From Psococerastis gibbosa (lineage: Eukaryota; Arthropoda; Insecta; Psocodea; Psocidae): 64,000 nucleotides of DNA. The stretch spans positions 44,265,469 to 44,329,468 of the forward strand of contig OZ020485.1 of NCBI GenBank assembly GCA_963971405.1. Direction: 5' to 3'. Each line of letters opens with the position of its first letter. The first letter of the stretch is position 1. Of this stretch, positions 1 through 64,000 are shown piece after piece. Under the pieces are notes generated by a model. That model searched no databases and was not told the DNA's origin. It saw only the letters and a list, made by a program, of their open reading frames with translations. The position numbers were made by a program, and so were the translations under genes.

Positions 1-1010
1 TGGAATAAGTACGAGGGCTAGTTAAACGAAATGGGATCGTTATCATTAGCATATTTTATGTCATAATATTGTCTTCTGCTCCACCATTTCGTGCTCCCTA
101 CATCCTATCAAGCCCAATCAGTGACGGAACGTGGAATTATTTCGAGTGTAATGCTTGCAAATATTTAATTAAGTTTAAAAAAAGAAAACTCGCATTATTT
201 TAATGTACGATAGCATATCCTATCTTATTAAAAAGTAAAAATTTGAAAAGAACCAAAAACATTTGAATTCTAACGTGACGAGATTCTTAATTTTCTTAAA
301 CTGCGTTGAGAGCATCATGCTCATATAATCTTATTGCTCACGGCTTCCTATAGATTTCTACGAAGCTCTTAATACATTCTAGAGATTTGTTGAGTGTAAT
401 GCGCCATTGCTCGCCTTACATGTGTGCTCCGCCACTGAGCCCAAGATATCATTTACAAAGCACGTCCGGTGCTTTTAGAGGTTACTATCGTTATAGTTTT
501 CTCTCTCACTCAGTTTCATATTAATCATACGACTATAGGCCTGTTCTTGGCTTGAGTGCGCTTTTAGATGTCACTTCATCTATTAGAAAAGCTTTGAAGC
601 TTGAAGCTTGAAGCTTGATGACCATCCGTGGTTTGCCCGTTATCTGCAATACTTAGCTATTGGTTATGTGTCATTTTCTTATACTATATATAGTACATTG
701 CGCTGCATAACTCATAATGCTTAAATATTCTTCTTCTCGTATTTGGAAATATATACTGTGTGTCACATACAACATCCCTGTAAAAGTATTCAAAGCCACC
801 AATTATTAACCATTCCATGCCGTACAAATTTACACAATAAGACCTATTGTTGTGATGTGTTTAAATTAATTTGCTGTTATTATATCCATTTATTAGATGA
901 TAGTAGAATTAATTTGCATATTTAAGTTTTTCTACTTCTTCTTCTTCTTTGAATGCCTCTTCTCCCCAAAAGGAAGTCAAGTATATAGGCTACATTATCG
1001 AATGTACTTA
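1..1010. other. Intergenic, no gene recognised
   Basis: AT-rich DNA without a convincing exon. A short GAAGCTT-type repeat (AAGCTTG repeated about three times) lies near 588-617. The only open frame (60 codons near 743-925) has no recognisable content or splice context. Confidence 0.5.
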
Positions 1011-1394
1011 GGTGCCCATTCCATTGACCGGCTAGGGCTATTTCCAAAAATGGTGACGTGGTAGCAGACATTCAAGACTTAGGTGGCGTTTCCACCGACC
1101 TCGCATTGCAGAATTGACGAAAATGTTTATTTTCCTCTATGCCATAGTTAAAATTGATCAATGATCATACAGTAAAATCACAAACAAACAAACTAAAATT
1201 AAAAAATGGCGCCATGGGATATGTTAAGTACAAACATTTTAATAGATTTCTATAAAAAGAAAAATTCTAATTTCCGTCAATGTCATTTGCATTCTGCAAT
1301 GCGAGATCGGTGGAAACGCAACCTAAGTCTTGAATGTCTGCTACCACGTCACTGTTTTTGGAAATAGCCCTAACCGGTCAATGGAATGGGCGCC
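1011..1394. mobile_element. MITE-A copy 1 (GGCGCC-ended palindromic MITE)
   Basis: The left end GGTGCCCATTCCATTGACCGG is mirrored by CCGGTCAATGGAATGGGCGCC at the right end. About 100 bp of each end are inverted repeats. They contain the motif GACGTGGTAGCAGACAT and an inner inverted repeat that starts TTAGGTGGCGTTTCCACC. Full relatives lie at 6590, 33819, 54849 and 61752. Confidence 0.85.
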
Positions 1395-1448
1395 TATGTC
1401 ATGATGACTGTACTAGGGTATTGTAATACAGTGGTTTCCCGTTGCCTT

Positions 1449-2025
1449 CTGCATCCTTAGGCGGCTATACCACCGACGTGGATTTTGAATGTGAATTTGT
1501 CATGACGTGGTAGCAGACATCATTAATAAGTCTCTGCCATATTTTAAGGATTATTACAGTATGTAGATACTTAACTTATCTATTAAAAATTAAGTTATAA
1601 TATGGTAGAGACTTATTTATGATGTCTGCTACCACGTCATGACACATTCACATTCAAAATCCACGTCGGTGGAATGTGGTTCATTTGTGACGTCAATTTG
1701 TAGATGGCAGCACCAGTTGCAATGATATCAAAGCGTTGATTTTTCCATAAGCCTCAATACTATTTTAAAATGATTTTTAATTACGTATTATTTTAAAGTG
1801 ATATTTTTCTATAAATCATGGAGAATATATATATTAAATTATATGCAGCGAAATAAGGTCCAGGCATAGTAAAAATATTATAAAAAATATTAAAAGAATT
1901 AATTCGATACTAAGAGCTTAGTTTTCACATGCAAACGGCGGCCATTTTGAATAATATGTATATCGGTTTGTCGTCAGCGAACCTAGTGACCAAAACTGTC
2001 CCTACAGAACCTCATAGCCGCCTTA
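1449..2025. mobile_element. MITE-D interrupted by MITE-C copy 1
   Basis: MITE-D starts AGGCGGCTATACCACCGACG near 1449. Its mirror end reads CGTCGGTGGA up to 1674 and resumes as ATAGCCGCCTTA at about 2012. Between them (about 1675-2013) sits MITE-C, whose ends read GTGGTTC and GAACCTC and which is flanked by AT on both sides. Removing it restores a continuous MITE-D terminus. The arms of MITE-D include GACGTGGTAGCAGACAT. Confidence 0.75.
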
Positions 2026-2620
2026 TCCCATTGACTCTTTATTGAGTTCCTCCGCCTTCGGGGCCCAACCCCAGGACAAAAGAGTGCCCTAGCAGTGGTT
2101 GCTTTGTTCAGTGGCGGCCACTATTATTCATCCTCAGGCCACTGTGGATTTTCATTTGTGACTGTGTCATGACGTGGTAGCAGACATCATTAATAAGTCT
2201 CTGCCATATTTTAAGGAGACTATTATGTAGATACCTACTTGACTTATCTAATATAAATTAAGTTATAATATGGTAGCAGTCAAATGTCAAACGTCAAATG
2301 TGACTCTGCTGCCACGTCGGCACGACGATTAGTGCAGCAAATGGTCGGTAGAAATGGTAGAATAGCCGCCTTTTCTAATAAACAAGCCTGCACCACCAGA
2401 CCACAGAATGCTATAATATATGCACCAGACTTACCAATCTCCGATTTTGCCACTGCTTGGTCCGGGACTGCTTTTTCATAATATTGGCATCTAGCCACCA
2501 TCTCTGGTGGCCTATTTTCGCATTTTCCTACCATCGAAGCCACTAAGCTGAAGACGAGCTTCTCTCACTGTAAGCTTTTGAGATAATCTCCCCCTATAGT
2601 TAGTGGCTGAATAAGTTCTG
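2026..2620. repeat. Degraded MITE-D-like and unclassified repeats
   Basis: A second partial MITE-D arm (TGACGTGGTAGCAGACATCATTAATAAG) lies near 2170-2280, with its mirror arm degraded. Overlapping open frames on both strands at 2280-2543 look like repeat sequence, not a gene. Confidence 0.5.
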
Positions 2621-3007
2621 TTCGTCGGAAAGGGCCTGAGAGCATGCAGGAATAAATTGAAATTTATTAATTTGTTCTGATTTCTATCCATAGCAATTGT
2701 TTTAGTAGGTACCTAACTGGCGATTAAACCAGCTTTGAAACCAAATGCAAAAAGCTATATTAATTTCCCGCTTAAACAGTACTTACCGGCATATTTTTAA
2801 AATAAATAACTTGTGTGTGGACTGAGTCACTGAGATGCTTCACCAAGGCCTGCTGAATCTTGACAAGTATCGATTAACGATCCATCGGTAAGTGAAAATT
2901 TGATTTCGTTGACACCTGCCGCTCCAGCTAATTGGCGGCCGATGACGGAGGCGTATAATTGCTAGTGGCGCCTCGTGTTTACTCTAATTTGACGTTGCAC
3001 CTCTAAA

Positions 3008-6000
3008 ATGGTCACTTTTTACAAGTACTGGAACATCAACCCCAAGAGGGAGTGGGTTCGCGAATTTTTGGCCGAATTTTTAGGTACCCTTGTCCTTGTG
3101 GTAAGTCTGAAGACCAAGCAATGAAATGAATATTCTTAGTTTTGTTTATATAATCCTGTAACGGGTATAATGCAATTAGTTAGTCTACATTAATGGTGCG
3201 GAGAGTTAATCGTTATCACAGATCAGTAAAAATAATAGATCTATTATTGTGGGTTGTACTATTGTTGCATTGTTGATGCGTATGTGTAAAATTTTTCTTT
3301 GTAAATTTCAGTTTATGGGGACAAGTTCGGTGGCAGAAAGCGTGCTAACGGATGGAAAGGCTGGCAACTCCGTGACAATATACCTGGGCTGGGGACTCGG
3401 TCTTTACTTAGGAGTATTAATCGCTGCAGGTGTTTCTGGTAAGTTTTCATTAATTTCCATTTTAATTTAAACGGAATTACTTAATTTTCTGTAGGCGCAT
3501 GAGACCGAGGAATATTTAATGGGGTTCAGCTACACATTCCGAGACACTGTATATTGTAATTTTTATTGTGTTGTGTCATATTTCTTAGACCTACGCGTGT
3601 GTATGTGTGGATGTATGCCAATAAAACTACAAACACTTTCAAACAAAAGTAATTTATTGACCAGAAAATCAAAATGCGGTGTGCGAGTAAATCTGAATAT
3701 TTCAATTGTTTTTTTTTATATATAACGTGGCATCAGCCTTGAAGTGCCTTTAGTCTCTGTTGCTATGGCAGCAGACGCCACATATGTATAGTATTGGTTG
3801 ATAATAGTGTGCTGATGAGCACTATCATACTTAACTGCATGCCCAAAGATCAACATTATTTTGTTAATAAACAAAAAACAAGAACTTTTAGTTTTAGAGA
3901 AACTTGTTATATAACTGTAACCCGAATTAGTAAAACCCAAATAATCGTTAAAAAATTAACTTTGCCTAAGAAACCCACTTGTGTTAGTATAAAACCCTGA
4001 GAGCTTTCGGCACGAACTGCCATCTACAGAGGGAAACCCACTAGCAGTTACACCTTATCTGCGATTTGAGACTTGCTCAACTCGAGGAGAAGATGCAAAT
4101 GTGACTAGGGAGAGGAAACCTTTTTTTTATTTTGTTAACCCTAGATGCCAAAGTTGGTAGAATTTTTGTTCGCAATTGTCGCTCATAGCCTATGATAAAT
4201 TGTCAGCAACTTGTTAAACTTCTTATTGAGCTTCTCATTTGTTATATACGTCATACGGTACTTTATGCGCACATCAAAACATAATATACCCTTTCTAAGA
4301 TGAACGTTACAATTCACTGATTTGTTTCCTTTCAGGCGCCCATTTAAATCCTGCTGTAACCGTCGCTGGGGCATTTGCAAAGAAGGTCGACTGGGTTAAG
4401 GTGCCCCACTATCTGCTCGGACAGTACCTGGGTGCTTTTCTGGCTGCTTGCTGCACTTATTTTCTCTACATGGACACTTTCACTGCGTACCATAACCTCC
4501 ATGGTACCAACTTAACCACTGCTGGTGTCTTTGCTACCTACCCTTCAAAAGAATTGAGTATAGCTGGCGGCTTTATTGATCAGGTATTAAATTTAGTATT
4601 GAATGGCAATTATAATAATGTATCTAGTGATAGTCTCATTGAATCTGTGAAAGAGCTACCGATTTAGATAATCCTAGTAGTAGTATTTTGTAGTCGGGAC
4701 CCAGGACATGATTTGGGCCCATAGGTCCCCCAGTCGCACTAATCTAGCCCCACTGCTTCTGCGAATCTCGCCATGGCCACGGGTTGGACTACTGGAGCCC
4801 AGCCGTCAGTAGCAATAGTGCACCCCAGATGTTCGAGTCTTGGGCTACAGATTACATGGCACTCGGCGAGATTGTGCCCACTTTTGGCCTCCATCGCAGC
4901 ACAGTGTCGGCACATATTAATGTCACTTTCACACCAATCCGGGCGCGGTGAGCAGGGATATCACCCGACGCACGCGCGTTCTATCCAGTGCTAGTAGACT
5001 CTTAGCCCTTTTGGTTTCTGGATGCTTAATGAGGCGCTTCGTAAGATGGCATGCGGTTTCCTCCAACCATTGGGTATGGAATTTCCTCCGATCCTCCCAA
5101 TATACTCTGAGATGAGCGCCCGAGTAGTTGCCCACTTGACAATCCTAACTCCGCCACGTTGTCCAAGTTTAATGGAGTCATTATAGTTTATAGCAGCAAG
5201 TAGTTCTTACTTGGTTAATAGGTATATCCTGCCACTATCCTAAAGTTACTTATTATTAATCTATCATAAATTACAAAGTAACTTTATTTCAGATTATTGG
5301 AACAGCTGTGCTTGTACTGGGAATCTACGCAATTCTAGACAAGAAAAATGCTAATGTCCCCCTCCAACTGGTGCCTTTATATGTATCTTTTGTTTTAATT
5401 GCGATTGGCTGCTCCATTGGAGTTAATGAAGGCTTCGCTGTCAATCCTGCCAGGGACTTCTCTCCCAGACTCTTCACGTTCGCCACATTCTGGGGATCAC
5501 AAGTTTTTGCGTAAGTAGACTAGACTGATTTGTGCTATTGACTAATAGCCATTTTTGCTTCACAATTTATGCGTAGTATGAAAAAAGCATTCCTGTGGTC
5601 AAAATTTTCAACGGATTCACACGTTTTGAGGTTCCTAGAACCTGGTTTTTACGAAATATCTGTCTGTCTGCCTGTTCATCGATAAATCCACCACTCGGTG
5701 GATTTGGATGAAATTTGACATGTAGGTTTCCAAAAATCATGCCTAGGGACCATCTTTTTCATTGCGCTTGGGGAAAACATGGGATGTTAATTGCTGTAAT
5801 ACCAGCCTTAAATAAATACGCGTTTGGACTGCTAGGATCCTCGGAACGCACACAACTTTTGTAAATATTTTGAAAGTTCAACAGCTATAGTGCGTAGCGT
5901 ATGTGTGATTTTAGGAACGGTATGTATGCATGTGAAATGCCTGAAAGCGTGCTATTTCGCACCTCCATTTTCCAATACCCCCCCCCCCCCCCCCTTACCG

Positions 6001-7251
6001 AGAGGGCCTCAGTTCTTAACTTAAATTGACTATACATCAACTATTTGGGCGAGAGAGTAAATTATTCTTTTGCCCGGGACCTTGTTTGGACCCCCGCTAT
6101 ATTAGAAATCCTGGAGTGGGGTGTCTTTGTATTTACGTGTAAATTACAATCAGTTTCCCCTGTGAGTCTAAAAATGTTCAATCTTGACCCCCAGGGTACA
6201 GCCTGGCGCCTTATGACTGACGGAGCTTACTGGTATTAGTATTAAAACAACCAACATATTAGGTCAGATACACCCGAACGATTCGAACGCCAATCATTCA
6301 CTGAGAAATTAGTGTTGGGAGCAAATGGGTTGGTGCAAAACCGCAGAGTCTACTCCAGCAGGGTTCTGCCGCTGGCTTGTCACTGACCTCACGCAGTTGC
6401 ACGGTTTACCTCTCGACACACCAGTGACCTAGAAATCTGCTGAAGTCCGTTCAGAAATAGACTGTTTTTTTGCACCAGCCAATCACCAACTCATTTGCTC
6501 TAATGAAAATTTCCCAGCGCGCCTGCTGCGTTGCGATCGTCCGTGTGTACCGGGGTTTGAAGCTCATTATTGTGGTACCAATTACTTATGTGCCCATTCC
6601 ATTGACCGGCTAGGGCTATTTCCAAAAACGGTGACGTGGTAGCAGACATTCAAGACTTAGGTGGCGTTTCCACCGGCCTCGCATTGCAGAATTGACGGAA
6701 ATGTTTATTTTCCTCTATGCCATAGTTAAAATTGATCAATGATCATACAGTAAAATCACAAACAAACAAACTAAAATTAAAAAATGGCGTCATGGGATAT
6801 GTTAAGTACAAACATTTTAATAGATTTCTATAAAAAGAAAAATTCAAATTTCCGTCAATGTCATTTGCATTCTGCAATGCGAGGTCGGTGGAAACGCCAC
6901 CTAAGTCTTGAATGTCTGCTACCACGTCACCGTTTTTGTAAATAGCCCTAGCCGGTCGATGGAATGGGCGCCTTATTGGATCTTTTTATTTTTAGGAACA
7001 GCACTTATTGGTATATTCCAATTGTGGGCCCCCACATAGGCGGTGTGATAGGTGCAATGCTATACGTCGGGTGTATTGAGAAAGTTAGATCAAATTCTGT
7101 TGAAGAAACGAAGGGCGATGAGTTCAACATCGAAATTGTCGAGAAGAAAATCTACCCTACCTCCGCACTACCCCCTACGAAGCTAAAGCGTGAGAAGAGT
7201 AGATCGAATTTGAGTCAAGATGAGGGCATCTACACAACTTATCGACTATAG
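3008..7251 (+). CDS. Glp: Aquaglyceroporin (MIP family channel), complete, 5 exons
   Basis: Membrane channel for water, glycerol and other small neutral solutes. Exons: 3008-3100, 3312-3438, 4336-4583, 5293-5510, 6996-7251. All introns are GT-AG, the joined length is 942 nt, and the product is 313 aa. The N terminus (REWVREFLAEFLGTLVLV) and SGAHLNPAVT are aquaglyceroporin-like. The first NPA box is at residues 78-80 and the second, NPARD, at 207-211. The Asp after NPAR and PxVGPHIGG in the last helix also fit the glycerol-conducting subgroup. Six membrane segments are evident. A polar, Lys/Ser-rich tail of about 60 aa should be cytoplasmic. An odd residue is Glu in VNEGFAVNPARD, where Ser or Thr is more usual. 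The start is the first ATG of the frame, after AAA. Intron 4 holds two repeats, one of which ends 23 bp before exon 5. Confidence 0.93.
4682..5150 (-). mobile_element. Non-LTR retrotransposon relic (C-terminal ORF2)
   Basis: Lies in intron 3 of the aquaglyceroporin. Read on the minus strand through frameshifts, it gives RVRRVISLLT and then a CRHCAAMEAKSGHNLAECH zinc-knuckle-like stretch followed by RLEHLG. This is the usual end of Jockey/R1/I-type ORF2 proteins. Stops and frameshifts make it non-functional. Confidence 0.6.
5575..5765. repeat. Dispersed repeat with TGTCTGTC motif, copy 1
   Basis: Resembles blocks at 29280-29500 and 40150-40390: ACGGATTCACACGTTTTGAGG, then TTTTTACGAAAT, TGTCTGTCTG and GATGAAATTTGACAT. 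Transposon class unknown. Lies in intron 4 of the aquaglyceroporin. Confidence 0.6.
6590..6972. mobile_element. MITE-A copy 2, next to aquaglyceroporin exon 5
   Basis: Full palindromic copy from GTGCCCATTCCATTGACCGG to CCGGTCGATGGAATGGGCGCC. Its right end lies 23 bp before the first base of exon 5 (6996), so only TTATTGGATCTTTTTATTTTTAG-like sequence separates it from the coding exon. Confidence 0.9.
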
Positions 7252-7312
7252 CCTTGTTACCTGAAGGTATTTAAATTGTTAGAATTAATAATTACATTTA
7301 AACCTAAGTTAC

Positions 7313-7318
7313 AATAAA
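7313..7318 (+). promoter_or_regulatory. Putative poly(A) signal of the aquaglyceroporin gene
   Basis: AATAAA 62 bp after the TAG stop, in AT-rich sequence. Position and sequence fit a cleavage signal. The site itself cannot be fixed from DNA alone. Confidence 0.55.
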
Positions 7319-7714
7319 TACTTCGATGTTATTTAAAATGTATATTTTCATTTTTAAAAAAAAATATAATATTTAAAAAGTGTGATTAAATTAATATTTG
7401 TGAAGCATGTACATGCAAAAAGGCGATTTGTCACTTTCAACTGTAAATATGCAGGAGAGAAAAACTTTCACAGTCTAAGTGCTTCTAGTTAATGGGATGT
7501 AATATTTTAATTAATACTCTTTGATTAGACTTTTTATTAAATTTTTTGTAGCAGTCAATGCGACGATTCCAGTGAAACCACTAACTTAACAATTATTTTT
7601 CTGGGACAAATCACCATTTGTATACATGCTCCTCATATGGGCTATAGGTAGGCTATCTACTTTATTGGATATCTATCAACTTTTTGAAATAACTTAATTT
7701 AAGCCCACGCCATT

Positions 7715-7806
7715 TGGCATGTATGGGTTAATTGTAAAAGTGGGCTGAAAGCCCCAAAATTCACCCATATGGGAAATAAAGACAATTTTCTTTCTTTCTT
7801 TCTTTG
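7715..7806 (+). repeat. Retroposon 3' end with (CTTT)n tail
   Basis: GGGTTAATTG, GTGGGCTGAAAGCCCCAAAAT, CCATATGGGAAATAAAGACAATTTT, then (CTTT)n. A close relative lies at about 36338-36415. The shared 3' end plus a simple-repeat tail suggests a LINE or SINE terminus. Confidence 0.6.
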
Positions 7807-8347
7807 TAGTATCTTTAATGTTTCGGTGAAATGAAAATTGGCATGATTTTGGGTTTCATTAATTTGCATGGAGAATGGACAGGGAATATTATAAGTTATA
7901 GCTTCAAATTTTACTTGAAACCCATGAACAATTAATTAAAGTATGGGTTAATTTGGAAGTTGTGTGGGACAGCCAGTAAAGGGCAGTGACTGTAAACGAA
8001 GCCTAGGCGATGAGGTAGTTATAATAACCTATTTATTAGGGCGACACCCATCATAATATATTGAAACCTCACGATAATAGGGAATACTGCGCGGCACTTC
8101 TATGAATTGGTATACAGTATTCCTTACCGATACTTTTTAAGCTGTGGTGGGACCGAGACTTAATCTTGCTTCTTACCTTAACTTTTAAATAAAGTTATAC
8201 TGTGTTCAGATGAGCCGCCGCCACGACCACAAGCTCTAAATGTTTACTACAGAACAATTTAAGGATTATACTGCTATAGTTACACTGTTGTTTAGTAGCA
8301 GTGGTCAACAGTATTCCCAACTCAATTTCCGCAACGACTCCTCCATT

Positions 8348-9851
8348 TTATTCCTCAACCACCTCATCGTAAGTCTCAATGGTGACCCTTTTTTCAACAG
8401 TTTTGGAAGTCTCTCCTTTTAATATAGACTTAGTTGGCTGTGTAGTAGTATTATTTAAGTCAATACTGCTGCTGCTAGTGTTGTTTTCGGCATCTTCAAC
8501 AACTTCATCATACACCTCAATCTGTTCATCTTCTTGCAGATTGGCAGGTGACTCCATTTCTAACTCATCTTCATCGGGTTTGTGATGAGAAATTCCATCT
8601 TGCCCCATTTTAAAGCAGTCAAAGTGAAGAATCAGAATAGGCGCTCGTTCTATTCGAGTTTCAAAGTCCAGGCACGTGAAAATATTGTAGCCAGTAGTGT
8701 GTACATTCGAGAATCGCAGGCAAAAGTCCATGGAGGGTGCGTAGGGAACGGGGACGGGCATACATACCGGCGGCGGGTTTTTGCCAGAAATGCTATTACT
8801 GTAGAGACTTTTATCGTCCATTAGCATGTTCATGTTTATGGCAAATTCTTTAGGGTCGTATGTAAAGTTAAGGCAAGCTCTTCTGTCAAAGTTAAACGTG
8901 GAGATGTTCATACCGGCGCAGCAACCACATGTAAGCTCTTGGCAAGTGCAGGGAATGGGCCCAAAACCGATTCGAAGTCGACGCAATCCCGATTTGTGTT
9001 TGTATCTGTATATTTTGAGCCGTGGATTGCTGGTGTCAATTGGATCTATTGTTTGGTTTGTTCGCAAGTCATAGTAAATCTTCCAATTAGGATCCACTGG
9101 AATGAAAGCAATAGAGTAATAAATTAATTACGGTACGTCATTATATTGTAGCGTTATATGGTATATACCATAATACTGACATTAAACTAATTTAGGTTGC
9201 AGAGGCAACCTCCTCGTTATAACTGAAATTAGACTCTAATTTTTCTCTAGATCCTCTAATTATTAGAGGAAAAATCATACCTCGTCTTAGACGATGCCTA
9301 TAGGCATAGGCATAGATCATGGGTTCGAATCCCGCCAAGTACAGATTTTTCTAGATCCTCCAATATCAGTAACTTCATAAATTTCATAATAAATATTGCA
9401 ATAACCACAGGACTCTTTGCACCACGGACGGATGTAGGGGGGGGGGGGCAAGGGGGTAGCTGCCCCCCAAAATTTGGTAAACCTTTGTAAATTAATTTAT
9501 TACGCCCTGATTTCATAATCGATCCTACATATATTTTTCCAATTTTGACCTACAACTACCCCCCCCCCCCCCCAATGGGCTGGATCCGTCCCTGGGCTAC
9601 TTTGTCTGCTGCTTGTGCATTCATGACGGAAATGTGGATGCTACATTTGCCCTCAGGTTATAAATAAAAAAATAGTCTCACCTCGGCCATCTTTGACGCT
9701 GTGCCTATGTCGTATTCGGAGTTATTTCTAATTATACTAAGTATTATGCCAGGCAGGCTGTATAAAAATGGATCTTACCTATGAGCCCGGAAATAAAATA
9801 TGCAGAAACTGCTATAAGAACGCATATAACCAAGTTGTGACTATTCCTCAT
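8348..9851 (-). CDS. Secreted DUF4773 protein 1, complete, 2 exons
   Basis: Exons (minus strand): 9851-9779 and 9096-8348. The joint is phase 1, forming Val25; coding length is 822 nt, 273 aa. Residues 1-24 form a signal peptide (MRNSHNLVICVLIAVSAYF). The DUF4773 domain spans about 74-191, with ten cysteines beginning CTCQELTCGCC and ending FDCFKMGQDG, plus SGKNPPPVCMPVP in the middle. The acidic, Ser/Thr-rich tail repeats YDEVVE, once inside the tail and once at the very C terminus. The exon-2 frame would begin with GTG, but a clear acceptor (TTTCATTCCAG) precedes it and exon 1 has a good donor (G/GTAAG). DUF4773 has no established function; the protein is presumably extracellular or in the secretory pathway. 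It is the first of three same-strand paralogues. Confidence 0.9.
9283..9345. mobile_element. tRNA-like SINE fragment
   Basis: Contains a box-B-like GGGTTCGAATCCCGCC after an imperfect upstream half. The opposite strand reads GGIRTHD, typical of a SINE box B. There is no full cloverleaf, so I do not call a tRNA gene. Confidence 0.4.
9433..9594. mobile_element. hAT-like short element with G/C tracts
   Basis: Left end CACGGACGGATG and right end GGATCCGTCCCTG are near inverted repeats around G and C homopolymers. No clean 8-bp duplication is visible. The same end type occurs at 42939 and 57111. Confidence 0.5.
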
Positions 9852-10039
9852 GGCGGACAAACATAAAATAAAATTTAAATCGGGAATGGTTAGTACGGCT
9901 TAACGTGCCAGTCTTGCCCGCATATGGGGGCACCCGCTGTGCATACCTGAACTATTAAATACAAGACGTATCTGGACAGGTTCACGGGCATTCACCCGTA
10001 CCGTACGTGCATTATGACTAGCCGGCTTGTTTTTAAATA

Positions 10040-10640
10040 ATAACACTTGAAATCGTGTTTATACGATATTCATTGGAAACTTCTGGGGAAAAAAATCCCT
10101 TTCGGGTCTGGACGTTCTGGCCGATCAGGTGTAGGGAGATTCCATGCTTCTCCTCTATGCTACCTACTATATGTACATACATATGTACATTAAAAATAAA
10201 AAAAAATACTTCATTCTTTTCCCGACCACAACATAACACACAAAACACTCTTGTGTTCCAAATTTCGGACCACAATGACGACTATGAACTTAATTATCAC
10301 ATTATTTTCACTTTGAATGGATGCCATCTTGAAATCGTTGATTTGTCGTAAAAAGTGTCAAACACCATTATCGTAGACAATAATGCGGGCTTTCGGTCAG
10401 ATTTTAATTAATTCCTCTGCGTCCAATATTAACTGAGATATGAATTTTATAAGGTTTCAATCGGCCACCATCTTGGAACAAAATGGCGGATCACGCTGGT
10501 TAACGAACTCGATCAAGACATTTGTATGATCAATTTTTGTGCCAAGTTTCATCAAAATCGGATGATATCTACGCAAGTTAGAGTGTTTCCTAAAATCGAT
10601 ATACATGCATACATACGGTACATAGTACATACAGTATATA
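10040..10640. repeat. Dispersed repeat, second copy cut by window end
   Basis: AATACTTCATTCTTTTCCC, CACAAAACACTC and CACAATGACGACTATGAACT at 10205-10290 recur at 63906-64000 with few changes. The rest of the block reads like transposon non-coding DNA. Class unknown. Confidence 0.6.
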
Positions 10641-10917
10641 TGTATATATATAACATTTTGAACGGAAGGTGGTTTTAGGCTCAGTGGGTCATGAAATGAA
10701 AAGTTGTGAGGAAAGTTTCCGGAAGTCGAACATTGGTCACCGTCTCAATAGGTAGATGAATCCCCCTATAAGTACCTAACCTAGGCTACCTTATAGGCTA
10801 GATACAAACAAATAGTAGCCGTAGCATTTTTTTTAAAGTTTCCGAATTTCCGTCTTACTTATAGATATTTGTTTTTAGTCTTTTAAGCCTCCAACAGAAA
10901 TAGGCTACCTGCAGCCT

Positions 10918-11082
10918 GATCGAGGCGATTATAATACCGGGGTTAAATAAATACCCTAGGATTATAACTGTTAACAAACAAATTTTGAATAGCACTTTCC
11001 ATTACAAAATTATCTTGTTTACATTTTTACTACCAGGGGATTAAATAAATACCGGTATTATAATCGCCTCGATCAGGCTGCT
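10918..11082. mobile_element. Palindromic MITE-E copy 1
   Basis: Starts GATCGAGGCGATTATAATACC and ends with its reverse complement GGTATTATAATCGCCTCGATC. The core TAGCACTTTCCATT also occurs at about 36575 and 56150, and in inverted form at 22870-22910. Confidence 0.75.
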
Positions 11083-12290
11083 GCAATATTAATTGAAAAA
11101 CATTATTGTAAATGTATAAATTAAAAATTATTCCCAATATACCTAACAACTTACACTTAATACAGTAATACGATTCTAAAAATTTAAATGTCATTGGACA
11201 CCATGGGTTTGGGTGGGAAATAAATCATCATAATTAGGTACAGTAGTAAAACGGGCATAGCGTTTAAAGTGGCTGGTCTAGTTCTTTAGTTATTGTTGTG
11301 TATGTTAGCTTAGTCGCGTCTCAGTGCGTCTTCTATAAATTTCTGTCTCTCGGAAGAAGATTAATCTTCTTATTATAAGCATTCTAAATCACATTCAATA
11401 GGTATTGCGCCTATCTATACGACTAGCCAACTACAGTTCCTAGATGCTTTGTTACTCAGAAAAATATTTTTTGACCCTTTGACCTTGAGGCTTCAACTGC
11501 TGCATAAGCGTTCAATGGAGCAAAAGACCTTACCACAATTCACTGCACTTTCTCCAAGCCTGTGAAATACTCCAAAGAAAACTTTCCTTTCTCTGGCAGT
11601 TGGACCTTGACCAAGTCCTAAGAGTCATTAACTTTTAATTAGCTTGGTAACTACCTGAAAAATAAAAAGGAGTCCCTCTACTCCTTCTCCCGCCCGTGAA
11701 GCCCCTTTCAGTAATTACTCCAGGGCCCATTTGATACAAACTTTCTGTATCTAGGCATAGCATAATCGTAAATTTGCAGGAGCTATTTGAGTGACGTCCT
11801 TGTCGTGAATGGGTTTTGATTCATTGGTGGTACGCCGGGTACGCGTTTCCATTTCAAGGTACCTAATACGCTATTACGTTCCAGGTACTGCTCACTGCTC
11901 AGAGCTCATAGCTGTACCTATTATACCTATACATGGGCGTAACCAGGATATATTCGGGGTAGGCACTGCCCGAGAGGGTGGGCTTAAACCCTCTAGCTAC
12001 TGTAATTTATGCTGGATTAGGAACTTAGAACGACACGAAAATGCATGCCACATTCTGCCAGATCTTTGATATCTTCTGAAGTAGACTCTGCGGGATTGCC
12101 CCAGCCATTGACTAAGCCCCATTTCTACAATGATAAAAGACGTTGGCAAATCGCGACTGCGAGAACCATTCGTGTGTAGCCTACCGGGCCATAGTGATAA
12201 TTTCCCCGTCACTATAAATAGAATTTATTTCAAAAATAAATAAATAAATACTTCTTAAATTAATAAATTAGGTACCTGCACTAGCCGGCC
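11083..12290. other. Intergenic, no gene recognised
   Basis: AT-rich sequence downstream of DUF4773 gene 2. Open frames near 11809-12212 overlap on both strands and show no protein similarity that I recognise. Confidence 0.4.
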
Positions 12291-12299
12291 GCCATACCA

Positions 12300-12490
12300 A
12301 GTTGAATCCAGCGGACCAGAGCAGGTTCAAAGATGCAGATAACTTGGTCGTGTGCACAGTGCCGGTAGGGAAACATGGTAGGACTTGTCCTGGTCACCTC
12401 CGAACTAATCGTGTGACTTCACTGTGTTTGCCAAGTGGTTCGGATTCCACTATAGTCAGGAGGTCCACTGTCCTATGGGCCCACACCGTG
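12300..12490 (-). mobile_element. SINE-C-like repeat, truncated copy
   Basis: On the minus strand it matches the repeats at 19723 and 59175: TGGACCTCCTGACTATAGTGG, ATTCCGAACCACTTGG and GGAGGTGACCAGGA. Confidence 0.65.
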
Positions 12491-12721
12491 GCCTGGGACT
12501 GTGCCCAACCATACTACTACACAGTAGTACATTTTGTTTCTGCAGTCACATTTCTGGTTAATTTTAGAGGCTCTTACGATAGCACTGGCTCCCAGATTCG
12601 AATTATTTATTCGTATTTATTACGATTCGTATTTGGGACATGTTCGTGCTCCTGCGTATCTCACACGTTGAAAGATTGGTATATCGTGATAAATCGTTCT
12701 GGTACTATCACTCTGTTGCTC

Positions 12722-15700
12722 CTAAGACGTCAGCAACACCCCTTTCTCTGTAGTAGTTCTCTTCCCCTTCTTCGGAGGCTTCACACTATCGGTGACGAGC
12801 TCGTCGTAGTCCTCTATCTCGTCCGTGTCGGGGCTGCTGGTCACCAGGGGGACCGGCAGACCTCCTCCGTCCTCGGGTCGCACCACAGCGAACCCGTTCT
12901 GCCCCATTCGTATGCAGTCGAAGTTGAATGTGAACGCCGTCTCTCTGTTCCACTGAGTTTCCAGGTCTACGCACGCGTGTATGTTCCGTTCGATAAAGTA
13001 GACGTTGTTGAAGCGAAGACAAACACGAAGGCTAGTGAGGCGCGGAATCGGTAAGCATAGTGGTGGTGGATCTTTACCTGGAATAAGAGAAACATCTTAA
13101 ATATTATCCTTATGCTCCACTTCGTCCATCTACGACATATTTGAAAGATAGAGTCCGTTAAACCATCTAGTAGGCTAACTGGTAGATTCTCATTAACATT
13201 CATGGTGCTTAGGACCTTAAGCTTAGGACTTTTGTGGTCTATTGGACCTTGCATTTCGGCTATTGGCTATGGTGACAGGAAGAGAAGCCAAGCCCATGAC
13301 GTTAGCGTCCGACCCGGTCGAGTAAAAGAAATGGGTCCGGGCGACCCCCTCTCGCTGCGCACGCGGGACTAAGATGGATGAAGAAGAAAGAAGAAGAATC
13401 CTATGGTGTCTGTATACCATTTTCCTGTCAACCCTTTTCTGCAGCTTCCTTTGGGCTACACATACTTTGGATACATCTCCATTGGACCTCGAAATAGGTT
13501 TCAACCTCAAGGATGTGTTTGGTGTAGCATTCTGAGATTCTTTCATAAGCTAAACAGTGCTATTACCGATCTATTCTAATATTAAAATGTTAGTCTTACC
13601 TGAAACTCGGTTGGAATAAAAAGTCTTGTCGTTGAGTTGAACTTTAACACCAATACTAAAGTCGTCAGGTTCGTAGGTGAAAATACTGCAGACTCGATTT
13701 CTTACGTTTATCGTGAAAAAATGTAGTATAGCACCTGTGCAACATCGGCATGACCCTTCCTTACAAGTACATGGTCTCGGTGATGTTCCTGAAGTATTTC
13801 TGTAGCCTCTCAGTAAATCAAGTGAGATGTCGTTTGTTCCTGTGAAACAAATTAGAAATGATTGCGAGTAGGTTATTATTGTGTGCCCCCTTACACTGAA
13901 ACCATGCACAGCCACAGCGTTATTGCATTATACAATTATAGATACATATATATGTCACTGCATGTTTTTGTAAAGTTCAAATAAAGTGCTGGTTTTATTA
14001 GCTGCGTCAATTTACATTGTCGTCTCTGATTAGGGGTATAAAGTATTGTTTCCCCTCACCTATGTCCTTTGATCTGGTGTCTGCACTGTGTACATGGAAA
14101 GAGCAGACGTTTGACTATATAATCATTACAAGTTACAAAACAATCCTTCTCAACTTACCATTAACCAGAGACCAAATCTTTGCCTTTAGTTCCGGGGAGT
14201 TTTTTTCGATTTGAAACTGTGAAATGAGGGTGCTGATTGCTGCAAATTATAAGTAAACTTTTTATTATTGGAGGTAAATTCCAATTGTTTATTTATATTA
14301 CTAAAACGGTAAATACATATGCTTCGGAGGGCATGTAAAGCTGGTTCCGGGCTTGTTGAGTGTAAGAGAGCCCTAACTCCGATAGATTGGCATAGTAATA
14401 GAACAAAAACAGTCAATATTTTTTATTTATATATTTAAATAATGTGATTTTTTGCGGAAAATGACGTTGGCCTCGAAATTTTATGTTTTTTGGGCTACTG
14501 AATCCGATTCTGTCATTTCCCAACAAAATTTCGGGGCGGAACTTTGCCAAAAATGCAAAAGGACGGAAAAAAAACCATGCTTCTCGCTGTCACCATCAAT
14601 TTTTTCAAACAAATTTACAGTATCTATTCCAAAGGAAAGACCATGAAACTTTCTACAAATCCATTGCTTAAGATTTTTGTTTATGATCAATGGTTTCAGC
14701 TTAACCAGGGAGCTCCGAAATCGCCCTGTTCAGCTGCATCCTCCAAATGTCTTTACTCCCCAAATGAAGGTACCTACTGCCAGAAATGAACAATGATCGT
14801 TAGCTTTTCGTAGATTTACAACCTGATGCCTCTGAACCGCAATATTTTTGGAATTGGAAAAACTGGGAGAGTCAAAGACATTTGGAAGACGCAGCTGGAC
14901 AAAGCGATTTTGGAGCTCCTTCTTAGGTTCAAACCATTGATCATATAGAAAAACTCTGTAGCAAAGGATATGCAGAAGCTTTTCTGGTATTTAATTTAGA
15001 ATAGATAAATGCTTTACCGAGCTGTAGCGAGAAAATCGCGGAGAGACGTGCTTTTTTTCACTTCTTTTACATTTTTGGCAAAGTTCCACCCCGAAAATTC
15101 GGTGGTAAATGACAGAATCTAATTCAGCACCCCCAATAAATATTAAAAAACAAAAAAATTTCTCCGCAAAAAACTACAAATTGTCGTATTATTAGGGCGA
15201 ATCAGACTAACTTAGGCTAAATAGGTCGATATTGTATGTTTCGTATTGAGTGACTAAGTCCAATTTATTGATTCAACTTTTCAGCCATACTTGTGTATTT
15301 CTTTCACTCACTTTTCACTATTTCCCTTGTCAAGTAATAATTATAAAAATAATAAATATATAAATAACGATAAATAATAATAATAATAATAAGCATATAT
15401 TGAAGGCAAGCTGCTGAGACGTTATTCCGTTAATCCGATTTGACAAATATAGAGATATACGATATACAGTAAATTAAATATATTGACTTCCCAGTTTCGT
15501 GATTTTCTGAGATGAATCAAATGAAAGTAAGGTCAAACTGCGGAAGCAAGTGCTTTCTTATTTTCCCAGATAAGATAGGCGTTCGCAATTACTGCGTAAT
15601 GTAATATTTTGTAAGTATACTGCATTGGCGTAAATAGGGGGGTCCTGGGGGGGCTTAGCCCCCCCAGGTCCACCCGTGCCTAGCCCCCCCCCATGATTTT

Positions 15701-16411
15701 TGGTGACGAAGACGTTATGGAGGCTAAAGGCATAGTATCCACAGTAATGAAAGGGAAATTTATTCTTAGTATGCTTACTTTACTTGAAAAAAATCAACAT
15801 ATTGACCAAGTACTTTCACAAAATATATATTACTAGAAATGCTTAAAACCAGAGCTATTTTTTCAAAATTTTTCTTTGGGGGAGACCCCCGGGCCCCCCT
15901 CAGTGGTAGGTTTATTCATCGATAAAATCTCAACTGTGCTGCTTGCAAAGTGCGTAAAACCTCCCTAATTTGGGCCTATTCATCAATTTTTGTTCTCCGG
16001 GGGAGCCCCCGGGCCCCCCTTTCTCCAGGGTATAATATGCGTAAAACCTCACTAATTTCGACCTATTCAGCAATTTTTGTTCTCCTGGGGAGACGCCCGG
16101 GCCCCCTTTCTCCAGGGTAGAATATTCGTAAAACCTCACTAATTTGAGCCCATTTATGAGTTTTTTCCTCCGGGGGAGACCCCCGCCCGGGCCCCCCTTT
16201 CTCCAGGGTATAATATGCGTAAAACCTCACTAATTTGGGCCCATTTATCGATTTTTTTTTCTCCGGGGGATCAAAGTCTTGGGGTCCTAAAGCCCCCCCC
16301 CCCCAGAAATTTTGGGAATTTACGCCAATTGTTTACTGTAAGTGTCTCGTACTTACCGGCTATTGCCACAGCAGGCAGCAATAAGACAAGCAACCCAACT
16401 TGTCGGCGCAT
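12722..16411 (-). CDS. Secreted DUF4773 protein 2, complete, 3 exons
   Basis: Exons (minus strand): 16411-16357, 13839-13600, 13077-12722. All joints are phase 1; 651 nt, 216 aa. Residues 1-18 (MRRQVGLLVLLLPAVAIA) are a signal peptide. The DUF4773 domain covers about 42-159, with the ten-cysteine pattern CTCKEGSCRCC, VCSIF, PPPLCLP, VCLRF, HACVDLE and FDCIRMGQNG. An extra intron splits the domain at Gly99, just before KDPPP; gene 1 has no intron there. The tail carries DEIEDYDELV, like the YDEVVE of gene 1, then a basic end. Intron 1 (2.5 kb) holds a long-inverted-repeat MITE and a GC-rich hAT-like element. Function unknown; the role in the secretory route is inferred from the signal peptide. 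Confidence 0.9.
13245..13560. repeat. Unclassified repeat-like intronic block
   Basis: Lies in intron 2 of DUF4773 gene 2. CTGCGCACGCGG and GAAGAAGAAAGAAGAAG resemble a block at 44158-44220 inside DUF4773 gene 4. Probably a short retroposon with a GAA-rich tail. Confidence 0.35.
14319..14430 (+). mobile_element. SINE-A, 5'-truncated copy
   Basis: Starts within the body (TATGCTTCGGAGGGCATGTAAAG) and ends TAGTAATAGAACAAAAACAG plus an A/T-rich tail. Lacks the tRNA-like head seen at 24032. Confidence 0.7.
14445..15175. mobile_element. Long-terminal-inverted-repeat MITE
   Basis: The left arm (TTTTTTGCGGAAAATGACG onward, with ACTTTGCCAAAAATG) is mirrored by the right arm (CATTTTTGGCAAAGTTCCAC, ending TTTCTCCGCAAAAAA). 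A second inner pairing involves AACCATTGATCATA. No transposase remains. Lies in intron 1 of DUF4773 gene 2. Confidence 0.65.
15630..16328. mobile_element. GC-tract hAT-like element with internal tandem repeats
   Basis: Ends ATTGGCGTAAAT and ATTTACGCCAAT. Inside, a unit of about 90 bp repeats four times: CTCCGGGGGAGACCCCCGGGC, CTTTCTCCAGGGTATAATATG, CGTAAAACCTCACTAATTTGG. Flanks GTATACTG and TTTACTGT are only roughly alike. Confidence 0.6.
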
Positions 16412-16672
16412 ATCACAGTAATAATATTTATCTCTGGACCGTAAGATACCGATAGAAAGTCTGGAACGGGTTCTCCAGTAGGATTTCCAAGCCCCTTCTC
16501 TACCTGCACAAATACCTAATCAATTAATACGTACCGTAGCCTACCTAATTTATACTCACGTGCCTACAATCACAATGTACTTTGTATTGATTGGCCTGAT
16601 TACAAAACAAGCTTCTTTCTCTATAACGGAAATGACACTACGTGAGGGCAAGAAACTAAACTCAAACCGTCC

Positions 16673-17757
16673 CTAGTAACGTATCCTTCGATAGGGGTGA
16701 AATACAGTACCATCATTAGAAACCCTTCGGCTTCCATTTATGTTTTTCGGGAGGAGAACAGGTGGGTTACGTCCTGGCTTCGTCTGGTTGGCCTTCACTA
16801 TTTCAAGGGACGAGGTAAGGGTCTCCACTTTCCCTCTTTCTTCCCTAGTAACGCATCCTTCGATAGGGGTCAAATACCTTCGAGCAGACCCCTAAGACAC
16901 CTTCCGGCTTCCTTTTATGTTTTTCGGGAGGAGAACAGGTGGGTTACGTCCTGGCTTCGTCTGGTTGGCCTTCACTATTTCAAGGGACGAGGTAAGGGTC
17001 TCCACTTTCCCTCTTTCTTCCCTAGTAACGCATCCTTCGATAGGGGTCAAATACCTTTCTTAAGGGACGAGGTAGGGGTCTCCCTTTCCCTCTTTCTTCC
17101 CTAGTGGCCTAGTAACGCATCCTTCGATAGGGGTCAAATACCTTCGAGCAGACCCATAAGACACCTTCCGGCTTCCATTTATGTTTTTCGGGAGGAGAAC
17201 AGGTGGGTTACGTCCTGGCTTCGTCTGGTTGGCCTTCACTATTTCAAGGGACGAGGTAAGGGTCTCCACTTTCCCTCTTTCTTCCCTAGTAACGCATCCT
17301 TCGATAGCGGTCAAATACCTTTCTTAAGGGACGAGGTCACGAGGTAGGGGTCTCCCTTTCCCTCTTTCTTCCCTAGTGGCCTAGTAACGCATCCTTCGAT
17401 AGGGGTCAAATACCTTCGAGCAGACCCATAAGACACCTTCCGGCTTCCATTTATGTTTTTCGGGAGGAGAACAGCTGGGTTGCGTCCAGGTTTCGTCTGG
17501 TTGGTCTTCACTACTTCAAAGTTCAAGGGACGAGGTAGGAGTCTGCACTTTCTCTCTTTCTTCCCTAGTAACGCATCCTTCGATAGGGGTCAAATACCTT
17601 CGAGCAGACCCCTAAGACACCTTCCGGCTTCCATTTATGTTTTTCAGGAGGAGAACAGCTGGGTTACGTCCTGGTTTCGTCTGGTTGGTCTTCACTACTT
17701 CAAAGTTCAAGGGACGAGGTAGGAGTCTGCACTTTCCCTCTTTCTGCCCTAGTAACG
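16673..17757. repeat. Satellite-like tandem array with alternating unit length
   Basis: Counting from each CTAGTAAC, units begin at 16673, 16845, 17022, 17109, 17286, 17381, 17565 and 17749. Lengths are about 172, 177, 87, 177, 95, 184 and 184 bp. Short units are long units with the TTCGAGCAGACC-to-GGCCTTCACT part removed. Open frames across it are repeat translation, not genes. It lies between DUF4773 genes 2 and 3. Confidence 0.9.
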
Positions 17758-18612
17758 ATCATTACACGGTTTAGCCTATTATAGTATGTTCCTTATGTTC
17801 CCTGTGAAGCAGTAAAATGTCTCGAAGCATAGTTATGTTATGGATCGCCACAACTGGTATATGGGCTAGTAAGTTCAAGAGCTTTCATAGCCATCTAGCG
17901 AATCAATTGCGGAAGTAGCCTATGCTATTGTACGAACACCTTAGTGGGCACAGCAATTTTATGAGGAAGATGAGGTGGCTAACAAATTTATTGTTTTTAC
18001 AATAATTTAATCAGTATTATTAATTTACAGTCGGGCGGGTGTTGGAACTTGGCTCGTGCGCTTCCGCGCACGTTAATAAAAAAGTGAGCTACTATGAACG
18101 ACTCTCTTAGGCATGAACAATGAGCTCGTACTCTTTCTAGCGCCAAATACCATAGGACTGAGATTTTTAGTGGCGGATATAATACTACAGTAGTATTATT
18201 GCTAATCAGAGAAGTTGTAGCTCTGACGATTATGTTTTCGCATTTAAAAAAATTGCAGACAAATAAATAATAAATTATATTATCCACTGGACGAATAAAA
18301 TCAGTCATGAACAAAATGCAATGTTTAAATTACTGTCACACACACATTCATTCTCCATTCATTCAACAATTGACTACAATGTTATTCAGATTTACAAGAT
18401 TTAGTGCGTAAAGTGAGCAAGAGTCAGAAAATCAGTTAACTCTTGTCGTTTTCCCAAGAAAATAAGAAGAGTTAACCAAGTTTGATTGGTCTCAATCGGA
18501 CATAAAATTAGCACTAAAAACATAAGGCCATAGAAAACCCATAGATTGTGCTAAGATTTTATGACAGATAGTTAATTTGAACGCATTGGAGCCGACTCAC
18601 ACCAATGGTTTA

Positions 18613-21600
18613 TTATAATCGGTCAAGATTCATTCTTTTATGAACTCTGCTACTTCGCCCTCTCATTGAGTCGGTGGGAATGCTGGGTGTGAACCTCCAG
18701 GCTGGCCTAAGGAACCAATTTTGTTGAGACCTACCCTTCTTCACTTCTGCTACTATGTGTCTAATCTTTTTAATTTGCCTTTCTTCATCATCCCCTCCTA
18801 AACCTATGTCACCGTCACCCTCTATCCCTACATCTTCATCTTCTTCTTCCTCTTCTGACACGTTGTCAGAAACCTTTTCACTTACACTCTCTGCTGGTGC
18901 AGCTGTTGATTCTTCAGCCTGACTAGTTGTCAGATCTTGTTTCTTTTCGTCAGATTCGTAGTCTATGACTTCATCAATGATGGGTTCTTTCTCTTCGTTA
19001 CTATCAACTAAATTAGTTTCAGGTTTTTTGTCGGAGTTTTGAATTATAGACGCAGCTGCCTGAACTTCGGGTACTTTTTCGTCTTCACCATCAGCATCTT
19101 CGTCGTCATCGTCAACGTCCAAAACACTAAAAATATCATCTTCTGCTGCTGGTTCCTTTTCATCACTTTCGTCGTCGTCATCATCATCGTCATCATCGTC
19201 AACAACACCGGACAAAATATCATCGCCGTCGTCCTCCTCTTCTGATTCATCGCTTGGTTTTTCTTGTTTTACAGGTACTTTCTTTTTGTCGCTATTGAAT
19301 GTATTTCTCTTGTTGTCATCCCCACCAATGATTGAGTCAAATAAATCATCATCAGGATCCTCTTCAGATTCCTCACTTGCTTGATCTTGTTTCACGGGTT
19401 GTTTAATACTGTTACTCTCCACAGATTCTTCATCTTCTTCGTTGCTTTCATCATCATCATCATCATCATCATCGTCATCTTCTATAAAAAATTAGAAAAA
19501 GCGTTAATGACTTGAAATACACATGTTTGAGGTTTTACCAGCAACTATTGTAATTAACTAGAAAGTATTAAATTAGTTTATGAAACCTTTAATGAATATT
19601 CCCAGCGAACTGTTGCAATTAGTAGTACTGTAGTCTTTTAGAAGTGATTATTTAATTATTATCAATATTGGTTATGGTATACTAATAATAGTTAATGTGT
19701 TGTTTGTTGTTTCTTACGCCTGCTTTCAGCTTTTCTGCTTTAAGCAACCCTGTCAGCCTGGCGGGGGGAGTGAGTCTGTTTGTTAACTTGAGGCACCCTA
19801 AGGGCAGACTCTTTCACCTCGGGGAAAGGGGAGTTGACAGACAGGGTGGACCTCCTGATTACAGTGGATTCCGAACCACTTGGAGAACATGGTAAAGTCA
19901 CACGATTAATTCGGAGGTGACCAGGACTCGATACGCACGTAGACTGACTGGTATAGTCTCAGCGCGATATCATCTCCCACCATGTTCCCCTGCCAACGCT
20001 GTACACACTACCAAGTTGCCGCAGTTTGAAACATGCTCTGCTCTAATGGATTCAACATGGTGAGGCCGTTGGCAGTAATAGTTAATGTAATTTTGTTACT
20101 CAACGCCATTTTATTTGCATTGGCTGCCTCGTTGAAAGTTAAAATATTAATAATAATGCTCCAATCAATGGGTTTTTAGGTTTAAGAATTTATTTAGCCA
20201 GGTGGCAGCTAATATAGACTAGATTGCGAATTGGAAAGAGTTCCGAAATTCGAAAGAGGTGCGTGACCTGCCATTTATTTATTCATAAAATGTAATTAAT
20301 TCTTATCACTAGCTGTCATATTGAACCTAGCCGAGTAACTGTATTGAAATTAAACTACGTACCAGCATCATCATCATCATCATCATCATCTTCACCGTCA
20401 TCATCATCCCCGAGAAAGTCAATGTCATCGTCGTCGTCGTCATCATCGTCTACTGGTTTCTTTACGGGCTTAGCATTAATTGAGCTTGACGGGAGGTCAC
20501 CCTTCTTCATCTGATCAGCTTGTTTCGGAGATGTGGTAGTAGTTGTCGCCGGCTTCTTCCCCACAGGCTTACTGGTTTTTTTCTTGTCCGAAGATATCTT
20601 TGTAATTTTGGCAACTTCATCAATCATTCCTTCAAAAAGATCATCTTCGTCATCTGATTCATCCTCTTCGGCCGCAACTTTCAAGTTATTCTTTACAACC
20701 TCATCAGTAGCCACCTCTTCAATTTGGGGGTTTGTTGAAGGAGTTGTCCCAGGTGTGACGATAACTGTGGCAGGAACGTTTTGTTGTGCCATAGCTGCTA
20801 CTGCTTCTACTTTCGCAACATCAATCATAGGAATTGTTGGCTGCGTACTAGGAGACGCAATTGTTGTAGTGGTAACTCTTATTTCGCTCACTTCTGATGT
20901 ACTAGGAACATTATCATTTACCGTTGATACTTCAATCATTGTCGTTTCAGTTGACTTAACATTTGGCATTTCCGTAGTACTTGTCGCTGCTTTGGCTGTT
21001 GTTAAAGTTGTCGCTACCGTTGTGGTAGATTCTTGCACTATATTACCAGGAACATGCTCTGTTGGCTTAAGAATTTCTTTTAGGGGCTTCTTTGGTCGCA
21101 GTGTTACTCTGTTTATTGGCCTCTGGGTTATTGTAATTCGAGGTGGGTTTGGACGAACTGTTGGTCTTGAAAACGGCAATAGAGGTTTTCTCGTAGTTGT
21201 ACTTATAGTCGCTGCGTCCTTAATCGGTTTTGCCGTCTTGATTTTCTTTTTCTTTTTATTTCCACTGTCGTCATCGCCAAATAAACCACCAAAGAAGTCT
21301 TCGTCTAAAACGCTAAACCCAGCATAGTCTGCGGAATCTTCTACTTCGTTATCTTCCTCTTCCGAGGCCTCATCGTCGTCATCAACATCTAAACCAAAAG
21401 CATCTTCATCGTCATCATCATCATCGTCATCGTCATCATCATCGTCGTCATCTAACCCATAGTCATCGTCGTCATCGTCATTTTCATTTTCTTTTTCGTC
21501 TGACGGTACTGGCGGTGCTGCTTCCAGACTTACACCTTTAGGGCCAAATTTAAAGCATGACACTCTTAATGCAGCTTCAATATCATCCAATGCTCGCAGT

Positions 21601-22467
21601 TCTAGTCCGAGGCAAGCCTTAAATTGTTCACCTGACCTTGAAATGCCATATACTCGTCCACAAAACTGGGAAATACCGCCTGGAAGACCCATGCAAACAG
21701 GCTTTGGCTTCTTCCCAGAGATTGTCCTGTTCGCTAGTACCCGATCTCCGAACGACATGGAGACCATCATGTTGTCGCCTTGGAGGTATTGCAGTGAAGC
21801 GCACCCTGGTCCTTTGATTGGCACAACCGGCAGCGAAAAGTCTCGGCAGCAGTTGCATTGGTTTGCTGAACAGGCGCAATAACGGTTTGGTGGCCCCTGC
21901 CGCTTCTGGGGTTTCTTTGCTCGACTTTTCCGGACATCTTTATTACTTTCTGAAAGAGTAGGTTTAAAAAATGATTACTTTATGGCACATGTTTTTTAAA
22001 TTGAGTTTAATTGAGTGAGGGGCGTTGGCGTAATAAGGGGGGTATGGGAGGGGGAGCTGTCTTGCTCGACTGTTTTAATGTATTAGTCTGGTAATCTCGG
22101 AGTTTAGGACTGTTCTTTTGTCATTGGTTATGTTTGAATATGCATTGCAATCACGGATATTGATATCTTAAAGGTTTTGTAGCCACCACCCACCTCCCCG
22201 CCCCAACTAGCGAGGCACTGGGGGCACGGAACACATGGGGTTATAAGACCTCCCCTCCAGGTATTTTGGTAAATTTACGCCAATAATTGTTAATGTTTTT
22301 AATGTCAATCTACTAAAAAACTACAATATCATCATGGAGTATTCAAATATTTTAAAATACAAATAATTCCGATGATACTTGATTGAAATCTTACCTATAA
22401 CTCCTGCCGCTGCAAACGCGAGAAAAAGAAAGACTAGTAGAAGCTCCACAATGAAGGATAAACGCAT
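18613..22467 (-). CDS. Secreted DUF4773 protein 3 with very acidic tail, complete, 3 exons
   Basis: Exons (minus strand): 22467-22395, 21949-20363, 19481-18613. Both joints are phase 1; 2,529 nt, 842 aa. Residues 1-24 are a signal peptide (MRLSFIVELLLVFLFLAFAA). The DUF4773 domain lies at about 49-170: CACSANQCNCC, SGKKPKPVCMGLP, FKACLGLEL, SCFKFGPKG. The remaining 670 residues are low-complexity. They contain several poly-Asp/Glu runs separated by short hydrophobic blocks (DDLFEGMI, DDIFSVLD, FSVLDEDFF, DDDLFDSII), a Thr/Pro/Val-rich middle and a basic end. Poly-Asp tracts suggest cation (perhaps calcium) binding, which is inference. Intron 2 falls inside a poly-Asp run, so GAT repeats lie at both exon edges. 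A TTTGCAG acceptor 17 bp before the ATG implies a further 5'UTR exon. Confidence 0.9.
19723..20062 (+). mobile_element. SINE-C-like repeat copy
   Basis: Near-identical to 59175-59515: TGCTTTAAGCAACCCTGTCAG, GAGGCACCCTAAGGGCAGAC, TCTCAGCGCG. A reverse fragment lies at 12300. Class not certain; length and copy similarity suggest a young non-autonomous element. Lies in intron 2 of DUF4773 gene 3. Confidence 0.7.
22024..22285. mobile_element. hAT-like element, GC-tract type
   Basis: GTTGGCGTAATAAGG at the left and AAATTTACGCCAAT at the right. The interior (TTTTGTCATTGGTTATGTTTG, then CCACCTCCCC) matches the element at 40748-41097. Lies in intron 1 of DUF4773 gene 3. Confidence 0.6.
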
Positions 22468-22810
22468 CCTGTCTGCCACTGCAGCTGCAAAGAAAATAAA
22501 AAAGTGTTATGTTAAATAAACCACTCGCATTACAGCGTAACGCACAGCTGTAATGAAAATAAAAAAAGGGTTATGTTAAATAAACCACTCGCTTTACAGT
22601 GTAGCGCACAATGTGCCAATGACCTTCTTGTAGAGCGGAACCTTGTCTGCTATGTGACTTTTCGTCTTAAGTGAGAATCGGGCTCAGAAGCGTTCAGGTA
22701 TGCTTCGCTGGCCACTACCCAATAAAATACTCCGTTACAGCACCTAGATACTGTACATAGATTGAAAGATAAAAAATAACTTGTCGTTGGCTTTATTGCA
22801 GTACCAGTGG

Positions 22811-22973
22811 CCCGATCATGGCGATTATAATACCGGAGTTAATATAATACCCTGGTATTATAAATGTTAACAAGAAAATTTTACAATGGAAAGTGCTATT
22901 CAAAATTTGCTTGTTTACATTTTTAACACCAGGAGTAAGTTAATACCAATCGCCATAATCGGCCCATACGGGA
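22811..22973. mobile_element. Palindromic MITE-E copy 2
   Basis: CCGATCATGGCGATTATAATAC at the left and CCAATCGCCATAATCGG at the right, with the family core in the opposite orientation. Confidence 0.7.
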
Positions 22974-23010
22974 GTACCCAGCAATGAGCTAATGTATCTT
23001 GTAAGTTTAA

Positions 23011-23393
23011 GAGTGTACAGCTCGTAGGAAATTGGCAGCCCGAAATTTAATACTTTTTATTTTTTATTTAATTAACTAAGCATGTTATTAAAGATTCGGC
23101 TCATTAAAGTTGTAGAAGACTACTTCATGCATCAAATAATAAGATATTTTTAATTTTTGAAATTGTACTGGTTTTTTCATAAACATGATAATATTTTATA
23201 AACAATAACTTTTCACGTATAATAGATTTTATAAAAAAAAACTACGATTTCGAAAACTAAAAATACCTTATTATATGATGCATAAAGTAGTCTTCTACAA
23301 CTTAAATGAGCCAAATCTTTAATAACTTCCTTAGTTGATTAAATAAAAAATAAAAATTATTAGGGCTGCCAATTTCCTACGGGCTGTACACAC
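23011..23393. mobile_element. TTAA-flanked MITE-F copy 1
   Basis: TTAA at 23007-23010 and 23394-23397. The ends GAGTGTACAGCTCGTAGGAA and CTACGGGCTGTACACAC begin inverted arms of about 170 bp, including AGAAGACTACTTCATGCAT. TTAA duplication is typical of piggyBac-type movement. Confidence 0.8.
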
Positions 23394-23754
23394 TTAAGAT
23401 TTTATTAGGAAACTGAGCAATGAATACGCCACCATAGGTTTTTAAGAGAATATGAACTCCGAATCGGAATGACGTCGTTGATATTTCATAGTACCTTGGG
23501 TCGGTCTAGTGAGTTGTAAGTTAGGATGGGTCCCACAATCGCTTGAACAGTCTAGGTGCCGTATCCAGTAGTACATTATTCCCTATTGCCTTTCAAGCAA
23601 TGGTGGGACCGGACTTAAGTAGTTAGGGGTTGAGATCTTAAGATTGTTCAGCGGAATTTAAAAGGAGGAGAATAAAAGCTCGCCTATAATATAAAGAGTA
23701 AAGACGTTTTTCATTGCATTTCAATATTTTTATTTCTTCACAAATGTTCCCTGT

Positions 23755-23905
23755 CAAGGCCGTAGCCCCCCCCCCCCCCCGAAATGAAATGGCTTCATAC
23801 TAGATAGAATCGGATTTTGAGAGGAAAAATAAAAACCACTATGTAACACCCAATGAAATTTCTAAGCCCCCCCCCCCCCCGAAAAAAATCCTGGCTACGG
23901 CCTTG
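23755..23905. mobile_element. hAT-type MITE with 8-bp target duplication
   Basis: CAAGGCCGTAGCC and GGCTACGGCCTTG are perfect terminal inverted repeats. The flanks TTCCCTGT (23747-23754 and 23906-23913) are identical. The interior has two long C tracts. Confidence 0.9.
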
Positions 23906-24031
23906 TTCCCTGTGGAGACCTATGTGCTCTTGCTCATTGTGGCAATCGGTGCAATTAGAGTACTGATAAAATTAATTAGGCTCTACTTTAAGTACCGGTA
24001 CCTTATTGATGTACGTGTATATAGGCCACAT

Positions 24032-24232
24032 GACCTAGTACATGTAGAGTAGTGGTACGGACTCTGACTTTCACCTGAAAGGTTGTTACTTCGAGTCCCA
24101 TACTGGCTATATTTTCTGGCCATGCTTCGGAGGGCATGTAAAGCAGGTGGTCTTCCTAGTTCAGTGTAAGAGAGGGCTTTATAGCCCTAACTCCGCTGGT
24201 TGCCTCTTAAAAAGCCCTTATTTATTTATTTT
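24032..24232 (+). mobile_element. SINE-A copy (tRNA-derived)
   Basis: Head with box-A-like TAGAGTAGTGGTACGG, then ACTCTGACTTTCACC, then a box-B-like stretch. The body reads TGCTTCGGAGGGCATGTAAAG, and the end is AT-rich. At least nine related copies lie in this window. Confidence 0.8.
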
Positions 24233-24752
24233 ATGAACCAGGCTTAGTTAAAATTTATTTTTTAGTCCACTCTTTTCAATGTTTGTGACGGGAAATGACT
24301 ACATTCGTTTAATACGGTTGGTGAGGTAAATTTAATTGGAACAAATAATGTTTTCCAGATTTAATTACGCTCGGTGAAAACAGGAGGACAGAGAGCAAGT
24401 AGCGGGTGCGATAAGGTCATCACTCGGGACCAAATAGTTTACTTTCTTTTTTGCGGTAATATTGTTCAGTTCTTGGCGCAAGAGGGTTAGCATGAAAACA
24501 AGACTTCATAGTCTTATTGTTCGCCTTTTGTTAATTTTCAACAAAGTCGTTTTTCATTTCAGTTTTCATTTTATTTCATTTCATGATGCTTAGTATGAAC
24601 CTACACACATTTGGGCCAGTTTATTCAATCAATCAAAATTTATTTCCAAAATAAAATTTTTACAGTTTTTTGTCACTTCCCTATATTATACATTTTTATG
24701 TGAACTGGCTCTATCAATTTGTATTTTGAATGGGTTTAACATATTTAGACAA

Positions 24753-25111
24753 TCAGGACATGTAGAGTTGTGGTACAGACTCCGACTTTCACCCGAAAGG
24801 TTGTTGGTTCGAGTCCCACACTTGCTACATTTTCTGGCTATGCTTCGGAGGCATGTAAAGGAGGCGGTCCCGGGTCTTCCTATAGTTGAGGTAAGCTTTA
24901 AAGCCCCAAACCCGCTTGTAATAGAACAAAAAATTCAATATTTACTTAATTTAAGACTGTTTTATAAAGGAAGACAAAGTACATTCGACACTCTATATGA
25001 TGCTAGATTTCCTTGTAATAGAACAAAAAATTCAATATTTACTTAATTTAAGACTGTTTTATAAAGGAAGACAAAGTACATTCGACACTCTATATGATGC
25101 TAGATTTCCTT
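24753..25111 (+). mobile_element. SINE-A copy with exact 97-bp tandem duplication in its tail
   Basis: The head CAGGACATGTAGAG at 24753 and box B GGTTCGAGTCCC identify SINE-A. The segment from GTAATAGAACAAAAAATTC (24918) to TTTCCTT repeats exactly from 25015. Confidence 0.8.
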
Positions 25112-25728
25112 TGGGGGAGTCCGAAGTACGGTATCTACGAGTGCCATGATGATCGCCAATCTTCAAGATAGAAGAGACATTCGAAGAAGAAGATAGAAGA
25201 AGAATATGGGCTACTTTTTTTTGAAATAAAAAATATTACCTTTCAGTTTCAAGTAAATCTGGCCTGAATGTTTTTAACAGAATGTGCCTAAGGATGTAAA
25301 AAGGCGGTTGTGCAAAGTAACAGTAACCCACAATTTATAAAACTAATAAATAAATAATCATTTATTTGCAAACAGACCTCAATGCAAATCTAATACCGTA
25401 TACCGTATAGAAAATCGAATGCAATTTAAATTCCTTCATCGTACTTGTTTTACTTAGGTTTTTAGTTACCGTACGTAAAATATACAGCAGACAGTAATCA
25501 TCAAAGTATCGTGACAAGACATCCATGCTACTAATACAATGCTAGTACAATATTTATAATGCAATGAAATACAAACAGCTGAAAAATAAATAAATAAACT
25601 GCACTAGTTAGCTCCTATGTGGTATAATGAGGGTGCGCTTCCTATATTCCATCAAATAGCCGGATGTATTTAATTTAGATGTTAGACTTAACACGGAGAT
25701 AAATAAAAATTAACTTTTTGTTCCATTG

Positions 25729-25832
25729 CTAAGCCAAACTAGCGGAGTTAGGGATTTCGACTATGAAGACCCGGAACCGCCTGCTTTACAAGCAATCCGA
25801 AGCATGGCCAGCAAGTGTGGGACTCGAATCAA
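25729..25832 (-). mobile_element. SINE-A partial copy
   Basis: Reverse-strand body and head: TGGCTTAGCAATGGAACAA, GCGGTTCCGGGTCTTC, GATTCGAGTCCCACAC. Confidence 0.65.
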
Positions 25833-25842
25833 CAATCAAACA

Positions 25843-26720
25843 TTGTATTAGGCATGCCCACGCAGTTGTTACCTAGATGAATATGTATCTTATTAAGATA
25901 TTCAGGACATGTAGCGTAGTGGTACGGACTCTGACTGTCACCCGAAAGGTTGTTGGTTCGAGTCCCACACTGGCTACATTTTGTGGCTATGCTTCGGAGG
26001 GCATATAAAGCAGTTGGTCCCGGATCATCCTAGTTGAGTGTAAGAGAGGGCTTTATAGCCCTAACTCCGCTAGGTTGGCTTAGTAATAGAAACAATAAAA
26101 AGTCCTTATTTATTTATATTTATTTATATTCTGAATTTTAGTCTGTGACCTGTGCATTCAGTCATTCAAGTACTGCTGTGTCCTGGGTAATTTAGTATCT
26201 TAGCCTATACTTGCGAATGCCTTTAAGCTTTCAATTTTTGCTGATAGGACTGGTATCTATTGTATTAGGCATGCATTCAGTTGTTTCCTAGAGGAATATA
26301 TTATATCTTATAAGATATTCTGAATTTTAGTCTGTGACCTGTGCATTCAGTCATTCAAGTACTGCTGTGTCCTGGGTAATTTAGTATCTTAGCCTACTTG
26401 GGAATGCCTTTAAATTTTCAATTTTTGCTGATAGAACTGGTATCTATTGTATTTGGCATGCATTCAGTTGTTTCCTATATGAATATATTATATCTTATAA
26501 GATACTTTGAAGGTTAGTCTGTGACCTGTGCATTCAGTCATTCAAGTACTGCTGTGTTCTAGATAATTTAGTATCTTAGCCTACTTGCGAATGCCTTTAA
26601 GCTTTCAATTTTTGCTGACAATAGGGCTGGTGTCCCATTGTATAGTATCAGGCATGCTTACAGTTGTTTCCTAGATGAATATATGTCACATTAAGGTATT
26701 TTTAATTTTAGTCTCTGACC
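25843..26720 (+). repeat. Tandem repeat (about 185-190 bp), first unit split by a SINE
   Basis: Units anchored on TTTTAGTCTGTGACC start near 26131, 26320, 26505 and, degraded, 26699. Each contains CATTCAGTCATTCAAGTACTG and GGCATGCATTCAGTTGTTTCC. The end of an earlier unit (TTAGGCATGCCCACGCAGTTG) at 25850-25901 is separated from the array by SINE-A. Confidence 0.85.
25902..26125 (+). mobile_element. SINE-A copy inserted in the tandem array
   Basis: TCAGGACATGTAGCGTAGTGG at the head and GTAATAGAAACAATAAAAAG plus TTTATT repeats at the end. The array sequence AAGATATTC precedes it and TATTCTGAATTTTAG follows. Confidence 0.8.
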
Positions 26721-26902
26721 ATGCAGAACAGGGCCCACTTGATGTCTTGATATGGTGACAGAGCAAAACCTAGGTACTGTATCTTCACTATCCCTTCCTA
26801 AAATGGGGCCCTGGGGGCACACGTGTGCTTCTGTCTTCGCATATTCCCCCGAGATAAAGACCTGATCCTTGGCTCTACGAACATGAAAGAAAAACTTCTT
26901 AC

Positions 26903-27030
26903 CTGAAAACACAGCAGGGCACTGGAATTAACAACAAAATTTCACTGTCAGCGTTGCTGAAAATCCGGGTGGGTGCACTGATACAGGGTAGGACCCTCAC
27001 GCACTCAACTCGCTGTGCTGAAACTAGTGG
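26903..27030 (-). other. Possible non-coding first exon (donor at 26902)
   Basis: A strong donor reads GTTTTCAG/GTAAGAAG on the minus strand. DUF4773 gene 3 needs an upstream 5'UTR exon and this is a candidate on the right strand, but the 4.4-kb intron would cross several repeats. The 5' limit is not visible. Tentative. Confidence 0.2.
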
Positions 27031-27142
27031 TAACACTGAGAACCTCTACCCACCAAGTCGGTCACCAGGTCTTGAGAGCTGTTCATCGAACTACCAATCG
27101 TCGTTGCGTTTTTTTCATCGTTACTTTCTTTTTTTATCGTGA

Positions 27143-28130
27143 GTCAATGGAGTTTCCGATTGGCGCCTGAAGGTGATTCACACATGAATGAAAGTCACTG
27201 TTATTTGTTATTTATGTATATGAAATGTAAACCATTTAATAAACTATTAGTGAATCAATTGAACAACTCTAAGCATGCATTAATACAATACAAAAATATA
27301 AATAAAACAATAAAATACAAGAATTAATAAATGAATAACGACTTCATTGCAATACAATTTTATTGGCGAACAATAAGATTATAAAGTCTTTTTTTCATGT
27401 TAACCATAACGTCTTAATAACAGTATAGGCCTACATAGTAATATATAACTTAAATTATCGTATATGGAATATAAAAAGGAGGGAAAGAAGGTAATACAGG
27501 AGGGGGTATAGGAGGGGGAAATAGAGGGAGAACAAATTATATTTACATTAAATTAAGTTACAATAATTAATATGCTCAGCCCGTGTGCAGCTTAAATTTG
27601 AAAAAAATGCCTAATCTAAGTAAGTACCTACCTAAGTCAGCACCTAAGTAAGTTGTTTAGTCTTCGTTTGTCGGGGTAAACTCGTGTAATGCGATGGACC
27701 TCTTTCGTACAGGAAAATGCTTGTTGCCAACCAATCAGATCAACATTGAGTTTCGATATCATTTATCTATAGTGACATATGGCTACTTCGAAAGAAAAAA
27801 AGACGCAACTCAAAAATTGTCGATTACGACTTAATAATGCTAAAATATTTTTTTAAACATCTGTATTTTGCTAAAACGTCGTTAATAATGTAGTATGTAT
27901 ATTTTCCGCGCAAGGGCAGTTGTATTTGTAGGAACAGTCAGGTTATTCATTATAAAGAAAAACTTTAACTTCAATTTCTGTAAATTGATAGATTTAGAGT
28001 TGTGTCCTCTCTCTTCCAAAATAGCGATATATGGCCGGTATTTTGATTTCTATACCTACACTACGAAAGAGGTTCATTGTAGCGATACTTCTACACTCAG
28101 GACAGGAGATATAAGCTTATAATTTTGTCA
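27143..28130. other. Intergenic, no gene recognised
   Basis: AT-rich, with a purine-rich GGAGGGGG stretch near 27500-27530. No supported coding or repeat call. Confidence 0.4.
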
Positions 28131-28137
28131 CTTTGAC

Positions 28138-28323
28138 TTTTTGTTCTATTACTAAGCCAACCCAACGGAGTTAGGGCTATAAAGCCCTCTCTTACACTCA
28201 ACTAGGAAGACCGCCTGCTTTATATGCCCTACGAAGCATGGCCAGAAAATGTTGCAAGTGTGAGACTAGAACCAACAACTTTTCGGGTGAAAGTCGAAGT
28301 CTGTACCACTTCTCTACAGGTCT
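28138..28323 (-). mobile_element. SINE-A copy
   Basis: Reverse orientation: TTTTTGTTCTATTACTAAGCC at the left and CCACTTCTCTACAGGTC at the right. Confidence 0.75.
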
Positions 28324-28475
28324 TTAAGAGTGATTAGGCATACAAACAGCTTATCCAAGCAATCAAGCTCATCTCTTACTCTGTCCGAATTCCTAAAAGG
28401 AGCTACACAAATTTAGAATTTAGGTTTCCTTGAAATTTATCATTTTCAATGAGATTCTTGTGAAATGTGCAGACG

Positions 28476-28690
28476 TCAGGACATGTAGAGCAGTGGCACG
28501 GACTCTGACTTTCACCCGAAAGGTTGTTGGCTCGTGTCCCACACTTCCTACATTTTTTTTTTTTTTTTTTTTACATTTGCTTTGGAGGGCATGTAAAGCA
28601 GGCGGACCCGGGTCTTCCTATAGTTGAGGTAAGAGAGGGATTTATAGCCCCCAACCCCGCTAGTTTGACTTAGTAATAGAACAAAATTTC
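28476..28690 (+). mobile_element. SINE-A copy with long T run
   Basis: TCAGGACATGTAGAGCAGTGG head and TGCTTTGGAGGGCATGTAAAG body, with a T run of about 20 bases inside. A short related fragment with a 5' truncation follows at 28772-28925. Confidence 0.75.
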
Positions 28691-29274
28691 AGACTGTTTA
28701 AGACTGTTTTATAAAGGAAGACAAAGTACAGTCGACACGCCACATACTAGACTTCCTTTAAGGGAGTCCGAAGTACGGCTTACACTTGCTACATTTTTTG
28801 GCCCTGCTTCGGAGGGCAGGTAAAGTAGGAGGTCCCGAGCCTTCCTAGTTGAGTGTAAGAGAGGGCTATTAACTCCGCTATGTTGACTTAGTAATAGAAC
28901 AAAATGTCATTATTTATTTATATTATTTATTAGACGCCACTAAATTTCTATCATTGAGTTACATTACTTTTTGTCGGTTATTATTATCTACGAGATATTA
29001 AGGGCAAATGGAAACCCCCACTTTACAATTTTTGCGTTAAGTCAAATTTCTCATGAAATATCGATTGTAGAGCCATAAATGAGGTGTCATAAACTAAACA
29101 AAATATTCCTCTACACTTTAATCTACATTTTGTAGCAGCCGTCACTAGCACTGATTGGCGACAATTATAGCACTTCATTTGTGAAAAACTGCGGCCACTG
29201 CAGGCCCCAATTTACATATGAGCTTAATGGGCTTAACGTATTTAAATATAAATAATAAATATAATAATAATATT

Positions 29275-29930
29275 CATTTATTGCTTTCCAATTTATACGT
29301 AGCATAAGGAAAGCTTTGTGATGGTCGAAATTTTCGATTCCGAGATTTCAACGGATTTACACGTTTTGAGGTCCTAGGAACCAAAAAAGTGGTTTTTACG
29401 AAATGTCTGTCTGTCGCTCTGTCTGTGCGTCGATTTCCGGGCAAACTACTCGGTCGATTTTGATGAAATTCGGCATCTAGGTTCACAAAAATCATACCTC
29501 GGGATCATTATTTTTATTTTGGGCTAACTCAATTTGGTGGTTTTATTTTCAAAAAACTAAAAAAAAACACCCCAAATAAAATTATTTCTCCAAAACGGCT
29601 CCAACGATTTCTTTTAAATTCTCATATATTGTAATCGTTATTAATGTTGACATATTGCGCGGGGTCGCTTGCCCCTTGATAGTTTACTTCTGGTGGTAAA
29701 AAAATAAAAAGAACTAAATTAAAAAAAAAATGGCTAAAAAATAATTTTTCTGCGAAACCTTTCTATCCACGATTTCTACCTTCAGGCATGTTTTAGGTGT
29801 TAAATTGAGTAACGAAACAGGACCAGAATGTTTTGAGTATCGATTAAATTATGGCGTAATAAATTGATTTACTATATGGGGGGGGGGGGGGCAGCTAATC
29901 TCCTGCCCCCCTGTATCCGTCCATGCTTGA
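29275..29930. mobile_element. Unclassified transposon block, copy 2
   Basis: TGCTTTCCAATTTATACGTAG to a G-run end near 29879. The same block, inverted, spans about 39610-40390. The shared text includes TGTCTGTC and TTTTAGGTGTTAAATTGAGTA. Confidence 0.65.
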
Positions 29931-30287
29931 CGCCAGCATATCGTACATTTTGGTGACATCGCAACTTCCCATTTTCTACGAATTTCCAATATACTGTATG
30001 TTCTTACCTTTATGTTATAAATACTGTAATAAATTATGTATCGTATTATAGGCTAATTAACATCTAGTGAAGCCAGCGAAATATCGAGTGGCTCCCACTT
30101 TCGTTGGTAAACATGCGGAAAGTGGAATCTGCATAAGACACCATGTATTAGAATAGGGAAAAACAATATTTTGCCACCGGGGCGCCACCGTAAATCGTTC
30201 GTGTAAACAGCATATATTATCGCATGATGAGCTTAATTGGGGCAGGGTATCTCAGTTTTTTTCAATTTCGATTCATAACCTAATGAA

Positions 30288-30646
30288 ATGAGGTTCATTT
30301 GTGACGTCATTTTGTAGATGGCAGCACCAGTTGCTAAGATATTAAAGCGTTGATTTTTCCATAAGCCATAATAACATTTTAAAATTATTTTATTGATGTA
30401 TTATTTTAAAGTGATAATATTTTTCTATAAATATTGGAGATATTAAAAATATTAAAATATTAAATTATATGCAGCGCAATAAGGTCCCCAGGCATAGTAA
30501 AAATATTATAAAAAATATTAAAAGAATTAATTAGATGCTAAGAACTTAGTTTTCACTTGCAAACGGCGGCCATTTTGAATAATATGGATATCTTATTGTC
30601 GTCAGTGAACCTAGTGACCAAAACTGTCCCTACAGAACCTCATTAC
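30288..30646. mobile_element. MITE-C copy 2
   Basis: From AATGAGGTTCATTTGTGACG to CTACAGAACCTCATT. Internal GATGGCAGCACCAG and GCAAACGGCGGCCATTTTG match copies at 1675 and 34641. Confidence 0.85.
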
Positions 30647-31139
30647 AAACCACGCAACTTCTCCATAGTGGACCCAACGCTGTCTAGCCTCACGCGACAA
30701 GTTCAGGTTCAGCATCAGCTGTATCTAGGTCAAGTTGCAGGTTATATTTTCTAGGAGCGTTAGTTGACGCAACTTCATTCATCTGTCCAACAGGTACCAG
30801 AAGATTGTAAGGAAAAACAGGTTTTGTTGCTTGGAGAAAACAAGATGGAGGTGAATTAAAGTGATAAGGTAATTGTTTGGGGAACTTCTTAGGTTTATGG
30901 GAGTACGGATCAGGTTCACTGTGCCGCTAGGTGCAAGGCCGAAGCCGGTGGACTCTCACGGTCTTGTGTGTCCTACTCTTCATCCTTGAAGTAATTAAAT
31001 AATGCTGTTATCAGAAGGTGGTTGACCTCCTGGACAAAACAATAGGTACCGTACCTATTCCAAGATTTGTAAAAAGGTTGGAAGGGACCTATTGTGAAAT
31101 CACCACCTCTATGACAGGGGGTTGATAGGATGAATAGGA

Positions 31140-31255
31140 AGGTAGATAGGTCATGGAGGGCCTAACGTCTGCCGGCTCTGCAATGAGGCCGAGGCAACTG
31201 CGAAACACATCTTGGCCACTGTCCACCCCTGTGGCGAGGGGCCACAAGTTGTCTG
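31140..31255 (+). mobile_element. Non-LTR retrotransposon relic
   Basis: One frame reads CRLCNEAEATAKHILA, the metal-knuckle region near the end of LINE ORF2 proteins. No longer intact. Confidence 0.5.
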
Positions 31256-31871
31256 AAAGTTTAAAAAGGTAATTTTTTGTTGAAAAGTTGAGTTTTATTA
31301 ATTTTTTTACTACGTATCTTATGAATTTACTCAATTAGGGGGGGGGGGTTGACCTGCCATTGGGGGCGGGCACGGTTGGACTGTGTTGGGGTTGCCAACA
31401 TTGACCAGATCAATCTGATTGACTTGCCATTGCAGGACATGGTTGTCTTTGCCAACAAAGTTAAGCTGCTGTTTTTCGACAGCTGATGTGATCCCAATAA
31501 TTATACTGTTGAAAGGGTTCCAAGGTCTATGTTAGCTCAACTCTCCAATTAATATTGTATATAATAATAGGCCTAATGAGGGCTGATATTAGCCACCCCT
31601 AGAACTTACCAAAACCAAACTTAATATTATTATTTTTATTTTTATTTACTATACTCAAGTTATTACGATTCGGTCTTTTAAAGTAGAGGGCTAGTTCATG
31701 TATTCAATACATTTCCCGTAAAGGAAAACGCACTTGACTCGTGCGCTGCCGCGATCTCTAATTTTCTGGCATGAGAATACGATATTACCAAGATTGCTGA
31801 AAATCGGGCAATCGAACTATTATAATATTATAATAATTATTATAATAATTTACAGCACTACAACAGCAACC

Positions 31872-32375
31872 GAATCATGGCGATTTTAATACCGGAGTTA
31901 ATATAATACTATGTCACGTGATGGTATTAATTCAATTGTTTAAAATAAATGAACAGTAATTTCAGAATTTTTTTTTAAATTGTGATGTTGGTAATCGTCG
32001 CAAAGAGTGCTAGCCGTGGAAAATTTAAATTGTGTCTATTTACACAATTGAATGATATTCGGTTGTATTTCTGGTGGGTTTCATAATTTTTTCTGCCTTA
32101 GGTTCAGACAAATTATTTATAATTCTTAATATATATTTCAAAATTAAAACTAGTTTATTTTAATGTTTATTTCTAGAGCGAAATGTATTTATATTTGCTA
32201 TTTAGGCCTATATTTATATTTGCTACGGCAGCGTCGCGTCAGTTCAGTTCTTCAGTATTACCAACGTCACAATTAAAAAAATTCTGAAATTTACTGTTTA
32301 TTTATTTTAAATAATTAATACCATCACGTGACATGGTATATATTAACCCGGCATTAAAATCGCCATGATCGGGCT
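31872..32375. mobile_element. Palindromic MITE-E-related element, long copy
   Basis: GAATCATGGCGATTTTAATACC at the left is mirrored by ATTAAAATCGCCATGATCGG at the right. A second inner pair is CACGTGATGGTATTAATT and AATTAATACCATCACGTG. Confidence 0.7.
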
Positions 32376-32630
32376 GCAGGTCAACAGCTTAAAATATTAC
32401 AATAATTGATGGTAACTAGAGATGTAGTTTATTCGTATTTTGAGCGCGACTTCATCGTTTATGTACGGTATTAGTCGCTAGCAATTTTGAAGTTCTTCAA
32501 CTTTTATGCACACCTGAGGCCTTAAGCATCGTTCGAGTGAAAGGAACCACGCTATTTAGAAAAAAGGGACGAATATGGACTTATCCTCCAGTACGATTTT
32601 ATTAGAACTATAAATTGAGTCTTTTAGTTA

Positions 32631-32967
32631 GGCGGGGTTTCCACCGACCTCTCATTGCAGGATGCTCATATGTTGACGTGGTAGCAGACATTCAAGACTT
32701 AGGCGGGGTTTCCACTGACCTCTCATTGCAGAATGCAAATGACAATGACGTAAATTTTTGTTTTACTCTATGCCATAGTTAAAATTGATCAATGATCATA
32801 GAGTAAAATCACAAACAAATATAATAAATAATAAAATAAAAAATGGCGTCATGGGATATGTCAAGTACAAACATTTTAATAGATTTCTATAAAAAGAAAA
32901 ATTCTAATTTCCGTCAATGTCATTTGCATTCTGCAATGAGAGGTTGGTGGAAACCCCGTCTTAAGAG
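32631..32967. mobile_element. MITE-A inner-palindrome variant
   Basis: GGCGGGGTTTCCACCGACC appears twice at the left (32631 and 32702) and GGTTGGTGGAAACCCCGTC once at the right. The long middle is shared with MITE-A, but the outer GGCGCC arms are absent. Confidence 0.7.
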
Positions 32968-33818
32968 AATGCCATTCCTTATTCCTTAGTAAATAATTTA
33001 ATTGCATCTCTAAAAGCCTGTAAAATACCTATTAGCCCAACCTTGTTAGGACCCTTTCGAATTTGAATGTATCCTAAAACTTTTCGTTCCGGTTCTAATA
33101 ATGTCCAAAACGCAACTCCTACAAAAAATATAAAATTATTAGTAGGACTAATTAAAAAGTCACCCCCCCCCCGTTTCTCTGAAAAACCCGTGAGTTACCA
33201 CTAAGTCCCCTACAACTTGAATTAAATAAAAAATATAAACTCATTTTGAGGCGATCCAGGTATGGCCAAAATGTACGGTGAGGTATAGGTTCCTAATTTT
33301 TTTTCATCGGAAGTGGAGAATATGCAAACAAACCAAACAACTTGCTCTTAATGATTTCGGAATACTTTTAAAATTATGCAAAAAATTGTTTCCTCGTAGG
33401 TTGGATTAGATGTACTACGGTGATAGTCAAAAGTAGGTACGAAAACCGTTCGATTACGGTAAAGTGTACTTACCACATTGCGTTTAATCAATGATTGAAA
33501 TTGGTAATTGATAGTTAGCCAGCTACAATCTTTAAATCGTACTGATTCGCACCATTCGCCTGCTGAAAACATTTCTGGCTGCACAGGTTTTATGGGTGTT
33601 AATGGGTGGAATTAATTAGGTTAATTGCTTTTTATTCCTTTTATTTTATTGTAATTAATTCATATGGAAAATAACGACAATTTCCTTTCTTCTTTTTTGT
33701 TAGGGTTTGAAATGCAATAGGCTTCAGCCTCCGAAACACAGGAGCCACCTAACCACAAAATTTTAGAATAAAATTTGTTATTGCATATTGACGCGCAGTT
33801 ACGAAAACGTGCTCCTTA

Positions 33819-34210
33819 GGCGCCCATTCCACCGGCCGGCTAGGGCTATTTACAAAAACGGTGACGTGGTAGCAGACATTCAAGACTTTGGTGACGTTTT
33901 CACCAACCTCGCATTGCAGAATGCAAATGACATTGACGGAAATTAGAATTTTTCATTTTATAGAAATCTATTAAAATGTTTGTACTTAACATATCCCATG
34001 ACGCAATTTTTTAATTTTTGTGTGTTTGTTTGTGATTTTACTGTATGATCATTGATCAATTTTAACTCTGGCATAGAGGAAAATAAACATTTCCGTCAAT
34101 TCTGCAATGCGAGGTGGGTGGAAACCCCGCCTAAGTCTTGAATGTCTGCTACCACATCACTGTTTTTGTAAATAGCCCTAGCCGGACAGCCGGTCGGTGG
34201 AATGGGCGCC
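33819..34210. mobile_element. MITE-A copy 3
   Basis: GGCGCCCATTCCACCGGCCGG to GGTCGGTGGAATGGGCGCC, with the internal middle segment inverted relative to copies 1 and 2. Confidence 0.9.
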
Positions 34211-34282
34211 TAAGAATAAACGAAAAGAGATCTACAAGTATTATTGCCGCAAACCTTTTTTTTTTACGAAATTTTACATGGC

Positions 34283-34410
34283 TAAGGCGGCTATTCCACT
34301 TGTCATTTTTTCTTCAATAATTGATGGGATATTTTCTTTCCTCCATGTCATCTCATCAATTATTGATGCACAAATGACGGAATATTAACAAGTGGAATAG
34401 CCGCCTAAGG
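34283..34410. mobile_element. Small palindromic MITE (GGCGGCTATTCCAC ends)
   Basis: TAAGGCGGCTATTCCACTTGT is mirrored by ACAAGTGGAATAGCCGCCTTA-type sequence. Inner arms read CAATAATTGATGGGA and TCATCAATTATTG. Confidence 0.8.
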
Positions 34411-34637
34411 GGAAGGTAAATTCCCGTAATTTATTAACCAACGAGTAAAATTTATTGACTGTCTTAAAAGCATGGTCACTCTAATACACAACATTTGTTT
34501 CCTAATATTATTTTTTTGTAACTGATTTTTATACGATTAGGTTAGGCATTATTTTCGTTAAGCCCCTCGTTTTCCTTTTTTTAACTTTCCTTTGGGAGGG
34601 TAGGGGGCCCCCTAGCTCCCAAGGAAAATATTGTTTT

Positions 34638-34972
34638 GGAATGAGGTTCATTTGTGACGTCATTTTGTAGATGGCAGCACCATTTGCAATGATATCAAAG
34701 CGTTGATTTTTCCATTAGCCTCAATACTATTTCAAAATTATTTTTAATTACGTATTATTTTAAAGTGATATTTTTCTATAAATCATGGAGAATATATATA
34801 TTAAATTATATGTTGCGAAATAAGGTCCAGGCATAGTAAAAATATTGTAAAAAATATTAAAAGAATTAATTAGATGCTAACATGCAAACGGCGGCCATTT
34901 TGAATAATATGGATATCGGTTTGTCGTCAGCGAACCTAGTGACCAAAACTGTCCCTACAGAACCTCATTCTG
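34638..34972. mobile_element. MITE-C copy 3
   Basis: AATGAGGTTCATTTGTGACG to CTACAGAACCTCATT; closely matches the copy at 30288. Confidence 0.85.
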
Positions 34973-34974
34973 AT

Positions 34975-36335
34975 TCACAGTCTTTTTGCGTGACTAAGAC
35001 CAGCGTCACCATCCTATTATTCGGCAGACAACTCGGTGTTGCAGTTGTCCGCTAGGTGTCTCTAGTCTCACTTGCCCTCTGGTAAAGGAGAAGAGTGAGA
35101 CATAAACTCTTCTCGCTTTCTATCTCGTTGTCCGTGGTAGCTATTCAAAAGTGGTCGATTTTTTGAAAATAAATTTCTAATAATATATTGTTTTTTTTTT
35201 TAAATAATAAATTGGTGGTCATGAGCCAACAGAGACGGCTCGAGGGACAAGGGCTCCAAACTGACATGTGAAAAATATTATTAATAAAGTAAAATAAAAG
35301 CTACCTGTGAAAGTTAATATTAATACAAATACGAGAGAACAATAAACTTAGCACGACTTAATTTGCTTATTATTAAACTAGGCCTAAAGTCTAATTCATA
35401 ATTTTATTTTTTACCTAAAAAGCCGATTTGCTGCCTTTTAGTCTATCTATATACGTACTATTTTACTTTTAGTGCGCCTTATCCTCATGGAGGGTCGACG
35501 GCACAACAGCAGCGTTTCCACACAGTCCTGTTGTGTGCGTCCTCAGTTGAGGGCCCTAAACTTCTCTAGGCATACGCCTATTTGGAATTTGCGTGAATGA
35601 TAGTTATAATTATAAATAAATAATGACTTTATTTTTAGCTGAGACCACCCTAGCGGAGTCAGGGTCACACGGCAATTAGACCACGGAGCACCACTGTCAT
35701 GAGCGTATTATTCGCCATCGTGAACTATTCTGTATAGGTAGGCCTACTGTAGAAAGGGTATGTCCACCGCTGGGCTATATGCCTTGAACTTGATTGTCAC
35801 TGACGTCAGCAGGAGAAAGCTGGGTGTATTTCTCTGTGCCCACTGCCCACACCACTTACTTTCTCTTTCTTGTAGGTACAATACCCAACTATGCTCCCGT
35901 CATATTGCATCAGATTTTTTCGTGATGTACTATACGCTGATGAGTACCATAATGAGCGCCCATTCGTCAATCAAAGTTGCGTGACTGCAACAATTTATGC
36001 CGGAACTGATTCAAGAGCCTTAAGTTTTTAATTGGAAGCCTCTATGTTAATAAGAGGTTTATTACTGGAACTATAAGATATTACTAACAAAACCTATTTT
36101 TGACTAACTCGCGGAAGGTGATCCTGATGGGATTATATTAATTAATTATAGGCTCGTAGGCCTATACGTTAATTTTTTTCTAGACCCCCAGTGGAAATAA
36201 CGTAGCCTTTATTTATCATGTACAATGTACTTAGTATGAAAAGAAGTAGTAAGAAGATCTGTGGTTGAGGAAAGGTTACTGGATAAAATTCACAATAGGC
36301 CTAATTTAATTTAAATTTACATTTAAGATCTAATG
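34975..36335. other. Intergenic, no gene recognised
   Basis: Contains short open frames with no recognisable domain. GC-rich patches near 35480-35580 and 35760-35900 may be old retroposons, but I cannot name them. Confidence 0.35.
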
Positions 36336-36544
36336 GGTTAATTGCAAGAGTGGGCCGAAAGGCCCAAAATTCGCCCATATGGAAAATAAAGGCAATTTAT
36401 TTTTCTTTATTTCTTAATCGCCTTACAATTTGGATCCTGCAGTTATTGCTCAGCACAGCAGTGGCCAGTGTGCCTACTTCTTCTTGAGTTGCAATCTAGG
36501 GAATGGTTTGCAGCGAATGTTGTGTGTGGGCCTACTAGCTTTTT

Positions 36545-36800
36545 CTTGGGGGTTAAAAATGTATACAAAACAATTTTGAGTATCACTTTCCATTCTTAAA
36601 TTATCTTACTTACATTTTTAATCCTACAATAGGTTATGATTTAGGCGGGGATTCCACCAACGTCAATAGTGATAGTAAATGTAGTTTTGACGTGGTAGCA
36701 GACATTTTTAGTGTGTCTTTAAAGTCTGCTACCAAGTCAAAACTACATTTACTATCACTATTGACGTTGGTGGAATCCCCGTTTAAAAATAATCGCAATA
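36545..36800. mobile_element. Nested MITEs: GGCGGGGATTCCACC palindrome inside a MITE-E fragment
   Basis: The MITE-E core (TATCACTTTCCATTCTTAAA) is followed by GGCGGGGATTCCACCAACGTC (36643), whose mirror GACGTTGGTGGAATCCCCG ends near 36780. MITE-E-like AAAATAATCGC follows. The inner element carries GACGTGGTAGCAGACAT. Confidence 0.7.
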
Positions 36801-36873
36801 GTAGGCCCGCAGGAATAGGTAATGGTAATTTAATACATATACTTACGGCATCCTTATCTTCTTCTACTTCTTC

Positions 36874-37020
36874 TGGAGGGGGGGGGGGGGTAGAAATTTC
36901 ATTGGGTATTACATAGCGGTTTTTATTTTTCCTCTGAAAATCCGATTCTATCTAGTATGAAGCCATTTCATTTCGGGGGGGAGGGGGGGTTGAACCCCCA
37001 TGAACCCCCCCCCCCCACAA
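36874..37020. mobile_element. hAT-like MITE remnant
   Basis: The interior (TTTCATTGGGTATTACATAG, ATCCGATTCTATCTAGTATG, G tracts) matches 23755 and 47696. The CAAGGCCGTAGCC ends are missing or decayed. Confidence 0.6.
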
Positions 37021-37317
37021 CCACAAGAAACAAAGCAAATAATGACAAATATTATATTCCGAAGAAAAGTAAAAGAATGATTAAAACAAAATCTTACGTA
37101 TAATAGAATACAAATCATGGCCTATGCACATAATTCACGTACCGTAGTTAATAAATATAAATTTAATAATTTTTAATTTTAATTTTTTTTAAATAGATTA
37201 TATTTTTTTATTTGAGACAAAAACATCAACAATGTAACAGGTACGGTACTGATCGCTTACTGGCTGCTAAAGCCCAGCGATAACAATTCTATTGTAATGT
37301 GCATAAATACTGTATGT

Positions 37318-38322
37318 TGTCTCGGAAACTTCGGTGTCATAATGGCAGCTTGTTCGTACTTGTGCGAGTCTCTACACATCACACTGCCGGATTAACCCCT
37401 GGGGGGCCGGGGGCACAAGATATATGGGGGGGGGGGCCGTGAGTGCAAACCAGAGGCGGACGAGGGGGCCCCAGACAGAGGTGGTCCCAGACCTCACAAA
37501 AGGGAGAGGCACTTGTCAGTGGCGTAACGATAGGTTTTCGAAGGTGTGGTATAATCTGGTGCCTCTGCACCCATTTTTATAAAAGTTGCTCAGGAGACAG
37601 AGGGCTGAAATATTGGGGTTTTCCACATTTTGAGAGCAAGAAAGCTTACCTAAGTATTACAAAGAATCAATAAGTATGGACGGGGGCCCGGGAGAAATTA
37701 TTTGAAAAATAGGGCTGAAATGGTGAGGTTTTACGCATTTTGAGAGCAACAAGGCTTATATATTAGAATGAATAAATATAATTGTGGACAAGGGGGGTCC
37801 GGGGGTCTCCCCGGGAGAAAGGTTTTGAAAAATAGTGCTGAAATAGTGACGTTTTGCGCATTTTGAGTACTGTAACACTTAGATTTTAGAGGCAAGGAAT
37901 ATAACTGCCTTCCAAAGGGGGAGGGGGGCGATTGCAGGTCGCTTCGTCAGCCTCTGGTGCAAGTTGCAACCTCCTCTAAAATTCATAAATCTACCTACCA
38001 GCATTGCAGTAAAAAAAAAAAAAATAACACTACTTCCCGCCAATTTCAAAACTTTTCTAATTTTTTTATATTTTAATCTTAAAATATCTCATTCTGGGGG
38101 GGGGGGGGCCGGAATTTTAGGCATTTCTGGGGGGGCTGGGGGCCTGTGCCCCAAGTGCCCATGGATTAATCCGGCACTGGCACATCACGCGATCGGTGAC
38201 CTGTCGTAACTCAACACAGGTATTACCTACACAGGCGACTGAAGAGGTTATTCGGATACATTCATTGAATGATTTGTGTGCGAATAATCTTTTTATTTAA
38301 AAAAAAAAAAAAAAAAATCATT
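37318..38322 (+). mobile_element. SINE-B copy interrupted by a hAT element
   Basis: The left part (CTTGTGCGAGTCTCTACACATC) ends at 37381. The right part resumes at about 38180 (CACATCACGCGATCGGTGACC) and runs through GGCGACTGAAGAGGTTATTCG to an A-rich tail. Intact copies at 56263 and 62592 show the two parts are continuous. Confidence 0.8.
37382..38179. mobile_element. hAT-type element (798 bp) in SINE-B
   Basis: CACTGCCGGATTAACCCC and GGATTAATCCGGCACTG are inverted ends. The flanks ACACATCA and GCACATCA match at 7 of 8 positions. Inside, CAGTGGCGTAACGATAGG looks like the end of another hAT-like unit, also present at 55811. Confidence 0.8.
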
Positions 38323-38329
38323 CATTCAT

Positions 38330-39005
38330 TCTTCTGAGTTCATCTTGTACTACGCTCCATCATCTACAGACTCCCAACTCGCGCAGGTCGGTTCGATTAT
38401 ACTAACATACTAACGTAAAAGGAAAGCAACGATATTGTAGTTAAGGTCAGCAATCCACAAAACTACCCAGCATAGTAATATAAGAGTTTGGCAGCACGTA
38501 TTTTGACCCTCTAATTTTGCCATTGCGGATGTCCATAAAGCCACCAAACCAATTCTTGGAAAATCTGCTATAGTGCCTGCAATGCTATAAAACTTTCGCC
38601 ATACATTTTAGCTGCTCTCTATGTTTGTATATTTCTCCAAGTATATGGTATCATGCGTCTTACAGCAATAACTCCGCCGGTGAGCGTCTTTTCCTTATCT
38701 TTGTGTGACTTTATTTATTTACGACTACGACGAGATCTGGAGAAAGTGATAGCTACCCTCAGGGCTGGGCAGTATACCTAACCAGGTCGAATCGTGGCCT
38801 TGTTGCCGGTCAGTGACAGATCAAGGCTGATGCCTGATGCATTGGCCGGTGACGACGCGCCACGATAATACCATCTGTCGGTATGCCGCATTGTAATGGG
38901 AAGATGACAACAGTTCAGCCACTGTGAGCTTTTAAGGTACCCACCTCACACTGACATATTTTTTAATCCAAGCATTATACCGGGTGCAATTAAGAGAGAA
39001 GCCAT
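38330..39005. other. Intergenic, no gene recognised
   Basis: Mixed-composition sequence after the SINE-B A-rich tail. No supported coding content; possible old retroposon. Confidence 0.35.
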
Positions 39006-39012
39006 ATAAGCA

Positions 39013-39155
39013 GGGCCGTAGCCAGATTTATTCAGGGGTTTCACCGTAGGTGAGGTAACCGCAATATATTTACAACTCCATTCCATTTATGTACGCTGCA
39101 AATTTTTCGTGGGGGGGGGTCCAGACCCCCTGAACCCCCCCTGGCTACGGCCTTG
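39013..39155. mobile_element. hAT-like MITE, CAGGGCCGTAGCC type
   Basis: CAGGGCCGTAGCCAG and CTGGCTACGGCCTTG are inverted ends. No matching 8-bp flanks, so it may be rearranged. Confidence 0.65.
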
Positions 39156-39609
39156 CACTCTGGCCGTGAAAGCCTTTGCAGTTAAATTGTATCAATCGTA
39201 GAGCTGTCAAAAATAGCAGAACAAACATCAAAGGAATTGTTTTTGGGCATTTTGAAAGATGATGTGCACCTAATACCTTTACTGTGTACCTGAATTTTTG
39301 AATTTGATTTGTTTAGAAAACGATTGGTGTATGGGAGTCCAGGGGAAGAAGTTAAAAAATTAGTGTTATGGCATAATATTGGAATGTAGAAGAGTAGGCC
39401 TAACATTTCTGCTAATTGAAAGAATACTCTTCACGGCTGTATGATCGATATTTCCTATGAAAATCGACTTTGTAAAAGAAGGCTATACAGAGGGTCGGGG
39501 GATGATGCATTTCAAGAGTTACCAACAGAAGAACCGGTCCGAGTTTACTCGAACATGTTTTCCAATTTATCAAAATTAGTAGATAGAGAAAATGAGTAAT
39601 TTCATGGTA

Positions 39610-40390
39610 AATAATTTTCCTATGGTTAAATTACCGATATCTCGGGGGGGGGGGGGGGGGGGGGGGTTTGTCCACCTGACGTCACTGGAGGTGAAGTAAA
39701 TTCTAGATAGGTCAGATCAACACATTACCACACACCTATACTGGCAGGGCACGCAATGCATTTGAGCGTGAATTTTCTATCATTTTTTTTGTACAATACC
39801 AAATACTTTTCTGGGAAGCAACCTGTCCGGTTTCGTTACTCAATTTAACACCTAAAACATACCTGAAAGAAGAAATAGTCGATAGAAAGGTTTCGCAGGA
39901 AAATAATTTTTTAGTAATTTTTCATGAAAATTTAGTTATTTTTATTTTTTTACCCCCAGAAGCAAACTATCAAGGAGCAAGCGACCCCCCGCATTTTATC
40001 AACATTAATAACAACTAGGCTACAATATGTGTGAATTTAAAAGAAATAGTTGGAGCCGTTTTTGGGAAATAATTTTTTTAGACGTTTCTTTGGAGTTGTT
40101 TGAGAATAAAACCCCCCCAAATTAAGTTATCCCCAAATAAAAAAAATTGTCCCGAGGTATGATTTTTGTAAACCTACATGCCGAATTTCATCAAAATCGA
40201 CCCGGAAATCGACGCACAGACAGACAGCACGACAGACAGACAGACAGACAGACATTTCGTAAAAACCACTTTTTTTAGTTCCAGGGACTTTAAAACGTGT
40301 AAATCCGTTGAAATCTCGGAATCGAAAATTTCGACCGTCGCAAAGCTTTCCTTATGCTACGTATAAATTGGAAAGCAAAAAGTGGATACC
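39610..40390. mobile_element. Unclassified transposon block, copy 3 (inverted relative to 29275)
   Basis: Starts near a G run and ends TACGTATAAATTGGAAAGCA. Shares CGAAATTTCGGCAT-type text and a CAGACAGACAGA tract with the 29275 block in reverse complement. Confidence 0.65.
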
Positions 40391-40747
40391 TCCACATACA
40401 TAGTAACTTGTTATTGTTTAGTTGAAAGTGGTGGAAGTGACTTACGGCATGTTGGAACCTTTCACAATTCAGTTGAATAGTTGTTCATTCCAACCGAGAA
40501 GTGAATATGAAGTATAAATAATGCTTTTAAATTGAAATGGAGAATCCATCCGGCCGGTCCGATGTTTTTGGTTTTGGCTTGTCTCGCTGGACCAGGCCAT
40601 GCACCAGTCCGATTCACTGTGATCCTGGCACCCTCGTCAGTGGCACCATTTGCCATTTTTATTTTTGTTTTCATATCTCAGTGAATATTATCTGAATGGT
40701 CGCGAGAGGGGGGACTTAAGTGGCACTCTCAGAGCATCCGTCCAATT

Positions 40748-41097
40748 AGGGGGGGGGGGGGGGGTTAGACACCCCCAGGTACATGTAAAGTCCCCCCCTT
40801 CAGGATTTTCGTGGAAATAAAACTAATTGATTGATAAAACTTAATGAATAAACGAATAATTAAAAATATGATATTATTTCAATGTATTATGTTGACAATT
40901 TCAGAGTTTCGGACTGTTGTTTTGTCAATGTTTATGTTTGAATCTGCACTGCAATCATGGAAAATAATATCATAAAAGTTTTGGGGTTTTTAACCTCCAC
41001 CCACCTCCCCCCCCCCGGATTTTGACAACTGGAAGCACGGAACACATATGATTCTAAGACACCCCCCCCCCCCGGTATTTTCGCAATTTACGCCAAT
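40748..41097. mobile_element. hAT-like element, GC-tract type
   Basis: Long G run at the left and AATTTACGCCAATG at the right. The interior (TTTGTCAATGTTTATGTTTGA) matches 22024-22285. Confidence 0.55.
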
Positions 41098-41391
41098 GCC
41101 TCCATCATGCCCTTCCTCAAACTGGTAGAAATGCGACACCAAAAAGAATAAACCGTGCCTTGCACATCAAGTTGGAGATAGGTGTGGCCGGTAGTTAGGA
41201 CTATTGTGTAGGTACGGGGTGCTTCGCTCCTGGTTGAAGCCGCTTCCACTTCCAACCTGACGCCCGTACTACCTAGGCCGGTTATTTATTATTTGTTCTT
41301 GGCAGTGTTGCACAGTCTTTCACATTAGAGCAGCAGCCACCATTGCGCAACGGTTCGTCCCCATGTGGTGATTATAGAATCGAGTGCGGCC

Positions 41392-44300
41392 ATGTCCCCT
41401 AAATTGTGTTTGGTTTTCACAGTTTTCGCTGTCTGCGCTGCAGTTGCTTCTGCTGACATTTTTGGGGGTAAGTACTTACGTTAATGTCAAGCACAAGCTA
41501 CTTCAAAGGTATAATCAGTAAAAAAAAGTTGGCACTACTAGACGCAATCATAGAAAATGTCGTTACCCCTGCTACAGCTACATGCGTGACATGCTTATAT
41601 AAAGTTGATTTGCACTCATATGGTTAGGCGACAATTCCACCGGCGAATTTACTGAATTTGTGATTTGAGATTTTTTGTTTGTTTTGTTTTAAGGAGACTA
41701 TTATGTAGATACTTAACTTATATATTATAAATTAAGTTATAATATGGTAGTAGACATCATTAATAACTCTCCTAGATGGAAGATTATGCATCCAAAAATC
41801 ATAGGAATTCTCATCCCCTACTTGTGGTTTATGGTGCCCTGCCAAAATGGCAGTCTTAATTCTTAATTTAAAATATTTACTACCCTATACAATTTTTTAA
41901 TAGGCTACGTACAATTACAAAATTTGGTACATAACTCATAAGTCATACCTCTATGTCCTATAGTCTATACAAGGCCGTGCCCAGGTTTTGATTTCGGGGG
42001 GGGGGGGGGGTCAATTTTTTTTAACGTAATTTATTAATGAATTAATGGATTAAGTCTTCAAACAATAAAGGTTTACATTTAAAAAATGTTTCGGGGGGGG
42101 GGGGGGGGGGTCCGGAACCCTTGGACCACCCCCCTGGGCACGGCCATGTGTCTATAGTCCTATGTCCTATAGGCCTGGATGGAAGATTAGGTAACATGCA
42201 ACCCAAAATCATACTCCTCACTTGTGGTTCATGGTGGCCCACCAAAATGGCAGTGTTAATTTTAAAATATTTACTAGCCTACTCAATGTTTTAATACACT
42301 ACGTATCATTACAAAGTTTGGTAGATAGCTCCTATGTTATACCTCTTTCTCCTATAGTTTTTAAATAAGCATACTCCTACTATCCGCAAGTAGGCTATAC
42401 AATGAGAAAGCGAAATTGCGTAGGGCGTAGACCTATGCAAATTATTAATACTTTTACCAGTAGTAAGGTAGACTGGGCAATTTGACTCGTATCTGCACTT
42501 GGTTAAGTCATGCTTTCGCCTGTTTCATTGCGTTAATGGTAAGCTTGTCTCAGCTTGTACATTATCGCTTGTAGTCAGTGTAGGTTGACATCAAGAATGT
42601 ATACCAGTTTGCCAATGGCATAAAATTCATACGGAAACACTAAAATTATGTCGGAAATCCATGGCGTCGTTGGCATTGGACAAGGGACCTATGGGCCACA
42701 ATAAGAAGGCCTGTGTCCATTACAAAAAAGGTAGACTATTATACAAAAATAATAAAAATATAAATCACTATCATTAATAAATTCAGTTAGAGAATAAATG
42801 AATTTGTTCAAAATTTAATTGGCAGTGAAGCGTTTATGAAAGACTGCCTAATACATTACTGATTACGTAATGAGGGGTCCCCGATAATTGTAGGGTATTA
42901 AGAAACCGAGTCTGCCCAACTATCTGAGTTGTCTCATCCAGGGACGGATCCAGCCCATTTTTTGGGGGGGAGGGGGTTAGTTGTGGGTCAAAATAGAAAA
43001 AAAAACATATGTAAGATCGATTAAATCAGAGCGTAATTAATTAATTTACAATAGATTTACCAAATATTGGAGTGCAGCTACCCCCTACCCCCCCCCCCTG
43101 TATCCGTCCTTGGTCTCACTTCAGTTGAAACTCATCGGAAATAAATTTTGGAAAGATTTCAGACACATACCGGTATAGGCCCTAATATGTTTGCTACCTT
43201 ATAAAATGAACAGGAGTGGTAGGCTACTTGGGTAGTGTGTTTAAAAATGTTGTTTAGAGAACCGAAACAAAATTAACAAAATTATCGTATCAATGGAAAA
43301 TTTTATAATACATTTTAGGGGGCTTTAGGGGACTTAAGGGGGTGGACTAATAATAATAATAATATAGAAGACTACGATTACTTAATGCAAATATCTGCAA
43401 TACAAAAAATAACCGAACATCAACAATAGGTCTTGATAAAAAAAAATTGATGTTATATTATCTATTTGAATATTGAATATTTATTCGACCAATATTTATT
43501 CGATCGAAGAAATATTTGGAAGGCTTATGTTGAAGTGGGCCTAATCTAAATTAAGATATGATACACTTTCGAATTTGTCTTGGACCCATCTATTTATTCG
43601 ATCGAATTTTGGTACAATATTCGAGTGTGTATTAGGAGGAATTGTTTATACAGTATGGACATGAAGAAGGCTTAGGCATAAGTGACTCTATACCGAACTG
43701 ACTTTCCTTCTAATACGCATGATAGTCTCCTTCGTAACTTTGAAAAACTTGCTGTCACTCATTGTTAAAAATATCTTTGTATAGTTTTACGTTATAAAAT
43801 CAAATTAAAAAGTATACAACCGGTTTCGGCTCACGCCATCGCATCGTCAAGTGCGATTGAAAACAGATAAAACAAAATGGTATGCAAGATTGCATGAGTG
43901 ACTTTCCTTCGAAATGGGTACCATGTCAGGCTTCAGCTCAAGTGCTCTCTCATTTTCAGATCTTATAGGATGGGACGTGATCGGAGCTTTCACAGGGGAG
44001 TCAACCAAAGAGGTTAAGAAACGGCCGGCAAGTCAGAGGGAAGATGAAGAGGTGGGCATCAGGGGCTGCCAGTGTGAAGGCATGGGCTGCAACTGCTGCG
44101 TCGACTTCAACTTGACAAGCATCATTGATCTGGGAGGCCCAGGTAAGCACACGGAATCGCTGACTGGTTTACCCCCACGCTGCGCACGCGGCATTTAGGG
44201 GGAGGAAGAAGAAAAAGAAGAAGAAAAATACTTACTTACTACCCTTGGCATGTCATTTGGTGACCAGTAGCAACGTGCGATTTTTTCGAACTCGCCTTCA

Positions 44301-46256
44301 TTTGTCGGTGTATGGTCGATCGCCAGGCACGACGCGAGGTGTTCAGCGTCCATCCGGGGGTGTCCACATTAGAAGAAGAAAAATGGTTGCACAAATAAAT
44401 TGAACTTATTGTAGGTACTCAATTGTCGGTATAAGATTTGCGTTTAATTGGACTTTTAAAAGTGTACAGCCCGTAGGAAATTGGCAGCCCAAAATTTAGT
44501 ACTTATTATTTTTTATTCAATTAACTAAGCAAGTTATTAAAGATTTGGCTCATTTAAGTTGTAGAAGACTACTTCATGCATTATATAATAAGGTATTTTT
44601 TATTTTCGAAGTTGTAGTTTTTTCATAAACACGATTTTACGTGAAAAGTTATTGTTTATAATTAATTATTATCGGGTTTATGAAAAATCTACAATTTTGG
44701 AAATTAAAAATAACTTATTACATTATATGATGCATAAAGTAGTCTTCTACAACTTAAATGAGCCAAATCTTTAATAATTTGCTCAGTTAATCAAATAAAA
44801 AATAAAAAGTATTAAATTTCGGGTTGTACACTCTTAAGGCTGAGTGTTCAAAATGTTTTGTAAACAGGAAATTTTGCTGATTTTTTGGCGAAAACAATTT
44901 ATTGGTCATTCCACAGATCCAAAGATAACAAAGTGAACAGATAAAAAGCTCATAAAAAATCCAAGTTATCGCAAGAAGCTTATATTTTCTGAACTGAAAT
45001 ATTATTACCTTAAAAAAATTGGATAAAGAGCCTTAAACCCATTTTGTAGCACAGTTGTAAATCTGTAAAGGAAATAGACAGCTCTCACAGAAAGCTCGTA
45101 TTTTTTAAGATTATTTCATCTGTTCCCTTTTATATCTTTGTGGCTGTGGAACGAGCAATTTATTAATTTCGTCCAAAAAGTACGATAATTTCTTGTTTAC
45201 AAAACAATTTGAACACTCAGCCTTAAGTCTGTTTGCAAATAAATGATTATTTATTTATCTATTTATTTTATTTACTTATCAAAGTGACCGAACAATGAGA
45301 CATTTTCTTGGCTAACAATAAAGCTGATATGTGGCGCGGTGAGGACTATATTTTTCACCATAAGTTTATGACCAAATTCGAATTTTGACGATGTGTTGCT
45401 AAAATCAGCTGTTGGAAGTAACATACCGTTCGTATTGACAGCGATTGACTCAAATGTGAGTAAATTCGTTCATTACCGTACCAGAATGTAATGGTCTTGT
45501 CCAAATGGCTAGGTCAGGATTCCGGAAAGTACCGTTGCTTTTATTGTAGACTATACCAATAAAATAATCCATGTAGCCTGGTTAACTCATGCGGCAGATA
45601 GGTCTGGCCAGTTCAATAGGTCACATGAAGCAGCAGAATTCGGGGTGATAAGCCGTGGTCGTTCTGAAAGCGTATGGTTCAGGACTCTGAAGCAGAAATA
45701 CATTGGATTAGTATTAGTAGCAGGTACAACAGTAATAGGACGTGTTTTCAATACCTATTAAGTATCTACGTAGACTATGGGTAAGACTTCGGTAGGCTAC
45801 TTAAAATTCATTCGGCCATCAACCATTCAGCCTATACATATAGTCATGAATGTGCACGTGTATTCCGTGCAGTGATACACTAGTCAAGAGCACAGAAATG
45901 GCAGTGAAAGCTGCACAAGATTAGGGCAGTAGGGCCTAGAGTCTCCTAGCAAAGGCATATAAATTTAAGTCTACAATAATAATAAGTATAAAGACACAAA
46001 GTAGGCATACAACGAATTTTTAATAGAATATGTGACGTTGCAGGCGCTAGCTTAATATTGTCTGTTTAAGTGTAATTTATAGCTTGTCTGTTTATTGTGT
46101 GTACTGTATCATAGAAATTGCTTGTCTAGCAAAAGCAGTGGCGAAAATATTGATTTTTAATTTTTTTTTCCCCAGCCGGTACCCCCAGCACTGGGAGCAT
46201 TTAATGAAAAGAATACAATACAACATTAAAGAAAATAATCGTTTTTACCGGAATAC

Positions 46257-46287
<31 letters not shown>

Positions 46288-48999
46288 TACGTATATTTAC
46301 AATATCTAATCCTTAAATTTGGAACCCCTGCGCAAGGATTGAAAATGGGACCCCCTTACCGGTACCTCTAAATTTTAGATTACAAGTATTAAGGCCTGAT
46401 CCAACGACTGATACAATGATACAATATTTAGGATAGTATAACTGCAAAGTAGTTACTCATTTGGACAGCAATTTTGTTTAGATTCTACTAACAAAGCCTT
46501 GTTCATAAAACTGCAAGAAGGGCGGTCGCTCCCCGGGAGAAATTTTTTAAATCAATAAATTGATATACAACATTAGGCTAAGTGCCCCATTTGGACGGCG
46601 CCCCTGATAGGCACCCATTCAACGATGACATGTCAAATTGTGTGTAAATTAATTGAAAGAAAATTTAAAACTTCATTTTTAATAGCCTACCTACATTTTC
46701 AGCTTTTGGTTTTTTGCTCTTGGTAATAAAATTTTTTTTTACAAATTAAAAAATCTGAAATATTAGTTGGGAATTGGTATACGGGGCCCCCAGGACATAG
46801 CTGTACACCGCACAACAGTCTCGTACATGTACAATAGTTTCGCCACTGTGCAAAAGTAGCCTACTGTAATTTGTAAGCAATCCTAGGCTTTTCCATTACA
46901 TACTAATACTCATAAACTGCCAAGCCTTCGTCGTCCATTTCGTTCAATTCAGTAACAATAGTGATAGGCCCTACTTCTACATTACCCATAAAAATTCAAT
47001 TATTTAGTGCCGGCATAAAAAAAGCGTGACTGTTGTGAAATGTGAAATTAATGTATGTACATTATTTCAGGTTGCGTGCGCATGCGCTACATCTCAAAAG
47101 AGGAAGGCGTCAAATTGAATGTTTCTTACGGCGACAGTCTCCTCCACAGTCAGACAGTGACGCAAAATGACAAGAAAGGTTCCTGCATGGATCTCTTGTC
47201 GGAATTCGCTCAAATCTGTGCGAGATTTGCAGATCTCAAGTCCGTGGACGATGGGCTCGAAGGCTGCCTCAACTTTGAGCCTCACGTGTTGGGAGAAGTG
47301 ACATCCCAATATCCTGTAGGCTGCTTCAGGATGGGCCCGGATGGAATGGTTCAAGATCCTAGCCTTGCACCGCAAGAAGAGGAAGAGTAAGTGAATGGAA
47401 ACTTTACAGATTACAGCCATAGTTACAGGAACAGCTTTCAAATTGGGTTAAAAATTGCGACAATGTATACATACATCTATACTTATTTCAATGTTGAAGA
47501 GTATACAGTATAGGCCTACTTAAGCCAAAAAAAAAAAAAAATACAAAATATTAATGAATACAGCACATCACTACACTAATTTTTGGTACGAGTTTGTCGC
47601 TTGCTGTTGGGCCAGCGATTGAAGGTATGGTGTACTGTATGTTCACTCAGGAGGTCAAATCTTCTAAAAGTATGTATTCTATATTCAAGGCCGTAGCCAG
47701 GATTTTTTTCGGGGGGGTTTCAGAAATTTCATTGGATATTACATAGTAGTTTCTATTTTTCCTCTCAAAATCCGATTCTATCTAGTGTAAAGCCATTTAA
47801 TTTCGGGGGGGGGGGGGGGTTGAACCCCCATGAACCCGCCCTTGGCTACGGTCTTGTCTATATTGTATTTCAATAAGCGTCTATATAGTCAGGACATGTA
47901 GAGTAGTGCTACAGACTGCGACTTTCACACAAAAGGTTGTTGGTTCGGGTCCCACACTTGCTACATTTTCTGGTCATGCGTCGGAGGGCATGTAAAGCAG
48001 GCGGTCCCGGGCTTTCCTAGCCCTAACTCCGTTAGGTTGGCTTTGTAATAGAACAAAAAGTCAATATTTATTTATTTTATTGTGTGTGAGTTTCCTTTCA
48101 ATTTATTGGATTTACTTCTCAACTATTATATTTAATAAATTTACTAGTAACTATATACAGTATAAAACTATTTAATAAACTCGTAATAGTGCAGACTATC
48201 CTACGTATGTATTTCTTGTTAATTATTTGAATCGTTAAATGTATTTATAGGATTAATTTATAGTCCCCCCTATTACACACTCGAATTCGATCCAGTAAAT
48301 ATGGATCCAAGAAAAATTCGAAAGTGTAACACCTAAATTCAGATTCAATTCATATACTTCAACACAAACATTCCAAATATTTCTTCGATCGAATAAATAT
48401 TGGGTCGAATAAATGAGGAGCTTGGTTACAAACGTGGCCAACTCCATTTTTTTTCACAAAATGGGCTTTTGACCCAACGTTGCAGAAAATCTTAATGTCC
48501 ACCTGCACGTAGAAAAATAAAGTGACAAAAGCAGCCGGATTGCGCAAAGAAGCTCTGTGATGTCTAGGGTTAGCTATAAACTTAATGCAATTTTCAACAG
48601 AAAAAAATTCTACAACTTGGAGTTGGCCATGTTTGTAAACAGCCTCCTCAAATATTCATTCATTCATTCATTCATTCATCATCTGATTTCAGGAAACCGA
48701 GCGAAACCAACACCCAAGAATCTGAGGATGAAGAATCATCCTCATCGATTTTGGACGTTGTCAACCAGTCGGCGGAACAGGGGATTGCATTCATTTCGGA
48801 TCTCTTCGGGTTTAAAGTTCCGGGGACAAAAGCCAAGCCTGCGACAGACACAGTGACCACTGAAACGGCATCAGCTGCTGCAGAAGAAGGGGATGAAGAT
48901 GATGAAGGTGACGGGGATAGTGAAGACACGCAAGAAGAGTCAAGTAGGAAGTTAAGTGGTATCTTACTAGGAAGGCATGGAATGGCTAATGACGTTTAA
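41392..48999 (+). CDS. Secreted DUF4773 protein 4, complete, 4 exons
   Basis: Exons: 41392-41467, 43960-44142, 47071-47386, 48693-48999. Joints are phases 1, 1 and 2; 882 nt, 293 aa. Residues 1-22 are a signal peptide (MSPKLCLVFTVFAVCAAVAS). The DUF4773 domain runs from about 62 to 182: CQCEGMGCNCC, PGCVRM, GSCMDLLSEFAQICARF, EGCLNFE, GCFRMGPDG. This is the same ten-cysteine pattern as the minus-strand paralogues, but more diverged: the SGKxPPP block is replaced by TQNDKKG. An intron splits the domain after GGPG, a position unlike that of gene 2. The acidic, Ser-rich tail holds SISDLFGF-like text and Asp/Glu runs. The 48693 acceptor follows a (CATT)n run. It is opposite in strand and 19 kb from the other three, so probably an older duplicate or inverted copy. 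Confidence 0.9.
41970..42148. mobile_element. hAT-type MITE, 7/8 target duplication
   Basis: CAAGGCCGTGCCCAGG and CCTGGGCACGGCCATG are inverted ends. The flanks AGTCTATA and TGTCTATA differ at one base. Lies in intron 1 of DUF4773 gene 4. Confidence 0.8.
42475..42735 (+). repeat. Dispersed repeat R1 copy 1
   Basis: GGTTAAGTCATGCTTTCGCC, GTGTAGGTTGACATC and GGCATTGGACAAGGGACC recur at 53883-54350, and reversed at 58990-59620. Confidence 0.75.
42939..43112. mobile_element. hAT-type MITE (CAGGGACGGATCC ends)
   Basis: CAGGGACGGATCC and TATCCGTCCTTG are inverted ends around G/C tracts. The flanks GTCTCATC and GTCTCACT agree at six of eight positions. Confidence 0.7.
44460..44833. mobile_element. 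TTAA-flanked MITE-F copy 2
   Basis: AGTGTACAGCCCGTAGGAAAT at the left and GGGTTGTACACTC at the right, with TTAA on both sides. Its right TTAA (44834-44837) is also the left TTAA of the next element. Confidence 0.8.
44838..45222. mobile_element. TTAA-flanked MITE-G
   Basis: GGCTGAGTGTTCAAAATG and TTTGAACACTCAGCC are inverted ends between TTAA at 44834 and 45223. The arms include GTTTTGTAAACA and TTGTTTACAAAAC. Confidence 0.8.
45230..47050. other. Intron 2 of DUF4773 gene 4, remainder
   Basis: No further element recognised apart from an (ATA)n run near 46259-46288. Confidence 0.4.
47696..47856. mobile_element. hAT-type MITE with perfect 8-bp duplication
   Basis: CAAGGCCGTAGCCAGG and TTGGCTACGGTCTTG are inverted ends. 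TCTATATT flanks both sides (47688-47695 and 47857-47864). Confidence 0.9.
47889..48085 (+). mobile_element. SINE-A copy
   Basis: TCAGGACATGTAGAGTAGTGC head, box-B-like GGTTCGGGTCCC, GAACAAAAAGTCAATATTTA tail. Lies in intron 3 of DUF4773 gene 4. Confidence 0.8.
48413..48652. mobile_element. MITE with GAGGAGCTTGGTTAC ends
   Basis: GAGGAGCTTGGTTACAAACG and AACTCCA at the left are mirrored by GGAGTTGGCCATGTTTGTAA and CAGCCTCCTC at the right. Lies just before the (CATT)n run. Confidence 0.65.
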
Positions 49000-50246
49000 G
49001 GCTTCTGTAAATGTAATATGCTTATTTTTTATTTGAAATAATAATGTGCTGTGTTACTATACGTGTAAATAGGCTATAACAATAGGGAGTTAGGAGATAA
49101 CTTATTGTAGTTGCCAGGTATATACAAATGAGAAATGACCCATGTGTCAATGGGGCTCGATAGACCTAGTCTTTTGTTTTGTTTGGTAGGTAGTGTTTCT
49201 TAGTTGTCAGTTAAATATTAGTAATACGCTTGGGGTGATTAAAAAAAAACTCCGAGAAATATTGTATAATAGTGGGTGGGTAATCTCAATCAATCGACCA
49301 ATATTTGTGTTATATTTAAGGTTGCCTTTTGCGTACTGATGCGGCACCAAAAGACTTTCCTGTATGTTCTTCATTAGACTTACAGTATATAGTCTAGCTG
49401 TATTGACCTTCTCTTGTTAATCTATACTGTTCCTGGGTGAGTTATTAATTCAGAATGATTGCTTACCTTTGCTGATGATGTTTGAAATATAATATTTTGT
49501 AATTTTACTTTGTAAACTCGAGAACTTTATTTAATGTGATTGAAACCTAACCCCTAATTAAGTTATTCAAAAATATGTTGAAGTTGATGTAGCCGACAAG
49601 AGGTTAACAATTTAAAAAAATGTCAATTACCTCTTCAAAAACTAAAGGTGGTATACCTATTATGAAAAGTCGGGAAATACTTAAATCGGTGAAGTTTCCA
49701 TTAAATCATTTTATGTAATGTATTTATATTTTTCCAGATTTTTCCCACTTTACTGCAAATAGGTACATGTGACGTGGGTGCCCCTAATAATAATTCATTA
49801 TATTTTAATTCATTAGATTGAAGTAAAAAGGTGAAAGTAATTTTAAGAGACTCCAGCGTACCTACGCTGCTGCCGATTTCAAAACAATTTTCTACAAACC
49901 CATTGATGTTAAGTAACTTAAATGGAAGAATCTAACGTTAAAAAACAAATCAAAGACATTATTCATTACCTATGAGTACCTACCTATTCTTTTACTCCAC
50001 CACTACCAACAAAATAAATGTAGAAATTTCCATATTAACGAGGGTGGTTTAGACTCGGAGGTATAGCCTATAATCGTTCTGATATACTCATACAACTCTC
50101 GTCATGTGTGTTTTTGATGAATTCTATTGATTTCGAAGCAACTTGCAACAAATAAGCTGTTTATGTTATGCTGTTAAGATATAGATGACTCCAAGGTAAC
50201 CAGCAAATATACCAACAGATCAAATGGAGTTACTCATCATATGCGT
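49000..50246. other. Tail-to-tail intergenic, no gene recognised
   Basis: Separates the 3' ends of DUF4773 gene 4 and serine protease homologue 1. AT-rich; the text near 49980-50050 (CCACCACTACCAACAAAATAAATG) resembles the 3' end of the homologue gene at 50250-50290, suggesting a partial duplication. Confidence 0.45.
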
Positions 50247-53200
50247 TTATTCTTTCACTCCACCACTAACAACACTATCAATAAATCTAGAAATTTCTAC
50301 ATTCGCGAGGTTGGTGTAGACTCCAGGGTAACCATCTTCAGCACAACCATAGCTCCATGAGGTTATGCCAATTTGGGCGCCATTTTGAACGAGGGGACCT
50401 CCGGTGTCGCTGTTGCAGGCGTCTTTCCCTTCCACTCCCGCGCAGATCATCCTCGTGGTAACGTCACCAGCGTAGATATCAGTGCAGTCCAATCGAGCCA
50501 CCACTGGAATGTCCACTGCAAGCAGTTGTCCAGACTGTGGGCCTTCTTCCTGAACAAAATTTGTTTTTGTTTTACAACTATACGTCTAAACAATAGCCTA
50601 TATTTATAGGCACTTATTGTTGTGTCATCATAAAATATTTATTAATTAAATTTAATTTTAATGTGTGAGGGACTACACGGTGGAGGGCCCAAGACCTATA
50701 GGACGACCGAGGATGTCCCTTGAAACGAAAGTGAGGGAGGACCTCAGGACCCTCGGTCTCTCACCGGACGATACTCAAAACCGGAACACCTGGAAGATTA
50801 AGATCCGTGCCGCCAACCCCGTCAGAGGGATAAGGCGCTGTTAAAGTAAGTAGATTGATCATAATTGTCACTGTATTATTATTGTTTATTTAATTTTTTA
50901 GTTCCATTCGATTTTTGATACCTTTGAACCTTTCTCTAGAAACCTACCGTCAATATCAATCGAAAGACTATCAGAACCGGTATCAGATACAGGAGAATCC
51001 CGGCTGAAGGGCCGTGGTTGACCTTCCATACGTTTCGTCAACATCTGTGGTAGACGTCATCAGTATAGCACTACATAGTAGATAGATAGATTGCATCTCC
51101 GAGCCTCAGTTTATAGCTTCTGATACTGCTTATTACAATGGATGGCGGAAGGTTTCCAATTTGGAGCGGGTTCATGTCTAAAGAACGACATTATATCTGG
51201 ACCAGTTCCGGGGGTGTAGTGGGCTTGAAATGCCCCCAATTGCACAATTGCAGGGGGAATCCCTACACAAATTAAATAACGTCCAAATCAGCAGGTCTGT
51301 ACACCCCCCCCCTTCCCCCGTCATAGCTGATTACTGATTACTAGCCAATGAGCCTCTGAGCTACAGTCGTAAAAGTCTGCGTACAATGCCACTGATGATG
51401 TCGACAGCGTGATGTTGACGAAATGTTCGGAAGTACTCGGGCAGTTCGACCCGGACCCATCAGTCCGGATTCAGCTGTATGATCAAGCTTACCGATGTTC
51501 TGCCCCATCCTGTAGCCCTCACTATGTCGGCAGCGGCAGGCTCCTTTTTCGTAACGTTGACTGCGGTTGTGGTCTCATCAAATCTGAACGGGAAGCCCAG
51601 TTCGAGAACGGCCACGTCGTAGTCGTTCAAATAGTCATCGTACTTTGGGTGTATGTTTATACGGTAGACTTGGTACAATTGTCCGCCACTGTTTAGTCGT
51701 GAAGTGCCTGCTCTGATTGTTAGCTGTCTTTGAGAGAACCTGCATGTTATAAAGTAGAAAAATTAAAAGATAAAATAGGTACAGTAGTAGCCTATATGAT
51801 AATTCAATTGTAGCCTATATATTATTTGTGTAGACTCTACTCTAGACTCTAGGTCCATTTCCCACCACTATGACCAGTGGCGTAGCCAGTCCCCCCCCCC
51901 CCGTATTTTCGTAAAATAGTAGAAAAATAGGAAAATGGACGTACGCATCTTCTAATTAGGGGCGTGATCTTAATTTCCCCACCTAGGGGTCGGGGGGCTG
52001 AAGGGGGCCCCGGGGGTCTCCCCCGGGGAAAGTGTTTGAAAAAAAAAATAGGCCTGAAATTGTGGAGTTTTACACATTTTGATGTATATATGTCTGGTAA
52101 CCTAATAATATCTGTAGTCTAATAATGTTTAGGTTTTACAGCCGAAGAATAGTAGACCTACTGCAAGAAAGGGGGGCCCGGGGGTCTCCCCCGGGGGATT
52201 TATTTTGAAAATGAATAGGCACAAAATAGTGGAATTTCCGCACTTTGAAAGGAGCTATGCTCATACTTAACATATGAAGAATATTACAGCGAACAAGGGG
52301 GAACAGCGAACAAATATGACAGGCCTGAAATAGTTTGTCGGCAAAAAAAAAAAAAATTGATTTTGCAGACGATAACATTATTAACAAAACTAGAAACAGG
52401 GGGACCGGAGTCTCCCCGCGGAATTTTTTTTAATAAATATCTGAAAAATTTTCTGTTTTGCTACTTTTTTTTTTTTGAGGGGGGGTCCGGACCCCGCTGA
52501 CCCCCCTTGGCTACGCCACTGACTATGACAGAGTGAGAATGCCCGTATATTCAGCCTCTGTATCATAGGCCTATTTGTATGTAATTAAATTCAAATAATT
52601 ATTAATTTATTATTTTGTGGCACATTTTGTAAGAATAACGTCATTTAATCGTTTTGGATTTGTATCTGTTGATTGTGCAATAAATATGTACATGTATCTA
52701 TTTATTTACTAACTTATAATCTCGAAACAGTAGGCCTAAGTACGGAATAATTGCATCAGCAGAAACTTAAGAGTGTAATACCTACGTCCCGTAGGAAATT
52801 GGCGGCCCGAAATTGAATACTTTATATTTTTTATTGAAATAACTATAACGAAGTTATTGAAATATTGGTTCATTTAAGTTGTAGAAGACTACTTCATGCA
52901 TAATATTGTATAATATGGTATTATTAATGGTTTTGCAGTTTTTTCATGGTACCTATAGTATTATACCCAAAATTTTAGCTCTAAATCATTTTTATGAAAA
53001 AGCTACGGTAGGTACCAAAAATTAAAAATATCGTTTTATATGATGCATGAAGGAGTCTTCTACAACTTAAATGAGACAAATCTTTAATATCTTATTATCT
53101 TGCTTATTTAATGAAATAAAAAATTAAGAAACATGCAAAACAACAGATTTTGGGGTACGGGACCGTACTTATTTTCTACGGGACTTGTACACTCTTAAAG

Positions 53201-54617
53201 TACCGTATCTGCACTGTCACATATCCCCAGCTAATACAATAATAATATATTTGACATGTCGTGAACGCGCTCTATAGACAAACATTTGAAAAGAGAAGCC
53301 TACCCATCTACACAACTGGCGCTTGTAAGAGCAAAGAAGGGATCAATGATGGAAGCTCCGCAAATTTGGTATCCATCATACTGCAGTTGGGCCTGGTAAG
53401 GCACTTCTTCCACTGTTACCGCGCTCCCCCCTACTATTTTGGGCCGTCCGTGGATTTTGGCACCGCGGCGAGGGTTCCCTGAAATCCAAAGCTCAGCTTT
53501 ATATTATTACAACACCTACTGTATATGAAACTTCACAGTATACATGCGGGATAAGTTCAAAAAGTATTAAATCAGGACATGTAGCGTAGTGGTACGGACT
53601 CTGACTTTCACCCGAAAGGTTGTTGGTTCGAGTCCCACACTACCTACATTTTCTGGCCATGCTTCGAAGGGCATGTAAAAGCAGGCGGTCCCGGGCCATC
53701 CTAGTTGAGTGTATGAGAGGGCTTTATAGTCCTAACTCCGCTAGGTTGTCTTAGTAATAGAAACAATAGAAAGTTTATTTATTTATTTAAATTGACAGTA
53801 AAACTATGCCGATGATGTGCTTTCCCCTACATTTTTTTGACTATGCAATATCTTTTTACTCTAATAAAGGACTCGAATCTGTACTTGGTTAAGTCATGCT
53901 TTCGCCTGTTTCATTGTGTAAATTGCAAGCTTGTCTCAGCTTGTCCATTATCACTTGAAGCCGGTGTAGGTTGACATTGAGAACGTATACCGGCCAGTTT
54001 GCCAATGACCAAAAGTTAATACGGAAACAATGCAAATAATGTCCGAAATCCATGGGGTTTGGCCAGTGGCGGCGCTAGAAATTTAAAGGCGGGGGGCCAT
54101 GGGGGGCATGACTTCTATCCGGGGGGGCCAACGAAAAAACGAAACATTTTTCATTGGGAGTAGGTATACTGTTCAATAATTCTCCAATTTAAGAACATGT
54201 AAAATATCTGAAAAGTGGGGGGGCCACGGAGGGGCCGGAGAAACTGTTGGGGGGGGGGGGGGGCAGGCCCCCTCGGGCACCCCCGTAGCCGTAGCGCCAC
54301 CACTGGGTATGGCCAAGGGACCTAAGTACTATAAGTAAGCCTGGGTCCATAAAAAGTCCTTCAAAAAAAAAAATTTAAACTAACTAACATCGGATTTTGA
54401 CTCGTACCCGTTGCTAATACATGCTTCAGCCTTTCACACTGTGATAATAAGAATCACAAAAAAAATATTTATTAACATTTATGAAAATGCGAATTTATCG
54501 CCATATTTTCAAAGTGCTAGGCCTAGGCTTACATCATTAAATTACATGGACCCCTATAAACTTACCTGAGCTGAGGACCAAAAGGCAAAATAAACCAAGA
54601 ATTGTTATTGCCTTCAT
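50247..54617 (-). CDS. Serine protease homologue 1 (trypsin fold, catalytic His and Ser replaced)
   Basis: Exons (minus strand): 54617-54566, 53478-53304, 51739-51493, 50549-50247. Joint phases are 1, 2 and 0; 777 nt, 258 aa. Residues 1-18 are a signal peptide (MKAITILGLFCLLVLSS), followed by a short basic pro-region ending RPK. IVGG is at 32-35. The usual LTAAHC box reads LTSASC, so Ser72 replaces the catalytic His. The Asp is kept (Asp117 in DYDVAVLEL). The GDSGGP box reads SDTGGP, so Thr207 replaces the catalytic Ser. Asp201, at the position that gives trypsin its Arg/Lys pocket, is retained. Six cysteines pair as in trypsins. It is therefore a secreted pseudoprotease (S1 family), possibly a cofactor or binding protein; that role is inference. 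Repeats fill all three introns. Confidence 0.92.
50680..50844 (+). mobile_element. Non-LTR retrotransposon ORF2 end, relic
   Basis: The plus frame reads GRPRM, REDLRTLGLSPDD, NRNTWKIKIRAANP and then TAA. This is a common C-terminal signature of reverse-transcriptase-bearing elements. Lies in intron 3 of serine protease homologue 1. Confidence 0.55.
51027..51430. repeat. Inverted pair of hammerhead-like motifs
   Basis: The plus strand holds CTGATGA (51392-51398), a possible short stem, and GAAA (51420-51423). The minus strand holds CTGATGA (51063-51057) and GAAA (51036-51033) with similar spacing. Such cores occur in Penelope-like elements. Lies in intron 3 of serine protease homologue 1. Confidence 0.35.
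51875..52521. mobile_element. hAT-type element (647 bp) with perfect 8-bp duplication
   Basis: CAGTGGCGTAGCCAGT and TTGGCTACGCCACTG are inverted ends. ACTATGAC lies on both sides (51867-51874, 52522-52529). The interior repeats CCGGGGGTCTCCCCCGGG-like units. Lies in intron 2 of serine protease homologue 1. Confidence 0.92.
52771..53193. mobile_element. TTAA-flanked MITE-F copy 3
   Basis: TTAA at 52767 and 53194; ends GAGTGTAATACC and GGACTTGTACACTC. More diverged than the copies at 23011 and 44460. Confidence 0.75.
53573..53795 (+). mobile_element. SINE-A copy
   Basis: CAGGACATGTAGCGTAGTGG head, GGTTCGAGTCCCACAC box B, TTTATTTATTTA end. Confidence 0.8.
53883..54350 (+). repeat. Dispersed repeat R1 copy 2, interrupted by hAT
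   Basis: Matches 42475-42735. The hAT element at 54064-54305 splits it within GGTTTGGC/GGTATGGC. Confidence 0.7.
54064..54305. mobile_element. hAT-type MITE, 7/8 target duplication
   Basis: CAGTGGCGGCGCTAG at the left and GTAGCGCCACCACTG at the right. The flanks GGTTTGGC and GGTATGGC differ at one base. Confidence 0.85.
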
Positions 54618-54848
54618 AATCAACAAAAAAAAAAACACATCCAAAAGCAAATGCTTGAAAGCCTAGTAGTGAGTGCTTGATATCTAAAACATAGGCATAG
54701 GCATAATCTGGCTGTCATCAAGCTGATAATTTGGATTGATAATACTATGATCAGCCATTGTTCTAACAACCGTTTCAATTTTGTCCCTAATGCAAGAGAC
54801 TAGGCTATAAATGAAAAGGGTATGCTTTATAGCGTTGCTGCTTCCTAA

Positions 54849-55232
54849 GGCGCCCATTCCGCCGACCGGCTAGGGCTATTTACAAAAACGGTGACGTGGT
54901 AGCAGACATTCAAGACTTAGGTTGCGTTTCTACCGACCTCGCATTGCAGAATGCAAATGACATTGACGGAAATTAGAATTTTTCTTTTTATAGAAATCTA
55001 TTAAAATGTTTGTACTTAACATATCCCATGACGCCATTTTTTAATTTTAGTTTGTTTGTTTGTGATTTTACTGTATGATCATTGACCAATTTTAACTATA
55101 GCATAGAGAAAAATATACATTTCCGTCAATTCTGCAATGCGAGGTCGGTGGAAACCCCGCCTAAGTCTTGAATGTCTGCTACCTCGTCACTGTTTTTGTA
55201 AATAGCCCTAGCCGGTCGGTGGAATGGGCGCC
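54849..55232. mobile_element. MITE-A copy 4
   Basis: TAA-GGCGCCCATTCCGCCGACC to GGTCGGTGGAATGGGCGCC-TAA. This is the only copy with the same TAA on both sides, so a 3-bp duplication is possible. Confidence 0.9.
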
Positions 55233-55712
55233 TAAGGTCTTATTCTTACAGTTATGCCAACAGTCTACTGGAATAGTCACTTGCCCGGCTAACCATCGCA
55301 AGGGCGCTTGCTTACTTTTGGTGTACTCAGTTACGGTATATTTGCACATAATCGCAAGGAGCGGAAGAGAACCTGCAGTATCGCTGACCCCTCTTAGGGA
55401 TAAAAACTAGGAAAAAGTAAAAGGTATAGCTAGTTAGTTACGGTCTATATGACCATCTAGGGGACTCTATACAATAAAATAATTATTATAATTAATATTA
55501 GCATGAAAACAAGACTTTATAGTCTTATTTTTCGCCTTTTGTTTTGTTTACAATAAAGTCGTATTTTCATTTCATTACAATGTAATGCACTATAAACTAT
55601 AGGCCTACCCTAATTTCATCGGTGCTCTCTTGCTCGTCTATAATTATTCTCCTTGACCATTGCCGTTACACAAGTCTTTTATCACTTGAGGGAGCCTACC
55701 CATCAGTACAGT

Positions 55713-56100
55713 GCCGGATTAACCCCTGGGGGGGGGGGGCACAAGATATGGGGGGGGCACAAGATATGGGGGGGGGGGGCGTGGGTGCAAACCAGAGGCG
55801 GTCCCAGACCTCAGACTTGTCAGTGGCGTAACGATAGGTTTTCGAAGAGAGCGGTGTATAATATGGCAACCCTCCACCCATTTTCATAAAAGTGTATAAA
55901 ATGGGGAAAGTCATTCTCATGGACGTACGCAGCCTTTAAAATTTTGAGAGGAATAAGGTTTATAAATTGCAGGCAATTAATATAATTGTGAACAAGGGGG
56001 GCCCGGGGGTGTCCCCCGAGAGAAAATGTTTGAATTATCATTTGAAAGAAATTCTTCACAACGTACACGCCCCTTATAAAGGGGTAAATACCATATTATT
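55713..56100. mobile_element. hAT-like composite remnant
   Basis: CAGTGCCGGATTAACCCC at the left is the end type seen at 37382; CAGTGGCGTAACGATAGG follows at 55811. The right end is not clear. Confidence 0.5.
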
Positions 56101-56109
56101 AACTTGTCA

Positions 56110-56580
56110 TTAGGGTTAAAAATCTAAATAATAAACCAATAATTGTGAATAGCACTTTCCATTCTAAGATTACCTTGTTTACATTTTTAATCCCAGGTTA
56201 GGCGGGTATTCCACATACGTCAATCGTCAATGAAAAATTGAAAAATGACGTTTTAGCAGACATTTTTTTTTTTTTTTTTTTTTTAAATGATTAATCGCAT
56301 CAAACAATTTTAATGAATGCATCCGATTGACCTCTTCAGTCGCCTCTGTAGGTTAGTACCCGTGTTGAGTTACGACACGTCTCCAATCGCATGGCGTGTG
56401 AAGACTCGCACAAGTGCAAGCACGTTACCACCTGGCCATCGAAGTCGATTAAAGACATACTAAAAATTCTGTTACCACGTCAATTTACGTCATTGTTACG
56501 TCATTTTTCAATTTTTCATTGACGATTGACGTATGTGGAATACCCGCATTAAGATTAAAAATAATCGCCCGCAGATGTAG
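56110..56580. mobile_element. MITE-E fragment with nested GGCGGGTATTCCAC palindrome and SINE-B
   Basis: The MITE-E core (GCACTTTCCATTCTAAGATT) precedes GGCGGGTATTCCACATACGTC (56204). Its mirror GACGTATGTGGAATACCCGC ends near 56548, followed by AAAATAATCGCC. A SINE-B copy (minus strand, 56263-56450, T-run first) sits in the centre of the palindrome. Confidence 0.75.
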
Positions 56581-57110
56581 GGTTAGTAGCCTACAACAAA
56601 ATAATATTTGAAATGTACGTAATTGATAATTTGTCTAAGTCTTTGCTTTCCTCATTGTTTTTTTTTTACAAATTAATTATTTAGTCACGCCCGTAACAGA
56701 TTTTAACATAATGGAATTACAAATTTACAATAAGTGTAATATTATGCCTGTTTAAACGCTGGGAAATATTGAAAAGCCGAAAGCCCGAGGCCCCTTTTGG
56801 GAGGCGAGATTGTACAAACTTAAAGTTCTAATGCCCGATCCAATGACTAATACCTACTTATCATTTAAGTGAGGCTTATTAATTTGTTATTCTTATTTTG
56901 GTTATTATTATTGAATTTGCTGACGTAGTTAGGCTTATAGCCTATGAGATAATAATAAAAATAATAATAAGATATTAGTGTTAATTAATTTTTAAGTATA
57001 TTTCGTCGAATCATACCTAAGTGTTCATTATTGTACAATAAAAATGTACAATAAAAATGTTAAATTCAAATGTCCCGCCTAATTTGAGTATCGATTCTCG
57101 TTACTCATTA

Positions 57111-57300
57111 CAGGGACGGATCCTTGGGGGGGCGACCCCCCACCGCCCCCCCCCCCCCCCCGAGAAAAATAGCTTTATACTAGATAGAATGGACTTTTGA
57201 AGGAAATGAAGAGAAATTATTACTCAAGTAAGGAAAACGCGATATTTTTCAGGCCACCGCCCCCCCCCCCCCCCGAAAACCTTTTCTGAAACCGTCCCTG
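57111..57300. mobile_element. hAT-type MITE with perfect 8-bp duplication
   Basis: CAGGGACGGATCC and AACCGTCCCTG ends; ACTCATTA on both sides (57103-57110, 57301-57308); two C tracts inside. Confidence 0.9.
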
Positions 57301-57423
57301 ACTCATTACCGGTGTTCGGTACCTAGTATCGTTGAAAAGAAAACAGCATCAACTGATTCCGAGTCCTGCCTTTTTACCTCCAGATGTATAAGTCAGCACC
57401 AAAATTACACAACAATTATATTA

Positions 57424-60400
57424 TTACAATCCAGTAACATCCTTAATAAAAGAGCGTATTTCAGGGTTAGCAATATTAACATAAACATCGGGTTTTCCAG
57501 CGCGACCGCAGCCGTACCCCCAGGACGACAGTCCAACTAATGTGTTGTTGACGGCCAAAATGGAGGCGTTGTCCGCGTCACACGTCACTCCATTCGGATT
57601 TCCAGCGCAGAGCATTCGGTCGGTGACTGGAAAAACGTCTGCAAACGCCGTTCGACATGTTGCTTGATTGCTGATGGTCACGTTGGTAGCTCTTACGTAC
57701 ACCATAATGGCACCTCCGTCCTTAAATAGAAAAAAATGAAGATATAAAATTAATGTGAACTTTGCTCCGGTAAGACCGTGGTATATAGGTAGGCTATATA
57801 CGTATCATCAGTGGCGTAGCGTGCCTTAAAATTTTGTGTCAAGCCTTTTCTCTTCTGTACCTTGGAATTTCTGACTGAAATTGCTATACACTATATTGAA
57901 AGGATCCAATCTTCGGGACAATATAGGTATACCCAAGGCAGGGGTTTTTCTTACATCTCGGACTATTTGCAGCTTTTCAGCAAAACTGAGTTCTGAAAAG
58001 GACTTCTTTCGTAATTAGTCCAATACAGAATCACACATGATAAAATCTATGCCATATACACTCAAACATAAACACAGGAAAACCCAATAATTATATAACA
58101 TCCAGCAGAAGCATTATATATATATAGGCCTATACCACCGAATACCATAACACATTTTTTGTATATCACACATGTATTGTATATTGTATGATTGTATTGA
58201 TTGATTGATTGATTGATTGATATGGGTATGTACCACACATTTCAAAAAGGAAGTAAGGCGTATGACTGGGTGGACAATTTTAAAACGCCACTAAATGCAC
58301 TTTTTTGGTCTTAAATTAAAAAAAAAAAAAAATGTTAATCGCTTACAAAGAATTTAATGAATGTATCTGATTGACCTCTTCAGTGGCCACTGTAGGGTAG
58401 CCCCCTGCCCGTGTTGAGTTACGACACGTCTCCGTTTGCATGGCGTCGCTAAGATTTTCTTTCGGGGGGGGGGGGGGGAGTTAAACCCCCATGAACCCCC
58501 CTGGCTACGGCCTTGCATGGCGTGTAATGTGTAAAGACTCGCTCAAGTACAAGCAAGCTACCACCTTACTATCGAAGTCGATTACTTACAGTAATAGATC
58601 CCCAACCAGACATCCGTCCAGTCGTGCCAACGGCAGGAGTAGCTGTAGGCAAAGATATAGGCTTGATGGTCAAATTGTCAATGGTCAGCTCGGGAAATAT
58701 TTCAACAATGCCGATATCGTAGTCCTTTTGTTCGAATGTGTTGTTGTACTGGTCAAATTTAGGATGCAACGTCAGTCCAGAGCATTTGTAGGTTTTCCCG
58801 TCGTAGAGCCGTGTCGTAGTGCCAAATCGTAAAGTGGCTATTGGAAGGTTGACGCTACAAACGATAGAGAGTATAAAATTAATATTTTGGTAATGGAATT
58901 TTGGTTGAAAATTGAAAAATTCTCAGCATAGAGAAAACACGGGAAAACGTCTTTGTAGGATAAAATTAAATAACAGCTTATAATATAATACAACTATATA
59001 TTATATAGTGGCCTACAGGACTTTTGTCCAATGCCAACGACCCCATGGATTTCGGACGACATTTTCATTGTTTCCATATTAATTTTTGGCTATTGGCAAA
59101 CCGTTGTATGTTCTCGGTGACAACCCACATCAGTTACAATCGGCAAGCTTGTTGCTTTCTTGTTTTGTTTTCCAACGCCTGCTTTCAGCATTTCTGCTTT
59201 AAGCAACCCTGTCAGCCTGGCGGGGGGAGTGAGTCTGTTTGTTAACTTGAGGCACCCTAAGGGCAGACTCTTTCACCTCGGGGAAAGGGGAGTTGACAGA
59301 CAGGGTGGACCTCCTGATTATAGTGGATTCCGAACCGATTGGGGAACATGGTAAAGTCACCGATTAATTCGGAGGTGACCAGGACTCAGACTGACTGGTA
59401 TAGTCTCAGCGCGTTATCATGTCCCACCAAGTTCCCCTGCCAACGCTGTGCGCACTACCGAGTTTGCCGCAGTTTGGAACACGCTCTGCTCTCATGAATT
59501 CAACAGTCATGGTATGGCATACAACAACAATTGACAAGCTGAGACAAGCTTGTCAATGACACATTATAACCGGCATATTGTATTAGCATGACTTAACGAA
59601 GCATACAGATATGACTCACATAATAAAATCTCGTCAAAAAAGCAACATACCATACTATATCGCCTTTCCACTGGACGGCGGACTCTTCATATAATGTAGG
59701 TTTTTGTTTCTATTAGGAACGTAGGATACTAGTGGTAGCCAACGTGGTTTAAATAATAAATCAAATCTGTATTACAATACTATTGTCTTCGTTATGCTAT
59801 ACTGCTGCGATATTTGTTAATGGTTAAGTCCAGGGGCGTAAAGGGGGGGGGGGCACGGTCGACTTGCCCCCCCCCCCCCAGCCTCGAGTATTGTAAGACG
59901 TAATTCATACTTCATTGTCCCCTTTGCAGCAATATGAATATAAGCATTCCTTTTTTAGCTTTGTAAAATCTACAGCTATATATACTTTACAACTATTAAA
60001 ATGCGTAAAACCCTACTATTTTGCTCTTATATTTTCAATTTTTCCTTATCCTGCCTGATGACGTCTGACTCAGTTTTGCCCCCGCCATCATTCTAAAACT
60101 TTACGCCTCTGGTTAAGTCTACTACTTCTGCAGACTTTGGCTTTTGTGTCTGGTGGCACCAGAATACCTACAGTACCTAAAATGATCAGAGCACACGCCC
60201 GTGATCAGTGCATATTTTGAGCTGATTATTGCAGCACTGCAGCGATGTGTGCCAATGGATTCCACTGACCCTTGGAAAGGGATTTCTTCTATATTGACTT
60301 CAACCCCACCCAGCATCCTCTCTTGAATGCTACTTGCCACGGAACCTAAAACCAACATAATTTTTGTGAATTGTGAATTAGAACAGACGCCGGCTATTCG

Positions 60401-61010
60401 CGACTGCGAGAATCGCCCGTGCTGTGTGCCGGGCCTATAGCATCAGTGCCGGGTTTGACTATGGGGTCAGGATCGAGGGCCCCCCACAAAAAGGAGGCCC
60501 CCACAAGAAGCCGCAAAATACAAAATTGCAATAGATTAAAAAAACTAAAACAAAAATAAACTTATCGAAATATTTGGCGGGAAATTGGAACGTGCCATGG
60601 CAGTAATGATAAATCGCCGTACTCTATATTCTATTCTATTTTGCATCCTGAGTCTCTATTTTATAAATGATAGTGTGTGATACGTGTATGTGTCAGAGTG
60701 CAAGACTTTTCTGCCCGAGAAAGGGCCCCCATACAATTCCGGCCCAGGGGCCCTCACACAATTCCGGCCCAGGGGCCCCAACACAATTCCGGCCCAGGGG
60801 CCCCCACAAGGCCAATCCCGGCACTGTATAGTATAAGCTCAATTAACTAAGGCCCGGTACATAAGGACGATTCTTGCAATCGCGATTTGCCGACGTCTTT
60901 TCCGTGGTAGGGATATAATAGGCTATACAATATAAGGGTAGAATTAGAAACTCACCATTCAATGCTGCAGCAAAAATGATGAAAAATATTACAGCCACAC
61001 GTGAAAACAT
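57424..61010 (-). CDS. Serine protease homologue 2 (trypsin fold, catalytic His and Ser replaced)
   Basis: Exons (minus strand): 61010-60956, 60345-60177, 58854-58590, 57720-57424. Joint phases are 1, 2 and 0; 786 nt, 261 aa. Residues 1-18 are a signal peptide (MFSRVAVIFFIIFAAALN). A short pro-region ends in Arg28, before MLGG (29-32, in place of IVGG). The His box reads LITGVC, so Val69 replaces the catalytic His. Asp120 is kept (KDYDIGIVEI). The GDSGGP region reads DADNAS, so Asn214 replaces the catalytic Ser and the oxyanion glycine is lost as well. SSWGYGC and the core cysteines remain, so the fold should survive without catalysis. The exon plan equals that of homologue 1. Intron 3 starts with a SINE-B only 7 bp after the donor. 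Confidence 0.92.
58332..58582 (-). mobile_element. SINE-B copy interrupted by a hAT element, abutting an exon
   Basis: Minus-strand SINE-B whose 5' end (ATCGACTTCGATAG) lies at 58582, next to the exon donor at 58589. The hAT remnant at 58447-58515 splits it with CATGGCGT on both sides. Confidence 0.8.
58447..58515. mobile_element. hAT-type MITE remnant in SINE-B
   Basis: The right end CCCCTGGCTACGGCCTTG is typical; the left end is truncated (CGCTAAGATTTTC). The flanking CATGGCGT (58439-58446, 58516-58523) is an exact duplication. Confidence 0.8.
58990..59620 (-). repeat. Dispersed repeat R1 copy 3 with nested SINE-C-like element
   Basis: The reverse of the 42475 repeat, split by a SINE-C-like copy at about 59175-59515 (GCTTTAAGCAACCCTGTCAGC, GTCTCAGCGCG). 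Lies in intron 2 of serine protease homologue 2. Confidence 0.75.
59831..60111. mobile_element. hAT-type MITE with perfect 8-bp duplication
   Basis: CAGGGGCGTAAAG and CTTTACGCCTCTG are inverted ends. GTTAAGTC lies on both sides (59823-59830, 60112-60119). Confidence 0.92.
60444..60826. mobile_element. hAT-type element, 7/8 target duplication
   Basis: CAGTGCCGGGTTTG and CAATCCCGGCACTG ends. The flanks TATAGCAT and TATAGTAT differ at one base. Inside, CAATTCCGGCCCAGGGGCC repeats three times. Confidence 0.85.
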
Positions 61011-61237
61011 CGTATGGTGGGTTTTAATAGAACAATGTGTTAATTTAGGATATAAAATACGGTAGATTATACTAATGTTAAGGGAAAAGTAGCCTATTTG
61101 TACATGTAATAGGTACGAAGTGAGTGATAACTGTAAAATTATCATGAGCTCAGTATAACAATTATTATTTGATAACATAAAATACAGATTAGATTGAGCT
61201 ATTGAGAGTCGCTAGGCTGCCATTCTTATGCGAAACA

Positions 61238-63646
61238 ATGTTAAAGCTCTTCGTTGTAATTTCATACATTGGCAAGTACCGAATTATTATAGTTAGGCTA
61301 ATTATCATTTCACAGTAGGTGGTAGCAGCAAATTTTCAGAAAATATATTCCGTGTTCTCGTATTTTAAAGGTATAGTACTATATAAGAGAACCTACAGCA
61401 TATTCGAATAGTTACTTGTTAGTTGGAGTAGGCTATGGTAGGCTATAGGATTGTAAAGTACAATAAGCATTGCGTAAAATAAAAATATCTGGTAATGTAA
61501 TCTTTGCATAGCTTTTATGCATGGCCAGTAAGATTTGGGACAGGTTATTTTTTAAATTGTGACTACATCGTCCGACTCCTTTATAAGGCTTAGGCGCCCA
61601 TTCCACCATTCCACATTGACGGAAATTAGGATTTTTCATTTTATAGAAATCTATTAAAATGTTTGTACTTAACATATCCCATGACGCCATTTTTTAATTT
61701 TAGTTTGTTTGTTTGTGATTTTACTGTATGATCATTGTCAATTTTTACTGTGGCGCCCATTCCACCGACCGGCTAGGGCTATTTACAAAAACGGTGACGT
61801 GGTAGCAGACATTCAAGACTTAGGAGGGGTTTCCACCGACCTCGCATTGCAGAATTGACGGAAATGTTTATTTTCCTCTATGCCATAGTTAAAATTGATC
61901 AATGATCATACAGTAAAATCACAAACAAACAAACTAAAATTAAAAAATTGCGTCATGGGATATGTTAAGTACAAACATTTTAATAGATTTCTATAAAAAG
62001 AAAAATTCTAATTTCCGTCAATCTCATTTGCATTCTGCAATGTGAGGTTGGTGGAAACGCCACCTGAGTCTTGAATGTCTGCTACCACGTCACCGTTTTT
62101 GTAAATAGCCCTAGCCGGTCGGTGGAATGGGCGCCATAGCAGGACCGATGATACCCCTAGTTCAAGGTCATCGCCATAATGTCCCTTACTTTCGTGACCG
62201 AGTCCCCCGAACCTTGACGAATGGCAACTGTGAGTCTATCCCTCACGGGTATAGATAAGCCTATGCGTGGGCAACCCCATAAAATGTGTTCTACCGTTTC
62301 CGGCTATGCCGGATCCACGCTCCCTGCCACCCCTTAATTCTCCGCTGGATCCGCCTTTGGTCCCGGTTCGCTGCACTGATCGCAAGAGGCAATTTGGGAC
62401 AGGCATAGTCACCCTTAAAACCAACTGGAAATGAAACCGGCATACCCGAGCAGCACAGGCGTTGAAAATGTGTTTTTTTTATTCGCTAAAATTACCCTTA
62501 TTTCTTAAAAAAAGAACACTTACAGTTGAAACGACCGGTATTCCATGTGTTTTGTACTCACTGTCCAAGCCTTACTGCGATCGAGCAATGAATGGAGGAC
62601 CTTGTATCGACTTCGATGGCCAGGTGGTAACGTATGTGCACTTGTGCGAGTCTTTAAACGCCATGCAATCGGAGACGTGTTCTACTCATCACGGGTAATA
62701 ACCTACAGAGGCGACTGAAGAGGTCAATCGGATACATTCATTAAATTGTTTGTATGCGATTAATCTTTTTTTTAATTTAAAAAAAAACCTACGCAATATA
62801 AGGAACTGTTGATAACTTACAGGCTATGTCTGCTGCTCTGGGCAGTTCAGAGATCTGATCGCTGTAGCGGACGCCCCCTTCTATGTGACTATAGAGCTCG
62901 ATAACGGCGTCATAGGTGATGGAGCGCTTCTCGCCCCAAACTGGGTGGTTGTCCTCGGCAGGAGCATAACATGGTATGTGTGTTAGGTCAGGGTTATAGC
63001 CAGAAATTATTTTCGGGAGGGGGGGTCCATCTGACGTCAGCCCACAGCCCCCAATGATATGAAACTGGTCGGATGAAAAATTCATAAAAAATTCAAGATT
63101 TCTCAAAAAGTAGTCTATTACCCCGGATGATTTACAACATACAATTACATCAGTTCAATGTTCTTTAAAAGGATTTTAAAAAAAAAATGTTGGTGCACTC
63201 GAATATCCCATCATCAGAAGTATACGTAGAACTCTTTTATGATTTTCGTAGCTTCGTAGAACATAGGAAAGCACTCTAATAGTGAAATTGAAAAAAACCT
63301 TTTGAAATTAATCAATAATAATAGGCTATAACATAAATAAACCCCTATAATATTTATATTGACTATTCGTATTTTGTTTTCGCTCAGGCTCAGGGATGAT
63401 GACTGGAACAACCACGTACAGATAAGGGCCGGTTCGGATCGCAGATCGGATGGTGGCCAGACAAAGAAGACATTGAACCATACGTGGCACCCAAAGTTCG
63501 ACGCCAACGAGTACGACTACAACGTCGCCATGCTGGAATTGGACGGAGGCTTCAATATTGGCGGCGACATTCAGACTGTATCACTAGGGGGCAAGGAGCC
63601 CCTCGCTGGATCATCCGTGGATGTCACTGGTTATGGATCGTTTCCG
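61238..63646 (+). CDS. Serine protease homologue 3, partial (last exon beyond window)
   Basis: Exons 62823-62973 and 63388-63646 are well supported: phases 1, 2 and 0, as in homologues 1 and 2. Exon 1 at 61238-61271 (MLKLFVVISYI) is tentative; it fits as a signal peptide and in phase, but needs a GC donor (G/GCAAGT). Joined, at least 148 aa. The His box is replaced by WVVVLGRS, so Arg58 stands where the catalytic His would be. The Asp position is Asn107 (DYNVAMLEL). The conserved GWG is GYG. Both cysteines of the loop that normally flanks the His are absent (Gly43 and Ser59). IVGG is not recognisable. The C-terminal exon with the Ser box lies past 64,000. It is the most degraded of the three homologues. 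Confidence 0.8.
61593..61750. mobile_element. MITE-A half copy
   Basis: GGCGCCCATTCCACCATTCCAC, then the MITE-A middle (AGAAATCTATTAAAATG), ending where the full copy at 61752 begins. Confidence 0.75.
61752..62135. mobile_element. MITE-A copy 5
   Basis: GGCGCCCATTCCACCGACCGG to CCGGTCGGTGGAATGGGCGCC; full palindromic arms. Confidence 0.9.
62155..62460 (-). mobile_element. Non-LTR retrotransposon ORF2 relic
   Basis: One minus frame reads ETVEHILWGCPRIG, then IPVRDRLTVAIRQG and a stop. ETxEHIL.xCP is a usual motif near the end of LINE ORF2. Confidence 0.55.
62592..62795 (+). mobile_element. SINE-B copy (intact)
   Basis: Box-A-like GATGGCCAGGTGGTAACG and box-B-like TTGTGCGAGTC, then GGCGACTGAAGAGGTCAATCGG and an A-rich end. 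It stops about 28 bp before exon 2 of serine protease homologue 3. Confidence 0.75.
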
Positions 63647-63679
63647 GTAAGCAGATATGGGTATTTATTTGCCGTTGAC

Positions 63680-64000
63680 AGTTACTTGACTTGCCCCCCC
63701 CCCTGGACACAATTGTATTAATTACCTATAATGTAGAACCCTTATTCCTCTGAAAATGCGTAAAACCCCAATATTTCAGCCCTATTTTTCAAAAACTTTC
63801 ACCCGGGGGAGCCCCCGGGCCCCCTTTCATATTTCCGAACCCTCTGGTTCATGCGCAAAGGACACTATATATATGTATATAAGGTCACGCTATGTAGGCC
63901 TATGTAATTAAAAAATACTTCATTCTTTTCCCGACCACAACATTAACACACAAAACACTCATGTGTTCCAAATTTCAAACCACAATGACGACTATGAACT
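63680..64000. repeat. Repeat DNA at window edge
   Basis: GC-tract hAT-like text (CCCGGGGGAGCCCCCGGGCC near 63800), then the dispersed repeat shared with 10205-10290, cut by the window end. This is intron 3 of serine protease homologue 3. Confidence 0.55.

What the first reader, a model, noticed from the sequence alone, without database searches (positions are those of the whole stretch)
50247..63646. Cluster of three trypsin-fold pseudoproteases, each inactivated differently
Homologue 1 has His-to-Ser and Ser-to-Thr; homologue 2 has His-to-Val and Ser-to-Asn; homologue 3 has His-to-Arg and Asp-to-Asn. All keep open reading frames, signal peptides where seen, core disulphides (1 and 2) and identical 1-2-0 intron phases. 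Independent loss of catalysis in retained paralogues argues that the fold is kept for something other than proteolysis.
Basis: partly seen in the sequence, partly recalled or inferred. Interest (0 to 1): 0.75.

Follow-up and report, generated by a model that had tools for sequence, protein, structure and literature searches.

The report
Cluster of dead trypsin-like insect genes
Four neighbouring insect genes make secreted proteins with a trypsin fold but broken catalytic residues; they look like retained members of a well-known class of non-enzymatic trypsin relatives, and what they do is not known.

Summary
Homologue 1 is S57/D102/T195, homologue 2 V57/D102/N195 and homologue 3 R57/N102/S195. 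Splice sites read are GT-AG with phases 1-2-0. Exon 4 of homologue 3 and a fourth dead gene (N57/D102/F195) lie just past the window's end. The assembly (409 Mb) looks like an insect's. Of 30 related genes read, 17 lack one or more triad residues. Across the family one common origin of inactivity is rejected (AU p 1.3e-7) and parsimony needs 8-10 changes. Inside the window's cluster a single ancestral loss is not rejected (p 0.28-0.31), so "each inactivated differently" does not show "independently inactivated". Neutral decay is unlikely: omega = 1 is rejected, and a recent dead-dead duplicate pair elsewhere has dN/dS 0.145. Single-domain serine protease homologues with such substitutions are catalogued in insects, e.g. 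among 125 in Tenebrio (PMC11172050, passages). Verdict: real and under constraint, but a new member of a known kind; the function is inferred only.

The parts
54566..54617 (-). homologue 1, exon 1: candidate signal peptide MKAITILGLFCLLVLSS, donor CAG|GTAAGT, phase 1
   Evidence: scan (hydrophobicity 3.2, 9 of 9 donor positions); the only candidate listed for 53480-57420 minus
53304..53478 (-). homologue 1, exon 2: KIVGG start of the trypsin fold; Ser (AGT) at position 57; ends in phase 2
51493..51739 (-). homologue 1, exon 3: Asp102 kept; ends in phase 0
50247..50549 (-). homologue 1, exon 4: Asp189 kept, Gly193->Ser, Ser195->Thr; stop TAA
60956..61010 (-). homologue 2, exon 1: candidate signal peptide MFSRVAVIFFIIFAAALN, phase 1
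   Evidence: scan (hydrophobicity 3.57, 8 of 9 donor positions; the better of 2 candidates listed)
60168..60345 (-). homologue 2, exon 2: RMLGG start; Val (GTG) at position 57; phase 2
   Evidence: found by protein search, not by the seed profile
58590..58854 (-). homologue 2, exon 3: Asp102 kept; extra Cys; phase 0
57424..57720 (-). homologue 2, exon 4: Ser195->Asn, Gly196->Ala, Gly197->Ser (creates an N-A-S sequon at the former catalytic serine); stop TAA
62823..62973 (+). homologue 3, exon 2: no IVGG activation site; Arg (AGG) at 57; Cys42 and Cys58 both lost; phase 2
   Evidence: not hit by the seed profile at E 0.01 but aligns and lies within the PF00089 match
63388..63646 (+). homologue 3, exon 3: Asp102->Asn; phase 0 donor GTAAGC. 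Exon 4 follows outside the window (genome C2:44329934-44330236)

Best explanation
A tandem cluster of four (three reaching into the window) secreted, single-domain S1A serine protease homologues (SPHs). SHOWN: trypsin fold by sequence, 1-2-0 gene structure shared with intact-triad paralogues in the same genome, each triad broken, frames open far beyond neutral expectation, and purifying selection as an average. INFERRED: they descend from a trypsin-like secreted (probably gut) enzyme, lost His57 early (perhaps once) and then drifted at the freed catalytic positions. They now act by non-covalent binding: a rigid, disulphide-braced trypsin surface that holds protein ligands such as dietary or microbial protease inhibitors, substrates, or partner proteases in the lumen or haemolymph, without cutting. 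Homologue 1 keeps Lys15-Ile16, Asp189 and Asp194, so it could still be matured and bind a trypsin-type P1 residue. Homologue 3 and gene 4 have lost a trypsin-type activation site and the Trp215 segment, so they more likely use another face of the molecule.
For: PF00089 matches for 4 of 4 models, E 5e-51 to 8.9e-24, no other Pfam domain at E 0.001. Phases and GT-AG sites. Residue table at 15, 16, 42, 57, 58, 102, 189, 193-195. Paralogues with intact triads and the same exon structure. For the four genes lnL is -3245.3 with omega free against -3330.4 with omega 1. Stop-survival simulation for h1-h4: 1, 0, 2 and 6 of 400 runs without a stop at 0.25 substitutions per site, and 0, 0, 0 and 2 of 400 at 0.5, while observed synonymous divergence is saturated (124.7 differences at 155.8 sites for h3/h4). 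Dead-dead recent pair S/T: dN 0.034, dS 0.235, Fisher p 1e-11 on rounded counts. Known analogues: 95 Tenebrio SPHs lacking regulatory regions expressed mainly in feeding stages, with interaction with substrates or inhibitors proposed (passages of PMC11172050).
Against: No expression, protein or sister-species data. Fitted omega is unstable because synonymous sites are saturated (0.095 then 0.033 within one run for the four genes, 0.213 then 0.065 for the six, 0.071 then 0.043 for six intact genes), and it averages over time before the loss. A near-copy pair of dead relatives (G/H) has dN/dS 0.46 (still below 1, Fisher p 0.018) and G carries an in-frame stop, so some dead copies in this family do decay. 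Signal exons of homologue 3 and gene 4 were not found. The binding role is analogy only.
Confidence: 0.7

Rival explanations
1. Decaying duplicates: the genes lost catalysis because they are no longer needed, and are recent enough that frames are still open.
For: Dead copies are scattered through a much-duplicated family. G at C2:38.739 Mb is a dead copy with an in-frame TGA. Homologue 3 has lost the activation site and a disulphide.
Against: Synonymous sites are saturated in the 3 of 6 cluster pairs tested (h1/h2, h1/h4, h3/h4), yet the exons and splice sites read are intact. Simulated neutral drift gives means of 4.0-5.1 stops per gene already at 0.25 substitutions per site. Omega = 1 is rejected.
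Confidence: 0.1
2. Still catalytic by another route: a shifted nucleophile (Thr195 in homologue 1, Ser195 in homologue 3) with a different base, giving weak or specialised hydrolysis.
For: Homologue 3 keeps Ser195 and homologue 1 has Thr195. A Tenebrio homologue with a Ser->Thr substitution, SerPH122, showed low but detectable activity (passage of PMC11172050).
Against: Both have also lost His57. Homologue 3 lacks Asp102, has Glu194 and no IVGG start. Homologue 1 has Ser at 193 in the oxyanion hole.
Confidence: 0.05
3. Immune cofactors of the kind of clip-domain SPHs, helping to activate prophenoloxidase or Toll cascades.
For: Well-studied insect SPHs work so (start of the abstract of PMC6901238 in the listing; passage of PMC11172050).
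Against: No clip match in 4 of 4 models (exon 1 was included for homologue 1 only), and homologue 1 has only some 14 residues between signal peptide and IVGG. Other genes in this genome show the Gly195 form (C14:26.87, C14:26.89 and C12:4.38 Mb), recalled as typical of such cofactors; their clip domains were not tested.
Confidence: 0.12
4. Secreted modulators of another organism (host, prey, plant or symbiont), as scabies mite SMIPP-S proteins modulate host complement.
For: SMIPP-S are a functional precedent for a multigene family of dead serine proteases; there the binding site lies away from the residual active site (abstract of PMC4031079).
Against: The window is insect-like, not mite; nothing is known of the animal's life style or of salivary or venom expression.
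Confidence: 0.08

Closest known systems
Insect single-domain serine protease homologues without regulatory region (e.g. the Tenebrio molitor set, PMC11172050, passages seen)
   Same: S1A fold, mostly secreted, one or more of H57/D102/S195 replaced. Position 195 takes many residues there (G, T, N, L, V, I, A, M, D, E, K, R, Y, F); T, N and F are the ones seen in the cluster.
   Different: In Tenebrio His57->Gln is the commonest change at 57 (55 of 125 SPHs); in this cluster it is S, V, R and N. Gene structure and orthology to the Tenebrio genes not compared.
Scabies mite inactivated serine protease paralogues (SMIPP-S)
   Same: Family of proteolytically inactive serine protease paralogues (abstract of PMC4031079).
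   Different: Mite, host-directed; the genome here has odorant-receptor matches. Descent not tested: no molecule named SMIPP among the 60 rows shown of 523, 454 and 342 PDB matches for homologues 1, 2 and 3; gene 4 was not searched.
Clip-domain SPHs (PPO cofactors)
   Same: Dead S1A domain, secreted (recalled; abstract start of PMC6901238).
   Different: No clip domain in the models.
Der p 3 mite trypsin (PDB 7pzo) and other animal or microbial trypsins
   Same: Best solved relative of homologue 1 (E 4e-44); best for 2 is 4m7g (4e-22) and for 3 is 1fn8 (7.1e-22).
   Different: The aligned Der p 3 chain has TAAHC, a DIAL-type motif and GDSGGP-type motif (alignment), i.e. a full triad.

Membership tests
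Peptidase family S1A fold (PF00089) | Match above the family cut-off along the domain | tested here: met
   174.1, 95.2, 85.0 and 123.4 bits against a cut-off of 20.6 for h1-h4
Serine protease homologue (SPH) | One or more of H57, D102, S195 replaced | tested here: met
   SDT, VDN, RNS, NDF for h1-h4
Serine protease homologue (SPH) | No proteolytic activity | not testable with these tools
   needs recombinant protein
Single-domain insect SPH | Signal peptide and no regulatory domain | tested here: inconclusive
   signal exon candidates for 2 of 4 genes; only Trypsin found in 4 of 4 models, but exon 1 was in the submitted model of h1 only
Clip-domain SPH (homologues 1 and 2) | N-terminal clip domain before the IVGG start | tested here: not met
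   no clip match in either model; with the signal exons fewer than 20 residues remain between signal peptide and activation site
Clip-domain SPH (homologue 3 and gene 4) | N-terminal clip domain before the IVGG start | tested here: inconclusive
   no clip match in the models, but the 5' exon(s) were not found
SMIPP-S | Scabies mite paralogue | tested here: not met
   genome has 6 matches to 7tm_6 odorant receptors, a family recalled as insect-specific; sequence descent from SMIPP-S not tested
Independent inactivation within the cluster | A single dead clade rejected, or each paralogue firmly sister to an intact gene | tested here: inconclusive
   h1-h4 as one clade p 0.132; with two dead relatives p 0.305 / 0.281; intact K placed inside with weak support

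The most novel reading that the evidence does not exclude
This insect's single-domain trypsin family repeatedly turns enzymes into selected binding proteins: 8-10 state changes among the genes read, with dead copies then held by purifying selection. In two lineages (homologue 2, and E at C2:38.097 Mb) Ser195->Asn together with Ser197 makes an N-glycosylation sequon exactly at the old nucleophile, so a glycan may cap the former active site. Such proteins would be permanent decoys or sponges for protease inhibitors or microbial proteases.
Probability: 0.07. Interest if true: 0.6.

Novelty: new member of a known kind. Interest (0 to 1): 0.32.

Why it matters
SPHs without regulatory domains are numerous in insects and mostly unexplained. 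One genome with intact and dead near-copies of the same exon structure, some of them closely placed (C14:42581-42583 kb intact against C14:42588-42590 kb Gln57; C15:14694-14698 kb intact against C15:14690-14694 kb Asn57/Arg195), is a usable natural series for asking when and why loss of catalysis is tolerated or selected. The window's own cluster is an ordinary instance. The warning it gives is general: different dead residues in neighbours do not show separate losses.

Tried and rejected
Assembly error: judged implausible (triad codons differ by one to three bases, many other differences, the same in many paralogues), though no reads were at hand. Opposite-strand reading at 62792-63154 with a chance HIIGG: not among the matches of the profile search at E 0.01, so dismissed. 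Other family members in the 50 kb left of homologue 1 or the 27 kb right of gene 4: none at E 0.01 in the profile search of C2:44265469-44365399, but that search also missed exon 2 of homologues 2 and 3, so a very diverged exon could be missed. Identification of the species: not achieved; 7tm_6 matches and DUF4773 genes point to an insect, but that these families mark insects or arthropods is recalled. ML omega values: recorded but not trusted because synonymous sites are saturated. Sequon enrichment as a general property of dead copies: not supported. h2 has 5 against a shuffled mean of 2.25 (35 of 500 shuffles as high), and intact K is as enriched (5 of 500) as dead O (10 of 500) and H (2 of 500). 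Structure prediction was not run: a spliced protein is not read letter for letter from the DNA, so it was unclear that it would be admitted. Papers: searches were seen as listings; PMC11172050 and PMC4085338 as passages; PMC4031079 as abstract and outline.
Full report
OBSERVATION. The window is G000:C2:44265469-44329468 of a 409 Mb assembly with 68 contigs. At 50247-63646 there are three trypsin-like genes in 1-2-0 exon structure. Homologues 1 and 2 lie on the minus strand and homologue 3 on the plus strand. The splice junctions read are GT-AG. The four proteins share 63-84 identical residues of 219-226 aligned, pair by pair, and each matches Pfam Trypsin and no other Pfam family at E 0.001.

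ANATOMY. Homologue 1 keeps Lys15-Ile16, Asp189, Asp194 and the cysteines of three core disulphides, with Ser at 193. Homologue 2 keeps those cysteines and Asp194 but not Asp189. Homologue 3 has no IVGG start, and both cysteines of the 42-58 pair are gone together. Gene 4 has Leu15 and Gly189. The segment around Trp215 (SWGYGC in many of the intact paralogues) is replaced in homologue 3 and gene 4 (SSLGC, SSIVGC). Residue positions are from the alignment; the chymotrypsin numbering and disulphide pairing are recalled. So the degree of loss is graded: homologue 1 is closest to an enzyme, homologue 3 furthest.

FAMILY. Searches of the same genome with Pfam Trypsin and with the three proteins gave 152, 126, 56 and 10 matches, which are exons rather than genes and are lower bounds. 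I read 30 related genes, h1-h4 included, well enough for a table (H lacks position 57, M lacks 102, and several first exons are partial). In 17 of 30 at least one triad residue is replaced. The residue at 195 is T, N, F, A, I, D, E, R or H in one or more of them. Among 18 domains read whole in one open frame, one of which is the outgroup of the tree, 6 are not H/D/S. These are the genes that the searches ranked best or that lay near them, not a census. Rows read but left out are listed under Tried and rejected.

ONE LOSS OR MANY. With the three catalytic columns removed, the tree needs 10 changes between dead and intact (bootstrap 9-11), no fewer than with shuffled labels (256 of 500 as low); firmly supported branches alone force only 2. 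After removing seven long or gappy rows it needs 8 (7-8), of which firmly supported branches force 4. One clade of all 17 dead genes is rejected (p 1.3e-7; this test still held the mis-framed segment of row V). In the window's cluster, homologue 3 and gene 4 are sisters (100/98). Homologue 2 groups with two other dead genes, P and O at C2:41.76-41.78 Mb (94/84, 95/94), although the tool warned that the join of homologue 2 with O is one of long branches. Homologue 1 stands alone. One intact gene, K at C2:38.785 Mb, falls inside with weak support. Holding h1-h4 together is not rejected (p 0.132), nor is holding the six dead genes together (p 0.305; 0.281). Codons add detail. Homologue 3 has Ser195 TCT and gene 4 Phe195 TTT, one step away, so Ser195 was lost in gene 4 after the split unless homologue 3 regained it. 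Homologue 2 (AAC), P (GAC) and O (GAA) form one-step neighbours, as expected if that trio shares one loss. His57 is gone in all six, so a single first loss followed by separate later ones fits everything here.

SELECTION. Synonymous sites are saturated in the 3 of 6 cluster pairs tested and in h2/P and h2/O. A codon model with omega fixed at 1 is worse by 85 log-likelihood units for the four genes, by 119 for the six, by 61 for h3, h4 and K, and by 162 for six intact genes. Fitted omega is unstable and not used as a result. Neutral simulation from each gene, without insertions or deletions, gives a mean of 4.0-5.1 stops at 0.25 substitutions per site and leaves 1, 0, 2 and 6 of 400 runs open for h1-h4; at 0.5 it leaves 0, 0, 0 and 2 of 400. 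These results could in part reflect constraint before the loss. The cleanest post-loss test available is elsewhere: S and T at C2:21.845/21.851 Mb, both Ser57/Asn195, differ at dS 0.235 and dN 0.034 (ratio 0.145; Fisher p 1e-11 on rounded counts). The other recent dead pair, G and H at C2:38.74 Mb, has a ratio of 0.46 (Fisher p 0.018) and G has an in-frame stop, so decay also happens in the family.

MECHANISM. Proteolysis is very unlikely: no gene of the cluster has His57. [quoted passage not shown] The passages seen of PMC11172050 give 125 SPHs among 269 sequences in Tenebrio, 102 of them without regulatory region; 95 sequences lacking regulatory regions are described as expressed mainly in feeding stages. 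They also cite a microarray study in Tribolium in which ten SPH transcripts rose with dietary inhibitors. I take binding without cutting as the best explanation. The ligand is unknown, and lumen against haemolymph is undecided.

KNOWN OR NEW. Tandem SP/SPH clusters and 25 SPHs of 90 genes are reported for a planthopper (passages of PMC4085338). The mite SMIPP-S family is a clear functional precedent (abstract of PMC4031079). Against these the present cluster is a new member of a known kind. Two details I did not see in the passages opened or in the listing, which is no proof that they are unpublished: a sequon at the former catalytic serine in two separate lineages, and the shared C-terminal ending PEIRx[FW]I...G[LIA] of homologues 2 and 3, gene 4 and P. 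The sequon may be chance: Ser197 also occurs without Asn195 (C14b and C15c; C12:4.38 Mb), and Asn195 occurs without a sequon in S and T.

Noticed in passing
window 57559-57576 (minus), homologue 2; and C2:38.097 Mb (gene E, L114): Ser195->Asn combined with Ser at 197 creates an N-X-S glycosylation sequon at the old nucleophile in two separate lineages; the third Asn195 lineage (S/T) has no sequon there.
   Followed up: partly
window 8354-9127, 12728-13927, 20361-21974 (minus): Three DUF4773 (PF15998) genes or gene parts in a row on one strand, the last followed by an Asp-rich open frame at 18619-19491 without a Pfam match.
   Followed up: partly
window 4299-4664 (plus): Aquaporin (MIP) exon.
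   Followed up: no
L080-L083, C2:38739340-38748380: Near-copy dead pair G and H with Val195 and Ile195; G has an in-frame TGA in its last exon.
   Followed up: partly
C12:9.25 Mb (L005), C12:45.92 Mb (L017, L018): Long open frames whose trypsin domains read H/N/S, H/D/F and R/D/M.
   Followed up: no
G000: Only 6 exon-level matches to the odorant-receptor family 7tm_6, which suggests an odorant-receptor-poor insect or very diverged receptors.
   Followed up: no
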